42,392 bases of DNA from an uncultured Pseudomonadota bacterium. Lineage in GTDB: Bacteria; Myxococcota_A; UBA796; SXON01. The number at the start of each line of letters is the position of its first letter. Position 1 is the first letter of the stretch. The notes beneath the pieces are model-generated. The model was not told the DNA's origin. It saw nothing but the letters and a program-made list of their open reading frames with translations, and did not search any database. Location: contig CAIXRH010000335.1 in NCBI GenBank assembly GCA_903921785.1, positions 1-42,392 of the forward strand, read 5' to 3'. Position numbers and translations under genes: made by a program. Below, in pieces: positions 1-42,392 of this stretch.

Positions 1-119
1 AGGGCGTTTTGCACCTTCGTGCGTATGCGAAGAGCGGACGCTGGACCGAACTGGAGGGCACCGTGCTCGCCCACTGCCGCTGGCGTCCCACCGTGCGAAG
101 TGCCCACCAGGGTGCCTGA

Positions 120-638
120 CCGGCTTTTGAGCATCGCGCCCCCCCCCTGGAGACGCAGTATTGGTCCGCGGTTCCGTTCACGCTCGGCACGGGCCCGGAT
201 CGACAGGCCGTGAAGTACTCGGCGCGGCCATGCACCCCGGGAACATCGAGGATTCCCACCGATCCCGGGCCCGACTACCTCCGCGAGGCGATGGTCCGGA
301 CCCTCGCCGGCGGCGACGTCTGTTTCGAATTCCTCGTGCAGCCGCGCGCGGGAGACGGGATGAGCGTGGAGGATTCCCGAACAGAGTGGACCGAAGCCGA
401 GGCTCCGTTGGTAAAGGTCGCGACGCTCACCATTCCCCGGCAGGAGTTCAGCTCCCCGGCGCAGGATGCGTTCTGTGAGGACCTCTCGTTCACCCCGTGG
501 CACTCCCTCCCGGAGCATCGACCGCTCGGCGGGATGAACCGGGTGCGCCGTGTCGTCTACGAATCCGTCTCCGCGCTACGGCACGAGCTCAACGGGACGG
601 AGCGGCGCGAACCCTCGGGGGAGGAGCGGTTTCCATAG
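120..638 (+). pseudogene. C-terminal remnant of a SrpA-like catalase family protein
   Basis: The frame is open from just after a stop at 117-119 to the TAG at 636-638. It reads like the last ~170 residues of the heme catalase-related (SrpA-like) family: a PLETQYWSAVPFTLG segment, then AVKYSARP, then VEDSRTEW, VKVATLTIPRQEF, LSFTPWHSLPEHRPLGGMNR and a closing RxxLNGT. In the family these follow a heme-binding N-terminal half of about 170-200 residues, which is absent here. No credible start codon precedes the conserved part. A run of nine C at 139-147 lies at the start of the homology, so a frameshift or assembly error there could hide more of the gene; the other frames upstream are not recognisably catalase. 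Best read as a decayed gene; the homology call comes from motif memory, not a search. Confidence 0.6.
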
Positions 639-652
639 CGGAGCGCGGCGCC

Positions 653-683
653 CTCCCGCCCGGGGGCGTTGTTCCCGGGGGAG
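653..683 (+). terminator. GC-rich hairpin after the catalase remnant
   Basis: CTCCCGCCCGGG at 653-664 can pair with CCCGGGGGAG at 674-683 (one bulged base), leaving a 9-base loop. It sits 15 bases after the stop of the catalase remnant. No T-run follows, so it would be an imperfect intrinsic terminator at best. Confidence 0.3.
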
Positions 684-736
684 GCCCAACCACGTCAAGC
701 GGCTGGCGGCGCCCCACCGCCTTGCCCCCCGGACCC

Positions 737-781
737 GTCGGCGGTCGAGGAGCCACCGTCGGCGAGAATGGCGGGGCGGGC
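737..781 (+). repeat. Dispersed intergenic repeat, copy A
   Basis: The segment contains GGCGGTCGAGGAGCCACC followed by GTCGGCGAGAATGGCG. Closely similar segments occur at 12249-12296 (opposite strand), 23884-23920, 23948-23978 (opposite strand) and 30913-30950, all between genes. The shared core is GGTCGAGG, then a GC-rich 6-9 bases, then GTCGGCGARAATGG with small changes. The rest of the 639-913 gap shows no gene I can support. Confidence 0.6.
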
Positions 782-913
782 GAAGTGGCCGGCCGCGACG
801 GCGTTCCACCTCCAACCCTCGCCCCCGCCGCGCCGCCGCCGCCAGTCTTGGCTCGCGACGGTGGAGGAGGGCCGGGAGGTCAGCGTAGGATCAACCCTGA
901 CCGCGCAGCCCCG

Positions 914-2554
914 CTACTTCGCCACCGTCACCGCCTTCTCGCTGAGCACCTTCTCCCCCGCGAGCCAGCGCACCCGCCAGCCGTCCGCGCCGAGCGGCCA
1001 CACCTGCGCCGCCGGGACCTTGCCCAGCGACACGGGCTCGCTCCCCGCCGTGGTGAACCACGCGACGCCCGCGGCGTCGCGGGTGAGCGCGCGGAACGGG
1101 TCGTACGCGGAAGGCACGAGCTGTTCGAAGGTGGTCGGGGCGGTCCACGGGATGGGGGTGCCGGTCTCCCAGAGTTTTCCGGAGAGGTCGAGGCGGAGCG
1201 TGCGCGCCTGGGGCGGGGTGGTGTCCACGCCGGGGAGCGTCTGCACGGCGAGGATCGAGAGCCCGCCGGCGCGGCCGTCCTTGTCGGGGAGCGAGTCGAA
1301 CGCGACGGCGCCGGTGGTCCAGCCGTCGCCCGGCTTCCAGGCGCGGACGCCCTTGAGCGGGAGCTTCACGTTGTCCTTGGGGGCGGCGCGGTACACGTCG
1401 AGGCCCTTGGGGTGGGCCAGGGCGAGCACGAGCCCGCCAGACGCGTCGATCGCGGTGGAGACGATCGGCGGCCGCGCGGGCAGCTCGCCCACGTTGCGGA
1501 AGTGCACCTCGCCGCGCTCGCCCATCACCAGCACCTTCACGCCGCCGCTGTCGCCCTTGGGGTTGGGCACCCACACCGGCACCATCAGCCCCCCCGCGCC
1601 GTCGGACACCCCGCGGCCGAGCAGCTCGATCTTCGGCCACGGCGCCCCGAGCGACCGCACGCTACCGGAGATGCGGGTGCCCTCCAACCGCGCCGCGCGC
1701 ACCTCGTTCGGCGCACCCAGCCAGTACACCCACCGCGACCGCGGCGCGTTCGCCTGGGAGATCGACAAGACCGGCTGGATCGCCGTCGTCGCCCGGAACA
1801 GGCGCGAGCGCGCGAGGAGCCGGGAGCCGTCGCCGGCGGCGTACTGGTCGAGGTACACGTCGAACCCGGAACGGGCGGCGTGCACCCAGGTGAGCACGGC
1901 CCCGGAGTTGCGGGCGATGGTCGGCTCCCACACCGGGTCCCCCGCCACGGGCTTCGCCGGGACGATGCGGAACTTCTGGGTGGGGAGGACGACCGCCTTC
2001 TCGCCGTCGCCCACCATCACGTTGAGCTGCCAGTCCCCCATGTCCAGCGCCGCGGAGGAGGGGATCTCCAGGAGCACGGTGCGGCCGCCGCGGGGCGCGA
2101 GCGTCCAGTCGCCGCCCGTGTCGAACTGCGGGGGGGTGGTGTAGCGCTCGGAGAGCTTGCCGTCGGGGCTCACCAGCTTGAAGTGCACCAGGTGCGGGCG
2201 CGCCGAGAGGTCGGGCACCTGGATCGGCGCGGCCGTGGGGTTGTTGAGCGCCACCTCCACGAGGATCGGGAAGCCGGAGAGGTACTCGTCCCGGGTGTCG
2301 GCGTGCACGACGGCCCCGGAGGGCGCGGTGCCCTGGGTGCCGGCGCCGAAGTCTTCGGTCTGCACGCGCGGCTTGGCCGGGGGCAGCGGCGCGGGGGTGG
2401 GCTTGGTCGCCGGGGCGGCCGGCGCTGGCGCCGCTGGCGCGCTGGGCTTGGCGGGGGCGCTTCCGGAAGCGGGGGCGGCCGGGGCCGGAGCAGCAGGCGG
2501 GCCCGCGAGGGCCATCGAGCCCACGAGGAGCGGCAGGAGGAGCAAGGGACGCAT
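914..2554 (-). CDS. Secreted protein with Pro/Ala linker and a beta-rich body, function unknown
   Basis: 546 residues. Residues 1-18 are a signal peptide (MRPLLLLPLLVGSMALAG). Residues 19-62 are a low-complexity Ala/Pro linker, a common envelope or periplasmic spacer. The first part of the body (about 70-200) is Ig-like in feel, with VEVALNNPTAAPI and a GPR-type loop. From about 205 on there are repeated short blades with W, G and D turns (GDPVWEP, SRWVYWLG, GDGWTTGAVAFD), suggesting a beta-propeller, though no named repeat is recognised. It begins 14 bases after the stop of the CCA-adding enzyme on the same strand, so the two are probably cotranscribed. The ATG start at 2554 gives an immediate signal peptide. 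Function unknown. Confidence 0.85.
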   Translation of the reverse strand: MRPLLLLPLLVGSMALAGPPAAPAPAAPASGSAPAKPSAPAAPAPAAPATKPTPAPLPPAKPRVQTEDFGAGTQGTAPSGAVVHADTRDEYLSGFPILVEVALNNPTAAPIQVPDLSARPHLVHFKLVSPDGKLSERYTTPPQFDTGGDWTLAPRGGRTVLLEIPSSAALDMGDWQLNVMVGDGEKAVVLPTQKFRIVPAKPVAGDPVWEPTIARNSGAVLTWVHAARSGFDVYLDQYAAGDGSRLLARSRLFRATTAIQPVLSISQANAPRSRWVYWLGAPNEVRAARLEGTRISGSVRSLGAPWPKIELLGRGVSDGAGGLMVPVWVPNPKGDSGGVKVLVMGERGEVHFRNVGELPARPPIVSTAIDASGGLVLALAHPKGLDVYRAAPKDNVKLPLKGVRAWKPGDGWTTGAVAFDSLPDKDGRAGGLSILAVQTLPGVDTTPPQARTLRLDLSGKLWETGTPIPWTAPTTFEQLVPSAYDPFRALTRDAAGVAWFTTAGSEPVSLGKVPAAQVWPLGADGWRVRWLAGEKVLSEKAVTVAK

Positions 2555-2568
2555 CGCGCCCTACTATG

Positions 2569-3879
2569 TCACCGGACTCGCGTCCGTGCCCACGCCAGCG
2601 CCGCCTCCGGGGACGAAAGGTGACCCTCCAGCTGCGCCTGCCGCACCTCCCCGAGGATCCGCCCGACCTGCCGGCCCGGCGGGAGCCCGAGGGCGAGGAG
2701 GTCCCGGCCGGTCAAGAGCGGCATCAGCGGGGCGCGCAGGACACCGAGGGACTCCGCCACCTCGCGGAGGCCGGGGTCGTCGAGGAGCGCCGCGTAGAGC
2801 TCCACATCCACCCGCTCGGCGAGGCGGCGGGCGCGGGTGGCGGCGCGGGCGGCGCCATCGGCGGACGGCGCTGCCGCACCGGTCGCGACAACATCATGCA
2901 CTCCGTCGTGAGTCGTCGCGACGATAGCATGCACGCTGCGATCCGCTTCGTTTGCGGCTGTCTCCTCTCTCCGCGCGGCGTCCAACGCGAGCGCCTGGGC
3001 CCGCACGTCGTACCCCTCCCAGGTGAAGACGCGGAGGCGCTCGAGGGTGTCGAGGAGGCCGGGGCCCGTGGCCGAGGCGGCGAGGAGCACGGCGAGGCGA
3101 CGGGGCTGCGACTCCAGGGGGAGCGCCGCGAGGCGGTCGATCGCCGGGGGGCAGGCGATGTCCCACGCGGGGATCACCCGCGCCCAGAGGCGGGCGCGCC
3201 ACGCGAAGTCCCAGCCGAGAGACGGGCGTCGACCCTTGAGGAGGAGCTTGTCCACCTCCCCGCGAACGCGCTCCGCGGGCAGCTCCCCGAGCGCCATCGA
3301 CGCGCAGAGCGCCTCCAGCTCCGGCGCCACCTGGAACCCGAACCGCGCCGCGAACTGGGCCACCCGCAGGGCGCGGAGCGGGTCCTCCACGAAGCTCTCG
3401 TCGTCCACCGCGCGCAGGCGTCCGGCGGCGAGGTCGGCGACGCCGCCGAAGGGGTCGAGCAGCTCGCCACTGAGCGCGTCCCAGGCGATGGCGTTCACGG
3501 TGAGGTCGCGGCGGCGGGCGGCTTCGCGGACGCCGAGGCCGGGGTCGGCCACCGCCTGGATCCCCTTGTGGCCGGCGCCGACCTTGCTGTCGCGGCGGGG
3601 GAGGCTCACGTCGAGCTCTTCGCCGCCGAGGCGGAGCTTGAACACCCCGAAGGCGCGACCGACCTCGTCGACCCGGCCGAACTCGCGAAGCACACCGCGC
3701 AGCTCGGCCGCTTCGAGGTGGTGAACCTCGATGTCGAGGTCTTTGGTGGGCCGGGCGAGCAGCGCGTCGCGCACGCAGCCGCCGACCAGCAGCGGCCGGC
3801 CGCCGGCCGCGGCGAGGCGCTTCAGGAGGCGCAACACCGCGGCAGGGAGGGGCACGAGCGCGGGGCGGAGGTCGATCAC
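2569..3879 (-). CDS. cca: CCA-adding enzyme / poly(A) polymerase family tRNA nucleotidyltransferase
   Basis: 436 residues, GTG start. It adds or repairs the 3' CCA of tRNA, or adds poly(A); the family is class II nucleotidyltransferases. The N-terminal catalytic domain is clear: LLVGGCVRDALL (about 30-41), the metal-binding pair in KDLDIEV (D47 and D49), RRDLTVNAIAWD (about 122-133), and the neck helix EDPLRALRVAQFAARFGF (about 166-183). The C-terminal third is Ala/Leu/Arg-rich and has no HD phosphohydrolase motif. Poly(A) polymerase versus CCA specificity cannot be settled by eye. At least two of the three nearby tRNA genes carry an encoded CCA, so a repair or mixed role is plausible. It is divergent from the redoxin-like gene, with only 26 bases between the two start codons. 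Confidence 0.9.
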   Translation of the reverse strand: MIDLRPALVPLPAAVLRLLKRLAAAGGRPLLVGGCVRDALLARPTKDLDIEVHHLEAAELRGVLREFGRVDEVGRAFGVFKLRLGGEELDVSLPRRDSKVGAGHKGIQAVADPGLGVREAARRRDLTVNAIAWDALSGELLDPFGGVADLAAGRLRAVDDESFVEDPLRALRVAQFAARFGFQVAPELEALCASMALGELPAERVRGEVDKLLLKGRRPSLGWDFAWRARLWARVIPAWDIACPPAIDRLAALPLESQPRRLAVLLAASATGPGLLDTLERLRVFTWEGYDVRAQALALDAARREETAANEADRSVHAIVATTHDGVHDVVATGAAAPSADGAARAATRARRLAERVDVELYAALLDDPGLREVAESLGVLRAPLMPLLTGRDLLALGLPPGRQVGRILGEVRQAQLEGHLSSPEAALAWARTRVR

Positions 3880-3905
3880 CGTGCCGCGGATGTTAACCCT
3901 CCCGG
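3880..3905. promoter_or_regulatory. 26-base divergent start region
   Basis: The GTG of the cca gene (reading left) and the ATG at 3906 (reading right) are only 26 bases apart. The one AT-rich island is GTTAAC at 3891-3896, 9 bases before the rightward start and 11 before the leftward one. It could serve as a -10 for a leaderless or nearly leaderless message. No Shine-Dalgarno sequence is seen for either gene. Confidence 0.35.
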
Positions 3906-4427
3906 ATGCTGCTCCCGTTGTTCGCCCTCGCGCTCGCCGGCGCGCCCGCTCCGTCCGTCCACGTGGGGGACCCCGCGCTCCTCTTCTCGCTGCCGGCGAT
4001 CAACGAAGACGCCGCGCTGCACGACGTCGCGCGCACCAACGTGGCGCTCAGCGACTACACCGGGGTGATGCCCGGCTTCCCGGCCAAGGCGCTGGTGGTG
4101 ACGTTCCTGCACCGCGAGGGTGGAGACGCACAGCTCGCCGCCCTGGATCGCCTCGCGAAGAAGTACGACCGCTCGGGGGTGAAGGTCGTCGCGATCCTCG
4201 CCGGCCCGGGCGAGATCGCCAGCGTCTCCGACTGGGTCGAGACCCAGCACCTCAGCTTTCCGGTGCTTCGCGATGTGCACGACATCGTCGTCGCCCGCTA
4301 CGGGGTGACGCAGTTCCCGATGACCGTCGTCGTCAACGCCGACGGCGACATCGCCGCGCTCGGCGTCGCCCGCTCCAACCTGGAGACCTCGCTCGACACC
4401 GTGCTCACCGGGCTGGTCGGCAAGTAG
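3906..4427 (+). CDS. Thioredoxin-fold (TlpA/AhpC-TSA-like) exported protein lacking CXXC
   Basis: 173 residues with a short signal peptide (MLLPLFALALAGAPA). The body follows the redoxin order: a strand with VGDPALLFSLPAINED, the strand ALVVTFLHREGG where TlpA-type proteins have FWATWCPPC, then KKYDRSGVKVVAIL, SFPVLRDVHDIVVARYGVTQFPMTVVVNADGDI, which holds the cis-Pro loop (QFPMT) and the usual last strands. The active-site cysteines are absent and the mature protein has no Cys, so it cannot act as a thiol oxidoreductase. It may be a structural or binding relative, or work with a partner. A lipoprotein gene follows 45 bases downstream in the same direction. Confidence 0.8.
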   Translation: MLLPLFALALAGAPAPSVHVGDPALLFSLPAINEDAALHDVARTNVALSDYTGVMPGFPAKALVVTFLHREGGDAQLAALDRLAKKYDRSGVKVVAILAGPGEIASVSDWVETQHLSFPVLRDVHDIVVARYGVTQFPMTVVVNADGDIAALGVARSNLETSLDTVLTGLVGK

Positions 4428-4472
4428 CGCGGCACGGCGCTTGCAACGCTTCGTAGCGTTCCCGAGGCTCCC

Positions 4473-5096
4473 ATGCTCTTCTTCCTCGCCCTCGCCGCCT
4501 GCGACTCCGAACCCCTCGCCTGCGACACCATGGCGGCCTACTCGGTGAACGTCACGGTGGACGCGCCGAACGCCGAGAACCTCACCGTCACCTACGCGGT
4601 GGACGGGGTGGACAAGGGCGCGTGCGACAGCTGGCAGGCCGGCAGCTACGCCTGCGGCGTCGAGGTCGCCGGGCACTTCGTCATCACGTTGATGGCCGAC
4701 AACTACGCCACCACCACCGCCGAGGTGGACGTCGCCCAGGGCGAGTGCCACGTGGAGCCCGAGGCGCTCACCCTCGCCCCGGAAGCCGTGGATTGTTCCG
4801 ACACCTCTCCGTCGATCGTGGTCAACCTCACGGCCTCCGACGCCACCGCCCTGTTCGACCCGAGCGTGCTCTGGATCGAGTCCGGCGGCGAGATCGACCA
4901 GCCGTGCACCTACTTTGGGGACATCGAAGGCGGCACCCAGTGGACCTGCGGCGACGGCACCCCGGGCGACTTCATCGTGACCGGGATGGCCACCGGCTAC
5001 GGTCCCGCCACCCAGGCGGTCACCGTGCCCAACTCCGACTTCGGCTGCGGCCCGGAGACGCAGACCGTGGACATGGTGCTGGAGCCGGATGCGTAG
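4473..5096 (+). CDS. Small lipoprotein with two copies of a beta-sandwich-like domain
   Basis: 207 residues. MLFFLALAAC is a lipoprotein signal peptide with the lipidated Cys at residue 10. The mature part holds two similar halves, about 24-105 and 112-205. Each has an opening VNVTV/VVNLT strand, a cysteine pair (ACDSW...YAC; PCTYF...WTC), a GxFxIT/GDFIVTGMA strand with an aromatic motif (DNYATTT; TGYGPATQ), and a closing EC/GC-containing strand. This looks like an internal duplication with one disulfide per half, possibly a carboxypeptidase-regulatory-like beta-sandwich. Exact family not recognised. It follows the redoxin-like gene by 45 bases, and both products are exported. Confidence 0.8.
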   Translation: MLFFLALAACDSEPLACDTMAAYSVNVTVDAPNAENLTVTYAVDGVDKGACDSWQAGSYACGVEVAGHFVITLMADNYATTTAEVDVAQGECHVEPEALTLAPEAVDCSDTSPSIVVNLTASDATALFDPSVLWIESGGEIDQPCTYFGDIEGGTQWTCGDGTPGDFIVTGMATGYGPATQAVTVPNSDFGCGPETQTVDMVLEPDA

Positions 5097-5117
5097 GGGG
5101 CCGCCTCACCGATCCAG

Positions 5118-6160
5118 GTGCCCCGCGTCCGAATCGCCTCGAATCGATGCCTGCTCCTGTGGATCCTGCTCCTCGCCGCCCGCGCCACCCCGCCAGACGA
5201 TTCACCCGCCGGCCCGCCGCCCCTGCCAACCCATCCGAACCCGGCTATCGTACCGTCATCCTCACGCTGACGTGTTCGTCTCCCTCCTCCTCGCGAGCAC
5301 CCGTCGACGGGGATGGGGTGGCGGAGGTGGTGTACCCCGACGCGGGCTGGGTGATGGCGGTGGGTGTCGATGGCGTGACCCGCTGGGCCTGGCCCAGCGC
5401 CGTGGAGCCGTACGGCACGTCAGGCGTGGTGCTCTGGGACGTCAACGCAGACGGGACCCCCGAGGTGCTCCTGTCCGGCAGCACCGGCGCGAGCATCCTC
5501 GAGGGCAACAGCGGCGACGAGCACGTACTCACCACCTTCCTGGTGACCGTGGAGGGCGGGGGTTGGGAGATGGAGGTCGCGGACCTCGACGGGGACGGCT
5601 CCGCAGAGCTGCTCGCCGCCCTCCCGGCCACCGGGGACCCGGCCGTCCGGGCGTGGACGCACCGGGGCGTGGGCGGCTGGCCGTCGAGCGTCGGGCTCTG
5701 GCCGAGCTCCGACTGGGCGGGCGACAACGTCGACGACCGGGGCGTGGCCACGGCGCCCGCGCACTGGGGCGACGGCTACCGCCGGAAGCCCACCGGGGAC
5801 CTCTACGGCGGCGCGGACCTCGCCTTGTCCCTGTCGGATCAGTGCCTCGCTTCGTGTGAGCCCGGGCACGCGTCCGGGCACGTGGTGGTCGCGGTGCGCA
5901 ACGAGGGTCCGTACGCCTCCGCTCCCGACGTCCCGGTGGCGCTCTACGCCGCGAGCGGCCAGCTCCTCGCCGTGCAGACGGTCTCCGGGCAACTCGCGAG
6001 CGGCACCCGCTCGGTCGGGCTGGACTTCCCCGTAGACCCGCGCGGCTGGGCGGCGTCCGGGCTGCGCTTCGTGGTCGGCGATCCCGGCGATGGCACGGTC
6101 CTCCCCGACTGCGACCCGGCCGACAACACCCTCGTGGTGACGCTGCCGGCGTGTGAGTGA
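5118..6160 (+). pseudogene. Broken FG-GAP/VCBS secreted protein gene (signal peptide and body in different frames)
   Basis: A GTG at 5118 opens a frame reading RCLLLWILLLAARATPPDDSP, a good signal peptide plus Pro-rich spacer, but it stops at the TGA 5268-5270. From about 5300 a different frame carries clearly real coding sequence to the stop at 6158-6160. It has Ca-binding FG-GAP loops (VDGDGVAEVV, DVNADGTPEVL, DLDGDGSAELLAAL), a DLYGGADL segment, and a CARDB-like tail (VVVAVRNEGPYASAPDVPVALYA). The body lacks a start codon, a signal peptide and the N-terminal blades expected for such proteins, which usually exceed 500 residues. The simplest reading is an internal deletion plus frameshift in an exported FG-GAP protein. 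The alternative, a short gene starting at an internal GTG, is less likely. Confidence 0.6.
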
Positions 6161-6259
6161 GCCCGGGCGCGGATCCAGCCTCTCGGCGCCACCGGCGGGA
6201 GAGGGGGGCGGTGTCGGCCGTCGGGACCGCTTTCCGCCGACGCCCGACCCGGGTTGGGC

Positions 6260-6265
6260 TATGCT
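6260..6265 (+). promoter_or_regulatory. TATGCT -10-like hexamer, possible leaderless start
   Basis: TATGCT lies 6 bases before the GTG at 6272, in an otherwise GC-rich gap. With transcription starting about 7 bases after a -10 box, the message would begin at or next to the start codon. There is no Shine-Dalgarno sequence. The same arrangement recurs before the starts at 24558 (CATACT) and 25562 (TACCCT). Confidence 0.35.
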
Positions 6266-6271
6266 CACGGC

Positions 6272-7786
6272 GTGACGGTCGCGCGCGCCCCGCTCTGGCT
6301 ACCCTGGTGGATCGCCGCAGGATGTTCGTCCATCGCGACAGACCCGAGCGACAGCGCGGCGCCCGACACCGCGGACTCCGCCGCCGAAGCCACCGACACC
6401 GCGGAGACGGCCGCCCCGGAAGACGCCGACAACGACGGCTTCACCGTCGCCGACGGCGATTGCGATGACAGCCGCCCCCACGTGCACCCCGGCGCGCCCG
6501 ACTACTGCGACGGCCTCGACGCGGACTGCGACGGGGAGCCGATCCCCCCCGGATCCTGCTCCCAGCCGGGCGACCCGAGCGTCATGTGGACCTGGTCGAT
6601 CGAGCCGGGCGACTACGAGGGCATCGACGACCTGCGCGCCGGGGACCTCAACGGCGACGGCCTGCCCGAGCTGCTGCTGCCCTACAGGCGGTCCGACGAC
6701 GACCATGGTCTGGTCATCGACGAGACCCCGCTTCGGAGCCGCCCGCCCACCAGCGACTGGGCGGATCCCGACGTGGTGCTCGGCGCGGCCTGGTTTTGGC
6801 GCGTCATCCCCACCCCGGACGCGGACGGCGACGGCCTCGACGACCTGTGGCTCGATGGCGGCGATGCGCTCAGCTTCGTCGCGGGGACGCCCGAGGGCTT
6901 CAACGAGGGAGCACGGTCCACGGGGCAGATCGCGAGCATGCGATGGACCGAGTTCAACTACTTCCCCGAGGACTCCAGCTGGGCCGACGGCCCCCTCGAC
7001 CTCGACGGAGACGATGTCGCCGAGCTGCTCGTCTTCACCCGGGACGCGACCGACCAGACCCGCTGGCTGAGCGCTGCCTACGCCTCCGACGGCATTCGTG
7101 GCGACTACGGGTTGGAGCGCGCGCCCCGGATGCGGGTGGACACGTCGCGCACGGACTCCCAGTACGGAGGCCCCGTCGGCGACCTGGACGGCGACGGGTG
7201 CGGAGATGCTGTGTTTTACGTACCGGGCCGCGACGGCAAGCGCGCCGCGAGGTTCCTCCCGGGGGCGGACTGGGTGGACGACGGACAGCTCGAGGACGCC
7301 ACCGTGCTCCTCGAGTACGGCGTTTCGGGCGACGGCAAGGACGTCTACGCGTACGTGGAGGGCACCCCGCCGGAGGACTTCGACGGGGACGGGCTCGCCG
7401 ACAGCCTCGTGTTCACGTTCGGCGACGGCGAGTCGTGCTCGCGCATCCTCACCGGCGGTCTCCCCTCCGGGCAGGTGGACGACTGGACCTGGCTGCGCAT
7501 CTGCAATGCCAGCGTGCTCGGCTGGTACCCCGACAGCGACGGCGACGGGATCGCGGAGCTCTGGACCAGCGGCTACGGCGTCATCCCCTCGACCGAGGTC
7601 AGCGGCGGCGGCACGTTCGAGCTGCCCGATTTGAGCCTGGTCGACACGGAGGGGGACAGCCCTCGCGTCGTCCGTGACCTCGATGGCGACGGGCTGCCCG
7701 AGTGGGTCTACGTCGAGTTCGAGCTTGGCACCACCTACATCGTGGGCGGCTTCCCGCTGCCGATCGACGACCCGACGAAGTGGTGA
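6272..7786 (+). CDS. FG-GAP repeat lipoprotein with one MopE-type metal-binding motif
   Basis: 504 residues from a GTG at 6272; an in-frame TTG at 6254 would add six residues but weakens the signal peptide. LPWWIAAGC is a lipobox, so the product is probably anchored in the outer membrane. A Thr/Asp/Ala-rich linker follows, then one MopE-like unit (DADNDGF, GDCDD, HPGAPDYCDGLDADCDG), then at least six FG-GAP Ca-binding loops (DLNGDGLPELLL, DADGDGLDDLWL, DLDGDDVAELLV, DLDGDGCGDAVF, DFDGDGLADSLV, DLDGDGLPEWVY). These usually fold as a beta-propeller used in surface adhesion or binding. Its last 52 bases overlap the convergent 3' end of the next gene. An apparent -10 (TATGCT) lies 6 bases before the start. 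Confidence 0.85.
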   Translation: MTVARAPLWLPWWIAAGCSSIATDPSDSAAPDTADSAAEATDTAETAAPEDADNDGFTVADGDCDDSRPHVHPGAPDYCDGLDADCDGEPIPPGSCSQPGDPSVMWTWSIEPGDYEGIDDLRAGDLNGDGLPELLLPYRRSDDDHGLVIDETPLRSRPPTSDWADPDVVLGAAWFWRVIPTPDADGDGLDDLWLDGGDALSFVAGTPEGFNEGARSTGQIASMRWTEFNYFPEDSSWADGPLDLDGDDVAELLVFTRDATDQTRWLSAAYASDGIRGDYGLERAPRMRVDTSRTDSQYGGPVGDLDGDGCGDAVFYVPGRDGKRAARFLPGADWVDDGQLEDATVLLEYGVSGDGKDVYAYVEGTPPEDFDGDGLADSLVFTFGDGESCSRILTGGLPSGQVDDWTWLRICNASVLGWYPDSDGDGIAELWTSGYGVIPSTEVSGGGTFELPDLSLVDTEGDSPRVVRDLDGDGLPEWVYVEFELGTTYIVGGFPLPIDDPTKW

Positions 7787-10700
7787 GGGCCGCTTGCGGC
7801 TCGCCGCCGCCGAACAAGGGCCAGTAGCCCCAGCAGTCCGCCCGTGCCCCCCGCGAGGCAGGCGGGTCCCCCGGAGGCCTCGGTCTCCGGCGAGCAAGGC
7901 TTCTCGGCGGTAGAGGTGCCCTCGTCGACGACCCCGTCGCAGTCGTCGTCGACGCCGTTGCAGGTCTCCGCGGCGGCAGGGGAGATGTCCGGGTCCCCGT
8001 CGCGACAGTCTCCGGGCGGGCCGAAGCCCGGGGGTCGGGAGCAGGAGACCTGGGTCAGTCCGTAGCCGTAGCCGTCCCCGTCGGCGTCGAGGTACCAGGC
8101 GATCGGCTCGATGGCGTCGGGATCCTCGCCGTCGAGGAGCCCGTCGCAGTCCTCATCGACGCCTCCGCAGCGCTCCTGGCCGGCAGGGCTCACGGTGGGA
8201 TCGGCGTCGTCACAGTCCGTGGCGGTGAGGCTCCGACCGGCCTCCGGATCGCAGGCGAGCACCGGGGCACCCCCCGGGTAGCCGTCGCCATCCGTGTCGT
8301 CGTACCAGGGGACCTCCGAGTCCGGCGCCAGAGACGGGTCGGCGCTCCCGCTCAGCCCGTTGCAGTTCTCGTCGAGACCCAGGGCATCGCAGACCTCACT
8401 GGCGCCGGGGTTGACCTCCCCGTTCCGGTCGTCGCAATCGCCGTCCTGCGGGGCGAACCCCGCAGCGCCGTCGCACGACCGCGTCGAGGCCGAGCCCGCC
8501 TCGCCCCATCCGTCTTGATCGGCGTCGGGGAACCACTCCAGGAACGACGAAGGGTCCACGCCGGGGTCGGCATCGTCGGCCAGGCCGCTGCAATCCTCGT
8601 CGACCCCTCCGTCGTCGCACACCTCGCGCGCCGCGGGGTTCACCCCGACGGCATCGTCGTCGCAATCGTCGAGCGTGAGCGAACCGCCCGGGGGGGGATC
8701 GCAGCGATGGGTGAGCGTGCCCGCGAAGCCGTCGCCGTCGGCGTCGCGGTAGAAGGGGCTCGCAGTGGTGACGTCGTAGCTCGGGTCGGCGTCGTCGCTC
8801 CGGCCGTCACAGTCCTCGTCCACGTCGGCGTCGTCGCAGAGCTCGGTGCCGTGGCGGTGGATCGCGGGGTTGGTGTCGTCGCAGTCATCGTCGGTGGCGA
8901 CGAGCCCCGCCGGCGCAACGCACGCCCAGGCCACGGGCGTGCCCGCGCCGCCGCCATCCCCGTCGAGATCCGGGTAGAACGGAGTGGTCCCGGTCACGTC
9001 GGGGTCGGCGTCGTCCACCAGCCCGTCGCAGTCCTCGTCCACGCCTGCGCCATCACACACCTCGGCCGCGAGCGGAGAGATCGCGGCGTCGTGCGGGGCG
9101 CAGTCCTCGCACGTCGGGACCCCGTCCCCGTCCGCGTCGTCCGCCGCGGCGAGGCCGTCGCAATCGTGGTCGACGGGGTCGGCGCAGTCGGTCTCCGCCG
9201 CGCCGGGGTGCGCGGCGGCGGAGGTGTCGTCGCAGTCGGTGGCGTCGGCGACGTAGCCCGCGGGCGGAGTGCAGGTGTCCACGGCGCTCGCCGCGTCGCC
9301 GTACCCGTCGCCGTCGAGGTCGGGCCCGTACAGGGTCCCGGACTCGTCCACGTCGCCGTCGCAGTCGTCGTCGGCACCGTTGCAGGTCTCGGTTCCGACC
9401 GGGGAGATCGTCGCATCGGTGTCGTCGCAGTCCTCGCTCGCGACGTAGCCGTCGGCGTCCGCGTCGGGATCCCCGGGCCACCAGTAGACGGCGCCAACCA
9501 GGGCTCCGGAGATGCTGGCGTCGTAGGGGGCGCCCAGGAGGACGTCGGGCAACCCGTCCGCGTCGACGTCGCCGACCGCAAGCGAGTGCAAGGCGCGGAT
9601 GTCCGCTTCGGCCGGGATCGTGAGGAGGACCTCGTCCGCCGCGAGGGTGCCGGTCGATCCGAACCACACCGAGACGACGCCGTGGTCCCCCGTCGTCGGA
9701 CCCAGCACCACCACGTCGTCACGCCCGTCGAGGTCCAGGTCGACGTTGGCGACCAGGGGGGCGCCGAACGAGCCCCGGTCCTCGGCCGCCGAGGACACGA
9801 GCTTCTCTTCGGCGCTCGTGACGATCCCGGCAGAGGAGCCCGGGTACAGGTAGACCGCACCCGCGCTCGACCGGTCCGTCACCGCGTTCGGCGCCCCCAC
9901 GGCCACGTCGCGGTACCCGTCGTCGTCGAGGTCACCCACGCCGACCGCTCGGCCGAGGTCGTCGCCGCTGAGCCCATCCGAGGCTTGAACCCGAACCTCG
10001 GCCGTGGGGTCCGCGCCCGAGGCGTCTCCCGGGTAGAGGTAGACGGCGCCCGGCCTGAGCTCCGGGCCCCCGGCCACCACGTCGTCGAGCCCGTCCCCGT
10101 CCACATCGCCCATCGCGACCGAGGTCCCCAGGTACGAGTCCTCTCCGCCGAGCGGAAGCAGCTCGGTGGCCGCGACCGGCTCGATCCCCGCTGCTCCCCC
10201 GAGGAACAGGTACACCGCCCCCGTGGACGCCAGGTGCGCGTGGGACCACGCTCCGATGGCGAGGTCGCTGTACCCGTCGCCGTTCACATCGCCGGAGGCG
10301 AGCGCGCTCCCGAACTCGGAGCCGCCCACCGCATCCGGTGAGACGAGCTGCTCCTCGCGGCTGGTGTCCACGCCGGTGGGGCTCCCGTAGTCGACGTAGG
10401 CGGCCCCGTCTCCGCCGCTGAGGCTGGTCTCTCGGGACGCTCCGGCCACCAGGTCGTCGTAGCCGTCACCATCCAGGTCGCCGGCTGCGGCGAGGGCGTG
10501 CCCATAGTAGCCAGGGGGGGCGTAGCCCGACGGGACGTAGTTCGTCTCGGCCCCCGCGACGGGCCCGTCGTCGTCGCACGGGAAGAGCCAGATCTGCTCA
10601 GAACCGCCGACAGCCAGCTCCACGCGGCCGTCGCGGTCGAGGTCCACGGTCGCCAGGTCCCGTCCCACCCCGTCTCCGCTATGCGGCACCGACTCCCCCA

Positions 10701-10869
10701 CCACCCGCTCGCCGCCGTCGTGGAGGTACGAGGCGCCGTGGGCAGGCGTCCCGCCCACGCGCTGGGCCGCCGCCGCGTCCAGCACGTCGCGGGTCCGTTC
10801 GCCGGACACGTCCGCTTCGCCCGAGTCCGGGTCCGCTGCGCAGCCGATGAGGAGGAGGGCAAGAAGCAA
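7735..10869 (-). CDS. Large surface lipoprotein: seven FG-GAP loops, eight MopE-type repeats and a MYXO-CTERM-like tail
   Basis: 1044 residues, TTG start. LLALLLIGC is a lipobox with Cys about residue 10. Residues ~65-490 carry seven FG-GAP Ca-binding loops (DLDGDGYDDLVAGA, DVNGDGYSDLAIGA, DVDGDGLDDVVAGG and others), likely an integrin-like propeller. Residues ~490-985 carry eight 50-65-residue units of the MopE/putative metal-binding type (DxDGDGY ... DCDD ... PGAxExCDGVDEDCDGLVDE). Near the end are Cys and a Gly/Leu helix followed by RRRR (ACLAGG ... ALVRRRR), a C-terminal sorting signal of the MYXO-CTERM kind. Oddly, 21 more residues follow the Arg cluster, encoded inside the convergent neighbour. 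A matrixin gene lies 84 bases upstream, read in the same direction. Confidence 0.9.
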   Translation of the reverse strand: MLLALLLIGCAADPDSGEADVSGERTRDVLDAAAAQRVGGTPAHGASYLHDGGERVVGESVPHSGDGVGRDLATVDLDRDGRVELAVGGSEQIWLFPCDDDGPVAGAETNYVPSGYAPPGYYGHALAAAGDLDGDGYDDLVAGASRETSLSGGDGAAYVDYGSPTGVDTSREEQLVSPDAVGGSEFGSALASGDVNGDGYSDLAIGAWSHAHLASTGAVYLFLGGAAGIEPVAATELLPLGGEDSYLGTSVAMGDVDGDGLDDVVAGGPELRPGAVYLYPGDASGADPTAEVRVQASDGLSGDDLGRAVGVGDLDDDGYRDVAVGAPNAVTDRSSAGAVYLYPGSSAGIVTSAEEKLVSSAAEDRGSFGAPLVANVDLDLDGRDDVVVLGPTTGDHGVVSVWFGSTGTLAADEVLLTIPAEADIRALHSLAVGDVDADGLPDVLLGAPYDASISGALVGAVYWWPGDPDADADGYVASEDCDDTDATISPVGTETCNGADDDCDGDVDESGTLYGPDLDGDGYGDAASAVDTCTPPAGYVADATDCDDTSAAAHPGAAETDCADPVDHDCDGLAAADDADGDGVPTCEDCAPHDAAISPLAAEVCDGAGVDEDCDGLVDDADPDVTGTTPFYPDLDGDGGGAGTPVAWACVAPAGLVATDDDCDDTNPAIHRHGTELCDDADVDEDCDGRSDDADPSYDVTTASPFYRDADGDGFAGTLTHRCDPPPGGSLTLDDCDDDAVGVNPAAREVCDDGGVDEDCSGLADDADPGVDPSSFLEWFPDADQDGWGEAGSASTRSCDGAAGFAPQDGDCDDRNGEVNPGASEVCDALGLDENCNGLSGSADPSLAPDSEVPWYDDTDGDGYPGGAPVLACDPEAGRSLTATDCDDADPTVSPAGQERCGGVDEDCDGLLDGEDPDAIEPIAWYLDADGDGYGYGLTQVSCSRPPGFGPPGDCRDGDPDISPAAAETCNGVDDDCDGVVDEGTSTAEKPCSPETEASGGPACLAGGTGGLLGLLALVRRRRAASGPHHFVGSSIGSGKPPTM

Positions 10870-10953
10870 CGGGCCTCCGATGCCCTCAGCGTAGCCGGTC
10901 GCCGTGGGTTCGGCTTGCGACGAGCCGCCCCCGCTACGCCTCGACCCCCCGAC

Positions 10954-11943
10954 TCAGCGCCGGCGGCGGCGAATCACGGCGGCGAGCCCCGTCAGCACGC
11001 TGACGAACGAGGCGGCACCGCCCGCTTCCGTTTTGCACCCGCAGTCGCCGCCGCGGCCCTTCTCGCCGGGGCCGGGCACCGCCCCCCACGCGTCGAGGCT
11101 GCCCCCGGCGCCGTCCCCCGTGTCGGCGTCCGAGACGGCCATGAAGGGCCGCGTCTGGCACCGCGGCTCCCCGCACTCCGGCGGCAGGACGCACAACTCG
11201 ACGTCGTAGCTGCCCGGCGCCGCGTAGGTGTGAGCGGCCTCGCTCCCCGCGGCCACGCCGCCGTCTCCGAAGTCCCAGGTGGGCGAGAGCAGGGCGGTCT
11301 CCGAAGGGTCGGTCACCGTACACTGCACGCTGAGGCCGTCCTCCCCCGCGGCGCCGCAGGTGAAGGCGAACGGGTAGGCCGCTCCGTAGATGGCGGCCAG
11401 CCCTTCGATGTCGTCGGCCCCGAGGGTGCTCGCCCCGGTGTCACAGGCCTCCATCGACCCGTACATCGTGGCGGCGAGGGCGTCGGCGTCTGTGCACGCT
11501 TCGCCTTGCTCGCAGGAGTGCCCCAACCCGAGCACGTGGCCGAGCTCGTGGGTGAGCTGCCCCTGCAGGGAGAGCTGTCCCGAACACCCTCCCGCCTCGA
11601 TGTCCGCGTCGGTGGACCAGACCCCCGCGTCGTTGAAGACGAACTCCGCCGCCGCCGCCTCCGTGAACGTCATTCCGTTGCGCTCGAACGACACGCCGGA
11701 CGAGGAACCGGACACCACGCGCTCCAAGTCCCCGTCGGCCAGCTCGTCGTCGGGGTCGCCGAACAGCACGGCCACGCCCCCCTCCCGAAACCACTCGGCG
11801 GCGGCGGGGTCCTGCACGACGCGGATCCCGAACGTACACGACGCGTTCGACACCCACGCGGTCGCGGCTCCTTCGACGGTCGCTTGGAGCTCCGCCTCGG
11901 TGAACCCCTCCACCGAGCCCGCCCAGTGGACCTCGATCGGCAA
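10954..11943 (-). CDS. Matrixin-type zinc metalloprotease with PKD domain and MYXO-CTERM
   Basis: At least 329 residues. The zinc site is complete: HELGHVLGLGHS with a Met-turn some 20 residues on (ATMYGSM), defining a metzincin/matrixin. The catalytic domain spans ~1-195 here. A PKD-like domain follows (SPTWDFGDGG ... HTYAAPGSYDVELCV), then a Gly/Asp linker and a textbook MYXO-CTERM (CGC, hydrophobic stretch, RRRRR). The start shown is a TTG at 11943, but homology-like sequence continues upstream in frame with a signal peptide (TSLLLPVPLASAY, 11976-12014) and no ATG, GTG or TTG before the in-frame stop at 12127-12129. The true start may be CTG or ACG, or the start may be lost. Likely cell-surface or secreted protease; probably cotranscribed with the MopE-type gene downstream. 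Confidence 0.85.
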   Translation of the reverse strand: MPIEVHWAGSVEGFTEAELQATVEGAATAWVSNASCTFGIRVVQDPAAAEWFREGGVAVLFGDPDDELADGDLERVVSGSSSGVSFERNGMTFTEAAAAEFVFNDAGVWSTDADIEAGGCSGQLSLQGQLTHELGHVLGLGHSCEQGEACTDADALAATMYGSMEACDTGASTLGADDIEGLAAIYGAAYPFAFTCGAAGEDGLSVQCTVTDPSETALLSPTWDFGDGGVAAGSEAAHTYAAPGSYDVELCVLPPECGEPRCQTRPFMAVSDADTGDGAGGSLDAWGAVPGPGEKGRGGDCGCKTEAGGAASFVSVLTGLAAVIRRRRR

Positions 11944-12047
11944 CGCCGCGTCGGGCCAGGCCTCTCCGGAGAGGGTGTAGGCCGAAGCGAGCGGGACCGG
12001 CAGGAGGAGGGACGTCGTGGGAGACCGGGACTCCCGACTCCGTATCT

Positions 12048-12215
12048 TCAGGAAAGGGGGGACGCGAACGCGGTGGGCTCGAGCCCAACGAGTTCTGGCA
12101 GTTCGACCCCGATGGCGCGGTGAGCCGCGTCAGCTGGGATGACCCAGAGTTCGCGGTGCGCTACGGCGACCTCCCGGCGCCCACGTGGCGTTCCCCTGCG
12201 GAGATCCGAAGACCG
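12048..12215 (+). pseudogene. Orphan C-terminal coding fragment ending in LPAPTWRSPAEIRRP
   Basis: The + frame from about 12066 to the TAG at 12213-12215 encodes protein-like sequence: GLEPNEFWQFDPDGAVSRVS, then WDDPEFAVRYGDLPAPTW, then RSPAEIRRP. It is rich in W, F, D and P, and quite unlike the Arg/Ala/Gly shadow translations usual in this DNA. No start codon or upstream domain is visible, and the segment overlaps the presumed 5' end of the matrixin gene on the other strand. It resembles the end of a small cytoplasmic protein of SMI1/immunity-like character, but I cannot name a family. Recorded as a probable gene remnant. Confidence 0.35.
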
Positions 12216-12248
12216 TAGCCGAGCGCGAACTACGTCGGTGCGCGCCGC

Positions 12249-12296
12249 CCGTCCTCCCCATTCTCCCCCCGGCGGCTCCTCGACCGCCGAGGCCGA
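12249..12296 (-). repeat. Dispersed intergenic repeat, copy B
   Basis: Read on the minus strand it gives CTCGGCGGTCGAGGAGCC, then GCCGGGGGGAGAATGGGG, a close match to copy A (737-781) and copy C (23884-23920). It lies in the gap between the orphan fragment and the 3' end of the UbiD gene. Confidence 0.55.
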
Positions 12297-12341
12297 CCGG
12301 TGGGAAGGCCCGTCTCGCGCCGCCAGCCCCTCGCCCTCTCC

Positions 12342-14126
12342 TTATCGATCGAGGTGCCCCGCGTCCGAGTCGCCCATCTCCACCTTGCCGCTCGGGAAGT
12401 ACTCGCCCCAGCGGCGGCTCACAGTGGCGGCGGTGTCGGGGTCGCAGAAGAGCTCGGCCGGGTAGGTCGGCTTCTTGCGCGCGTCGATCAGCAGGGAGCC
12501 TTCCCACACCACATGGTTGCGGTGGAGGCGGCGGCTGCCGTGGAGGTCGGCGGCCGGCTCCATGCGGGTGAACGCCGTCCACAAGAAGCGGCTGTCGGTG
12601 CGGGTGGCCTCGCGGGCGTCGTCGACGAGCACGATCATCGGCCAACCCGGGAAGGCAGCGGCGAGGCGCTCCCCGGCGCCGGGTTCGGCCGTATACGCCG
12701 GACCACTCACCACGAGGCAGCCGCCGCAGTACACCGCCACGTCGCGCACTCCCACCGGGACCTCGCCACGGAACTGACGCGGGAGCTCCCGCACCGGCGC
12801 GCCCACGCCCATCATCACCGCCTTGCTGCCCTCGTTGATCGCCGGGCCCGCGTAGTCCAGCGTGTCCATGGACAGGTTGGAGAACACGTAGAGGTCGGTC
12901 TCGGGGCGGAAGCGCGCGAGCACGTGCTCCAACACGGGCTTGAAGTCCCGCAGGTCCATCGGCTGGTCGAGCAGCAGCAAGAACTTGGTGAGCGAGAGCT
13001 GGCCTTCGCCGAGGATGCGGAAGGCGCTCGCCATCGCCTCCCGGCGGTACCGTTCGTGCACGACCGCGGCGGAGAGGGCGTGGTAACCGGTCTCCCCGTA
13101 GCTCCAGAGGTCGCGCACCGCGGGCATCACCAGCGGGAACATCGGCGAGAGCAGCTCCTGGAGCCAGTCGCCGAGGAAGAAGTCTTCCTGACGGGGCTTG
13201 CCGACGACCGTCGCGGGCCAGATCGCGTCCTTCCGGTGGCAGACCTTCGCCACGTTGAAGACGGGGAAGTCGTGCTCGAGCGAGTAGTAGCCGTAGTGGT
13301 CGCCGAAGGGCCCTTCGGGCTCGCGCACGTGGGGCGGCACCTCGCCGATGATCGCGAACTCGCAGTCGGCCACCAGCGGCAGCGGACCCGCCGGGTTGTC
13401 GCAACGACGGAGGCGCTCCCCCGCGAGCAGCGAGGCGAGGAGCAGCTCGGGCACGTTCTCGGGCAGGGGCGCGATGGCGCTGGCGATGAGCCCCGGCGGG
13501 CCGCCGACGAACAGGTTCACCGGGAGCGCCTGGTTCTTCTTCTCGGCGACGTGGTGGTGGAAGCCGCCGCCCTTGCCGATCTGCCAGTGCATGCCGGTCT
13601 TCGCGTCGCCCTTGCGCTGGATCCGGTACATCCCGAGGTTGTGGGCCCCGGTCTCGGGGTGCTCGGTGTAGACCAGCGGGAGGGTCACGAAGCCCCCGGC
13701 GTCGTCCGGCCAGCCCTGGAGCATGGGGATGCGGGTGAGCTGCGGCGCGCCGACGACGTCGGTGACGGGCCCCGCGGCGGACTGGCTCAGGCCCAGGTCG
13801 AGCGCCTGCCAGGCGAAGTCGCGCAGCCCCCAGAGCTTGCCGAGCGAGGGCGGCATGAGCTCGTGGGGGAGGCCGGCCGCCCGCTTCACGAAGTCGTTGG
13901 CCCGGCGGCCGAACGCGAGGTCCACCCGCTTCTTGTTCCCGAAGAGGTTGGTCACCACCGGGAAGTCGCCGCCGGTCGCCCGCTTGAACAGCAGCGCGGG
14001 GCCGCCGGCGGCGATCACCCGCCGGTGGATCTCAGGGATCTCCAGCTTCGGGTTCGCTTCCACGTCGATCTCCACCAGCTCGCCTTCGCGGCGGAGCACG
14101 TCGAGGAAGGCGCGCAGGTCTCGCAT
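12342..14126 (-). CDS. UbiD family (prenylated-FMN) decarboxylase
   Basis: 594 residues. The ATG at 14126 (MRDLRAFLDVLRREGELVEI) is chosen because upstream translation is Arg-rich shadow. UbiD enzymes reversibly decarboxylate aromatic or unsaturated acids with prenylated FMN made by UbiX. Family features in order: N-terminal IPEIHRRVIAAGGPALLF, PLVYTEHPETGAHNLGMYRIQ with the Asn/Arg of the cofactor region, GKGGGFHHH, and EFAIIGEVPPHVREPEGPFGDHYGYYS holding the catalytic Glu residues and metal site. The C-terminal part (IDARKKPTYPAELFCDP, DxxxV-like ending) is also family-like. It could be the menaquinone/ubiquinone branch enzyme or an aromatic acid decarboxylase; no ubiX or quinone gene lies nearby. 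It follows the sulfatase gene after a 180-base gap with a hairpin. Confidence 0.88.
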   Translation of the reverse strand: MRDLRAFLDVLRREGELVEIDVEANPKLEIPEIHRRVIAAGGPALLFKRATGGDFPVVTNLFGNKKRVDLAFGRRANDFVKRAAGLPHELMPPSLGKLWGLRDFAWQALDLGLSQSAAGPVTDVVGAPQLTRIPMLQGWPDDAGGFVTLPLVYTEHPETGAHNLGMYRIQRKGDAKTGMHWQIGKGGGFHHHVAEKKNQALPVNLFVGGPPGLIASAIAPLPENVPELLLASLLAGERLRRCDNPAGPLPLVADCEFAIIGEVPPHVREPEGPFGDHYGYYSLEHDFPVFNVAKVCHRKDAIWPATVVGKPRQEDFFLGDWLQELLSPMFPLVMPAVRDLWSYGETGYHALSAAVVHERYRREAMASAFRILGEGQLSLTKFLLLLDQPMDLRDFKPVLEHVLARFRPETDLYVFSNLSMDTLDYAGPAINEGSKAVMMGVGAPVRELPRQFRGEVPVGVRDVAVYCGGCLVVSGPAYTAEPGAGERLAAAFPGWPMIVLVDDAREATRTDSRFLWTAFTRMEPAADLHGSRRLHRNHVVWEGSLLIDARKKPTYPAELFCDPDTAATVSRRWGEYFPSGKVEMGDSDAGHLDR

Positions 14127-14175
14127 GTCGGGGCCCCAGAGGCGGGGGCGTCTAATCTGGTGGCGGGAAGGGCGG

Positions 14176-14193
14176 CGGTGGCGCCCGCCACCG
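14176..14193 (-). terminator. Short hairpin between sulfatase and UbiD genes
   Basis: CGGTGGC at 14176-14182 pairs with GCCACCG at 14187-14193 around a 4-base loop. It lies 113 bases after the sulfatase stop and 50 bases before the UbiD start, in the direction of transcription. There is no T-run on the minus strand. It could attenuate read-through or be incidental in GC-rich DNA. Nothing else is recognisable in the 180-base gap. Confidence 0.25.
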
Positions 14194-14306
14194 GAGCGCC
14201 GCCGGTGGCTCGAAGCGCGACCGTGCGCTTGCCGTGGGTCGATCGGAGCGCCGAGGGTGGGGATGCGCACCGCCGACCTCGCCCCCCGCCTCGACGCCGC
14301 CCGGCC

Positions 14307-16256
14307 TCATCCCCCGACGCAGAACCGCTGCACCTTCGACACCAACCCCGCGTCCGCCTGCGCATAGAAGCACGCGCCTGCGTGGAGCTCGGGGGTCACG
14401 AAGGAGGCCGCGGCTTGGCCGTCGGAGAGTTTCCCGGCGTGCCAGGGGTTGTTCTCCAGGTCCGGGTCCAGGCCCACCGTCACGCGCACCTCGCCGCGCA
14501 CGCCGCTGTCCACCCGGAGGTGCGCCCGGCGGCCTTCCAGGGTGACCGTGAGGCGCGGGCGCTCGACCACGACGGGCGCCACCGCCGGCGCCGACACCTG
14601 GAGGAGGTAGCGCCCGGCGAAGCTCTGGGGATCGCCGGTGTACGGCGAGACCGAGCTGTCGGTCGCTCGGACCTCAAGGACGTAGGCGCCCTCCGCGGTC
14701 GGCGTGCCGTCGAGGGAGCCGGCGGGGTCGAGGGTCACGCCGTCGGGCAGCGGCCCGGATTCGAGGCTCCAGGTCAACGGGGCGGTCCCGCCGACGGCGT
14801 GCAGCACAATCGAGCCGGCCACCCCCACGGTGAGGCGGCCGGCGCTGCTCACCACAGCGAGGCCCTTCTGCGTCGCCAACGTGGCCGAGAGCTCGGTCAC
14901 CTCCGCGGCGAATCGGGGGTCGTGCACGACGTTCTCGCCCTCCGTGGGGTCGGCAGCGAGGTCGTACAGCTCGCTGTCCCCGTCCACATACTCCACGTAC
15001 TTCCGGGTATCGGTGACGAAGCCGGAGTAGTCCGGGCTGTCGCCCACATGATAGCCTTCGAGCAACAGATCGCTGCGCCAGGGGAGCGTCTCTCCGGTGA
15101 GCAGCGGGGTGAGGCTCACCCCGTCGGTGAGCGGCGTGAGCCCGGCGATCTCGGCGATCGTGGCCGCCACGTCCGTGGTGACCGAGACCAGCTCCGTGCG
15201 CGTGCCGGGCGTGAGCGCCGGGTTGTAGACGACCAGCGGCACCCGCACCGACTCCTCGTAGGGCACTCCCTTGGAGAAGAGCCGATGTTCGCCGAACAAG
15301 AACCCGTTGTCGGAGGCGAAGAGGATCACGGTGCGGTCGGTGAGCCCTGCGGCCTCCACCGCGTCGAGCACGCGGGCGAGGCCGCGGTCCGCCGCGAGGA
15401 GGCTCTCCAGCGAGCGCTCGTAGACCTCGTCGTGCGCGGCGATGGTCTCTGCGTCCGCGAGCGGGAGCGCCCGCACCCATGCGGGTTTGTCCGACACATC
15501 CGCCTCGTTGAACGCCCCGCCTCGCCAGGTGGCTCCAGCGTAGGTGCCCACGTCTTCCGGCGCCACCACCGCGGGGAAGTGCGGCGCGTACTGGGTCACC
15601 CACAGGAAGAAGGGATGTTCATCCTCTTCTTCGAGGAACGCCACCGACTGATCGGTGATGTAGTCGGTGAGGTACTCGTCCACCGCGTGCCGCTCGCCTA
15701 CGCCACGCTCGTCGGCCGTGCTGCTCCCGACGATGGTCGTGTAGGTCGTCCAGTCCTCATCGGGCATCACGCTGTCGAAGTGCGACCAGCCCCTCGGCAC
15801 CTCGGGGACCATCGCTCCGTAGTCGTTGAGGTACTTCCCCACCATCCCGGTGCGATAGCCGGCGCCGAGGAGCCGGGCGGGCAGGGAGTTCTCGTCTTCG
15901 AAGCGGGTGGCGCCGCCGTCGGGGGCGTCGTTGCCGATCACGCCGCTGTGCTGGGCTAGAAAGCCGCCGGAGAGGAAGCTGGCGCGGGCGGGGCAGCACA
16001 GGGGGGTGTCCACGTACGCGCGCTCGAAGACCACGCCCGGCGCGACGAGGCGCTCCTGCACGGTCGGCATGCCCCCCAGCGCGTCCCAACGCTGGTCATC
16101 GGTCATGTACAAGACGACGTTCATCCCTGAGAGGTCCGGCGGCGCGGCGGACTCACCGCCCGACTCCGCCGCGGCGGGGCTGTCCGAAGCCCCCGGCTCG
16201 CAGCCCGCCGCGATCCCCGCGAACAGGAACGGCCACCCTCGACGGAGCAACGACAT
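14307..16256 (-). CDS. Lipoprotein sulfatase (formylglycine type) with C-terminal Ig-like domain
   Basis: 649 residues from the ATG at 16256. FLFAGIAAGC is a lipobox (Cys19). Sulfatase signatures: the N-terminal metal pair in VVLYMTDDQ (D53, D54), the CXPXR motif CCPAR at 87-91 where Cys87 would be oxidised to formylglycine, GMVGKYLND with the catalytic Lys, and HEXXF-like ASDNGFLFGEHRLFSKG with the second metal ligand pair (DN). After the catalytic domain (to ~470) comes a putative Ig domain of the He_PIG kind (TAPLTWSLESGPLPDGVTLD ... GTPTAEGAYVLEV), then a beta-rich tail. It would hydrolyse sulfate esters of extracellular glycans, and needs a formylglycine-generating enzyme not encoded here. 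Divergent from the deoxynucleoside kinase gene, with a 124-base gap. Confidence 0.9.
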   Translation of the reverse strand: MSLLRRGWPFLFAGIAAGCEPGASDSPAAAESGGESAAPPDLSGMNVVLYMTDDQRWDALGGMPTVQERLVAPGVVFERAYVDTPLCCPARASFLSGGFLAQHSGVIGNDAPDGGATRFEDENSLPARLLGAGYRTGMVGKYLNDYGAMVPEVPRGWSHFDSVMPDEDWTTYTTIVGSSTADERGVGERHAVDEYLTDYITDQSVAFLEEEDEHPFFLWVTQYAPHFPAVVAPEDVGTYAGATWRGGAFNEADVSDKPAWVRALPLADAETIAAHDEVYERSLESLLAADRGLARVLDAVEAAGLTDRTVILFASDNGFLFGEHRLFSKGVPYEESVRVPLVVYNPALTPGTRTELVSVTTDVAATIAEIAGLTPLTDGVSLTPLLTGETLPWRSDLLLEGYHVGDSPDYSGFVTDTRKYVEYVDGDSELYDLAADPTEGENVVHDPRFAAEVTELSATLATQKGLAVVSSAGRLTVGVAGSIVLHAVGGTAPLTWSLESGPLPDGVTLDPAGSLDGTPTAEGAYVLEVRATDSSVSPYTGDPQSFAGRYLLQVSAPAVAPVVVERPRLTVTLEGRRAHLRVDSGVRGEVRVTVGLDPDLENNPWHAGKLSDGQAAASFVTPELHAGACFYAQADAGLVSKVQRFCVGG

Positions 16257-16380
16257 GCGCCGACGTAGCGCGTCGCGCGAGCGCAGGCGGCCCCGTGTCG
16301 CCGCACGCCCGCGCCCGTGGCGCCCCGCCGACGAGGACGACAGGGCCGGGATATCGGACCGGGTCCGCCCGGGAGCCACC
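16257..16380. promoter_or_regulatory. Divergent intergenic region between sulfatase and kinase genes
   Basis: These 124 bases separate two divergent starts and must contain promoters for both unless transcription begins elsewhere. The only AT-rich stretch is GATATC at 16350-16355, about 26 bases before the kinase GTG. A GGGAG at 16369-16373 could be its ribosome site. No clear -35 box is seen. Confidence 0.3.
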
Positions 16381-17046
16381 GTGTCCACGCCCTCCGCCGC
16401 CTCGCTCAACGACCTGTTCATCGGCATCGCCGGGATGATCGGCGCCGGGAAGAGCACGCTGGCCACCGCCCTCGGCAACCACCTGAACCTCCCGGTGTAC
16501 TTCGAGCCCGTCGCGGACAACGAGTACCTGGCCGACTTCTACCGGGACACCCGCCGCTACTGCTTCGCCACGCAGATCTACCTGCTCAACCGGCGCTTCC
16601 AGCAGCACCAGGAGATCATCTGGCGCGGCGGTGGCGGCGTGCAGGACCGCACCATCTACGAAGACGCGGTCTTCGCCCGGATGTTGGTGAACATCGGCCT
16701 GATGGAGGAGCGCGACTACCGCACCTACCTCTCGCTGTTCCGTCACATGAGCAACTTCATGTGCCGGCCCCACGTGATCGTGTACCTCGACGTGAAGCCT
16801 GAGCGGTCGATGGAGCGCATCCGCATGCGCAGCCGCGACGTGGAGAGCGGCGTCTCGCTCGAGTACCTCACCGCGCTCTACGACGAGTACAGCCGCTTCA
16901 TCGCGGACATCTCCAAGACCATCCCGGTCATCACGGTCGACTACGACCGGTTCCGCGACGTGGAGGAGATGGCCCAGGTGATCGAGCGCGAGTACCTCAA
17001 CGCCAGCTTCTTGCGCGCGGTGCAGTGGGAGCCGACGCGGGGGTAG
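16381..17046 (+). CDS. Deoxynucleoside kinase (dNK/dGK-dCK family)
   Basis: 221 residues from a GTG at 16381, preceded by GGGAG. It phosphorylates deoxynucleosides to monophosphates for salvage. Features: P-loop GMIGAGKST (18-26), EPVADNEYLADFY (substrate-binding Glu after strand 2), FATQIYLLNRRFQQHQ helix, the DR-type motif QDRTIYEDAVFARML (family consensus is close to EDRSIYEDA), VIVYLDVKPERSMERIRMRSRDVE with the Arg-rich lid, and LYDEYSRFI. Length matches bacterial deoxyadenosine/deoxyguanosine kinases. Substrate cannot be set by eye. It is convergent with an NCS1 nucleobase transporter across a 109-base gap, which suggests but does not prove a nucleobase/nucleoside theme. Confidence 0.9.
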   Translation: MSTPSAASLNDLFIGIAGMIGAGKSTLATALGNHLNLPVYFEPVADNEYLADFYRDTRRYCFATQIYLLNRRFQQHQEIIWRGGGGVQDRTIYEDAVFARMLVNIGLMEERDYRTYLSLFRHMSNFMCRPHVIVYLDVKPERSMERIRMRSRDVESGVSLEYLTALYDEYSRFIADISKTIPVITVDYDRFRDVEEMAQVIEREYLNASFLRAVQWEPTRG

Positions 17047-17155
17047 ACGCCGAAGCGCCGTCCGCGCAGATCGAAGTCTCGTCGTCGCCCGCGCCGAGCG
17101 TTGCCGCGTGGCCGGCCGCAGGTCCGCGTGAGCGCCCGCCGGCCGCACCTCCCGC

Positions 17156-18706
<1,551 letters not shown>

Positions 18707-18763
18707 CGGGGCTCCGGGTCGGCCGGAGTGTACAAGTTTTTTGGGGGATGCGGGCAGCGCCTC

Positions 18764-18818
18764 CCCCGACACCCGGAGGCTCGCTCCCGCTCGCCCGAGG
18801 AGCTTGCGGTGTCGGGGA
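18764..18818 (-). terminator. Long-loop hairpin upstream of the NCS1 gene
   Basis: CCCCGACACC at 18764-18773 is the perfect complement of GGTGTCGGGG at 18808-18817; 34 bases lie between. It lies between the small envelope-protein gene (stop at 18842) and the NCS1 start at 18706. On the minus strand it is followed by CCCCCAAAAAACTTGTACACT (bases 18731-18751). A T-run exists only on the plus strand. It may terminate the upstream gene, act as a leader structure, or be an operator pair. Confidence 0.35.
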
Positions 18819-18841
18819 CCGCGGGCCGGGCGCCCGGGCGG

Positions 18842-19345
18842 TCAGCCGGGGCTGGGGGCCGACGGGACGGCGCGCGGGCGCGTCGCCCACCGCACGGTGA
18901 ACCCCGCGCCCAGCCCGTGCCCGCCGAGCTCCACCTCGGGTCCGAACTGGGTGCCCTTCGCGGTCGCGAAGGTCCAGCCCGCGACGAGCGCGAGGCTCGG
19001 CGCGCTCACCGAGCCGTCCAGCGGCGTGCTCTCCCCGGCGAGCAGCGACGCGTACAGCCCCTTCGCACCCCCGAGGCGCGGCCCGACGCGGTAGTCGATC
19101 GCGGCGCCCGTGGGGTACGGGATCACGTAGTAGGCGCTGATCCCCGTCGACATGCCGACGCGCGCGTCGATCGCAAAGATTCCGCCGACCGGCACCACCG
19201 CCTGGACCGCGGAGGTGTCCGTCAGCAGGCCGCTGACCGGCGAGTACCCGACGGTGTCGGCGTGGGTGAACCCGAAGGAGATGGGCGCCGGGGTGGCGGC
19301 CGCAGCGGGCGGGGTGAGGGCGGCGAGGGTGAGCAGCGCGAACAT
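18842..19345 (-). CDS. Small exported protein, possibly an outer-membrane beta-barrel
   Basis: 167 residues from the ATG at 19345 (an in-frame extension upstream is Arg/Ser shadow). MFALLTLAALTPPAAAATPA is a signal peptide. The mature part alternates polar and hydrophobic residues with Gly and aromatics (ISFGFTHADTVGYSP, GISAYYVIPYPTGAAIDYRVGPRLGG, LALVAGWTFATAKGTQFGPEVELGG), as in 8-stranded outer-membrane barrels, and ends with a short Pro/Ser tail. Family not recognised. It lies between the PreA-like gene (72 bases upstream) and the NCS1 gene (135 bases downstream), all on the minus strand, so it could be the outer-membrane partner of the transporter, but that is speculation. Confidence 0.7.
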   Translation of the reverse strand: MFALLTLAALTPPAAAATPAPISFGFTHADTVGYSPVSGLLTDTSAVQAVVPVGGIFAIDARVGMSTGISAYYVIPYPTGAAIDYRVGPRLGGAKGLYASLLAGESTPLDGSVSAPSLALVAGWTFATAKGTQFGPEVELGGHGLGAGFTVRWATRPRAVPSAPSPG

Positions 19346-19418
19346 CAAGGCTCCTGGTGAGCCCAACGTACGCCCGGAATCGCCGAACCCCCTCAGACCG
19401 CCATCAGACTCGCCCCGG

Positions 19419-20546
19419 CTACTCCTTGTGGGAGACCAGGTTGCCGGCCTCGGCCACGAAGTCCTTCTTGCCCCACTCGGTGTCGCGGTTGGCGAGCTCC
19501 GCCGCCTTCGCGGCCTTCTTCTCGGCCTGCAGCTCCACGAGGTGGTGGTGGCTGGTGAAGTACGGGAGGGACTTGCCGATGCTGTCCCGCACGGTGGCGA
19601 AGCCGTGCTGCTGGAGGAAGGCGCCGAGGCCCTCGCCGAGCTCGTGCACCATCTCAAAACCCTGGAGCATCGGACCGGTGCAGCTCTGCACGGTGGAGGC
19701 GCCCATGAGCAGGAACTCGATCGCGTCGGTGCTGGAGCAGACGCCGCCGATCCCCGAGATCGCGAACCCGGGCTGGTCCATGGCGATCTCTCCGACCATC
19801 CGCAGCGCGATGGGCTTGACCGCCCGGTAGCTGTACCCGCCGAAGGTGCTGTGCCCCTCGACCGTGGGCGTGGGCCGCAGGGTCTTGAGGTTGATCCCGA
19901 TGGTGGAGAGGATCGTGTTGATCGCCGCCACCCCGTCGGCGCCGCCGGCCTTCGCGGCGCGCGCGGGCACCCGGATGTCGGTGATGTTCGGGGTCATCTT
20001 CGCCCAGACCGGCTTGCCGCCGGCCGCAGCGACCACCCAGCTGGTGACCTCCTCGACCATCGCCGGGTTCTGGCCCATCGCCGCGCCCATGCCGGTCTCG
20101 GGGTGGCCGTGGGGACAGGAGAAGTTCAGCTCCAACGCGTCGCACCCCGCGGCGAGGCAGCGGGCGGTGATCTCCTGCCACCGCCCCTTGTCGTACTGCT
20201 CCATGATGGAGCCGACGAGGATCCGGTCGGGCCACTGCTCCTTCACCTTCTTGAAGTCGGCCTCCCAGTCTTCGAACGGGCGATCGCTGATGAGCTCGAT
20301 GTTCTGGAAGCCGATCGTGTCGCCGTGGGGGCCGTTGAGCTTGCCGTAGCGCGGCTGCACGTTCACCACCGGGAGGTCGCTGAGGCTGGTGGTCTTCGCG
20401 ACCACGCCGCCCCAGCCCGCGGCGAAGGCCTTGCTGATCACCGTGGCGTTGGTCGACGGCGGACCGCTGCCGATCACGAACGGGTTGAGGAACCGCATGC
20501 CGTTGACCGTGACGGCGAGATCACCATTGGTGAGGATCGAGGACAT
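19419..20546 (-). CDS. PreA-like dihydropyrimidine dehydrogenase catalytic subunit without ferredoxin domain
   Basis: 375 residues from the ATG at 20546. The FMN-binding TIM barrel matches PreA/DPD: NPFVIGSGPPSTN (about 21-33), WGGVVAKTTSL (45-55), the active-site loop ELNFSCPHGHPETGMGAAMGQ region with catalytic Cys about 144, KMTPNITDI, GADGVAAINT, and the phosphate site ISGIGGVCSSTDAIEFLLMGASTVQSCT. It would reduce uracil/thymine to dihydropyrimidines or run in reverse. E. coli-type PreA has two 4Fe-4S clusters in a C-terminal ferredoxin domain; here that part is a Lys/Glu-rich tail with no cysteines. No PreT-like flavoprotein gene is nearby. The electron route is therefore unclear. The neighbouring NCS1 transporter fits a pyrimidine role. 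Confidence 0.85.
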   Translation of the reverse strand: MSSILTNGDLAVTVNGMRFLNPFVIGSGPPSTNATVISKAFAAGWGGVVAKTTSLSDLPVVNVQPRYGKLNGPHGDTIGFQNIELISDRPFEDWEADFKKVKEQWPDRILVGSIMEQYDKGRWQEITARCLAAGCDALELNFSCPHGHPETGMGAAMGQNPAMVEEVTSWVVAAAGGKPVWAKMTPNITDIRVPARAAKAGGADGVAAINTILSTIGINLKTLRPTPTVEGHSTFGGYSYRAVKPIALRMVGEIAMDQPGFAISGIGGVCSSTDAIEFLLMGASTVQSCTGPMLQGFEMVHELGEGLGAFLQQHGFATVRDSIGKSLPYFTSHHHLVELQAEKKAAKAAELANRDTEWGKKDFVAEAGNLVSHKE

Positions 20547-20589
20547 CCTGGGGCCACTCCGAAGCGGGGAAGGTACCACACCCGCGCGG

Positions 20590-23274
20590 TCAGCGGACGC
20601 GCCACCAGAGCGTCGAGCCCGCCGAGCTCATCGGGAGCGACCACCAGCCCGCGCCGTCCGCGGTCACCGGCACAGGCGCGCCCTCCACCCCCGCGGCGTC
20701 CATCGGGCGGACCTCGGGCTTTCGCGGCCACGCGAAGCGCACCGCGCCGCTGGGGCGGGTGAGGACCACCGCGTCGCCACCGTCTGCCAGGATCACCGAG
20801 CCGCCGCCGATGCGCTGCATCCCCCGGTTCTCCATGCGCCCGGCCACCGAGAGCAGGCCGCCCTTGCAGGCGCTCACCTCCCCGTCGAGGCAGGTGAGGC
20901 TCACCGCCGCCACGCCATCGAGCTGCGGGTCGAGGTGGGCCGCGCGAGTGGGGCCGGAGCCCTCCCCGGCGCCCGCCCGCTGCCGCAGCCCGTGGTCGCC
21001 GAGCACGGCCTCCAGGGCGGGCGTCTGCACCACGAAGCGCTCGGCGTCCGGCCACCAGCCGAGGGTGGTGCTCGGGGTCCCCGCGATGGGGAGCGGCGGC
21101 GCGTCGCCGTAGGCTTCCCGGTACCGCGCCCGCAGGAACGTCCCCACATCGCGGAGCTCGAGCAAATCGAGCTGCTGCTGCTCGACGATCTCCGCCTTCA
21201 CCGCCGCCGGAGAGCGCCAGATGGGCAGGAGCCCGTCCGCTGCGGGGACGGCGCCGCTGCGGAACAACCCCGACGCCGTGGCCATCTGCGCCCACTTCAC
21301 CGCGGCGAAGCGCATCTCGGAGAAGCTGGCCACCCCGTCCGGGCCCTCGGTGATCGGCCCGTTGGTGTAGTTGAGCCAGATCACCGCGTCCCAGTCCTGC
21401 TCCGAGGCCAACGACGCCCACAAAAGCGGCGCTTCGCTCATGTGGTCGTTGGGGAAGCCTTCGTTGAGCTCCGACACCATCATCGGCTTGCCCGCCTGCG
21501 CGATCGCGAAGCGCGAGATCATCTGCTGGCTGCGCGGGTTGGCGATGAACGACTCGTTGCGGAACGACCCGCTCGCGGACGCGTCCCACTCCAGGTGGGT
21601 GTCGATGACGTCGTAGCGGGCCATCGTCTGCGCCACCGCGGCGTTGGTGTAGGTGATTCCCCCCGTCAGCGGCTGGGTGTACCCGAGCCCCCGGACGGCG
21701 TCCCGGACCGCGTCGAAGAACGGGACCTCCAGGCCGAGGTAGAAGTCGTAGAGGTCGGCGACACGCGCGCGCGGGTACTGCCCGAACGAGCCCTGGCCGG
21801 CCGGGAGCCGCGCCACGTGACCCAACCCTTCGCCAGGGCGGAGGCCGGGGTTCACCGAGCCGGTCCACTTCGCCGCCATCGCGGCATCGTCCGGGTAGCG
21901 GGCGCGGAGGAAGTCGTTCCACTGGCGGTCGAGCTCGGCGCGGTGCACCGCCGGGAGGCGCTCGGTGCCGCCTGTCAGCCAGTTCATCACCAGGCTGTTC
22001 TCATTGGTCAGCTCCACCATCGCCACGCCGGGATCGTCGGCGTATCGTTTGCCGGTGTAGCGGTTGGTGCGCCCGAGCCACGCCTTGGTCCACTCCAGGT
22101 AGGCGGTGCGCCACGCCGGCTCGAACATGGGGAGCAGCTTGTGGCCGTTGGGAATCTCCGGCCCGGGGTCGTTCACCCCGTCGGCCGTGGTGAACGCGCG
22201 GTTGGTGGCGATCTCCAGCTCGATGTACACCCCCGCCGCCTCCAGCTTGGACACGAGGTAGTCGAAGCGGTCCAGCCCCTCGTCGAGGAACAGCGGGTCC
22301 GAGGCGGACTTCCGCGCCGGATTCAGCCCGCCCGAGGCGGGCGCGTCCGCGTGATGCATCCGGACCAGATTCACGCCGTTGGCCGCGAGCTGCACGGCGA
22401 GCGCGTCGGCGAGCTCGTGGGTGGGGTAGTTCGCCACGGTGAGCAGGTTCACGCCCCAGAAGCGGGCGCGGGTGCCGTCGGGCCACGCGAGGTGCCCGTC
22501 CTTCACGGCGAGCTTGCCCCGGGAGCCGGCGTTGGGCGGCACGGCCCAGGCCGAGGGCACGGGCGCGCCGGGGGAGTGGATCGTGATCGGGAACGGGAAG
22601 CCGTCGAGGCCGTGGCGCGTGGCCATCGGCAGCTCCACCACCCGGCCGGGGTGCGCGCCGAGCAGCACCACGTCGGGCTCGGTGACGCGCACATCGAGGG
22701 TGACGGCGTCCGTCGGCTCCACGTAGACCACGGAGAGCACCCGACCGTTCCCGGCATCCACCGCGGCGTAGCGGTCGGCCGCGACGCCGCCGGTCAGCGA
22801 CGACAGCCCCTCGCCGGCGCGCAGGTCCTCGATCACGGCGGGCCCGCCGGTGGGGGTGCGGGTCACCCGGAGGATCGGGGCGCCGCGGGGCAGGTCGCCG
22901 CGGTAGGCGAGGAGCAGGCTCACGCCGCGCGACGCCACCTCCGGACCGCCGCCCAGCTCGAGCCGTCGCGGCGCTTTGGGATGCGCGGGGCCGCGGAAAG
23001 CGAACGCGTCAAGCCCGGCGTCGGGCGCCGCGAGCGTCGGCACGGCGGCCTGCACCTTGGCCCACCCCGCCGCGTCCAGCCACGCGTCGGGGCCGGCGCC
23101 GACGATGTCGACGTTGGGCTTCCAGGTGAGCGTGGCCGGCGGCACCTCGGCGGCGGCCTCGCCTTCGGCCGGCTTGGGGTGCGGCGGCGGGCGGGTACGG
23201 GGCGCGGCGGCAGCGGTGACGGCGAGGGCGGCCGCGACCGCGGCGGCGAGGGCGAAGCGGAACGACGTGCGCAC
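20590..23274 (-). CDS. Secreted TIM-barrel glycoside hydrolase (clan GH-A type)
   Basis: 894 residues from a GTG at 23274, which starts right at a signal peptide (MRTSFRFALAAAVAAALAV); further upstream the frame is shadow. After a Pro-rich linker comes a beta-sandwich (about 60-270), then the barrel: RFWGVNLLTVANYPTHELADALAVQLAANGVNLVRMHH, a clan A opening, then GVAMVELTNENSL with acid/base Glu in the NEN motif, and PMMVSELNEGFPND with the likely nucleophile Glu at the end of strand 7. A C-terminal beta domain closes the protein. This is the plan of GH5/GH39/GH-A relatives acting on polysaccharide; the exact family and substrate are not clear. A small lipoprotein gene lies 59 bases upstream in the same direction, probably in one operon. 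Confidence 0.8.
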   Translation of the reverse strand: MRTSFRFALAAAVAAALAVTAAAAPRTRPPPHPKPAEGEAAAEVPPATLTWKPNVDIVGAGPDAWLDAAGWAKVQAAVPTLAAPDAGLDAFAFRGPAHPKAPRRLELGGGPEVASRGVSLLLAYRGDLPRGAPILRVTRTPTGGPAVIEDLRAGEGLSSLTGGVAADRYAAVDAGNGRVLSVVYVEPTDAVTLDVRVTEPDVVLLGAHPGRVVELPMATRHGLDGFPFPITIHSPGAPVPSAWAVPPNAGSRGKLAVKDGHLAWPDGTRARFWGVNLLTVANYPTHELADALAVQLAANGVNLVRMHHADAPASGGLNPARKSASDPLFLDEGLDRFDYLVSKLEAAGVYIELEIATNRAFTTADGVNDPGPEIPNGHKLLPMFEPAWRTAYLEWTKAWLGRTNRYTGKRYADDPGVAMVELTNENSLVMNWLTGGTERLPAVHRAELDRQWNDFLRARYPDDAAMAAKWTGSVNPGLRPGEGLGHVARLPAGQGSFGQYPRARVADLYDFYLGLEVPFFDAVRDAVRGLGYTQPLTGGITYTNAAVAQTMARYDVIDTHLEWDASASGSFRNESFIANPRSQQMISRFAIAQAGKPMMVSELNEGFPNDHMSEAPLLWASLASEQDWDAVIWLNYTNGPITEGPDGVASFSEMRFAAVKWAQMATASGLFRSGAVPAADGLLPIWRSPAAVKAEIVEQQQLDLLELRDVGTFLRARYREAYGDAPPLPIAGTPSTTLGWWPDAERFVVQTPALEAVLGDHGLRQRAGAGEGSGPTRAAHLDPQLDGVAAVSLTCLDGEVSACKGGLLSVAGRMENRGMQRIGGGSVILADGGDAVVLTRPSGAVRFAWPRKPEVRPMDAAGVEGAPVPVTADGAGWWSLPMSSAGSTLWWRVR

Positions 23275-23333
23275 GGAAGGGGTGTATCCGGCCCGGCGGG
23301 CCGCGCGGGGCGCGGAGACGGGAGGTGACCGCC

Positions 23334-23783
23334 CTACTCCCCCTGCACCGTGATCACCACCCCACCGGGAATCTCCTGGCAGCTCAGCGACGCGCGCTGC
23401 CCCCCCCGGGAGAGCGCGTAGGTGAACGTGCCGTCGGCGATGTCCGCCCAGCCGGCGGTGCGGAGGTCGGTCTGCACGGCGGCGCAGGACTCCAGGAGGT
23501 CGCCGCGGCCGGTGAGCGCGACGCGGTCGGCGCCGCACTCGACCACGGAGAGCCGGCCCGGCACGGTGAACTGCCCGGCCCACGGTGCGCAGAGGTCGGT
23601 CTTCGGGGCGGCGGCCGGCTTCGCGGCGGGCGGAGAGAGCCCGAGCAGGCCCGGGACCGACTGCCCGTCGCCCCCGAACGGGACGGCGGCGGCGCCGGAG
23701 GGAACCCCGGCTTCAGTGCCTTCCACCGAAGGTTTGGGGTCGGAGCCGGGGCCATTGGCGCAGGCGAGGAGGACGAGCAGCAT
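23334..23783 (-). CDS. Small lipoprotein, function unknown
   Basis: 149 residues from the ATG at 23783. MLLVLLAC is a very short lipobox (Cys8). A low-complexity Gly/Pro/Ala stretch covers 10-60. The C-terminal domain (about 62-149) has four cysteines (DLCAPW, VECGADRV, LESCAAVQ, LSCQEIP), likely two disulfides, and beta-strand character (VALTGRGDLLES, FTYALSRGGQRASLSC, GGVVITVQGE). Family not recognised. It precedes the glycoside hydrolase gene by 59 bases on the same strand, so cotranscription is likely; it may be an accessory envelope protein for that enzyme. Confidence 0.75.
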   Translation of the reverse strand: MLLVLLACANGPGSDPKPSVEGTEAGVPSGAAAVPFGGDGQSVPGLLGLSPPAAKPAAAPKTDLCAPWAGQFTVPGRLSVVECGADRVALTGRGDLLESCAAVQTDLRTAGWADIADGTFTYALSRGGQRASLSCQEIPGGVVITVQGE

Positions 23784-23883
23784 GACCGGGCGGGCCTCGG
23801 GCCGCGATCTACCCCGAAGCCGACGAGGACGCGCCCGATGTCGAAGGGCTGGAGGCCCGGCACCGGCTTGCCCGGCAGGAGAC

Positions 23884-23920
23884 GTCCGCGGTCGAGGAGC
23901 CGCCGGGGCGAGAATGGCCA
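23884..23920 (+). repeat. Dispersed intergenic repeat, copy C
   Basis: GCGGTCGAGGAGCCGCC then GGGGCGAGAATGGCC closely matches copy A (737-781) and the minus-strand copy B. It is paired with copy D (23948-23978) in inverted orientation about 30 bases away, so a transcript of this 285-base gap could fold into a long stem-loop starting from GGTCGAGG at 23890-23897 and CCTCGACC at 23964-23971. No gene is seen in the gap. Confidence 0.6.
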
Positions 23921-23947
23921 TCCGGGGACGCGCCCGGCCTCGCTATT

Positions 23948-23978
23948 TTCGCCGACGGTCGCGCCTCGACCACCGGCG
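23948..23978 (-). repeat. Dispersed intergenic repeat, copy D (inverted relative to C)
   Basis: On the minus strand this reads GGTGGTCGAGGCGCGACC then GTCGGCGAAAATAGCG. It matches copies A and E base for base over most of its length, with the AATAGCG end replacing AATGGCG. It is the most AT-rich copy (TATTTTCGCC on the plus strand). Confidence 0.55.
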
Positions 23979-24068
23979 CCGGCCGGGCGGAAGGACGGTG
24001 AACCGCCACCCGCCCCTCGACACCTCCTCGTCGAAAGCGCCCCGGCCGCACGTTATCCGGGGCCCACC

Positions 24069-24485
24069 ATGAACTACTGGCTCGCGAAGTCCGAACCCTC
24101 CGTCTACCCCTGGTCCACCTTCGTGGCGGACGGGCGCACCGCCTGGACCGGCGTGCGCAGCGCCGAGGCGCGCAACAACCTCGTGGCGATGAAGCTCGGC
24201 GACAAGGTGGCGTTCTACCACAGCAACGAGGGCAAGGAGGTCGTCGGGGTGGCGGTGGTGGTGGCCGAGGCCTACCCCGACCCCACCGCCGAGGGCGATC
24301 CCCGGTGGAAGTGCGTAGACCTCGCGCCCGTCGGGCCGGTGCCCCGGCCGGTCTCGCTCGCCACCTTCAAGGCCGATCTGGTGCTCAAGGAGTCCAAGCT
24401 GGTGAAGCAGGGGCGGGTGAGCGTGATTCCGCTGGCGCCGGAGTTCTGGGCGCGGTTGTGCGAGCTGTCGGGGTTTGGGGGCTGA
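24069..24485 (+). CDS. EVE (PUA-like) domain protein
   Basis: 138 residues from the ATG at 24069, the usual length of a single-domain EVE protein. Family marks: MNYWLAKSEPSVYPWSTF at the start (the WL-KSEP signature), WTGVRSAEARNNLVAMKLGDKVAFYHSNEGKEVVGVAVV (the aromatic and Arg residues of the ligand pocket), and the end PLxPEFWARLCELSG. EVE domains of the thymocyte-nuclear-protein-1 type bind modified bases in nucleic acid; bacterial single-domain forms have no settled function, though fused forms occur with restriction enzymes. Nothing around it suggests a defence locus. TTATCC lies 10 bases before the start; no Shine-Dalgarno sequence. Confidence 0.92.
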   Translation: MNYWLAKSEPSVYPWSTFVADGRTAWTGVRSAEARNNLVAMKLGDKVAFYHSNEGKEVVGVAVVVAEAYPDPTAEGDPRWKCVDLAPVGPVPRPVSLATFKADLVLKESKLVKQGRVSVIPLAPEFWARLCELSGFGG

Positions 24486-24557
24486 CCGCGGGCGGCCGGG
24501 CCGCGCGAACCGCACAATTCCCCGAGCGACCGTCGGCTTCTCCGCGCATACTCGCGC

Positions 24558-25520
24558 ATGCTGCTCCTCTCCCTGGCCGTCGCGGCCCCACTTTGGCCGC
24601 AGATGCAGGTGTCCGCCGCGACCGTCGACTTCGACGTCGTCGAGCCGGGGAACACCGCCACGGTGCCCGTGCAGGTGACCAACGCTGGCGAGATGCCGAT
24701 GGGACTCGCGTGGCAGCTCAACAGCTCCCCGCCGCAGGCGTTCTCGCTCGCCTGGCCCGAGAGCGGCGCCTGCGACGACGGCACGCCCTTCGTCGCCGAC
24801 CTCGACCTCGCCGCCGCCCCCCAACCGCCGGACGCGATCCTGCCCCCCGGCTGCGTCGTGACCTTCAAGGTCAGCTTCGCGCCCCACGGGACGAACGGGG
24901 CCGCCGGGGCCGTCGTGTTCACCGCGCTCGGCGCGTACCGGCATGGGGCGTCGGTGGAACAGGCGGAGCTGCCCGCCTTCGCCGAGGATCCGCGGGAGTG
25001 GCGGCAGGAGGTGTCCCTGACCGCGACCGCGCTCGAACGGGCGCAGAACACCGAACCGGCGATGCTTGCGATGCACGGCTCCCCGGACACCTGCCATTCC
25101 GGCGAAGAGGTCGCCTTCTCCGCCGACGCCTTCGACGCCGACGGGCAGGCCCTGATCTGGAACTGGAGCAACTCGGAGAAGGAGGGCGTGGCGCTGTTCG
25201 ACTCCAACCAGCTCGGCTCGCCGACGTTCACCTGTCCCGAGCAAACGGCGTGTGCCCCCGCCGAGTCCGTGGAGGTGATCGCGATGGCGACCGACGCCGA
25301 CGGCCACCAGGCCTGGTTGGTGACCACCGTCGCCGTCCTCGGCGAGGCGTGGGCGCTCGCCGACCCCTTCGACGCGGCGGACGCCGAGTGTCACCCGCCG
25401 GCCCCCGAAGGGAGCGACCCCGACGACCCCGCGTGCGACTGCGCGGGAGGCGCGGGTAGCGCGCTGGTGGCGCCGGGGATCGTGGCGGTATGGAGGAGGC
25501 GGAGGAGGGCGGAGCGCTGA
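24558..25520 (+). CDS. Surface protein with MYXO-CTERM tail
   Basis: 320 residues. MLLLSLAVAAPLWPQMQVSA is a signal peptide. Residues ~20-150 form an Ig/HYDIN-like beta-sandwich (VDFDVVEPGNTATVPVQVTNAGEMPM ... FKVSFAPHGTNGAAGAVVF), the choice-of-anchor style found in many Myxococcota proteins. A second beta domain with two Cys pairs follows (TCHSGEEVAFSADAFDADGQALIWNWSN, a PKD-like core). The C-terminus DCAGGAGSALVAPGIVAVWRRRRR is a MYXO-CTERM: Cys motif, hydrophobic helix and Arg cluster. Surface-exposed after sorting; function unknown. CATACT lies 5 bases before the ATG and there is no Shine-Dalgarno sequence, so a leaderless message is likely. The alpha/beta hydrolase gene follows 41 bases later. 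Confidence 0.85.
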   Translation: MLLLSLAVAAPLWPQMQVSAATVDFDVVEPGNTATVPVQVTNAGEMPMGLAWQLNSSPPQAFSLAWPESGACDDGTPFVADLDLAAAPQPPDAILPPGCVVTFKVSFAPHGTNGAAGAVVFTALGAYRHGASVEQAELPAFAEDPREWRQEVSLTATALERAQNTEPAMLAMHGSPDTCHSGEEVAFSADAFDADGQALIWNWSNSEKEGVALFDSNQLGSPTFTCPEQTACAPAESVEVIAMATDADGHQAWLVTTVAVLGEAWALADPFDAADAECHPPAPEGSDPDDPACDCAGGAGSALVAPGIVAVWRRRRRAER

Positions 25521-25561
25521 GGAATGCCGTTTGACCCCGCCCCCCCGGATACCCTCTCGCG

Positions 25562-26284
25562 ATGCCCGCCCCCACCCTCGTCCTCCTCCCCGGCCTCGAC
25601 GGCACCGGCGACCTGTTCGCCCCCTTCGTCGCGCAGCTCCGTGGCATCGAGACCGTCGTCGTCCGCTACCCGGGCGACCGCTACCTCGACGTCGCCGCCC
25701 AAGCGGAGCGCGCTGTCGCGACCCTGAACGGCCGTTCGGACCTCATCCTGCTCGGCGAGTCCTACTCCGGGCGCGTGGCCATCGAAGTGTCGCGACGCAT
25801 TCCAAACGCGATCCGCGGGTTCGTCTTCACCGCGTCCTTCCTAAGCAACCCCGCGCCGTTGCCCGCGTGGACCGCGGCCACTCTCGCCGACGCCCTGTTC
25901 CGCCTCCCGCTGCCCGACGCGGCCGTCCGCGCCATGCTCGCCGGGGGCGACGCGCCGGACACGCTCGTGCACGAGGTGCAAGCCGCCGTCCGCTCGGTGG
26001 CGCCGGAGGTCTTCGCCGCACGCGTACGCGACGTCCTCCGCAGCACCCCGCCCGACCCCCGCGGCGTCCCGCGCGTGCCCACGCTCTACCTCGCCGGCCG
26101 CGCCGACCGTCTGGTCGCGACGCGCAGCGTGCAGGACTTCCGCGACCTCGGGCTGGACGTGGAGGTGGCCACGCTCGACGCGCCGCACCTCTTGCTCCAA
26201 CGGGCTCCCGAAGCAACCGGGGAGCGCCTCGCGGCGTTCCTGGCGGCGCTTCCGGCTGACCCTCAGTTCCCGAGCACCATATAG
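25562..26284 (+). CDS. Alpha/beta hydrolase
   Basis: 240 residues. The alpha/beta fold is intact: LVLLPGLDGTGDLF (oxyanion-hole loop with PGLDG, 10-14), the nucleophile elbow LLGESYSG (Ser67), acid residue in LYLAGRADRLV (about 180) and catalytic His in DAPHLLLQRAPE (about 215). No signal peptide, so cytoplasmic. This compact lidded type occurs among esterases and thioesterase-like or 2-hydroxy acid/lactone hydrolases; substrate unknown. TACCCT ends 6 bases before the ATG. Its last 22 bases overlap the 3' end of the convergent FG-GAP gene, so its last residues (PQFPSTI) are encoded in the overlap. Confidence 0.85.
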   Translation: MPAPTLVLLPGLDGTGDLFAPFVAQLRGIETVVVRYPGDRYLDVAAQAERAVATLNGRSDLILLGESYSGRVAIEVSRRIPNAIRGFVFTASFLSNPAPLPAWTAATLADALFRLPLPDAAVRAMLAGGDAPDTLVHEVQAAVRSVAPEVFAARVRDVLRSTPPDPRGVPRVPTLYLAGRADRLVATRSVQDFRDLGLDVEVATLDAPHLLLQRAPEATGERLAAFLAALPADPQFPSTI

Positions 26285-28935
26285 ACCGCACCGGTCGCGC
26301 CCACGCCGCCGCCGCCGACCCCCGCTTGGGGCGCCGCGACCACCATGTCCGCCGCGCTGTCGCCGTCGAAGTCGCCGATGCCGAGCACGGCGCCGAAGAG
26401 ATCGCCGGAGGTCTCGCCGAGGAGGCCGCGGAAGGCCTCGGTGGAGGTGTGGGTGCCGGCGACGCCGAGCACGTCGCGATCCAGGGCGTAGACCGCGCCG
26501 ATGTCCGTGCCCACGGCGTACCACCAGTAGTAGGGGTAGGCGGCGTAGGTGTTGGAGAGCGCCGGTGCGCCCACCAGCAGGTCGGTGCGACCGTCCGAGT
26601 CCACGTCCGAAGCGAGGAGGCTGCTGCCGAAGTTGTTGCTGCCGGTGATCGTGCTGTCCGCGTCGGCGCTCTCGAGCTCGCTGCCGAGGGAGCCGGCGTC
26701 CCAGAAGACGGACACGGCGTCGGCGGTGGTGCTGCCGACCGCGAGGTCGAGCTTGCCGGAGCCGTCGAAGTTGCCGATCACCAGGGCGCCGCCGAAGTGG
26801 TCGTCCTTCGTCGAGCCGTAGAGCACCGAGGTGGCGGCGTCGTCCACGTCGACCTCGCCGCTGAGATCGTCCGCGTTCACCACGTAGACCGCGCCACCGG
26901 CGCTGGCGGCGCCAGTGACCCCGGGAGCGCCGAGCGCCACGTCGTCGTAGCCGTCGCCGTCCAGGTCGCCCGCATCGATCGCGGCGCCGAGGTAGCCCAT
27001 GTTCGACACGCCGTTGAGACGGGCCAGGTAGCTGTCCTTGTCGATCGCGCCGCCGGACGACAGGTCGTAGAGCGCCGCGGAGCCGGCGTAGGTCTTCGAG
27101 CCGTTGGTGACGATCATGTTGCCGAGGAGCACCTCGTTCACGCCGTCGCCGTCGGTGTCGATCTCGGTGACCAGCCGCATGCCGCCGTAGCTGTACGTCG
27201 CGTCGCCTTCGACGCCGATGGAGGCGTCGCCGGTGTCGAGGATGCCGCTGAGGCTGCTGCCGCCGGAGAAGACGCTGATGCTGTCGCCGCCGACCATCGC
27301 CGAGTACGGGGAGGCCGCCGCGGCGAGGTCCACCGTGCCGTCGCCGTCGTAGTCCACGAAGTGGCGGGGGAGCTCGCCGAAGTAGCTGTAGGTGTCGCCG
27401 TTGATCGTGGCCGTGTCGAGCGAGGAGACCACGCCGGTGGCGCCGATCACGTCCGCCGAGTCGAGGAGCCACACCGTGCCCGCGTACCCGGAGGACCAGC
27501 CCGCGCCGATCGCGAGGTCGTCCACGCCGTCGCCCGTGACGTCGCCCGTGCCGATGCCGGCCGCGGCGCCGAGGTAGGTCGCGCCGCTGCCGACGATCTT
27601 CGCGGAGTACACGTCGTCGACCGTGGGGTCGTCCACCACCCCGTCGCAGTCGTTGTCGACGCCGTCCCAGGTGTCGGCGGCGTCGGCGTAGACGGCGGCG
27701 TCGGTGTCGTCACAGTCGCCGCTGGCTTCGGAGTAGCCGTCGCCGTCTTCGTCCACCGTGGTGCACTGGTCGTTGGGGTCGGCCGGGGTGCCCTTGTCGG
27801 TGGCGCTGATGTGGCTGGAGGCGTCGCACCACCACGCCGTGTCGAGCGCGTCGTCCTTGTTGAGGTGATCGGGATCGAGCTCCCGGGCGACGCCGGCGGT
27901 GGCGTCCGTCCAGGAGATGGTGGCGATGGTGCGCCCGTCGACCAGCAGGGTGAGGCCGTCGCTGGAGTTCATCGAGAAGGTGGTGGGGTCGTAGGCGTAG
28001 TCGACGTGGACGTTGCCGTTGGTCACCGCGTCGGCGTTGGCGCCGACCACCGCGCGGCCCTGGCCGATGATGTCGGTGTGGCGGGAGACGACGAAGCTGT
28101 CGCCGCGGCTGTTGCGCACCTCCCACCCGTAGAGGTCGATACGGCCGGTGCCGAGGTTCGCGACCTCGAACCATTCGCCCTTGGCGTCGGCCACGGCGCC
28201 CGGCGTGGCCATGACCTCGGAGACGACCACCTCGCCCGCGAGCACGAAGTCTTCGTCGACCATGCCGTCGCAGTCCTGGTCCACCTCGTCGAGCGCTTCG
28301 TCGGCGCCGGGGTGCACCGCGCCGTTGGTGTCGTCGCAATCGTTGCCGCCGTAGGCGAGCGCCGGCCAGCCGTCGGCGTCCTGGTCGTAGTCGTTGCCGC
28401 CATCGCAGTCTTCGTCGACCCCGTTGTACCAGACCTCGTTCGCGCCCGGGTGCACCTTGGCGTCGGTGTCGTCGCAATCGTCGCCGCCGGCGCCGAGGTT
28501 GGCGAAGCCGTCGCCGTCCGCGTCGGTGGTGACGACGCCCTCGAGGCTCACGAAGGCCTGCGGGGTGGTCGGATCGTTGCTGTCCAGCTCCAAGGCGCCG
28601 TAGTGGGACGACGCATCGGGCGCGAGGAAGGTGACGGTGAGGGTGACCGACTCCCCCGGGGCCACGCGCTGCTCGCCGGCCGGAGAGACCACGAAGGCCG
28701 TGTCGGTGATCGTGCTGGTGAAGACCAGCGCGTCCTCACCGGTGGTGCACGTATTGCCGACGCTCACCTCGCCGGTGACCTCCGTGCCGGGCTCCACCCC
28801 ATCCCAATGGAGGAGCTCGGGGTCCACCGAGATGACCTGACAGCCCACCGGCGCCTCGCCGGTTTCACCCTGCGAGTCCGTGGTGTCCGTGTTCGTGGCG
28901 CACGCGGCGAGCGAGAGCAGGAGGAGAAGGCGCAT
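26263..28935 (-). CDS. Large lipoprotein: Ig-like domain, MopE motifs, lamin-tail domain and FG-GAP propeller
   Basis: 890 residues. MRLLLLLSLAAC is a lipobox (Cys12). Domain order: an ASPM/HYDIN-like sandwich (about 35-135, LLHWDGVEPGTEVTGEVSVGN ... GALELDSNDPTTPQAFVSL), two MopE-type units (GDDCDDTDAKVHPGANEVW; GNDCDDTNGAVHPGADEAL), a lamin-tail domain (about 235-370, VVVSEVMATPG ... GEWFEVANLGTGRIDLYGWEV), one more MopE unit (GDCDDTDAAVYADAADTWDGVDNDCDG), then at least seven FG-GAP loops (DVTGDGVDDLAIGA, DYDGDGTVDLAAAA, DTDGDGVNEVLLG, DLDGDGYDDVALGAPG, DVDSDGRTDLLVGAP and others). It probably sits on the outer surface and binds Ca2+. Ends convergently with the hydrolase gene, overlapping by 22 bases. 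Confidence 0.9.
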   Translation of the reverse strand: MRLLLLLSLAACATNTDTTDSQGETGEAPVGCQVISVDPELLHWDGVEPGTEVTGEVSVGNTCTTGEDALVFTSTITDTAFVVSPAGEQRVAPGESVTLTVTFLAPDASSHYGALELDSNDPTTPQAFVSLEGVVTTDADGDGFANLGAGGDDCDDTDAKVHPGANEVWYNGVDEDCDGGNDYDQDADGWPALAYGGNDCDDTNGAVHPGADEALDEVDQDCDGMVDEDFVLAGEVVVSEVMATPGAVADAKGEWFEVANLGTGRIDLYGWEVRNSRGDSFVVSRHTDIIGQGRAVVGANADAVTNGNVHVDYAYDPTTFSMNSSDGLTLLVDGRTIATISWTDATAGVARELDPDHLNKDDALDTAWWCDASSHISATDKGTPADPNDQCTTVDEDGDGYSEASGDCDDTDAAVYADAADTWDGVDNDCDGVVDDPTVDDVYSAKIVGSGATYLGAAAGIGTGDVTGDGVDDLAIGAGWSSGYAGTVWLLDSADVIGATGVVSSLDTATINGDTYSYFGELPRHFVDYDGDGTVDLAAAASPYSAMVGGDSISVFSGGSSLSGILDTGDASIGVEGDATYSYGGMRLVTEIDTDGDGVNEVLLGNMIVTNGSKTYAGSAALYDLSSGGAIDKDSYLARLNGVSNMGYLGAAIDAGDLDGDGYDDVALGAPGVTGAASAGGAVYVVNADDLSGEVDVDDAATSVLYGSTKDDHFGGALVIGNFDGSGKLDLAVGSTTADAVSVFWDAGSLGSELESADADSTITGSNNFGSSLLASDVDSDGRTDLLVGAPALSNTYAAYPYYWWYAVGTDIGAVYALDRDVLGVAGTHTSTEAFRGLLGETSGDLFGAVLGIGDFDGDSAADMVVAAPQAGVGGGGVGATGAVYMVLGN

Positions 28936-28986
28936 CAGGTGTCCGCTGGGAGGCGGATACTGTAGCCTGATTCTCCTAGACCCGCG

Positions 28987-29517
28987 CTACCCGCCGAGGA
29001 GGCCGGACTTGAGGTTCGCCGTCGGCGGCTTGGGCCCGAGGTAGATGCCCCAGACCGCCTTCATGAAGTCGGCCCCGGCGATCGTGCCCTTGGCCTTGCC
29101 GTTGACCAGGAAGGTGGTGCCGGTGCCGGGCACGTAGTCAAAACCCATGGTCTCGCCGGACTTGACCGCGGCGGGGACCCAGCCTTCCATCTTCTCCACG
29201 TCGGCCTTCAGCGGGCCGGTGGCCACGGCGCCGAAGCCCTCGTTGAAGGTCTCCAGGATCTGCTCCCGGGTGACCTCCTTGTAGATGAAGCTCATCACGA
29301 TGCGCTTCGGCTCATCCGCCGCGATGGCGGCCGACCCGTCGTGCGTCTTGTGCTCGAGGTAGAGCCCGCCGACGTACACGTCGATGTAGAACTTCTCGCG
29401 GAGGCCCATGCCGTTGAGCTGCACGGTCTTCCCGCCGAGCTCCGCGCTGTCGGGAAGGGTGACGCCAGCGAGGGAGCCCGCGTGGGCCAGGGAGGAGAGA
29501 AGAAGGAGCGTGATCAT
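28987..29517 (-). CDS. Exported chalcone-isomerase-like (Chalcone_3) domain protein
   Basis: 176 residues. MITLLLLSSLAHAGSLAG is a signal peptide. The body matches bacterial CHI-like proteins: LNGMGLREKFYIDVYVGGLYLEHK (GxGxRxxxxxxVYxxxLYL is the family signature), DEPKRIVMSFIYKEVTREQILETFNEGF, and FLVNGKAKGTIAGADFMKAVWGIYLGPKPPTANLKSGLLGG at the end. Plant-type isomerase residues are not expected in this branch, and the role is probably binding of a fatty or hydrophobic ligand in the periplasm; this is inference. It is divergent from the DEAD-box helicase gene, and 51 bases upstream of the FG-GAP/lamin-tail lipoprotein gene on the same strand. Confidence 0.88.
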   Translation of the reverse strand: MITLLLLSSLAHAGSLAGVTLPDSAELGGKTVQLNGMGLREKFYIDVYVGGLYLEHKTHDGSAAIAADEPKRIVMSFIYKEVTREQILETFNEGFGAVATGPLKADVEKMEGWVPAAVKSGETMGFDYVPGTGTTFLVNGKAKGTIAGADFMKAVWGIYLGPKPPTANLKSGLLGG

Positions 29518-29532
29518 GGTGCCTCGCGAAGT

Positions 29533-29588
29533 GCACGGGGCGGAGCGTCACCAAGGGGGGGGGACGGTGCCGCTGCGACGCCCCGTGC
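29533..29588. promoter_or_regulatory. 10-base inverted repeat in divergent intergenic region
   Basis: GCACGGGGCG at 29533-29542 and CGCCCCGTGC at 29579-29588 are perfect inverse complements separated by 36 bases. The region separates the chalcone-isomerase-like gene (start 29517) and the helicase gene. TATAGC at 29598-29603 could be a -10 box for the helicase. The arms could be operator halves or a hairpin in the leftward leader. Confidence 0.35.
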
Positions 29589-29635
29589 GGACGCGTGTAT
29601 AGCACAGAGCAGGGCAAATGGGCTACGGGGCCGCC

Positions 29636-30889
29636 ATGTCAACGTTCTCCGAGCTCGGGGTCTCTCCCGCGCTCGTGGCGGTGCTCGACGCCGCCCAACT
29701 CCTCCAGCCGACTTCGGTCCAGCGCCTCGCCATCCCCGCTTTCCTGTCCGGCAAGGCGGCCGTCGCGGTCGCCCGCACCGGCTCCGGAAAAACCCTCGCT
29801 TACGCCATCCCGCTCGTTCAGCGCACGCACGCGGTGGAAGCCGAGGAAGGGGCGGTCACCCTTCCGGCGCGCCCCCGCGCGGTCGTGCTCACTGGTACGC
29901 GCGAACTGGTCACCCAGACCACGAAGGTGATCAAGACGCTCACCCACGCCGCGCGCCTCCGCGTCCGCGCCGTCGCGGGCGGCGAGTCGGGCCACGACAC
30001 CAACCTCACGCTCAAGCAGGTCTTCGACGTGCTGGTGGCCAACCCGCCTCGCCTCGCGAAGCTCCTCGCCGACGGCAAGCTCGACCTCTCCGACGTGCGC
30101 GTCGTCGTCGTCGACGAAGCCGACACGCTCCTCTCTCCCGGGCAACGTCCGCCCGTGGAGTCGATCCTCGCCTCCACCCCCGGCGTCACCACCTGGTGGA
30201 TCTCCGCCACGCTGCCCGAGCCCATCCGCTACTGGCTCGACAAGCGTCCCGAGAAGCCCCAGTTGCTCCTGTCAAAGGACGCGCACACCTCCCCCGAGTC
30301 GGTGACGGTGAAGAACATCCCGCTCCGCGGACAGAGCCGCAGCGACGCCGCGAGCGACGTCCTCGTCTCCCTCGGGCCCACCGCCCGCGGCATCGTCTTC
30401 ACCAACCGCCGCGAAACCTGCGACGAAGCCGGCGCCGCCCTCAAGGAGCGCGGTCACGACGTGGTCGTGGTTCACGGCGGCCTTCTGCCCCGTGAGCGCG
30501 AGAAGGCGATCAAGGGGTTCGTGGCGGGCGGCGGCCGGGTGCTGGTCACGACCGAGCTCGCGGGCCGGGGCCTGGACGTCAAGGACCTCGCCTTCGTGCT
30601 GAACTATGAGCTCCCTGAGCGCGCCAGCGACTACATGCACCGCGTGGGTCGTGTCGGTCGTGTCGGCCGCGCCGGCCGCGTCATCAACCTCGTCACCGAC
30701 CGCGATCGCCACCTCCTCGGCGACGTCGAGCGGTTCGCCGCCGGCGGGAAGCTTGACACCGGCGAGCCCCTCCGCACTGCGCGCACCCGCAAGGTCACGA
30801 CGGCCCAGGGCGCGAAAGAGACGACGAAGCGTCGCGAAAAGGCGGCTCGGACCCAGGGTGGGGTCAAGGTGTTCAAGGACAAGGGCTGA
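29636..30889 (+). CDS. DEAD-box ATP-dependent RNA helicase
   Basis: 417 residues from the ATG at 29636; an in-frame ATG at 29618 is equally possible. All helicase motifs are in order: Q-motif PTSVQRLAIP (25-34), motif I ARTGSGKT (46-53), Ia GTRELVTQ, motif II DEAD (VVVDEADTLL), motif III SATLP, IV GIVFTNRRETCDE, V TTELAGRGLDVK, and VI YMHRVGRVGRVGRAG. A basic tail (RTRKVTTAQGAKETTKRREKAARTQGGVKVFKDKG) follows, as in RNA-binding tails of ribosome-biogenesis helicases. The Ia motif has GTREL for PTREL, and motif VI has one extra VGR triplet encoded by a short tandem repeat. Cytoplasmic RNA remodelling is expected. Confidence 0.93.
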   Translation: MSTFSELGVSPALVAVLDAAQLLQPTSVQRLAIPAFLSGKAAVAVARTGSGKTLAYAIPLVQRTHAVEAEEGAVTLPARPRAVVLTGTRELVTQTTKVIKTLTHAARLRVRAVAGGESGHDTNLTLKQVFDVLVANPPRLAKLLADGKLDLSDVRVVVVDEADTLLSPGQRPPVESILASTPGVTTWWISATLPEPIRYWLDKRPEKPQLLLSKDAHTSPESVTVKNIPLRGQSRSDAASDVLVSLGPTARGIVFTNRRETCDEAGAALKERGHDVVVVHGGLLPREREKAIKGFVAGGGRVLVTTELAGRGLDVKDLAFVLNYELPERASDYMHRVGRVGRVGRAGRVINLVTDRDRHLLGDVERFAAGGKLDTGEPLRTARTRKVTTAQGAKETTKRREKAARTQGGVKVFKDKG

Positions 30890-30912
30890 GGACCGTCCTG
30901 CCGGCCGGCCAG

Positions 30913-30950
30913 CGTCGGCGGTCGAGGGGCGACCGTCGGCGGGCATGGCG
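30913..30950 (+). repeat. Dispersed intergenic repeat, copy E
   Basis: GTCGGCGGTCGAGGGGCGACC then GTCGGCGGGCATGGCGGGGC fills the short convergent gap between the helicase stop (30889) and the CPBP protease stop (30962). It matches copies A and D. Placement between two convergent stops fits a REP-like or transcription-ending role. Confidence 0.55.
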
Positions 30951-30961
30951 GGGCGGGCGGG

Positions 30962-31852
30962 TCAGCCGCCGAGGCCGTGCACCTGGTGCAGGTGGTCCGT
31001 CCGCGGCCCTTCGTACAGGTACGCCGCGGCCTCCACGCAGAAGTTCATCGGCCAATGCCCGATGAAGGCCGGCCAGAAGGTCTTGCACCGCAGGCACGCC
31101 ACCGCGAGGAGGGCCGCGCCGACGAAGCTGGAGAGCATCTCGATCTCGGGCTTGCCCTTGTGGAGCATGAAGTAGCCGAAGCTGGTGATGATCACCGCCG
31201 CCCGCTTCCCGTGGGTGCGGGAGATCGCGAACAGGGCGAACCCGTGCCAGAAGAACTCTTCGCCGAGCAGGCAGGAGCCGCGGAGGAGCTGCCCGATGCA
31301 GAGCTGGTAGAAGCTCGCGCGCCCTTGCGGGTCCTGGGGGTAGAACTCCCGGAGTCCCGGGACGAAGAGCACGACCAGGAAGCTCGCCGGCACGATGATC
31401 CCGATGGCGATGGCCATCTTCGGGCCCCACCAGCGCCAGTCGCCGAGGCCGATGCCCCATTCGTCGGGCTTCACCTTGGCCACCACGAAGCCGACGATCG
31501 CCAGCGCGCCGGCGATGGCGAGGGGGGTGAGGAACTTCTGCGGGTCGTCGAGCGCCCAGTTCTTGTTCCAGTTGTCGACCTTCGCCTCGAGTTGGTTCGC
31601 CGTGACCAACGCGAAGACCACCACCATCAGCGCGGCCATGGTCTTCTTGAGGCGCTGCCCGCCGGCCATCGCCATGTAGGCGATCGGCAGGGCCATGTAG
31701 ATGGCGTCGTAGCCGGCGGCGGTGAGCCGCTCCATCTTCGGCATCATCCGCCAGTCGTAGAAGCAGGCGAGGGACACGACGATCGTCGGTCCCATCCCCG
31801 ACAACAGCTCGGGGGCCTCGAACTCGTTGATGAACGCACGCAGCCGCGACAT
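30962..31852 (-). CDS. CPBP (CAAX-like) intramembrane metalloprotease family protein
   Basis: 296 residues with about seven to eight hydrophobic segments. The CPBP/ABI signature is present: motif 1 GEEFFWHGFAL (the EExxxR motif has His for Arg), motif 2 FGYFMLH about 30 residues later, then GAALLAVACLR, and the final motif IGHWPMNF (HxxxN). The two Glu and His residues needed for a Rce1-type glutamic protease are retained. Family roles include CAAX-type processing, bacteriocin immunity and, in Myxococcota, MYXO-CTERM processing (myxosortase). The window holds at least three MYXO-CTERM-like proteins, so that substrate class is plausible, but specificity cannot be read from sequence. Divergent from the carbamoyltransferase-like gene, with a 71-base gap. 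Confidence 0.85.
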   Translation of the reverse strand: MSRLRAFINEFEAPELLSGMGPTIVVSLACFYDWRMMPKMERLTAAGYDAIYMALPIAYMAMAGGQRLKKTMAALMVVVFALVTANQLEAKVDNWNKNWALDDPQKFLTPLAIAGALAIVGFVVAKVKPDEWGIGLGDWRWWGPKMAIAIGIIVPASFLVVLFVPGLREFYPQDPQGRASFYQLCIGQLLRGSCLLGEEFFWHGFALFAISRTHGKRAAVIITSFGYFMLHKGKPEIEMLSSFVGAALLAVACLRCKTFWPAFIGHWPMNFCVEAAAYLYEGPRTDHLHQVHGLGG

Positions 31853-31923
31853 CCGCCCCGGCTACCCCGTGGGCCGTGGCCGCGCCTCCCGCACGCGGCC
31901 CCGGTGGTTACCTTCCCCGCCTC

Positions 31924-32826
31924 ATGTCGCGTACCCTGCTCACGCTCGCCGCCGCCTCCCCCGCCGAGCTCCGCGAGCTGCTCACCCGGGCGTCGCTGGT
32001 CGCCCACGATCAGCTCATCCCGCTCCGCGCCGCCGCGCCGGTGGTGGTGCTCTGCGCCGCGCCGCGGCCCTACGCCCGGATCGCGGTGCAGTCGGGCGCG
32101 GCCCGGGTCGGCCTCGTGGTGGCGACCTACACCCCCGAGGAGGTGCGGGAGCTCGGCTCCGCCGGCTCCGCGGCCGCCACCTTCGGTCGCGCCGGCCCCG
32201 GCGTCGTCCTCGTGGGGTTCGATGCCGAGTCCGCCAACGCCTTCGCCGCGGCCTCGCCCGCGCCGTCCCTGGGCGTCGACTCTGCCGGCGGCTGCACCGT
32301 CGGCGCCCTCGCCGACCTGCTCGTGCTCGAGCGCCGCGCCCCCCTCGCCGGCCACCGCCTCGCCATCGTCGGCGACGCTTCGCCCCGGTCCATCGACCTC
32401 GCGGTCGCCGTCGCGTCGCTCGGCGGCTCGGTGAGCTTCGCCCACCCGGTCGGCTTCGCGCCCGACCCGGATCGGCTCACGGTCGTGCGGGAGCGCGCGG
32501 CCGCGGTCGGCGGCGCCGTGCTCGACACCACCGAGTTGATGGACGCCCTGCGCGATGCCACCGCCATCGTCACCGAGCCTTTCCCCGCCGAGGCCGGGGA
32601 GCGGTTCCGCGGCTACGGCGTGGCGCGACACCACCTTCGCGTCTGTAAACCTGGGTACCTCCTCCTTCATCGCGCAGCCGAACGGCGCGGCCCCGAGGTG
32701 AGCGCCGCCCTGGTTGAAGACCCGGGGTGGTCCGCCCCGGCGCAACGCCAGGCCGAGTCCTGGGCGGCCGCCGCGCTGCTCTCCTGGGCCCTCCAGCCGG
32801 ATCGGCTCCGATCCGTGTTAGGGTAG
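31924..32826 (+). CDS. Ornithine carbamoyltransferase-like protein with lost substrate motifs
   Basis: 300 residues from the ATG at 31924. The fold of aspartate/ornithine carbamoyltransferases is recognisable: SRTLLTLAAASPAELRELL at the N-terminus, GGCTVGALADLLVLERR-LAGHRLAIVGDASPRSIDLAVAVASLGGSVSFAHPVGFAPD in the ornithine-binding half (as in LADLLTIxE...GLKLAYVGDGNNVANSL), and RGPEVSAALVEDPGWSAPAQRQAESWAAAALL at the end. The carbamoyl-phosphate motif STRTR is replaced by APRPYAR, and the HCLP motif by HRAAE. The protein is therefore unlikely to do the normal reaction; it may be a paralogue with a new role. The stop is 4 bases before the HMG-CoA lyase start, so the two are translationally close. 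Confidence 0.75.
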   Translation: MSRTLLTLAAASPAELRELLTRASLVAHDQLIPLRAAAPVVVLCAAPRPYARIAVQSGAARVGLVVATYTPEEVRELGSAGSAAATFGRAGPGVVLVGFDAESANAFAAASPAPSLGVDSAGGCTVGALADLLVLERRAPLAGHRLAIVGDASPRSIDLAVAVASLGGSVSFAHPVGFAPDPDRLTVVRERAAAVGGAVLDTTELMDALRDATAIVTEPFPAEAGERFRGYGVARHHLRVCKPGYLLLHRAAERRGPEVSAALVEDPGWSAPAQRQAESWAAAALLSWALQPDRLRSVLG

Positions 32827-32830
32827 GCCC

Positions 32831-33754
32831 ATGGCGTCGGTCGCGCTCTACGAAGTCTCCCCGCGGGACGGGCTGCAGAACGAAGCGGCGGTGCTCCCCA
32901 CCGCGGTGAAGGCCGAGCTGATCGGCCGGTTGGTGGCCGCGGGAGTGCAGGACATCGAGGTCACGAGCTTCGTCCGCCCGCGCTGGATCCCCCAGTTGAG
33001 CGACGCGGTGGAGCTCGTGCGCATGCTCCCGAAGGCGGAGGGCGTGCGGTATTGGGGGCTCATACCCAACCAGGTGGGGCTGGAGCGCGCGGTCGAGGGT
33101 GGCATCCGCCACGTCGCCACGTTCCTCAGCGCCAGCGAAACCCACAACAAGAAGAACGTGAACCGCACGGTCCGCGAGAGCCTCGCCAGCGTCGAGGAGG
33201 TCATCGCGGTGGCGCGGGACGAGCAGATGGCCATCCGTGGCTACATCTCCACCGTCTTCGGCTGCCCCTACGAGGGCGATGTGCCGGTGGAGAACACGCT
33301 CCGCATCGTCGACCGGCTGATGACCGCCGGGGTGGATGTGATCGCGTTGGGCGACACCACCGGCATGGCCAACCCCCGCCAGGTGCGGGAGGTCCTCGCT
33401 CGCGTCATCGCCGCCGGCGTCCCGGTGGAGCGCATCGCCGTGCACATGCACGACACGCGGGGCACGGCCCTGGCCAACGCGCTCGCCGCCTACGAGGTCG
33501 GGGTCCGGCAGTTCGATGGGTCGGTCGGCGGCATGGGCGGCTGCCCCTATGCGCCGGGCGCCAGCGGCAACGCCGCCTCGGAAGACATGGTCAACACCTT
33601 CGAGGCGATGGGCATCTCCACCGGGATCGACCTCGATCGGCTCGCCGCCGCCGGCGTATACGCCGAGGAGCAGCTCGGCCACGAGCTCCCCGGCCGCTAC
33701 CACCTCTATTGGAAGGGCGCGCGGTCTCGGGCCGCAGCGGCGCGCTCCGCCTAG
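32831..33754 (+). CDS. Hydroxymethylglutaryl-CoA lyase
   Basis: 307 residues. It would cleave HMG-CoA to acetoacetate and acetyl-CoA, the last step of leucine breakdown, in the cytoplasm. HMGL-like TIM barrel features: EVSPRDGLQNE (8-18, metal-binding Asp and Arg), QDIEVTSFVRPRWIPQLSDA, ATFLSASETHNKKNVNRT, YISTVFGCPYEGDVP, ALGDTTGMANP, HMHDTRGTALAN with the metal-binding His pair, and the catalytic-Cys loop GGMGGCPYAPGASGNAASED. Length and motif order match bacterial MvaB-type lyases. It starts 4 bases after the carbamoyltransferase-like gene, forming a two-gene unit with the FHA gene 9 bases beyond. Confidence 0.93.
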   Translation: MASVALYEVSPRDGLQNEAAVLPTAVKAELIGRLVAAGVQDIEVTSFVRPRWIPQLSDAVELVRMLPKAEGVRYWGLIPNQVGLERAVEGGIRHVATFLSASETHNKKNVNRTVRESLASVEEVIAVARDEQMAIRGYISTVFGCPYEGDVPVENTLRIVDRLMTAGVDVIALGDTTGMANPRQVREVLARVIAAGVPVERIAVHMHDTRGTALANALAAYEVGVRQFDGSVGGMGGCPYAPGASGNAASEDMVNTFEAMGISTGIDLDRLAAAGVYAEEQLGHELPGRYHLYWKGARSRAAAARSA

Positions 33755-33763
33755 CCCCCCACC

Positions 33764-34522
33764 ATGTCGCGCAGCTTCCTGAAGATCATCGCCGGGTCAC
33801 GCCAGGGCCTCAACGTGCCCCTCCCGGCGAAGGACCCGCTCACGATCGGGCGCAAACACGGGGAGCTGCTGCTCGACGACCCGCTCGTCTCCAGCCGCCA
33901 CTGCCACGTGCAGTCCCGCGGCGCGGAGTGGGTGCTCACCGACCTGGGCAGCACCAACGGCACGATGGTCGACGGGCGCCTCGTCCGCGAGGTGGTGCTC
34001 CGCCCCGGCAGTGAGATCCAGCTCGGCGGCACCCGGCTCGTGCTCTTTGTGGGCGCACCGGAAGAGTCCGTCGTGCCCGAAGAGAAGGGCCCCACCGGGG
34101 ACACCTCCGCCAACCAGCCCGACATCGCCTGGCTGCTCGACGAAGAGCTCGTCGAGCTGGCCGGCAGCGGCGAACGTACGCGCACCCCGGCGGACGTGAT
34201 CGGGCAGGAGCTCCGGCTTCCCCCCGGGCTCAACGCTCTGGTCGAGGTCGTGGCCGGTCAGGACACGGGCAAGGTGTTCCGCTTCACCCGCGGCAACGTG
34301 AACGTCGGCCGGCGCAACGGCGAGGTCCCGCTCTCCGACGGCGAGGTGAGCCGCCGCCACAGCGTGATCGAGGTCTTCGGTCGCGACATGATCTTCCTGC
34401 GCGACCTTGGCTCCACCAACGGCACCTACCACAACGGCCGGCGCATCCTGGTGGCGCGGCTCCGCTCCGGCGACACCGTGGGCATCGGAAAGACGGTGCT
34501 CAAGCTGCACATCACGCGCTGA
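33764..34522 (+). CDS. Protein with two FHA domains
   Basis: 252 residues, cytoplasmic. Two forkhead-associated phosphothreonine-binding domains with clear signatures: first at about 20-100 (TIGRKHGELLLDDPLVSSRHCHVQ ... LTDLGSTNGTMVDGR), second at about 165-250 (VNVGRRNGEVPLSDGEVSRRHSVIEV ... LRDLGSTNGTYHNGR). The GR, SxRH and GSTNGT residues are kept in both, so both should bind pThr. A charged linker with EEELVEL separates them. No kinase or transmembrane segment is present. FHA adaptors often serve Ser/Thr-kinase signalling or secretion systems, but no partner gene lies here. The gene begins 9 bases after the HMG-CoA lyase stop. Confidence 0.93.
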   Translation: MSRSFLKIIAGSRQGLNVPLPAKDPLTIGRKHGELLLDDPLVSSRHCHVQSRGAEWVLTDLGSTNGTMVDGRLVREVVLRPGSEIQLGGTRLVLFVGAPEESVVPEEKGPTGDTSANQPDIAWLLDEELVELAGSGERTRTPADVIGQELRLPPGLNALVEVVAGQDTGKVFRFTRGNVNVGRRNGEVPLSDGEVSRRHSVIEVFGRDMIFLRDLGSTNGTYHNGRRILVARLRSGDTVGIGKTVLKLHITR

Positions 34523-34933
34523 CGGTGCCCCGCGACCCGCGCCGACCGGCGCGGGCAAATCCACCCGGCTCGCGATTCTCGCCGGCGCGGCGCCGACGGC
34601 CGGTCACGTGAGGCTCGATCCGCCGGACGCCCGGGTGGCTCGCTGCGTCGAGGATCGCACGCTCGACGTCACCACCCTGGACGCGCTCCCCGCGGGAGAG
34701 GGCGAGCTCGGCCCGCGAGTGGTCCTCCGCCTCCTCCACCGGTTGGGCCAGACCGAGCGGATGCGCGATCCCCTGCGCGACGTGAGTCCCGGCGAAGGCC
34801 AGCGTTGGCAGCGGGGCCGACGGGACGATCCGGGCCTGGCCCGGCACGCTGGCGCTCGTGAGCCACGACGACACGTTCGCCGCCGCGCTCACCGACGGAA
34901 CCTGGGCGGTCGCGCCCGAGGCTAGGGCTTGAT
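34523..34933 (+). pseudogene. Decayed ABC ATPase (ABC-F type) fragment
   Basis: The plus strand first reads PTGAGKSTRLAILAGAAPTAGHV (frame of 34533), a Walker A with its following helix. It continues to DVSPGEGQRW, the ABC signature (usual LSGGEQQR), at about 34780-34810. A second piece in another frame reads LALVSHDDTFAAALTDGTW (about 34850-34905), the H-loop end of an ABC-F ATPase, and ends at the TGA 34931-34933. The Walker B strand (LLLDEPT) is missing between the signature and the H-loop, and the frame shifts there. With no start and an internal deletion this is a dead gene. It overlaps the 3' end of clpP, convergent. Confidence 0.55.
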
Positions 34934-35515
34934 GAACCGCGGCTGGATGATCTCGTCCACGATGCCGTAGGCCACGGCCTCGTCGGCGGTCATGATGTAG
35001 TCGCGATCGGTGTCCTTGAGGATGCGCTCGAACGGCTGCCCGGTGTGGTGCACCAGGATGTCGTTGAGCTCCTTCCGCATCCGACCGATCTCCTTGGCCT
35101 GGATCTCGATGTCGGAGGCCTGCCCACGCGCGCCGCCGAGCGGCTGGTGGATGAGCACGCGGGCGTGCGGCAGGATGCGCCGCTTGCCCTTGGTGCCGGA
35201 CGCGAGGAGGACCGCGCCCATGGACGCGGCCTGCCCGAGGCAGATGGTGTTCACCGGGGCGCGCACGTGTTGCATGGTGTCGTAGATCGCCATGCCGTCG
35301 GTGATGCTGCCCCCCGGGCTGTTGATGTAGAGGAAGATGTCGCGCTCGGGGTCCTGGGAGTCCAGGAACAGGAGCTGGGCGACGATGAGGTTCGCCACCC
35401 GATCATCGACCGCTTCGCCCAGGAAGACGATGCGGTCGTTGAGCAGACGACTGTAGATGTCCGAGACGCTCTCCCCGCGGTGGGTGGATTCCTTCACGTA
35501 GGGGATGAACGGCAT
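34922..35515 (-). CDS. clpP: ATP-dependent Clp protease proteolytic subunit
   Basis: 197 residues. The triad is complete at standard positions: Ser98 in [12 protein letters not shown], His123 in VLIHQPLGG, Asp172 in KDTDRDYIM. Also typical are [14 protein letters not shown], the oxyanion loop [18 protein letters not shown] and the handle helix. The product forms the barrel protease that works with ClpX/ClpA in the cytoplasm. It follows tig by 3 bases and is surely cotranscribed. No clpX follows: the downstream sequence is the ABC ATPase remnant on the other strand. Confidence 0.97.
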
Positions 35516-35518
35516 GGA

Positions 35519-37000
35519 CTACTCCTCGGTCTTCTTCTTGGTCGACTTCTTCTTGGGCTTATCCTCGGCCGCGGCGGCCGGCGCGGCCTCTGCGGTTTCG
35601 GTAGCCGGAGCGGCCTCAGCGGCGGGCTCGGCCGCGGCCTTCTTCGACGCCTTCTTCTTCGGCTTCTCCTCCACCGCGGGCTCCGCGGCGGGGGCCGGCG
35701 CGGCCTCGGCGGCCGGAGCCGCTTCGGGGCCGGCGTCGTTCTCGCTCACGTAATCGAGGTCGGAGCGCTCAAGGACCCAGTCGAGCGTACGCTCTTCGAG
35801 GAGGTGCTTCTTGAGCTCGGCCACGCCGCCTTCCTTGGCGATGTAGCCGCGGATGGCCTCCACGCGCTGGCCGCGCTGGTCGGCGATCTCCTGGTACTTA
35901 CGCTCCAGGTCGTCGTTGGTGATGGCGATGCCTTCCTTGGCCGCCACGGCGTCGAGGATCAGGCCGGCCTTGGCCGCGAACTCGGCGCGCACGCGGAGGT
36001 CGGCGATCTGGGCTTCGGAGTAGCGGATCGAGCGCGGATCGCGGCCGCGGTACGCCGCCTGCACACCCAGCTCCTCGATGAGCAGCTTGAGGTTCTTCTC
36101 GGTGAGCGCCGCCGGCACGGTGACCTCGTGCCCCTTCACCAGCTCCTGGAGGAGGTGGATGCGGGCCTGGTTCCGGGCGTTCTCGTTGGCGCTGGTCTCG
36201 ATCTCCATGCGGATGGCGGCGCGCATGGCGTCGGCCCCGCCCTCGAACCCGGCGGCGGCGGCGGCCGCATCGTCGATGTCCGGGACCTTCTGGATCTGGA
36301 TGCCGAGCACCTTCACGGAGGCGATGAGCACGCGGCCGCGGTTGGCGGCGATGGCGCTGGACTCGCCGAGGGTGACCTCACCCGACTTGCTCTCCCCCAC
36401 GGCGAGGCCGAAGAGCAGCTCCTCGATGCCGGGGTAGTAGCGCTCGGCGCCGGTGTTCACCATGGTGCCGGCTTCGATGACGTTGCCGCCGTCGGAGATC
36501 TCGGCGAGCACGAAGTCGCCCGCCTGCACGGTGCGGCCGGCGTCGGCGTCCACGAGGCGAGCCTGGCCCTGGAGGCGGCGGCGCACTTCGAGGTCGACCT
36601 GATCGTCGGAGACCTGGACCAGCGGGTAGCGGATCTTCAGGCCGAGGTACGCGGTGAGCTCGACTTCGGGGCGCACCTGCACGGTGATCGCGAAGCTGAA
36701 GTCGCCCGCGCCGATCTCACCCGCCTCTTCGACGGAGGGCTGGCCCAGGAACTCCATGCCGGCAGACGCCGACTGGAACTTCATGTTCATCAGCTCGCCC
36801 GCGACTTCGGAGCGGAGCTGCTTGCCGTAGCGGTCCTCAAGCACCTTGCGGGGCACCTTGCCGGGGCGGAACCCGGGGATGCGGACGCGGTTCCCGAGGT
36901 TGCGGAACGCGGCGTCCAGCTTCTGGGAGACCTCCGCGCCGGGGACGGTGAAGCGCAGCCGCTTCTGGATGGGGGAGACCTGCTCGATCGCGAAGGACAT
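35519..37000 (-). CDS. tig: Trigger factor chaperone
   Basis: 493 residues, longer than the usual 430-450. The N-terminal ribosome-binding domain carries GFRPGKVPRKVLEDRYG (about 43-60). The central FKBP-like region has AGDFVLAEISDGGNVIEAGT ... PGIEELLFGLAVGESK. The C-terminal helical domain runs ITNDDLERKYQEIADQRGQRVEAIRGYI. An added tail of about 65 residues is Ala/Pro/Lys/Glu-rich (ending KPKKKSTKKKTEE), typical of high-GC delta-like genomes. It folds nascent chains at the ribosome. The ATG lies only 22 bases after the 3' end of the tRNA-Leu gene, and clpP follows 3 bases later. Confidence 0.96.
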   Translation of the reverse strand: MSFAIEQVSPIQKRLRFTVPGAEVSQKLDAAFRNLGNRVRIPGFRPGKVPRKVLEDRYGKQLRSEVAGELMNMKFQSASAGMEFLGQPSVEEAGEIGAGDFSFAITVQVRPEVELTAYLGLKIRYPLVQVSDDQVDLEVRRRLQGQARLVDADAGRTVQAGDFVLAEISDGGNVIEAGTMVNTGAERYYPGIEELLFGLAVGESKSGEVTLGESSAIAANRGRVLIASVKVLGIQIQKVPDIDDAAAAAAGFEGGADAMRAAIRMEIETSANENARNQARIHLLQELVKGHEVTVPAALTEKNLKLLIEELGVQAAYRGRDPRSIRYSEAQIADLRVRAEFAAKAGLILDAVAAKEGIAITNDDLERKYQEIADQRGQRVEAIRGYIAKEGGVAELKKHLLEERTLDWVLERSDLDYVSENDAGPEAAPAAEAAPAPAAEPAVEEKPKKKASKKAAAEPAAEAAPATETAEAAPAAAAEDKPKKKSTKKKTEE

Positions 37001-37022
37001 TTGGGCGACTCGGGAGACGGGG

Positions 37023-37104
37023 TGCGAGAAGGGGGAGTTGAACCCCCACGGGTTTCCCCACCGGATCCTAAGTCCGGCGCGTCTGCCAGTTCCGCCATTC
37101 TCGC
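37023..37104 (-). tRNA. tRNA-Leu (UAG anticodon)
   Basis: 82 bases. Acceptor GCGAGAA (37098-37104 complement) pairs with TTCTCGC, discriminator A at 37023. Anticodon stem CCGGA/TCCGG with loop CTTAGGA gives anticodon TAG. A long variable arm (GGGGAAACCC) follows, as in class II tRNA-Leu. T-arm GGGGGTTCAACTCCCCC. The next bases are CCC, so CCA is not encoded, unlike the other two tRNAs here. Confidence 0.95.
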
Positions 37105-37184
37105 AAGAGGCTCCCGCGAGGGGCGCGCGGCGCCGCGTCAGCGCCCGACGACCGGCGTGGGCCGGCGGGCGGGGGGAGAGGAGG

Positions 37185-37260
37185 TGGTGGGCCCTCCGGG
37201 GATCGAACCCGGAACCTGCGGATTAAGAGTCCGATGCTCTACCAATTGAGCTAAAGGCCC
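37185..37260 (-). tRNA. tRNA-Lys (CUU anticodon)
   Basis: 76 bases including an encoded CCA. Acceptor GGGCCTT pairs with AGGGCCC (one G-T pair), D-arm GCTCAATTGGTAGAGC, anticodon arm TCGGA-CTCTTAA-TCCGC with anticodon CTT, T-arm CCGGGTTCGATCCCCGG, discriminator A. It lies 80 bases upstream of tRNA-Leu in the direction of transcription. Confidence 0.95.
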
Positions 37261-37267
37261 GTTCGAG

Positions 37268-37345
37268 TGGGGTGGATGACGGGACTTGAACCCGCGACCA
37301 TCGGTGCCACAAACCGATGCTCTACCAAGCTGAGCTACATCCACC
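37268..37345 (-). tRNA. tRNA-His (GUG anticodon)
   Basis: 78 bases including an encoded CCA. It begins GGTGGATG, with the extra G(-1) that marks tRNA-His pairing with C73. D-arm GCTCAGCTTGGTAGAGC, anticodon arm TCGGT-TTGTGGC-ACCGA with anticodon GTG, T-arm GCGGGTTCAAGTCCCGT. First of the three tRNA genes; only 7 bases separate its 3' end from the tRNA-Lys 5' end. Confidence 0.95.
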
Positions 37346-37357
37346 GTAGCGCGGCGC

Positions 37358-37386
37358 CTTCTAATGCCCGAATGGAGAGTCGGCAA
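37358..37386 (-). promoter_or_regulatory. Likely sigma-70-type promoter of the tRNA/tig/clpP unit
   Basis: On the minus strand TTGCCG (37381-37386) and TAGAAG (37358-37363) are 17 bases apart and match TTGACA/TATAAT at 4 of 6 positions each. The -10 ends 12 bases before the tRNA-His 5' end, the right distance for a start a few bases ahead of it. The region overlaps the last codons of the YD-repeat gene and is distinctly less GC-rich than its surroundings. Confidence 0.5.
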
Positions 37387-40300
37387 GGGCCGAGCCGCCC
37401 AATGCTGGTGAAGGTACGCTGAATCCGGGGGTATCGACACGATCATTGTCCAGCTCAGACGAGATGAATGCGAATATGATCGTACCGCTGTCCATCGGGC
37501 TCGCCCGCAGCGCCGCGGACACCACCAGCTGCCCCGCGACGTCCTCGTCGAGCGGCGCGCCCCCGAGCCCCGCGAACGGCGCGGGCACCGTGCGGGCGAA
37601 CGACGCCGGGAGCCAGGGCAGGCCGGGCGCCTCCTCCGGCTCGGGCGCCCCGCCGGGAAGCACGCCGGCCTCCACGAGCCGCGCGGCGCCGTCCGCCCAG
37701 CCGACCGGCGGGTCGAACGCGGCGGCGTCCCAGAAGGCGTCGGTGGCGCCATCCGGGGCGCGGAAGGGCGAAGGGGCCGGGGAGAGCTCCATGTCTTTCG
37801 GCGTCCAGGGCCAGCGATCAGGGGCGGTGGTCTGGCCGCTGAGCGGGTCGACGGCGCGGAGGAGGTCGACGAGGATGCCGCCGGGCAGGGCGTAGCGCCC
37901 GCCGGGGCCCGCTTCGGCGGCGTCGACGCCGCGGAGCCACCCGCCCGGCCAGGGCCGGAGCGCGCCGACCCACGGGACCATCAGCGGGTAGCCCCGTGGA
38001 TCGAAGAGGACGGCGCTGCCAGGGCGTCCCACCGCCTCGGGCGACATCGGGGCCCGGGAGGCGTCACCGACGCCGAGGAGCGCGTCCCAGCCCACGAGAA
38101 CGTCGGTGCCGACCCGGCGGAGCCGGCCGAACGCATCCCGGAGCAGCGGCACGGCGCGCTCGCCGAGCGTCAGCACCGCGGGTCGGCCCAGCCCGTCGTG
38201 CACGAGCACCGCGCCGCTGGTCTCGCCGTCGATCCCGCCGAGGGTCCCCCCCTCCGTCCAGCGGTAGCTCGCGGCGCCCGCCTCGAGCCCCCACGGTCCG
38301 GCCGCGCTGAGCGTGGCGGCGGTCGGCCGATCGGCCTGGTCGAGCGTGATCGCGCTCCCGTCGGGGAGCGAGAGGCGGCCGGCGTCGCGACGCCATTCGC
38401 CGTCAGGGCCCAGCAACCCCACGAGCAGGCCACGAGGGTCGCGTTCCAAGCGCACCGCGCCGCCGGCCGCGAGCGTCAGCAGGCGTCCTGCGTCGTCGAG
38501 GGTCCAGGAGGCATCACCCGTCGGCCGCCCGTCTCGGTCGGTCGCGAGGAGCTCCCCCGCGTCGCCGCTGACGTTTCGGCGCACCAGCGTGCCGTCCGAC
38601 AGCCGGAGCAGGCTGAGCCCGCCGTCCGGCTCGTAGTCGGCCCCGGTCACGCCCACGCCCGGCACTTCGACCCGCACCACGCGTCCCAGCCCGTCGCGAC
38701 CCACGGCCCAGGTGCGGTCCGCGGTGACCCGGCTGATCCGGCCCCGGAGGTCGCGAGAGAGGTTGGTGATCCCGAGCTCGTCGGTGATCCGACTGACGAG
38801 GCCGGCGCCATCGCGCAAGAGCGACGCGGTGCGCCCGTCGGCGGTGGTGACGCTGCTGACCCGTCCGGCGGCGTCCCGCTCGATCCGCCAGCGTTCACCG
38901 CCCTCATCGCCCGCGCGCACGTCGCTGACGCGCCCCGCGGCGTCGCGGGTGATGGCGAACGCGATGTCGCCCATGCCGAAGCCGGTGACCCGGCCGCGGT
39001 CGTCGCGGGACCAGCCGGCGAGCGCGCCGGCCGCGTCCCGCACTTCGAGGACGCGTCCCGCGGCGTCGCGGGCGAGCCGCCAGGCGCCGACGCTCCGCAC
39101 GCGACCCAGCGTGTCGCGACCGATGGTGAAGCTGCTCCCGTCCGGACTCCGTACGGTCGCGACGCGCCCCGCGCTGTCGCGAGTGAAGGACGTCAGCGCC
39201 CCCGCAGGGTCACGCACCCCGGCCAATCGCCCCGCGCTGTCGCGAAGCCAGCTCCACCGCACCGCGCCGTGGGTGAGCTGCGCGAGCCTCCCCTCGCTCC
39301 GGACGAGCGAGACGCGCTGCCCGTCCGGGCGGGTGAGCGAAACGAGGTGCCCCGAAGCGTCCACCCGCAGCTCCCAGCGGGTCCCGGCCGGGTCGACGAT
39401 GGCGGTAGGAACGCTCGCGGCCGTACGCTCGACCTGCCAGGTCCCGCCAACCGCATCGAGGACCCGGACCACCTCCCCCGCCGCATCGCGCTCCAGGCGC
39501 ACCTCGCTGTGGCTCCCCACCTGCAAGGACACGGGGCGGCCGTTGCCATCCCGGAGCACGCGGGCGGACTCGCCGCCGCGCGTCCACACCCGCACCCCGC
39601 CGTCGGTGAGCTCGCGCCGGACCGACCGGCCGTCTGGCTCGGTGCGGGTCTGCACGCCGTCCCCCGTCGTCGCGAGGCGCCACACCCCCTGGGCGGCGTC
39701 GCGCAGCTCGACCATCTCCGCGCCGGACCAGCGGAAGTTCGCCACCGTGGCGCCGCCCTGCACCAGCGCTTCGGGTCGACCGTCCTGCCCCCACCGGAGC
39801 TGAGCACGGGCGCCGTCCGCGTCTTCCCAGCCGGTGATCCGCCCACCGAGGCTGTCCAGCCGCATCCGGGCGCCCGCCGGGTCCGTGGTGGTCGTGGCGT
39901 TCCCGTCGCGAACGACGGTCCACCGCCGCCCGGCCCCGTCGTCCACGGCCGTGCTCGTCCCCGTACGGTCACACTTCCACCGGCCGCCCAGCCCCGAGGT
40001 GCCGTCCGCCTCCACCCGGAGGCGACCCCCATCGGGCCACTTCACCCCCCGCAACCCCGCGCCGTCGTACTCGTACTGGACGCGCCCCAGGGGCCCTTCA
40101 ACCGCGTCGATCCGGGTGCCGCTGTAGGTGTAGGTGACCCGCCGGCCGCCGTCGCTGGTGGCCCCCTCGGGGTCGAGCTCGACCGACGCTCGACCCGAGC
40201 GCATCCCCCGGAACCGTCCGTCGTCCCCCCGCAGGACCTCCACCCGTCGCCCCGCCGAGACCCGCGCGACAACTCGCCCCTGGCTGTCGGTCTCCAGCGC

Positions 40301-40612
40301 CTCTGGCCACGCCGCCTGAGGGATCGAACGTAGTCCAGGCCGAAGCAGCAGCCCGTCCCTCACCACCCAATCATCCGCCCAGCTCCACGCCTTCCCGTCC
40401 CAGACGCGCGCCGCCCGGACGTCGTGCGCGTAGGCCCCTGCGTCCAGGTCGACGACGGCGAGGTGGACCGCGCACGTGTCGACGTCCAACTCCACCGAGC
40501 CGTGCGCCGGGTCGCCGACGACGGGACCCAGCCAGCTCCACCCAGCGGGCGTGGCCACCGGATCGACGCCGTGCAGCGCGCGGGCAGCGAGGAAGACGAA
40601 AGGACCGATCAG
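37361..40612 (-). CDS. YD-repeat (Rhs-like) surface protein
   Basis: 1083 residues if it starts at the CTG at 40612, whose TGA overlaps the upstream stop (CTGA). That start gives the only signal-peptide-like N-terminus (LIGPFVFLAARALHG). The GTG at 40558 gives 1065 residues without one. More than twenty YD-type repeats run from about 95 to 790 (RDAAGRV, RDSAGRL, RDTLGRV, DGLGRV, TYTYSGTRIDAVEGPLGRVQYEYD), the beta-shell of Rhs/teneurin proteins. The usual core end (DPLGL... GRFLSPDP) is diverged: DPRGYPLMVPWVG ... VDPLSGQTTAPDRWPW. The last ~100 residues are a unique tip with no recognised toxin fold. It is the second gene of a unit with the CHAT-like protein upstream. Confidence 0.82.
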   Translation of the reverse strand: MIGPFVFLAARALHGVDPVATPAGWSWLGPVVGDPAHGSVELDVDTCAVHLAVVDLDAGAYAHDVRAARVWDGKAWSWADDWVVRDGLLLRPGLRSIPQAAWPEALETDSQGRVVARVSAGRRVEVLRGDDGRFRGMRSGRASVELDPEGATSDGGRRVTYTYSGTRIDAVEGPLGRVQYEYDGAGLRGVKWPDGGRLRVEADGTSGLGGRWKCDRTGTSTAVDDGAGRRWTVVRDGNATTTTDPAGARMRLDSLGGRITGWEDADGARAQLRWGQDGRPEALVQGGATVANFRWSGAEMVELRDAAQGVWRLATTGDGVQTRTEPDGRSVRRELTDGGVRVWTRGGESARVLRDGNGRPVSLQVGSHSEVRLERDAAGEVVRVLDAVGGTWQVERTAASVPTAIVDPAGTRWELRVDASGHLVSLTRPDGQRVSLVRSEGRLAQLTHGAVRWSWLRDSAGRLAGVRDPAGALTSFTRDSAGRVATVRSPDGSSFTIGRDTLGRVRSVGAWRLARDAAGRVLEVRDAAGALAGWSRDDRGRVTGFGMGDIAFAITRDAAGRVSDVRAGDEGGERWRIERDAAGRVSSVTTADGRTASLLRDGAGLVSRITDELGITNLSRDLRGRISRVTADRTWAVGRDGLGRVVRVEVPGVGVTGADYEPDGGLSLLRLSDGTLVRRNVSGDAGELLATDRDGRPTGDASWTLDDAGRLLTLAAGGAVRLERDPRGLLVGLLGPDGEWRRDAGRLSLPDGSAITLDQADRPTAATLSAAGPWGLEAGAASYRWTEGGTLGGIDGETSGAVLVHDGLGRPAVLTLGERAVPLLRDAFGRLRRVGTDVLVGWDALLGVGDASRAPMSPEAVGRPGSAVLFDPRGYPLMVPWVGALRPWPGGWLRGVDAAEAGPGGRYALPGGILVDLLRAVDPLSGQTTAPDRWPWTPKDMELSPAPSPFRAPDGATDAFWDAAAFDPPVGWADGAARLVEAGVLPGGAPEPEEAPGLPWLPASFARTVPAPFAGLGGAPLDEDVAGQLVVSAALRASPMDSGTIIFAFISSELDNDRVDTPGFSVPSPALGGSALADSPFGH

Positions 40613-42392
40613 GGCTTCCCAGCGATCATGTAACGGACCCAGTTGGTCGGCCGATTGCCCAGGTCGAACTCCTTCATGGTCGCGGCCCGCGACTCATAGA
40701 AGGAGCGCGTGGCGGTGTACCGACGGTTCACCCCCTCCCAGAAATGGGTGACGGCGCGCTCGTGGAACGTCGGGTTGGCCCCGGGTGCGCCGACGAGGAA
40801 GTCCTTCACCCCGGCCCGACGGACTGCGGCGAGGCGACGCTGCGCCCCGACCGGGTCCGCACCGCCACCGATGTACGCGGCGCGCGCGCTCAACGGCATC
40901 GACGCCACCTCGGCGACCGAGAGCTCCCCGTCCGCGAGCTGCCATCCGCCCGTCGGGCCGGTGGGGAAGTCGCCGATGTGGAGGAACCGGGCGGCACCGG
41001 CGTTCGTCTTGAACGAGGCCACCGTGGCCGTGGGCCCCTCGAGCACCATGGCACCCGGGTAGAGCCGCTTGATCATGTCGGACTCCACCGGCGTGGCGCA
41101 GAGCGCGACCAGCGTCTGCTGGTAGTCTTCGAGCACCGGCGGGGTCGCCTCGATGATCGACGCGAAGTCCGGGTAGTAGACGACGGATCGGATGTCGGCG
41201 AGGTAGCGGAGCCCGTCGGACTGCTCGGGGAGGGCGTTGATGGCGAACGATCCGTACGGCGGCGGCCCGACCACATAGAACTTGCCGATGCCCGCGAGGG
41301 TCTCCTCGGCCGAGTCGAGGATCGCGCTGCGGAGCCGATCGCCCTGCGCGACGGCGGCGTCGCCGGCGATCACCGCCTTGGTCCAGGTGACCATCGCATC
41401 GCCGGTCTGGGGCTTGACGCGCACCAACTTCCCGCCGTTCGCCGTCAGGTAGAGCACCTCGACCATTCCGGGAAGCGGGCGGAAGGAGAGCACCGCCGAG
41501 CCGTCGAGGCCGGTGCGCAGCGCCGACACGTCCACCGACGGGGCGGGGACGAGGCCCGCCGCCTTCTCGGCCGACACCAGCGCGTCCCGAGGCGCCGTCG
41601 GCCACGGGCCCTTGCCGGCCAGCCAGGCCAACTCGGCCACGCGGTACGCGGCCGCGGCATCCCACACCGCGGCGGACAGCTCCGCTCTGGTGCCGGGCGG
41701 CAGCGGCGCGACCCCGCCATGCCACATCATGGTGGTGGTGGCGCGGGCCTGGGCCCAGCCGTGCAGCGCCACCGCCGGGGTGACGGCGTCGGCCGCCGCG
41801 CGGACCTTCTCGGCGTCCGCGCCCATCTGGTCAGGCCGCGGCCCGTCCAACACGAGCACCGGCGCCCACGGGCCCGTGCGCCACGCAGGGACCGCCTCGG
41901 CGAGCGCTTCGTACTCATGCGCGGCGGTGACGACGTCCGCCGCCGCCAGCGCCATGCGTGCCCGTGCCCACGGCGCGACACCGCCGCCGGGCGCCCCCGC
42001 CTCCGCGCCGATGACGGCGTTCCAGGCGGCGGTCTCGGGATGGTCCCCGGTGAGCGCGGCACCCTTGCCCGTCGCCAACCACGCGCGGGCGCCAGACTCT
42101 TCGGCCCACGCCGCCCCCTCACCCGCAGGCAACGCGCCGGGCCCGGCCCAGGCGGCGGCCCAGGTGTGGAGGTCTGCGGCTGGAGACGCCGCGGCGACGC
42201 GGAGCGCCTCACTGGGATCGTCGAGCCAGCCGGCAGAGAGCATCGCGACCAGCGCGGCGTCGTCCCCGGTGAGGCCGCTGCCCGGCAGCTTCTGGGCGCC
42301 GCGGAGGGTGGCGGCCAGCTCGCGGGCGGCGGTGGCCTCCGGCTCGGCGAGGCCGGCGGCAGCGGCAGTGACGCCCGGCGCGTCGCCCAGCG
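40609..42392 (-). CDS. CHAT-like protein with lost catalytic dyad (5' end beyond the window)
   Basis: The frame is open to the window edge; 593 codons are visible and the N-terminus is missing. The first ~270 visible residues are Ala/Trp-rich and helical, as in the TPR-like helices that precede CHAT domains. The last ~300 follow the CHAT caspase-like order: a strand-rich start (SALRTGLDGSAVLSFRPLPGMVEVLYL), the loop YGSFAINALPEQSDGLRYLADIRSVVYYPDF (as LPFxALP...YLxE...V.YxPS), RFLHIGDFPTGPTGGWQLADGELSVAEVASMPLSARAAYIGGGAD. In active CHAT proteases the last part has HxxTHG and LSACxT; here both the His and Cys positions are changed. Likely a pseudoprotease or binding domain. Its stop overlaps the probable start of the YD-repeat gene. 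Confidence 0.6.
   Translation of the reverse strand, partial: LGDAPGVTAAAAGLAEPEATAARELAATLRGAQKLPGSGLTGDDAALVAMLSAGWLDDPSEALRVAAASPAADLHTWAAAWAGPGALPAGEGAAWAEESGARAWLATGKGAALTGDHPETAAWNAVIGAEAGAPGGGVAPWARARMALAAADVVTAAHEYEALAEAVPAWRTGPWAPVLVLDGPRPDQMGADAEKVRAAADAVTPAVALHGWAQARATTTMMWHGGVAPLPPGTRAELSAAVWDAAAAYRVAELAWLAGKGPWPTAPRDALVSAEKAAGLVPAPSVDVSALRTGLDGSAVLSFRPLPGMVEVLYLTANGGKLVRVKPQTGDAMVTWTKAVIAGDAAVAQGDRLRSAILDSAEETLAGIGKFYVVGPPPYGSFAINALPEQSDGLRYLADIRSVVYYPDFASIIEATPPVLEDYQQTLVALCATPVESDMIKRLYPGAMVLEGPTATVASFKTNAGAARFLHIGDFPTGPTGGWQLADGELSVAEVASMPLSARAAYIGGGADPVGAQRRLAAVRRAGVKDFLVGAPGANPTFHERAVTHFWEGVNRRYTATRSFYESRAATMKEFDLGNRPTNWVRYMIAGKP

What the first reader, a model, noticed from the sequence alone, without database searches (positions are those of the whole stretch)
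40609..42392. CHAT-like pseudoprotease translationally coupled to a YD-repeat surface protein
The right-edge gene has the layout of a CHAT (caspase-like) domain after a helical region, including the HIGDF...LADGELSVAEVASMPL...YIGG block. The catalytic His (HxxTHG) and Cys (LSACxT) positions are replaced. Its stop TGA overlaps a CTG that would give the next gene, a YD-repeat shell protein, a signal peptide. A caspase-like relative without catalysis, paired with a secreted Rhs-like shell, is not an arrangement I recognise. CHAT plus TPR proteins and Rhs proteins are each known separately in toxin or defence settings; that they act together is inference from the CTGA overlap.
Basis: partly seen in the sequence, partly recalled or inferred. 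Interest (0 to 1): 0.65.

Follow-up and report, generated by a model that had tools for sequence, protein, structure and literature searches.

The report
Dead caspase-like lipoprotein beside Rhs-like shell
An uncultivated order of Myxococcota-type bacteria carries, in most genomes, a protease-shaped lipoprotein that has lost its catalytic residues, encoded next to a secreted Rhs-like shell protein without a toxin and behind a dead membrane kinase, so three weapon-like folds seem to have become an envelope sensing or scaffolding module.

Summary
The right-edge gene is the 3' part (593 aa) of a ~940-aa lipoprotein: TPR solenoid plus CHAT (caspase/separase-like) domain. The rest lies on another contig of the genome. 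Profile comparison, Pfam hits in orthologues and a confident AlphaFold model (pLDDT 90) agree on CHAT. No orthologue aligned keeps the catalytic His and Cys, yet the domain is under purifying selection. The YD gene follows it in 33 of 34 genomes where this can be read; the CTGA overlap is kept in 7 of 8 genus loci examined (the eighth has its own ATG).

Corrections: the partner is a complete Rhs-type shell with a signal peptide but without a polymorphic toxin tip; only 1 of 29 relatives has a T6SS sheath gene. The unit is usually three genes, led by a transmembrane pseudokinase, between an RpoH-like sigma gene and tig-clpP. It was found in one order only and looks vertically inherited. The pair is not obligatory: one genus lacks the CHAT gene, one genome the YD gene, and one family both. 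Most likely a non-catalytic envelope scaffold or sensor, not a protease or toxin; that it binds the YD shell is inference.

The parts
40609..42390 (-). 3' part (593 codons) of the TPR/pseudo-CHAT lipoprotein gene, cut by the contig end; missing 5' part is L078:13197-14183 (+) on contig C94
41512..42390 (-). part of the TPR-like helical solenoid
   Evidence: AlphaFold model of the 65%-identical orthologue L035, mapped; TPR hits in orthologues
40612..41511 (-). CHAT (caspase/separase-like) domain without catalytic residues
40966..40968 (-). codon of Phe475, aligned with the catalytic His of canonical CHAT
40861..40863 (-). codon of Gly510, aligned with the catalytic Cys of canonical CHAT
41188..41232 (-). 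family-specific conserved motif LPEQxxGxRxLADIR
40609..40612 (-). CTGA overlap: stop of the CHAT gene and likely CTG start of the YD gene
37361..40612 (-). secreted YD-repeat (Rhs-type shell) protein, about 1080 aa, no variable toxin tip
35519..37000 (-). trigger factor (tig), constant downstream neighbour
   Evidence: name from sequence and constant synteny
34922..35515 (-). clpP, constant downstream neighbour
   Evidence: name from sequence and constant synteny

Best explanation
The gene encodes an exported lipoprotein made of a TPR solenoid and a dead caspase-like (CHAT) domain, kept as a binding module rather than an enzyme. It works in an envelope module with the co-transcribed secreted YD-shell protein and the transmembrane pseudokinase encoded just upstream. 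Shown by sequence and models: fold, loss of the catalytic residues, lipoprotein and secretion leaders, purifying selection, conserved gene order. Inferred: the solenoid and the former protease pocket hold a protein ligand, most simply the YD shell, at the envelope, and the pseudokinase's periplasmic tail reports the state of that complex to the cytoplasm.
For: Lipobox-like leaders in most full-length orthologues and in the own genome's 5' part. CHAT by profile and by fold: VIA Z 21.7 to Craspase TPR-CHAT, Z 20.6 (rmsd 3.6 over 285) to separase 5fby, Z 17.4 to the transmembrane anti-sigma factor DdvA. No catalytic pair in 27 orthologues, whereas neighbouring CHAT proteins of the class keep HFATHG or HLATHA/LSAC. 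omega of the dead CHAT domain 0.03-0.12 in close pairs, at or below trigger factor. YD gene directly downstream in 33 of 34 genomes, with recurrent stop/start overlap. Pseudokinase upstream with VAIK, HRD and DFG motifs lost, a TM segment and a conserved Cys-containing periplasmic tail.
Against: Genus g13 keeps pseudokinase and YD gene without the CHAT gene in G047, and G014 keeps the CHAT gene without the YD gene, so neither strictly needs the other. No direct evidence of binding; no complex was modelled. Stable synteny can persist without functional contact.
Confidence: 0.55

Rival explanations
1. Envelope sensor independent of the YD protein: the TPR/pseudo-CHAT lipoprotein acts with the pseudokinase (and possibly the divergently encoded sigma factor) as a signal receptor, like the periplasmic part of the anti-sigma factor DdvA; the YD gene is only a co-regulated neighbour or output.
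For: DdvA is among the best structural matches (Z 17.4); the pseudokinase stands without the YD or CHAT gene in G032 and G044 and is a constant of the site; sigma factor gene next door.
Against: In g13 the pseudokinase is kept with the YD gene while the CHAT gene is gone (G047); the CHAT-YD overlap is recurrent. Sequence similarity to DdvA was not found.
Confidence: 0.22
2. Neighbours by inheritance: the two proteins have unrelated envelope roles and stay adjacent because the core locus is rarely rearranged.
For: The whole block up to tig-clpP-clpX-lon is syntenic; each gene is lost without the other at least once.
Against: Stop/start overlaps recur in three families with different start codons (CTG, GTG, near ATG), and adjacency persists down to about 27% identity.
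Confidence: 0.15
3. Toxin or defence pair: an Rhs toxin with a CHAT executioner or immunity partner.
For: Both folds are known from such systems.
Against: No variable C-terminal tip, no immunity-like gene downstream, no T6SS sheath gene in the genus, no PADLOC match for the CHAT or YD proteins, single-copy core location, no plasmid match.
Confidence: 0.05
4. Still a protease that uses other residues.
For: The fold is intact.
Against: No conserved Cys in the CHAT domain; several orthologues have no Cys there at all.
Confidence: 0.03

Closest known systems
Csx29 / TPR-CHAT protease of Craspase (type III-E CRISPR; PMC9729208, PMC10028731, PMC9935389)
   Same: TPR solenoid followed by a C-terminal CHAT domain; best fold match (VIA Z 21.7)
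   Different: Craspase TPR-CHAT is a working intracellular protease bound to Cas7-11; here the catalytic residues are gone, the protein has a lipoprotein leader, and there is no CRISPR context
Separase (5fby and others)
   Same: Caspase-like domain superposes at rmsd 3.6 over 285 residues, Z 20.6, after a helical repeat region
   Different: Eukaryotic and catalytically active; no lipoprotein leader
DdvA, transmembrane anti-sigma factor (PDB 8rot, 8rw5)
   Same: Fold match over residues 154-928 of the model, Z 17.4; by the PDB title a membrane regulator. That it is from Myxococcus xanthus is from memory
   Different: DdvA is itself the anti-sigma factor in the membrane; here the protein is a separate lipoprotein and the membrane partner is a pseudokinase. 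DdvA's sequence and catalytic residues could not be compared here
Rhs cores of T6SS effectors (8uxt, 8qja, 8qjc, 7q97), TcC, teneurins and bacterial teneurin-like proteins (PMC13018210)
   Same: The YD protein folds as one full shell, VIA Z 20.8 over 878 residues to 8uxt
   Different: Sec-type leader of its own, no polymorphic C-terminal toxin, NCBIfam finds YD repeats only, no T6SS sheath gene in the genus

Membership tests
CHAT domain (PF12770) | Match to the profile above the gathering score | tested here: inconclusive
   Window protein itself: no hit. Orthologues L053, L054, L050 pass the cut-off of 24 bits with 52.4, 50.6 and 44.9 bits; profile-profile probability 99.3%
CHAT domain (PF12770) | Caspase/separase-like alpha/beta fold | tested here: met
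   AlphaFold pLDDT 90; separase Z 20.6, TPR-CHAT Z 21.7, on the 65%-identical full-length orthologue
CHAT domain (PF12770) | Catalytic His and Cys | tested here: not met
   Phe475 and Gly510 in the window protein; no catalytic pair in any of 27 orthologues
Bacterial lipoprotein | Short hydrophobic leader ending in a lipobox Cys | tested here: met
   Own genome MLPLLYTLLVVGC; similar leaders in most full-length orthologues. By eye and pattern, no predictor was run
Rhs polymorphic toxin / T6SS Rhs effector | YD-repeat shell | tested here: met
Rhs polymorphic toxin / T6SS Rhs effector | Rhs-associated core motif followed by a polymorphic C-terminal toxin | tested here: not met
   NCBIfam over 22 members finds YD_repeat_2x, a partial RHS_core match far under its cut-off, and no Rhs-associated core model; residues 830-1030 are as conserved as the shell or more so, only the last ~50 residues vary
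Rhs polymorphic toxin / T6SS Rhs effector | T6SS in the genome | tested here: not met
   VipB profile in 1 of 29 relatives, none in the genus; draft genomes
Craspase (type III-E CRISPR TPR-CHAT) | Active protease next to Cas7-11 | tested here: not met
   Catalytic residues absent; no CRISPR genes in the syntenic block by the gene listings

The most novel reading that the evidence does not exclude
A trans-envelope signalling system built wholly from disarmed folds: a toxin-less secreted Rhs shell as external or periplasmic ligand, a dead caspase-like lipoprotein as its receptor, and a dead transmembrane kinase as the relay to the cytoplasm, placed beside an RpoH-like sigma factor and the tig-clpP-clpX-lon proteostasis genes.
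Probability: 0.2. Interest if true: 0.75.

Novelty: new variant of a known kind. Interest (0 to 1): 0.52.

Why it matters
CHAT proteins are studied as proteases in immunity and cell death, and Rhs shells as toxin carriers. Here, within one bacterial order, both have been kept under purifying selection as a core, single-copy envelope locus after losing catalysis and toxin, together with a pseudokinase. It would be a natural case of weapon folds turned into housekeeping, and a test of what a pseudo-caspase pocket can bind. No paper pairing CHAT domains with YD repeats was found in the library searched; the library is partial.

Tried and rejected
Sequence search of the PDB with the C-terminal and full-length profiles found no CHAT relative; the fold search did. 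Ribosomal frameshifting into the YD frame: no slippery heptamer at GGG AAG CCC TGA and other genera have separate ATG starts, so reinitiation is preferred. Anti-phage defence: no PADLOC hit for the CHAT or YD proteins; the pseudokinase hits PD-T4-6 models, read here as generic kinase similarity. Phage origin: no PHROGs hit. Plasmid spread: no match. Tree of tig plus ClpP to tell gain from loss in family f3: the base of the order stayed unresolved, so f3 may have lost the pair or never had it. Papers on DdvA: none in the library.

Full report
What was checked. The finding is a gene at the right edge of the window, 40609-42390 on the minus strand. The window is a whole contig, G000:C335, of a 362-contig draft genome, so the gene is cut by the assembly. 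A profile of its orthologues finds the missing 5' part at the end of contig C94. There (L078:13197-14183, +) it starts MLPLLYTLLVVGC, a lipobox-like leader, followed by TPR-like repeats. About a dozen codons are missing between the contigs.

Is it CHAT? The window protein alone has no Pfam or NCBIfam match. Six of 21 orthologues do hit Pfam CHAT, best E 2.9e-16, and L053, L054 and L050 pass the curated cut-off. A profile of 27 C-terminal parts matches a profile of canonical CHAT proteins at 99.3% probability, E 1.2e-20. An AlphaFold model of the full-length orthologue L035 (65% identical to the window) has mean pLDDT 90 and pTM 0.88: low-confidence leader 1-31, helical solenoid to about 630, alpha/beta domain to 930. 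Against the PDB its best matches are TPR-CHAT of Craspase (VIA Z 21.7), separase (5fby Z 20.6, rmsd 3.6 over 285 residues) and the anti-sigma factor DdvA (Z 17.4). The caspase-like fold is therefore well supported; it rests on models and profiles, not on a solved structure.

Is it dead? In the profile alignment the catalytic His falls on Phe475 and the catalytic Cys on Gly510. None of the 27 orthologues has the two residues, and several have no Cys in the domain at all. Other CHAT proteins of the same class, L085 and L086, keep HFATHG or HLATHA and, in L086, LSAC, so the loss belongs to this orthologue group. The dead domain is not decaying: dN/dS is 0.033 (L035/L036) and 0.119 (L051/L088) for the CHAT part, against 0.065 and 0.214 for trigger factor in the same pairs.

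The partner. The YD gene (37361 to about 40612) follows directly. Its frame has no ATG, GTG or TTG before a hydrophobic leader; only the CTG that overlaps the stop (CTGA) would include it. That CTG and the leader are kept in 7 of 8 genus loci examined, and in L083 and L091; L053 has GTGA. L040, L041, L049 and L051 have their own ATG, followed by a leader. The window's own leader is weak (an Arg and a His inside), those of L083, L091 and L053 are convincing by eye. A CTG start by termination-reinitiation is the likely reading, not proven. The AlphaFold model of the window protein (pLDDT 88, pTM 0.86) is one closed-looking YD shell, matching Rhs cores of T6SS effectors (Foldseek 3e-43; VIA Z 20.8 over 878 residues), teneurins and TcC. 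It lacks the toxin side: residues 830-1030 are as conserved as the shell, only the last ~50 vary, NCBIfam finds YD repeats and no Rhs-associated core, and only one of 29 relatives has a T6SS sheath gene, none in the genus.

The neighbourhood. With an own gene caller on 20 relatives' loci, the order is: heparinase-like and RpoH-like sigma genes and an inositol-monophosphatase-like gene on one side; then, in the opposite direction, a large membrane protein, the CHAT gene, the YD gene, tig, clpP and often clpX and lon. The large membrane protein is a pseudokinase: the VAIK lysine is Arg, HRDLKPEN reads HPGPTPGEV, DFG is lost (Pfam Pkinase E 1e-3, under its cut-off). It has one transmembrane stretch and a conserved tail ending CFAGGxRxCR, placed in the periplasm by topology inference.

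Distribution. The CHAT gene was found in most members of five families of one order and, at E up to 1e-12, in no other of 284 genomes drawn from the phylum except one weak match that is a canonical CHAT protein. Counting by hand, 34 genomes have the 3' end of the CHAT gene with room to read on: 33 have the YD gene next, one (G014) has not (L046). Genus g13 lacks the CHAT gene and keeps the YD gene, in G047 directly behind the pseudokinase. Family f3 lacks both; G032 and G044 keep the pseudokinase alone before tig, G042 has none of the three. The tig/ClpP tree shows the g13 and G014 cases nested among carriers, hence losses, but cannot place f3. Records of related contigs are named Deltaproteobacteria, Myxococcota or Myxococcales MAGs; the order has no name here.

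Interpretation. Established: a TPR/pseudo-CHAT lipoprotein and an exported Rhs-type shell, neighbours over deep divergence, in a core locus. Inferred: that they form one module and that the pseudokinase belongs to it. I rate a shared envelope role, with the lipoprotein as a non-catalytic binder of the YD shell or of its assembly state, as most likely (0.55 for the whole statement; the direct binding alone nearer 0.35). An independent DdvA-like sensor is the main rival. Dead effector domains are known from conflict systems, where inactive caspase domains are common (PMC7159879), but nothing here points to conflict: single copy, vertical, no variable region beyond the last ~50 residues of the YD protein, no defence hit.

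Novelty. Each fold is known. Bacterial teneurin-like proteins with lipoprotein leaders in Myxococcota are known too (PMC13018210), but those carry toxins and further domains. The combination and its fixation as a core locus in one order is, to my knowledge and in the library searched, not described. I call it a new variant of a known kind.

Noticed in passing
L078:10764-13130 (+), contig C94 of the window's genome: Transmembrane pseudokinase upstream of the CHAT gene: VAIK, HRD and DFG motifs lost, one TM stretch, tail ending CFAGGxRxCR. It stands alone before tig in G032 and G044.
   Followed up: partly
L078:8839-9867 (-) and orthologues: RpoH-like sigma factor gene next to the module, opposite the tig-clpP-clpX-lon cluster; a regulatory link is possible but untested.
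   Followed up: no
L046 (G014) and L129 (G047): Natural single losses: CHAT gene without YD gene, and YD gene without CHAT gene.
   Followed up: yes
L041:7175-7855, L046:3315-3971, L090, L091: A small lipoprotein-like gene lies between the YD gene and tig in genera g5 and g6; distant homologues sit before tig in L131 and L135.
   Followed up: no
L001, L086:4883-7471, L143:3094-5727: Other TPR-CHAT proteins of the own genome and the class keep the catalytic motif; some look exported.
   Followed up: partly
L105, L106: MAG records titled Klebsiella pneumoniae and Bifidobacterium breve carry this locus: almost certainly misnamed records.
   Followed up: no
window 7735-10869 (-), 20590-23274 (-), 26263-28935 (-): Further large genes whose products begin with secretion-type or lipoprotein-type leaders; not examined.
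   Followed up: no
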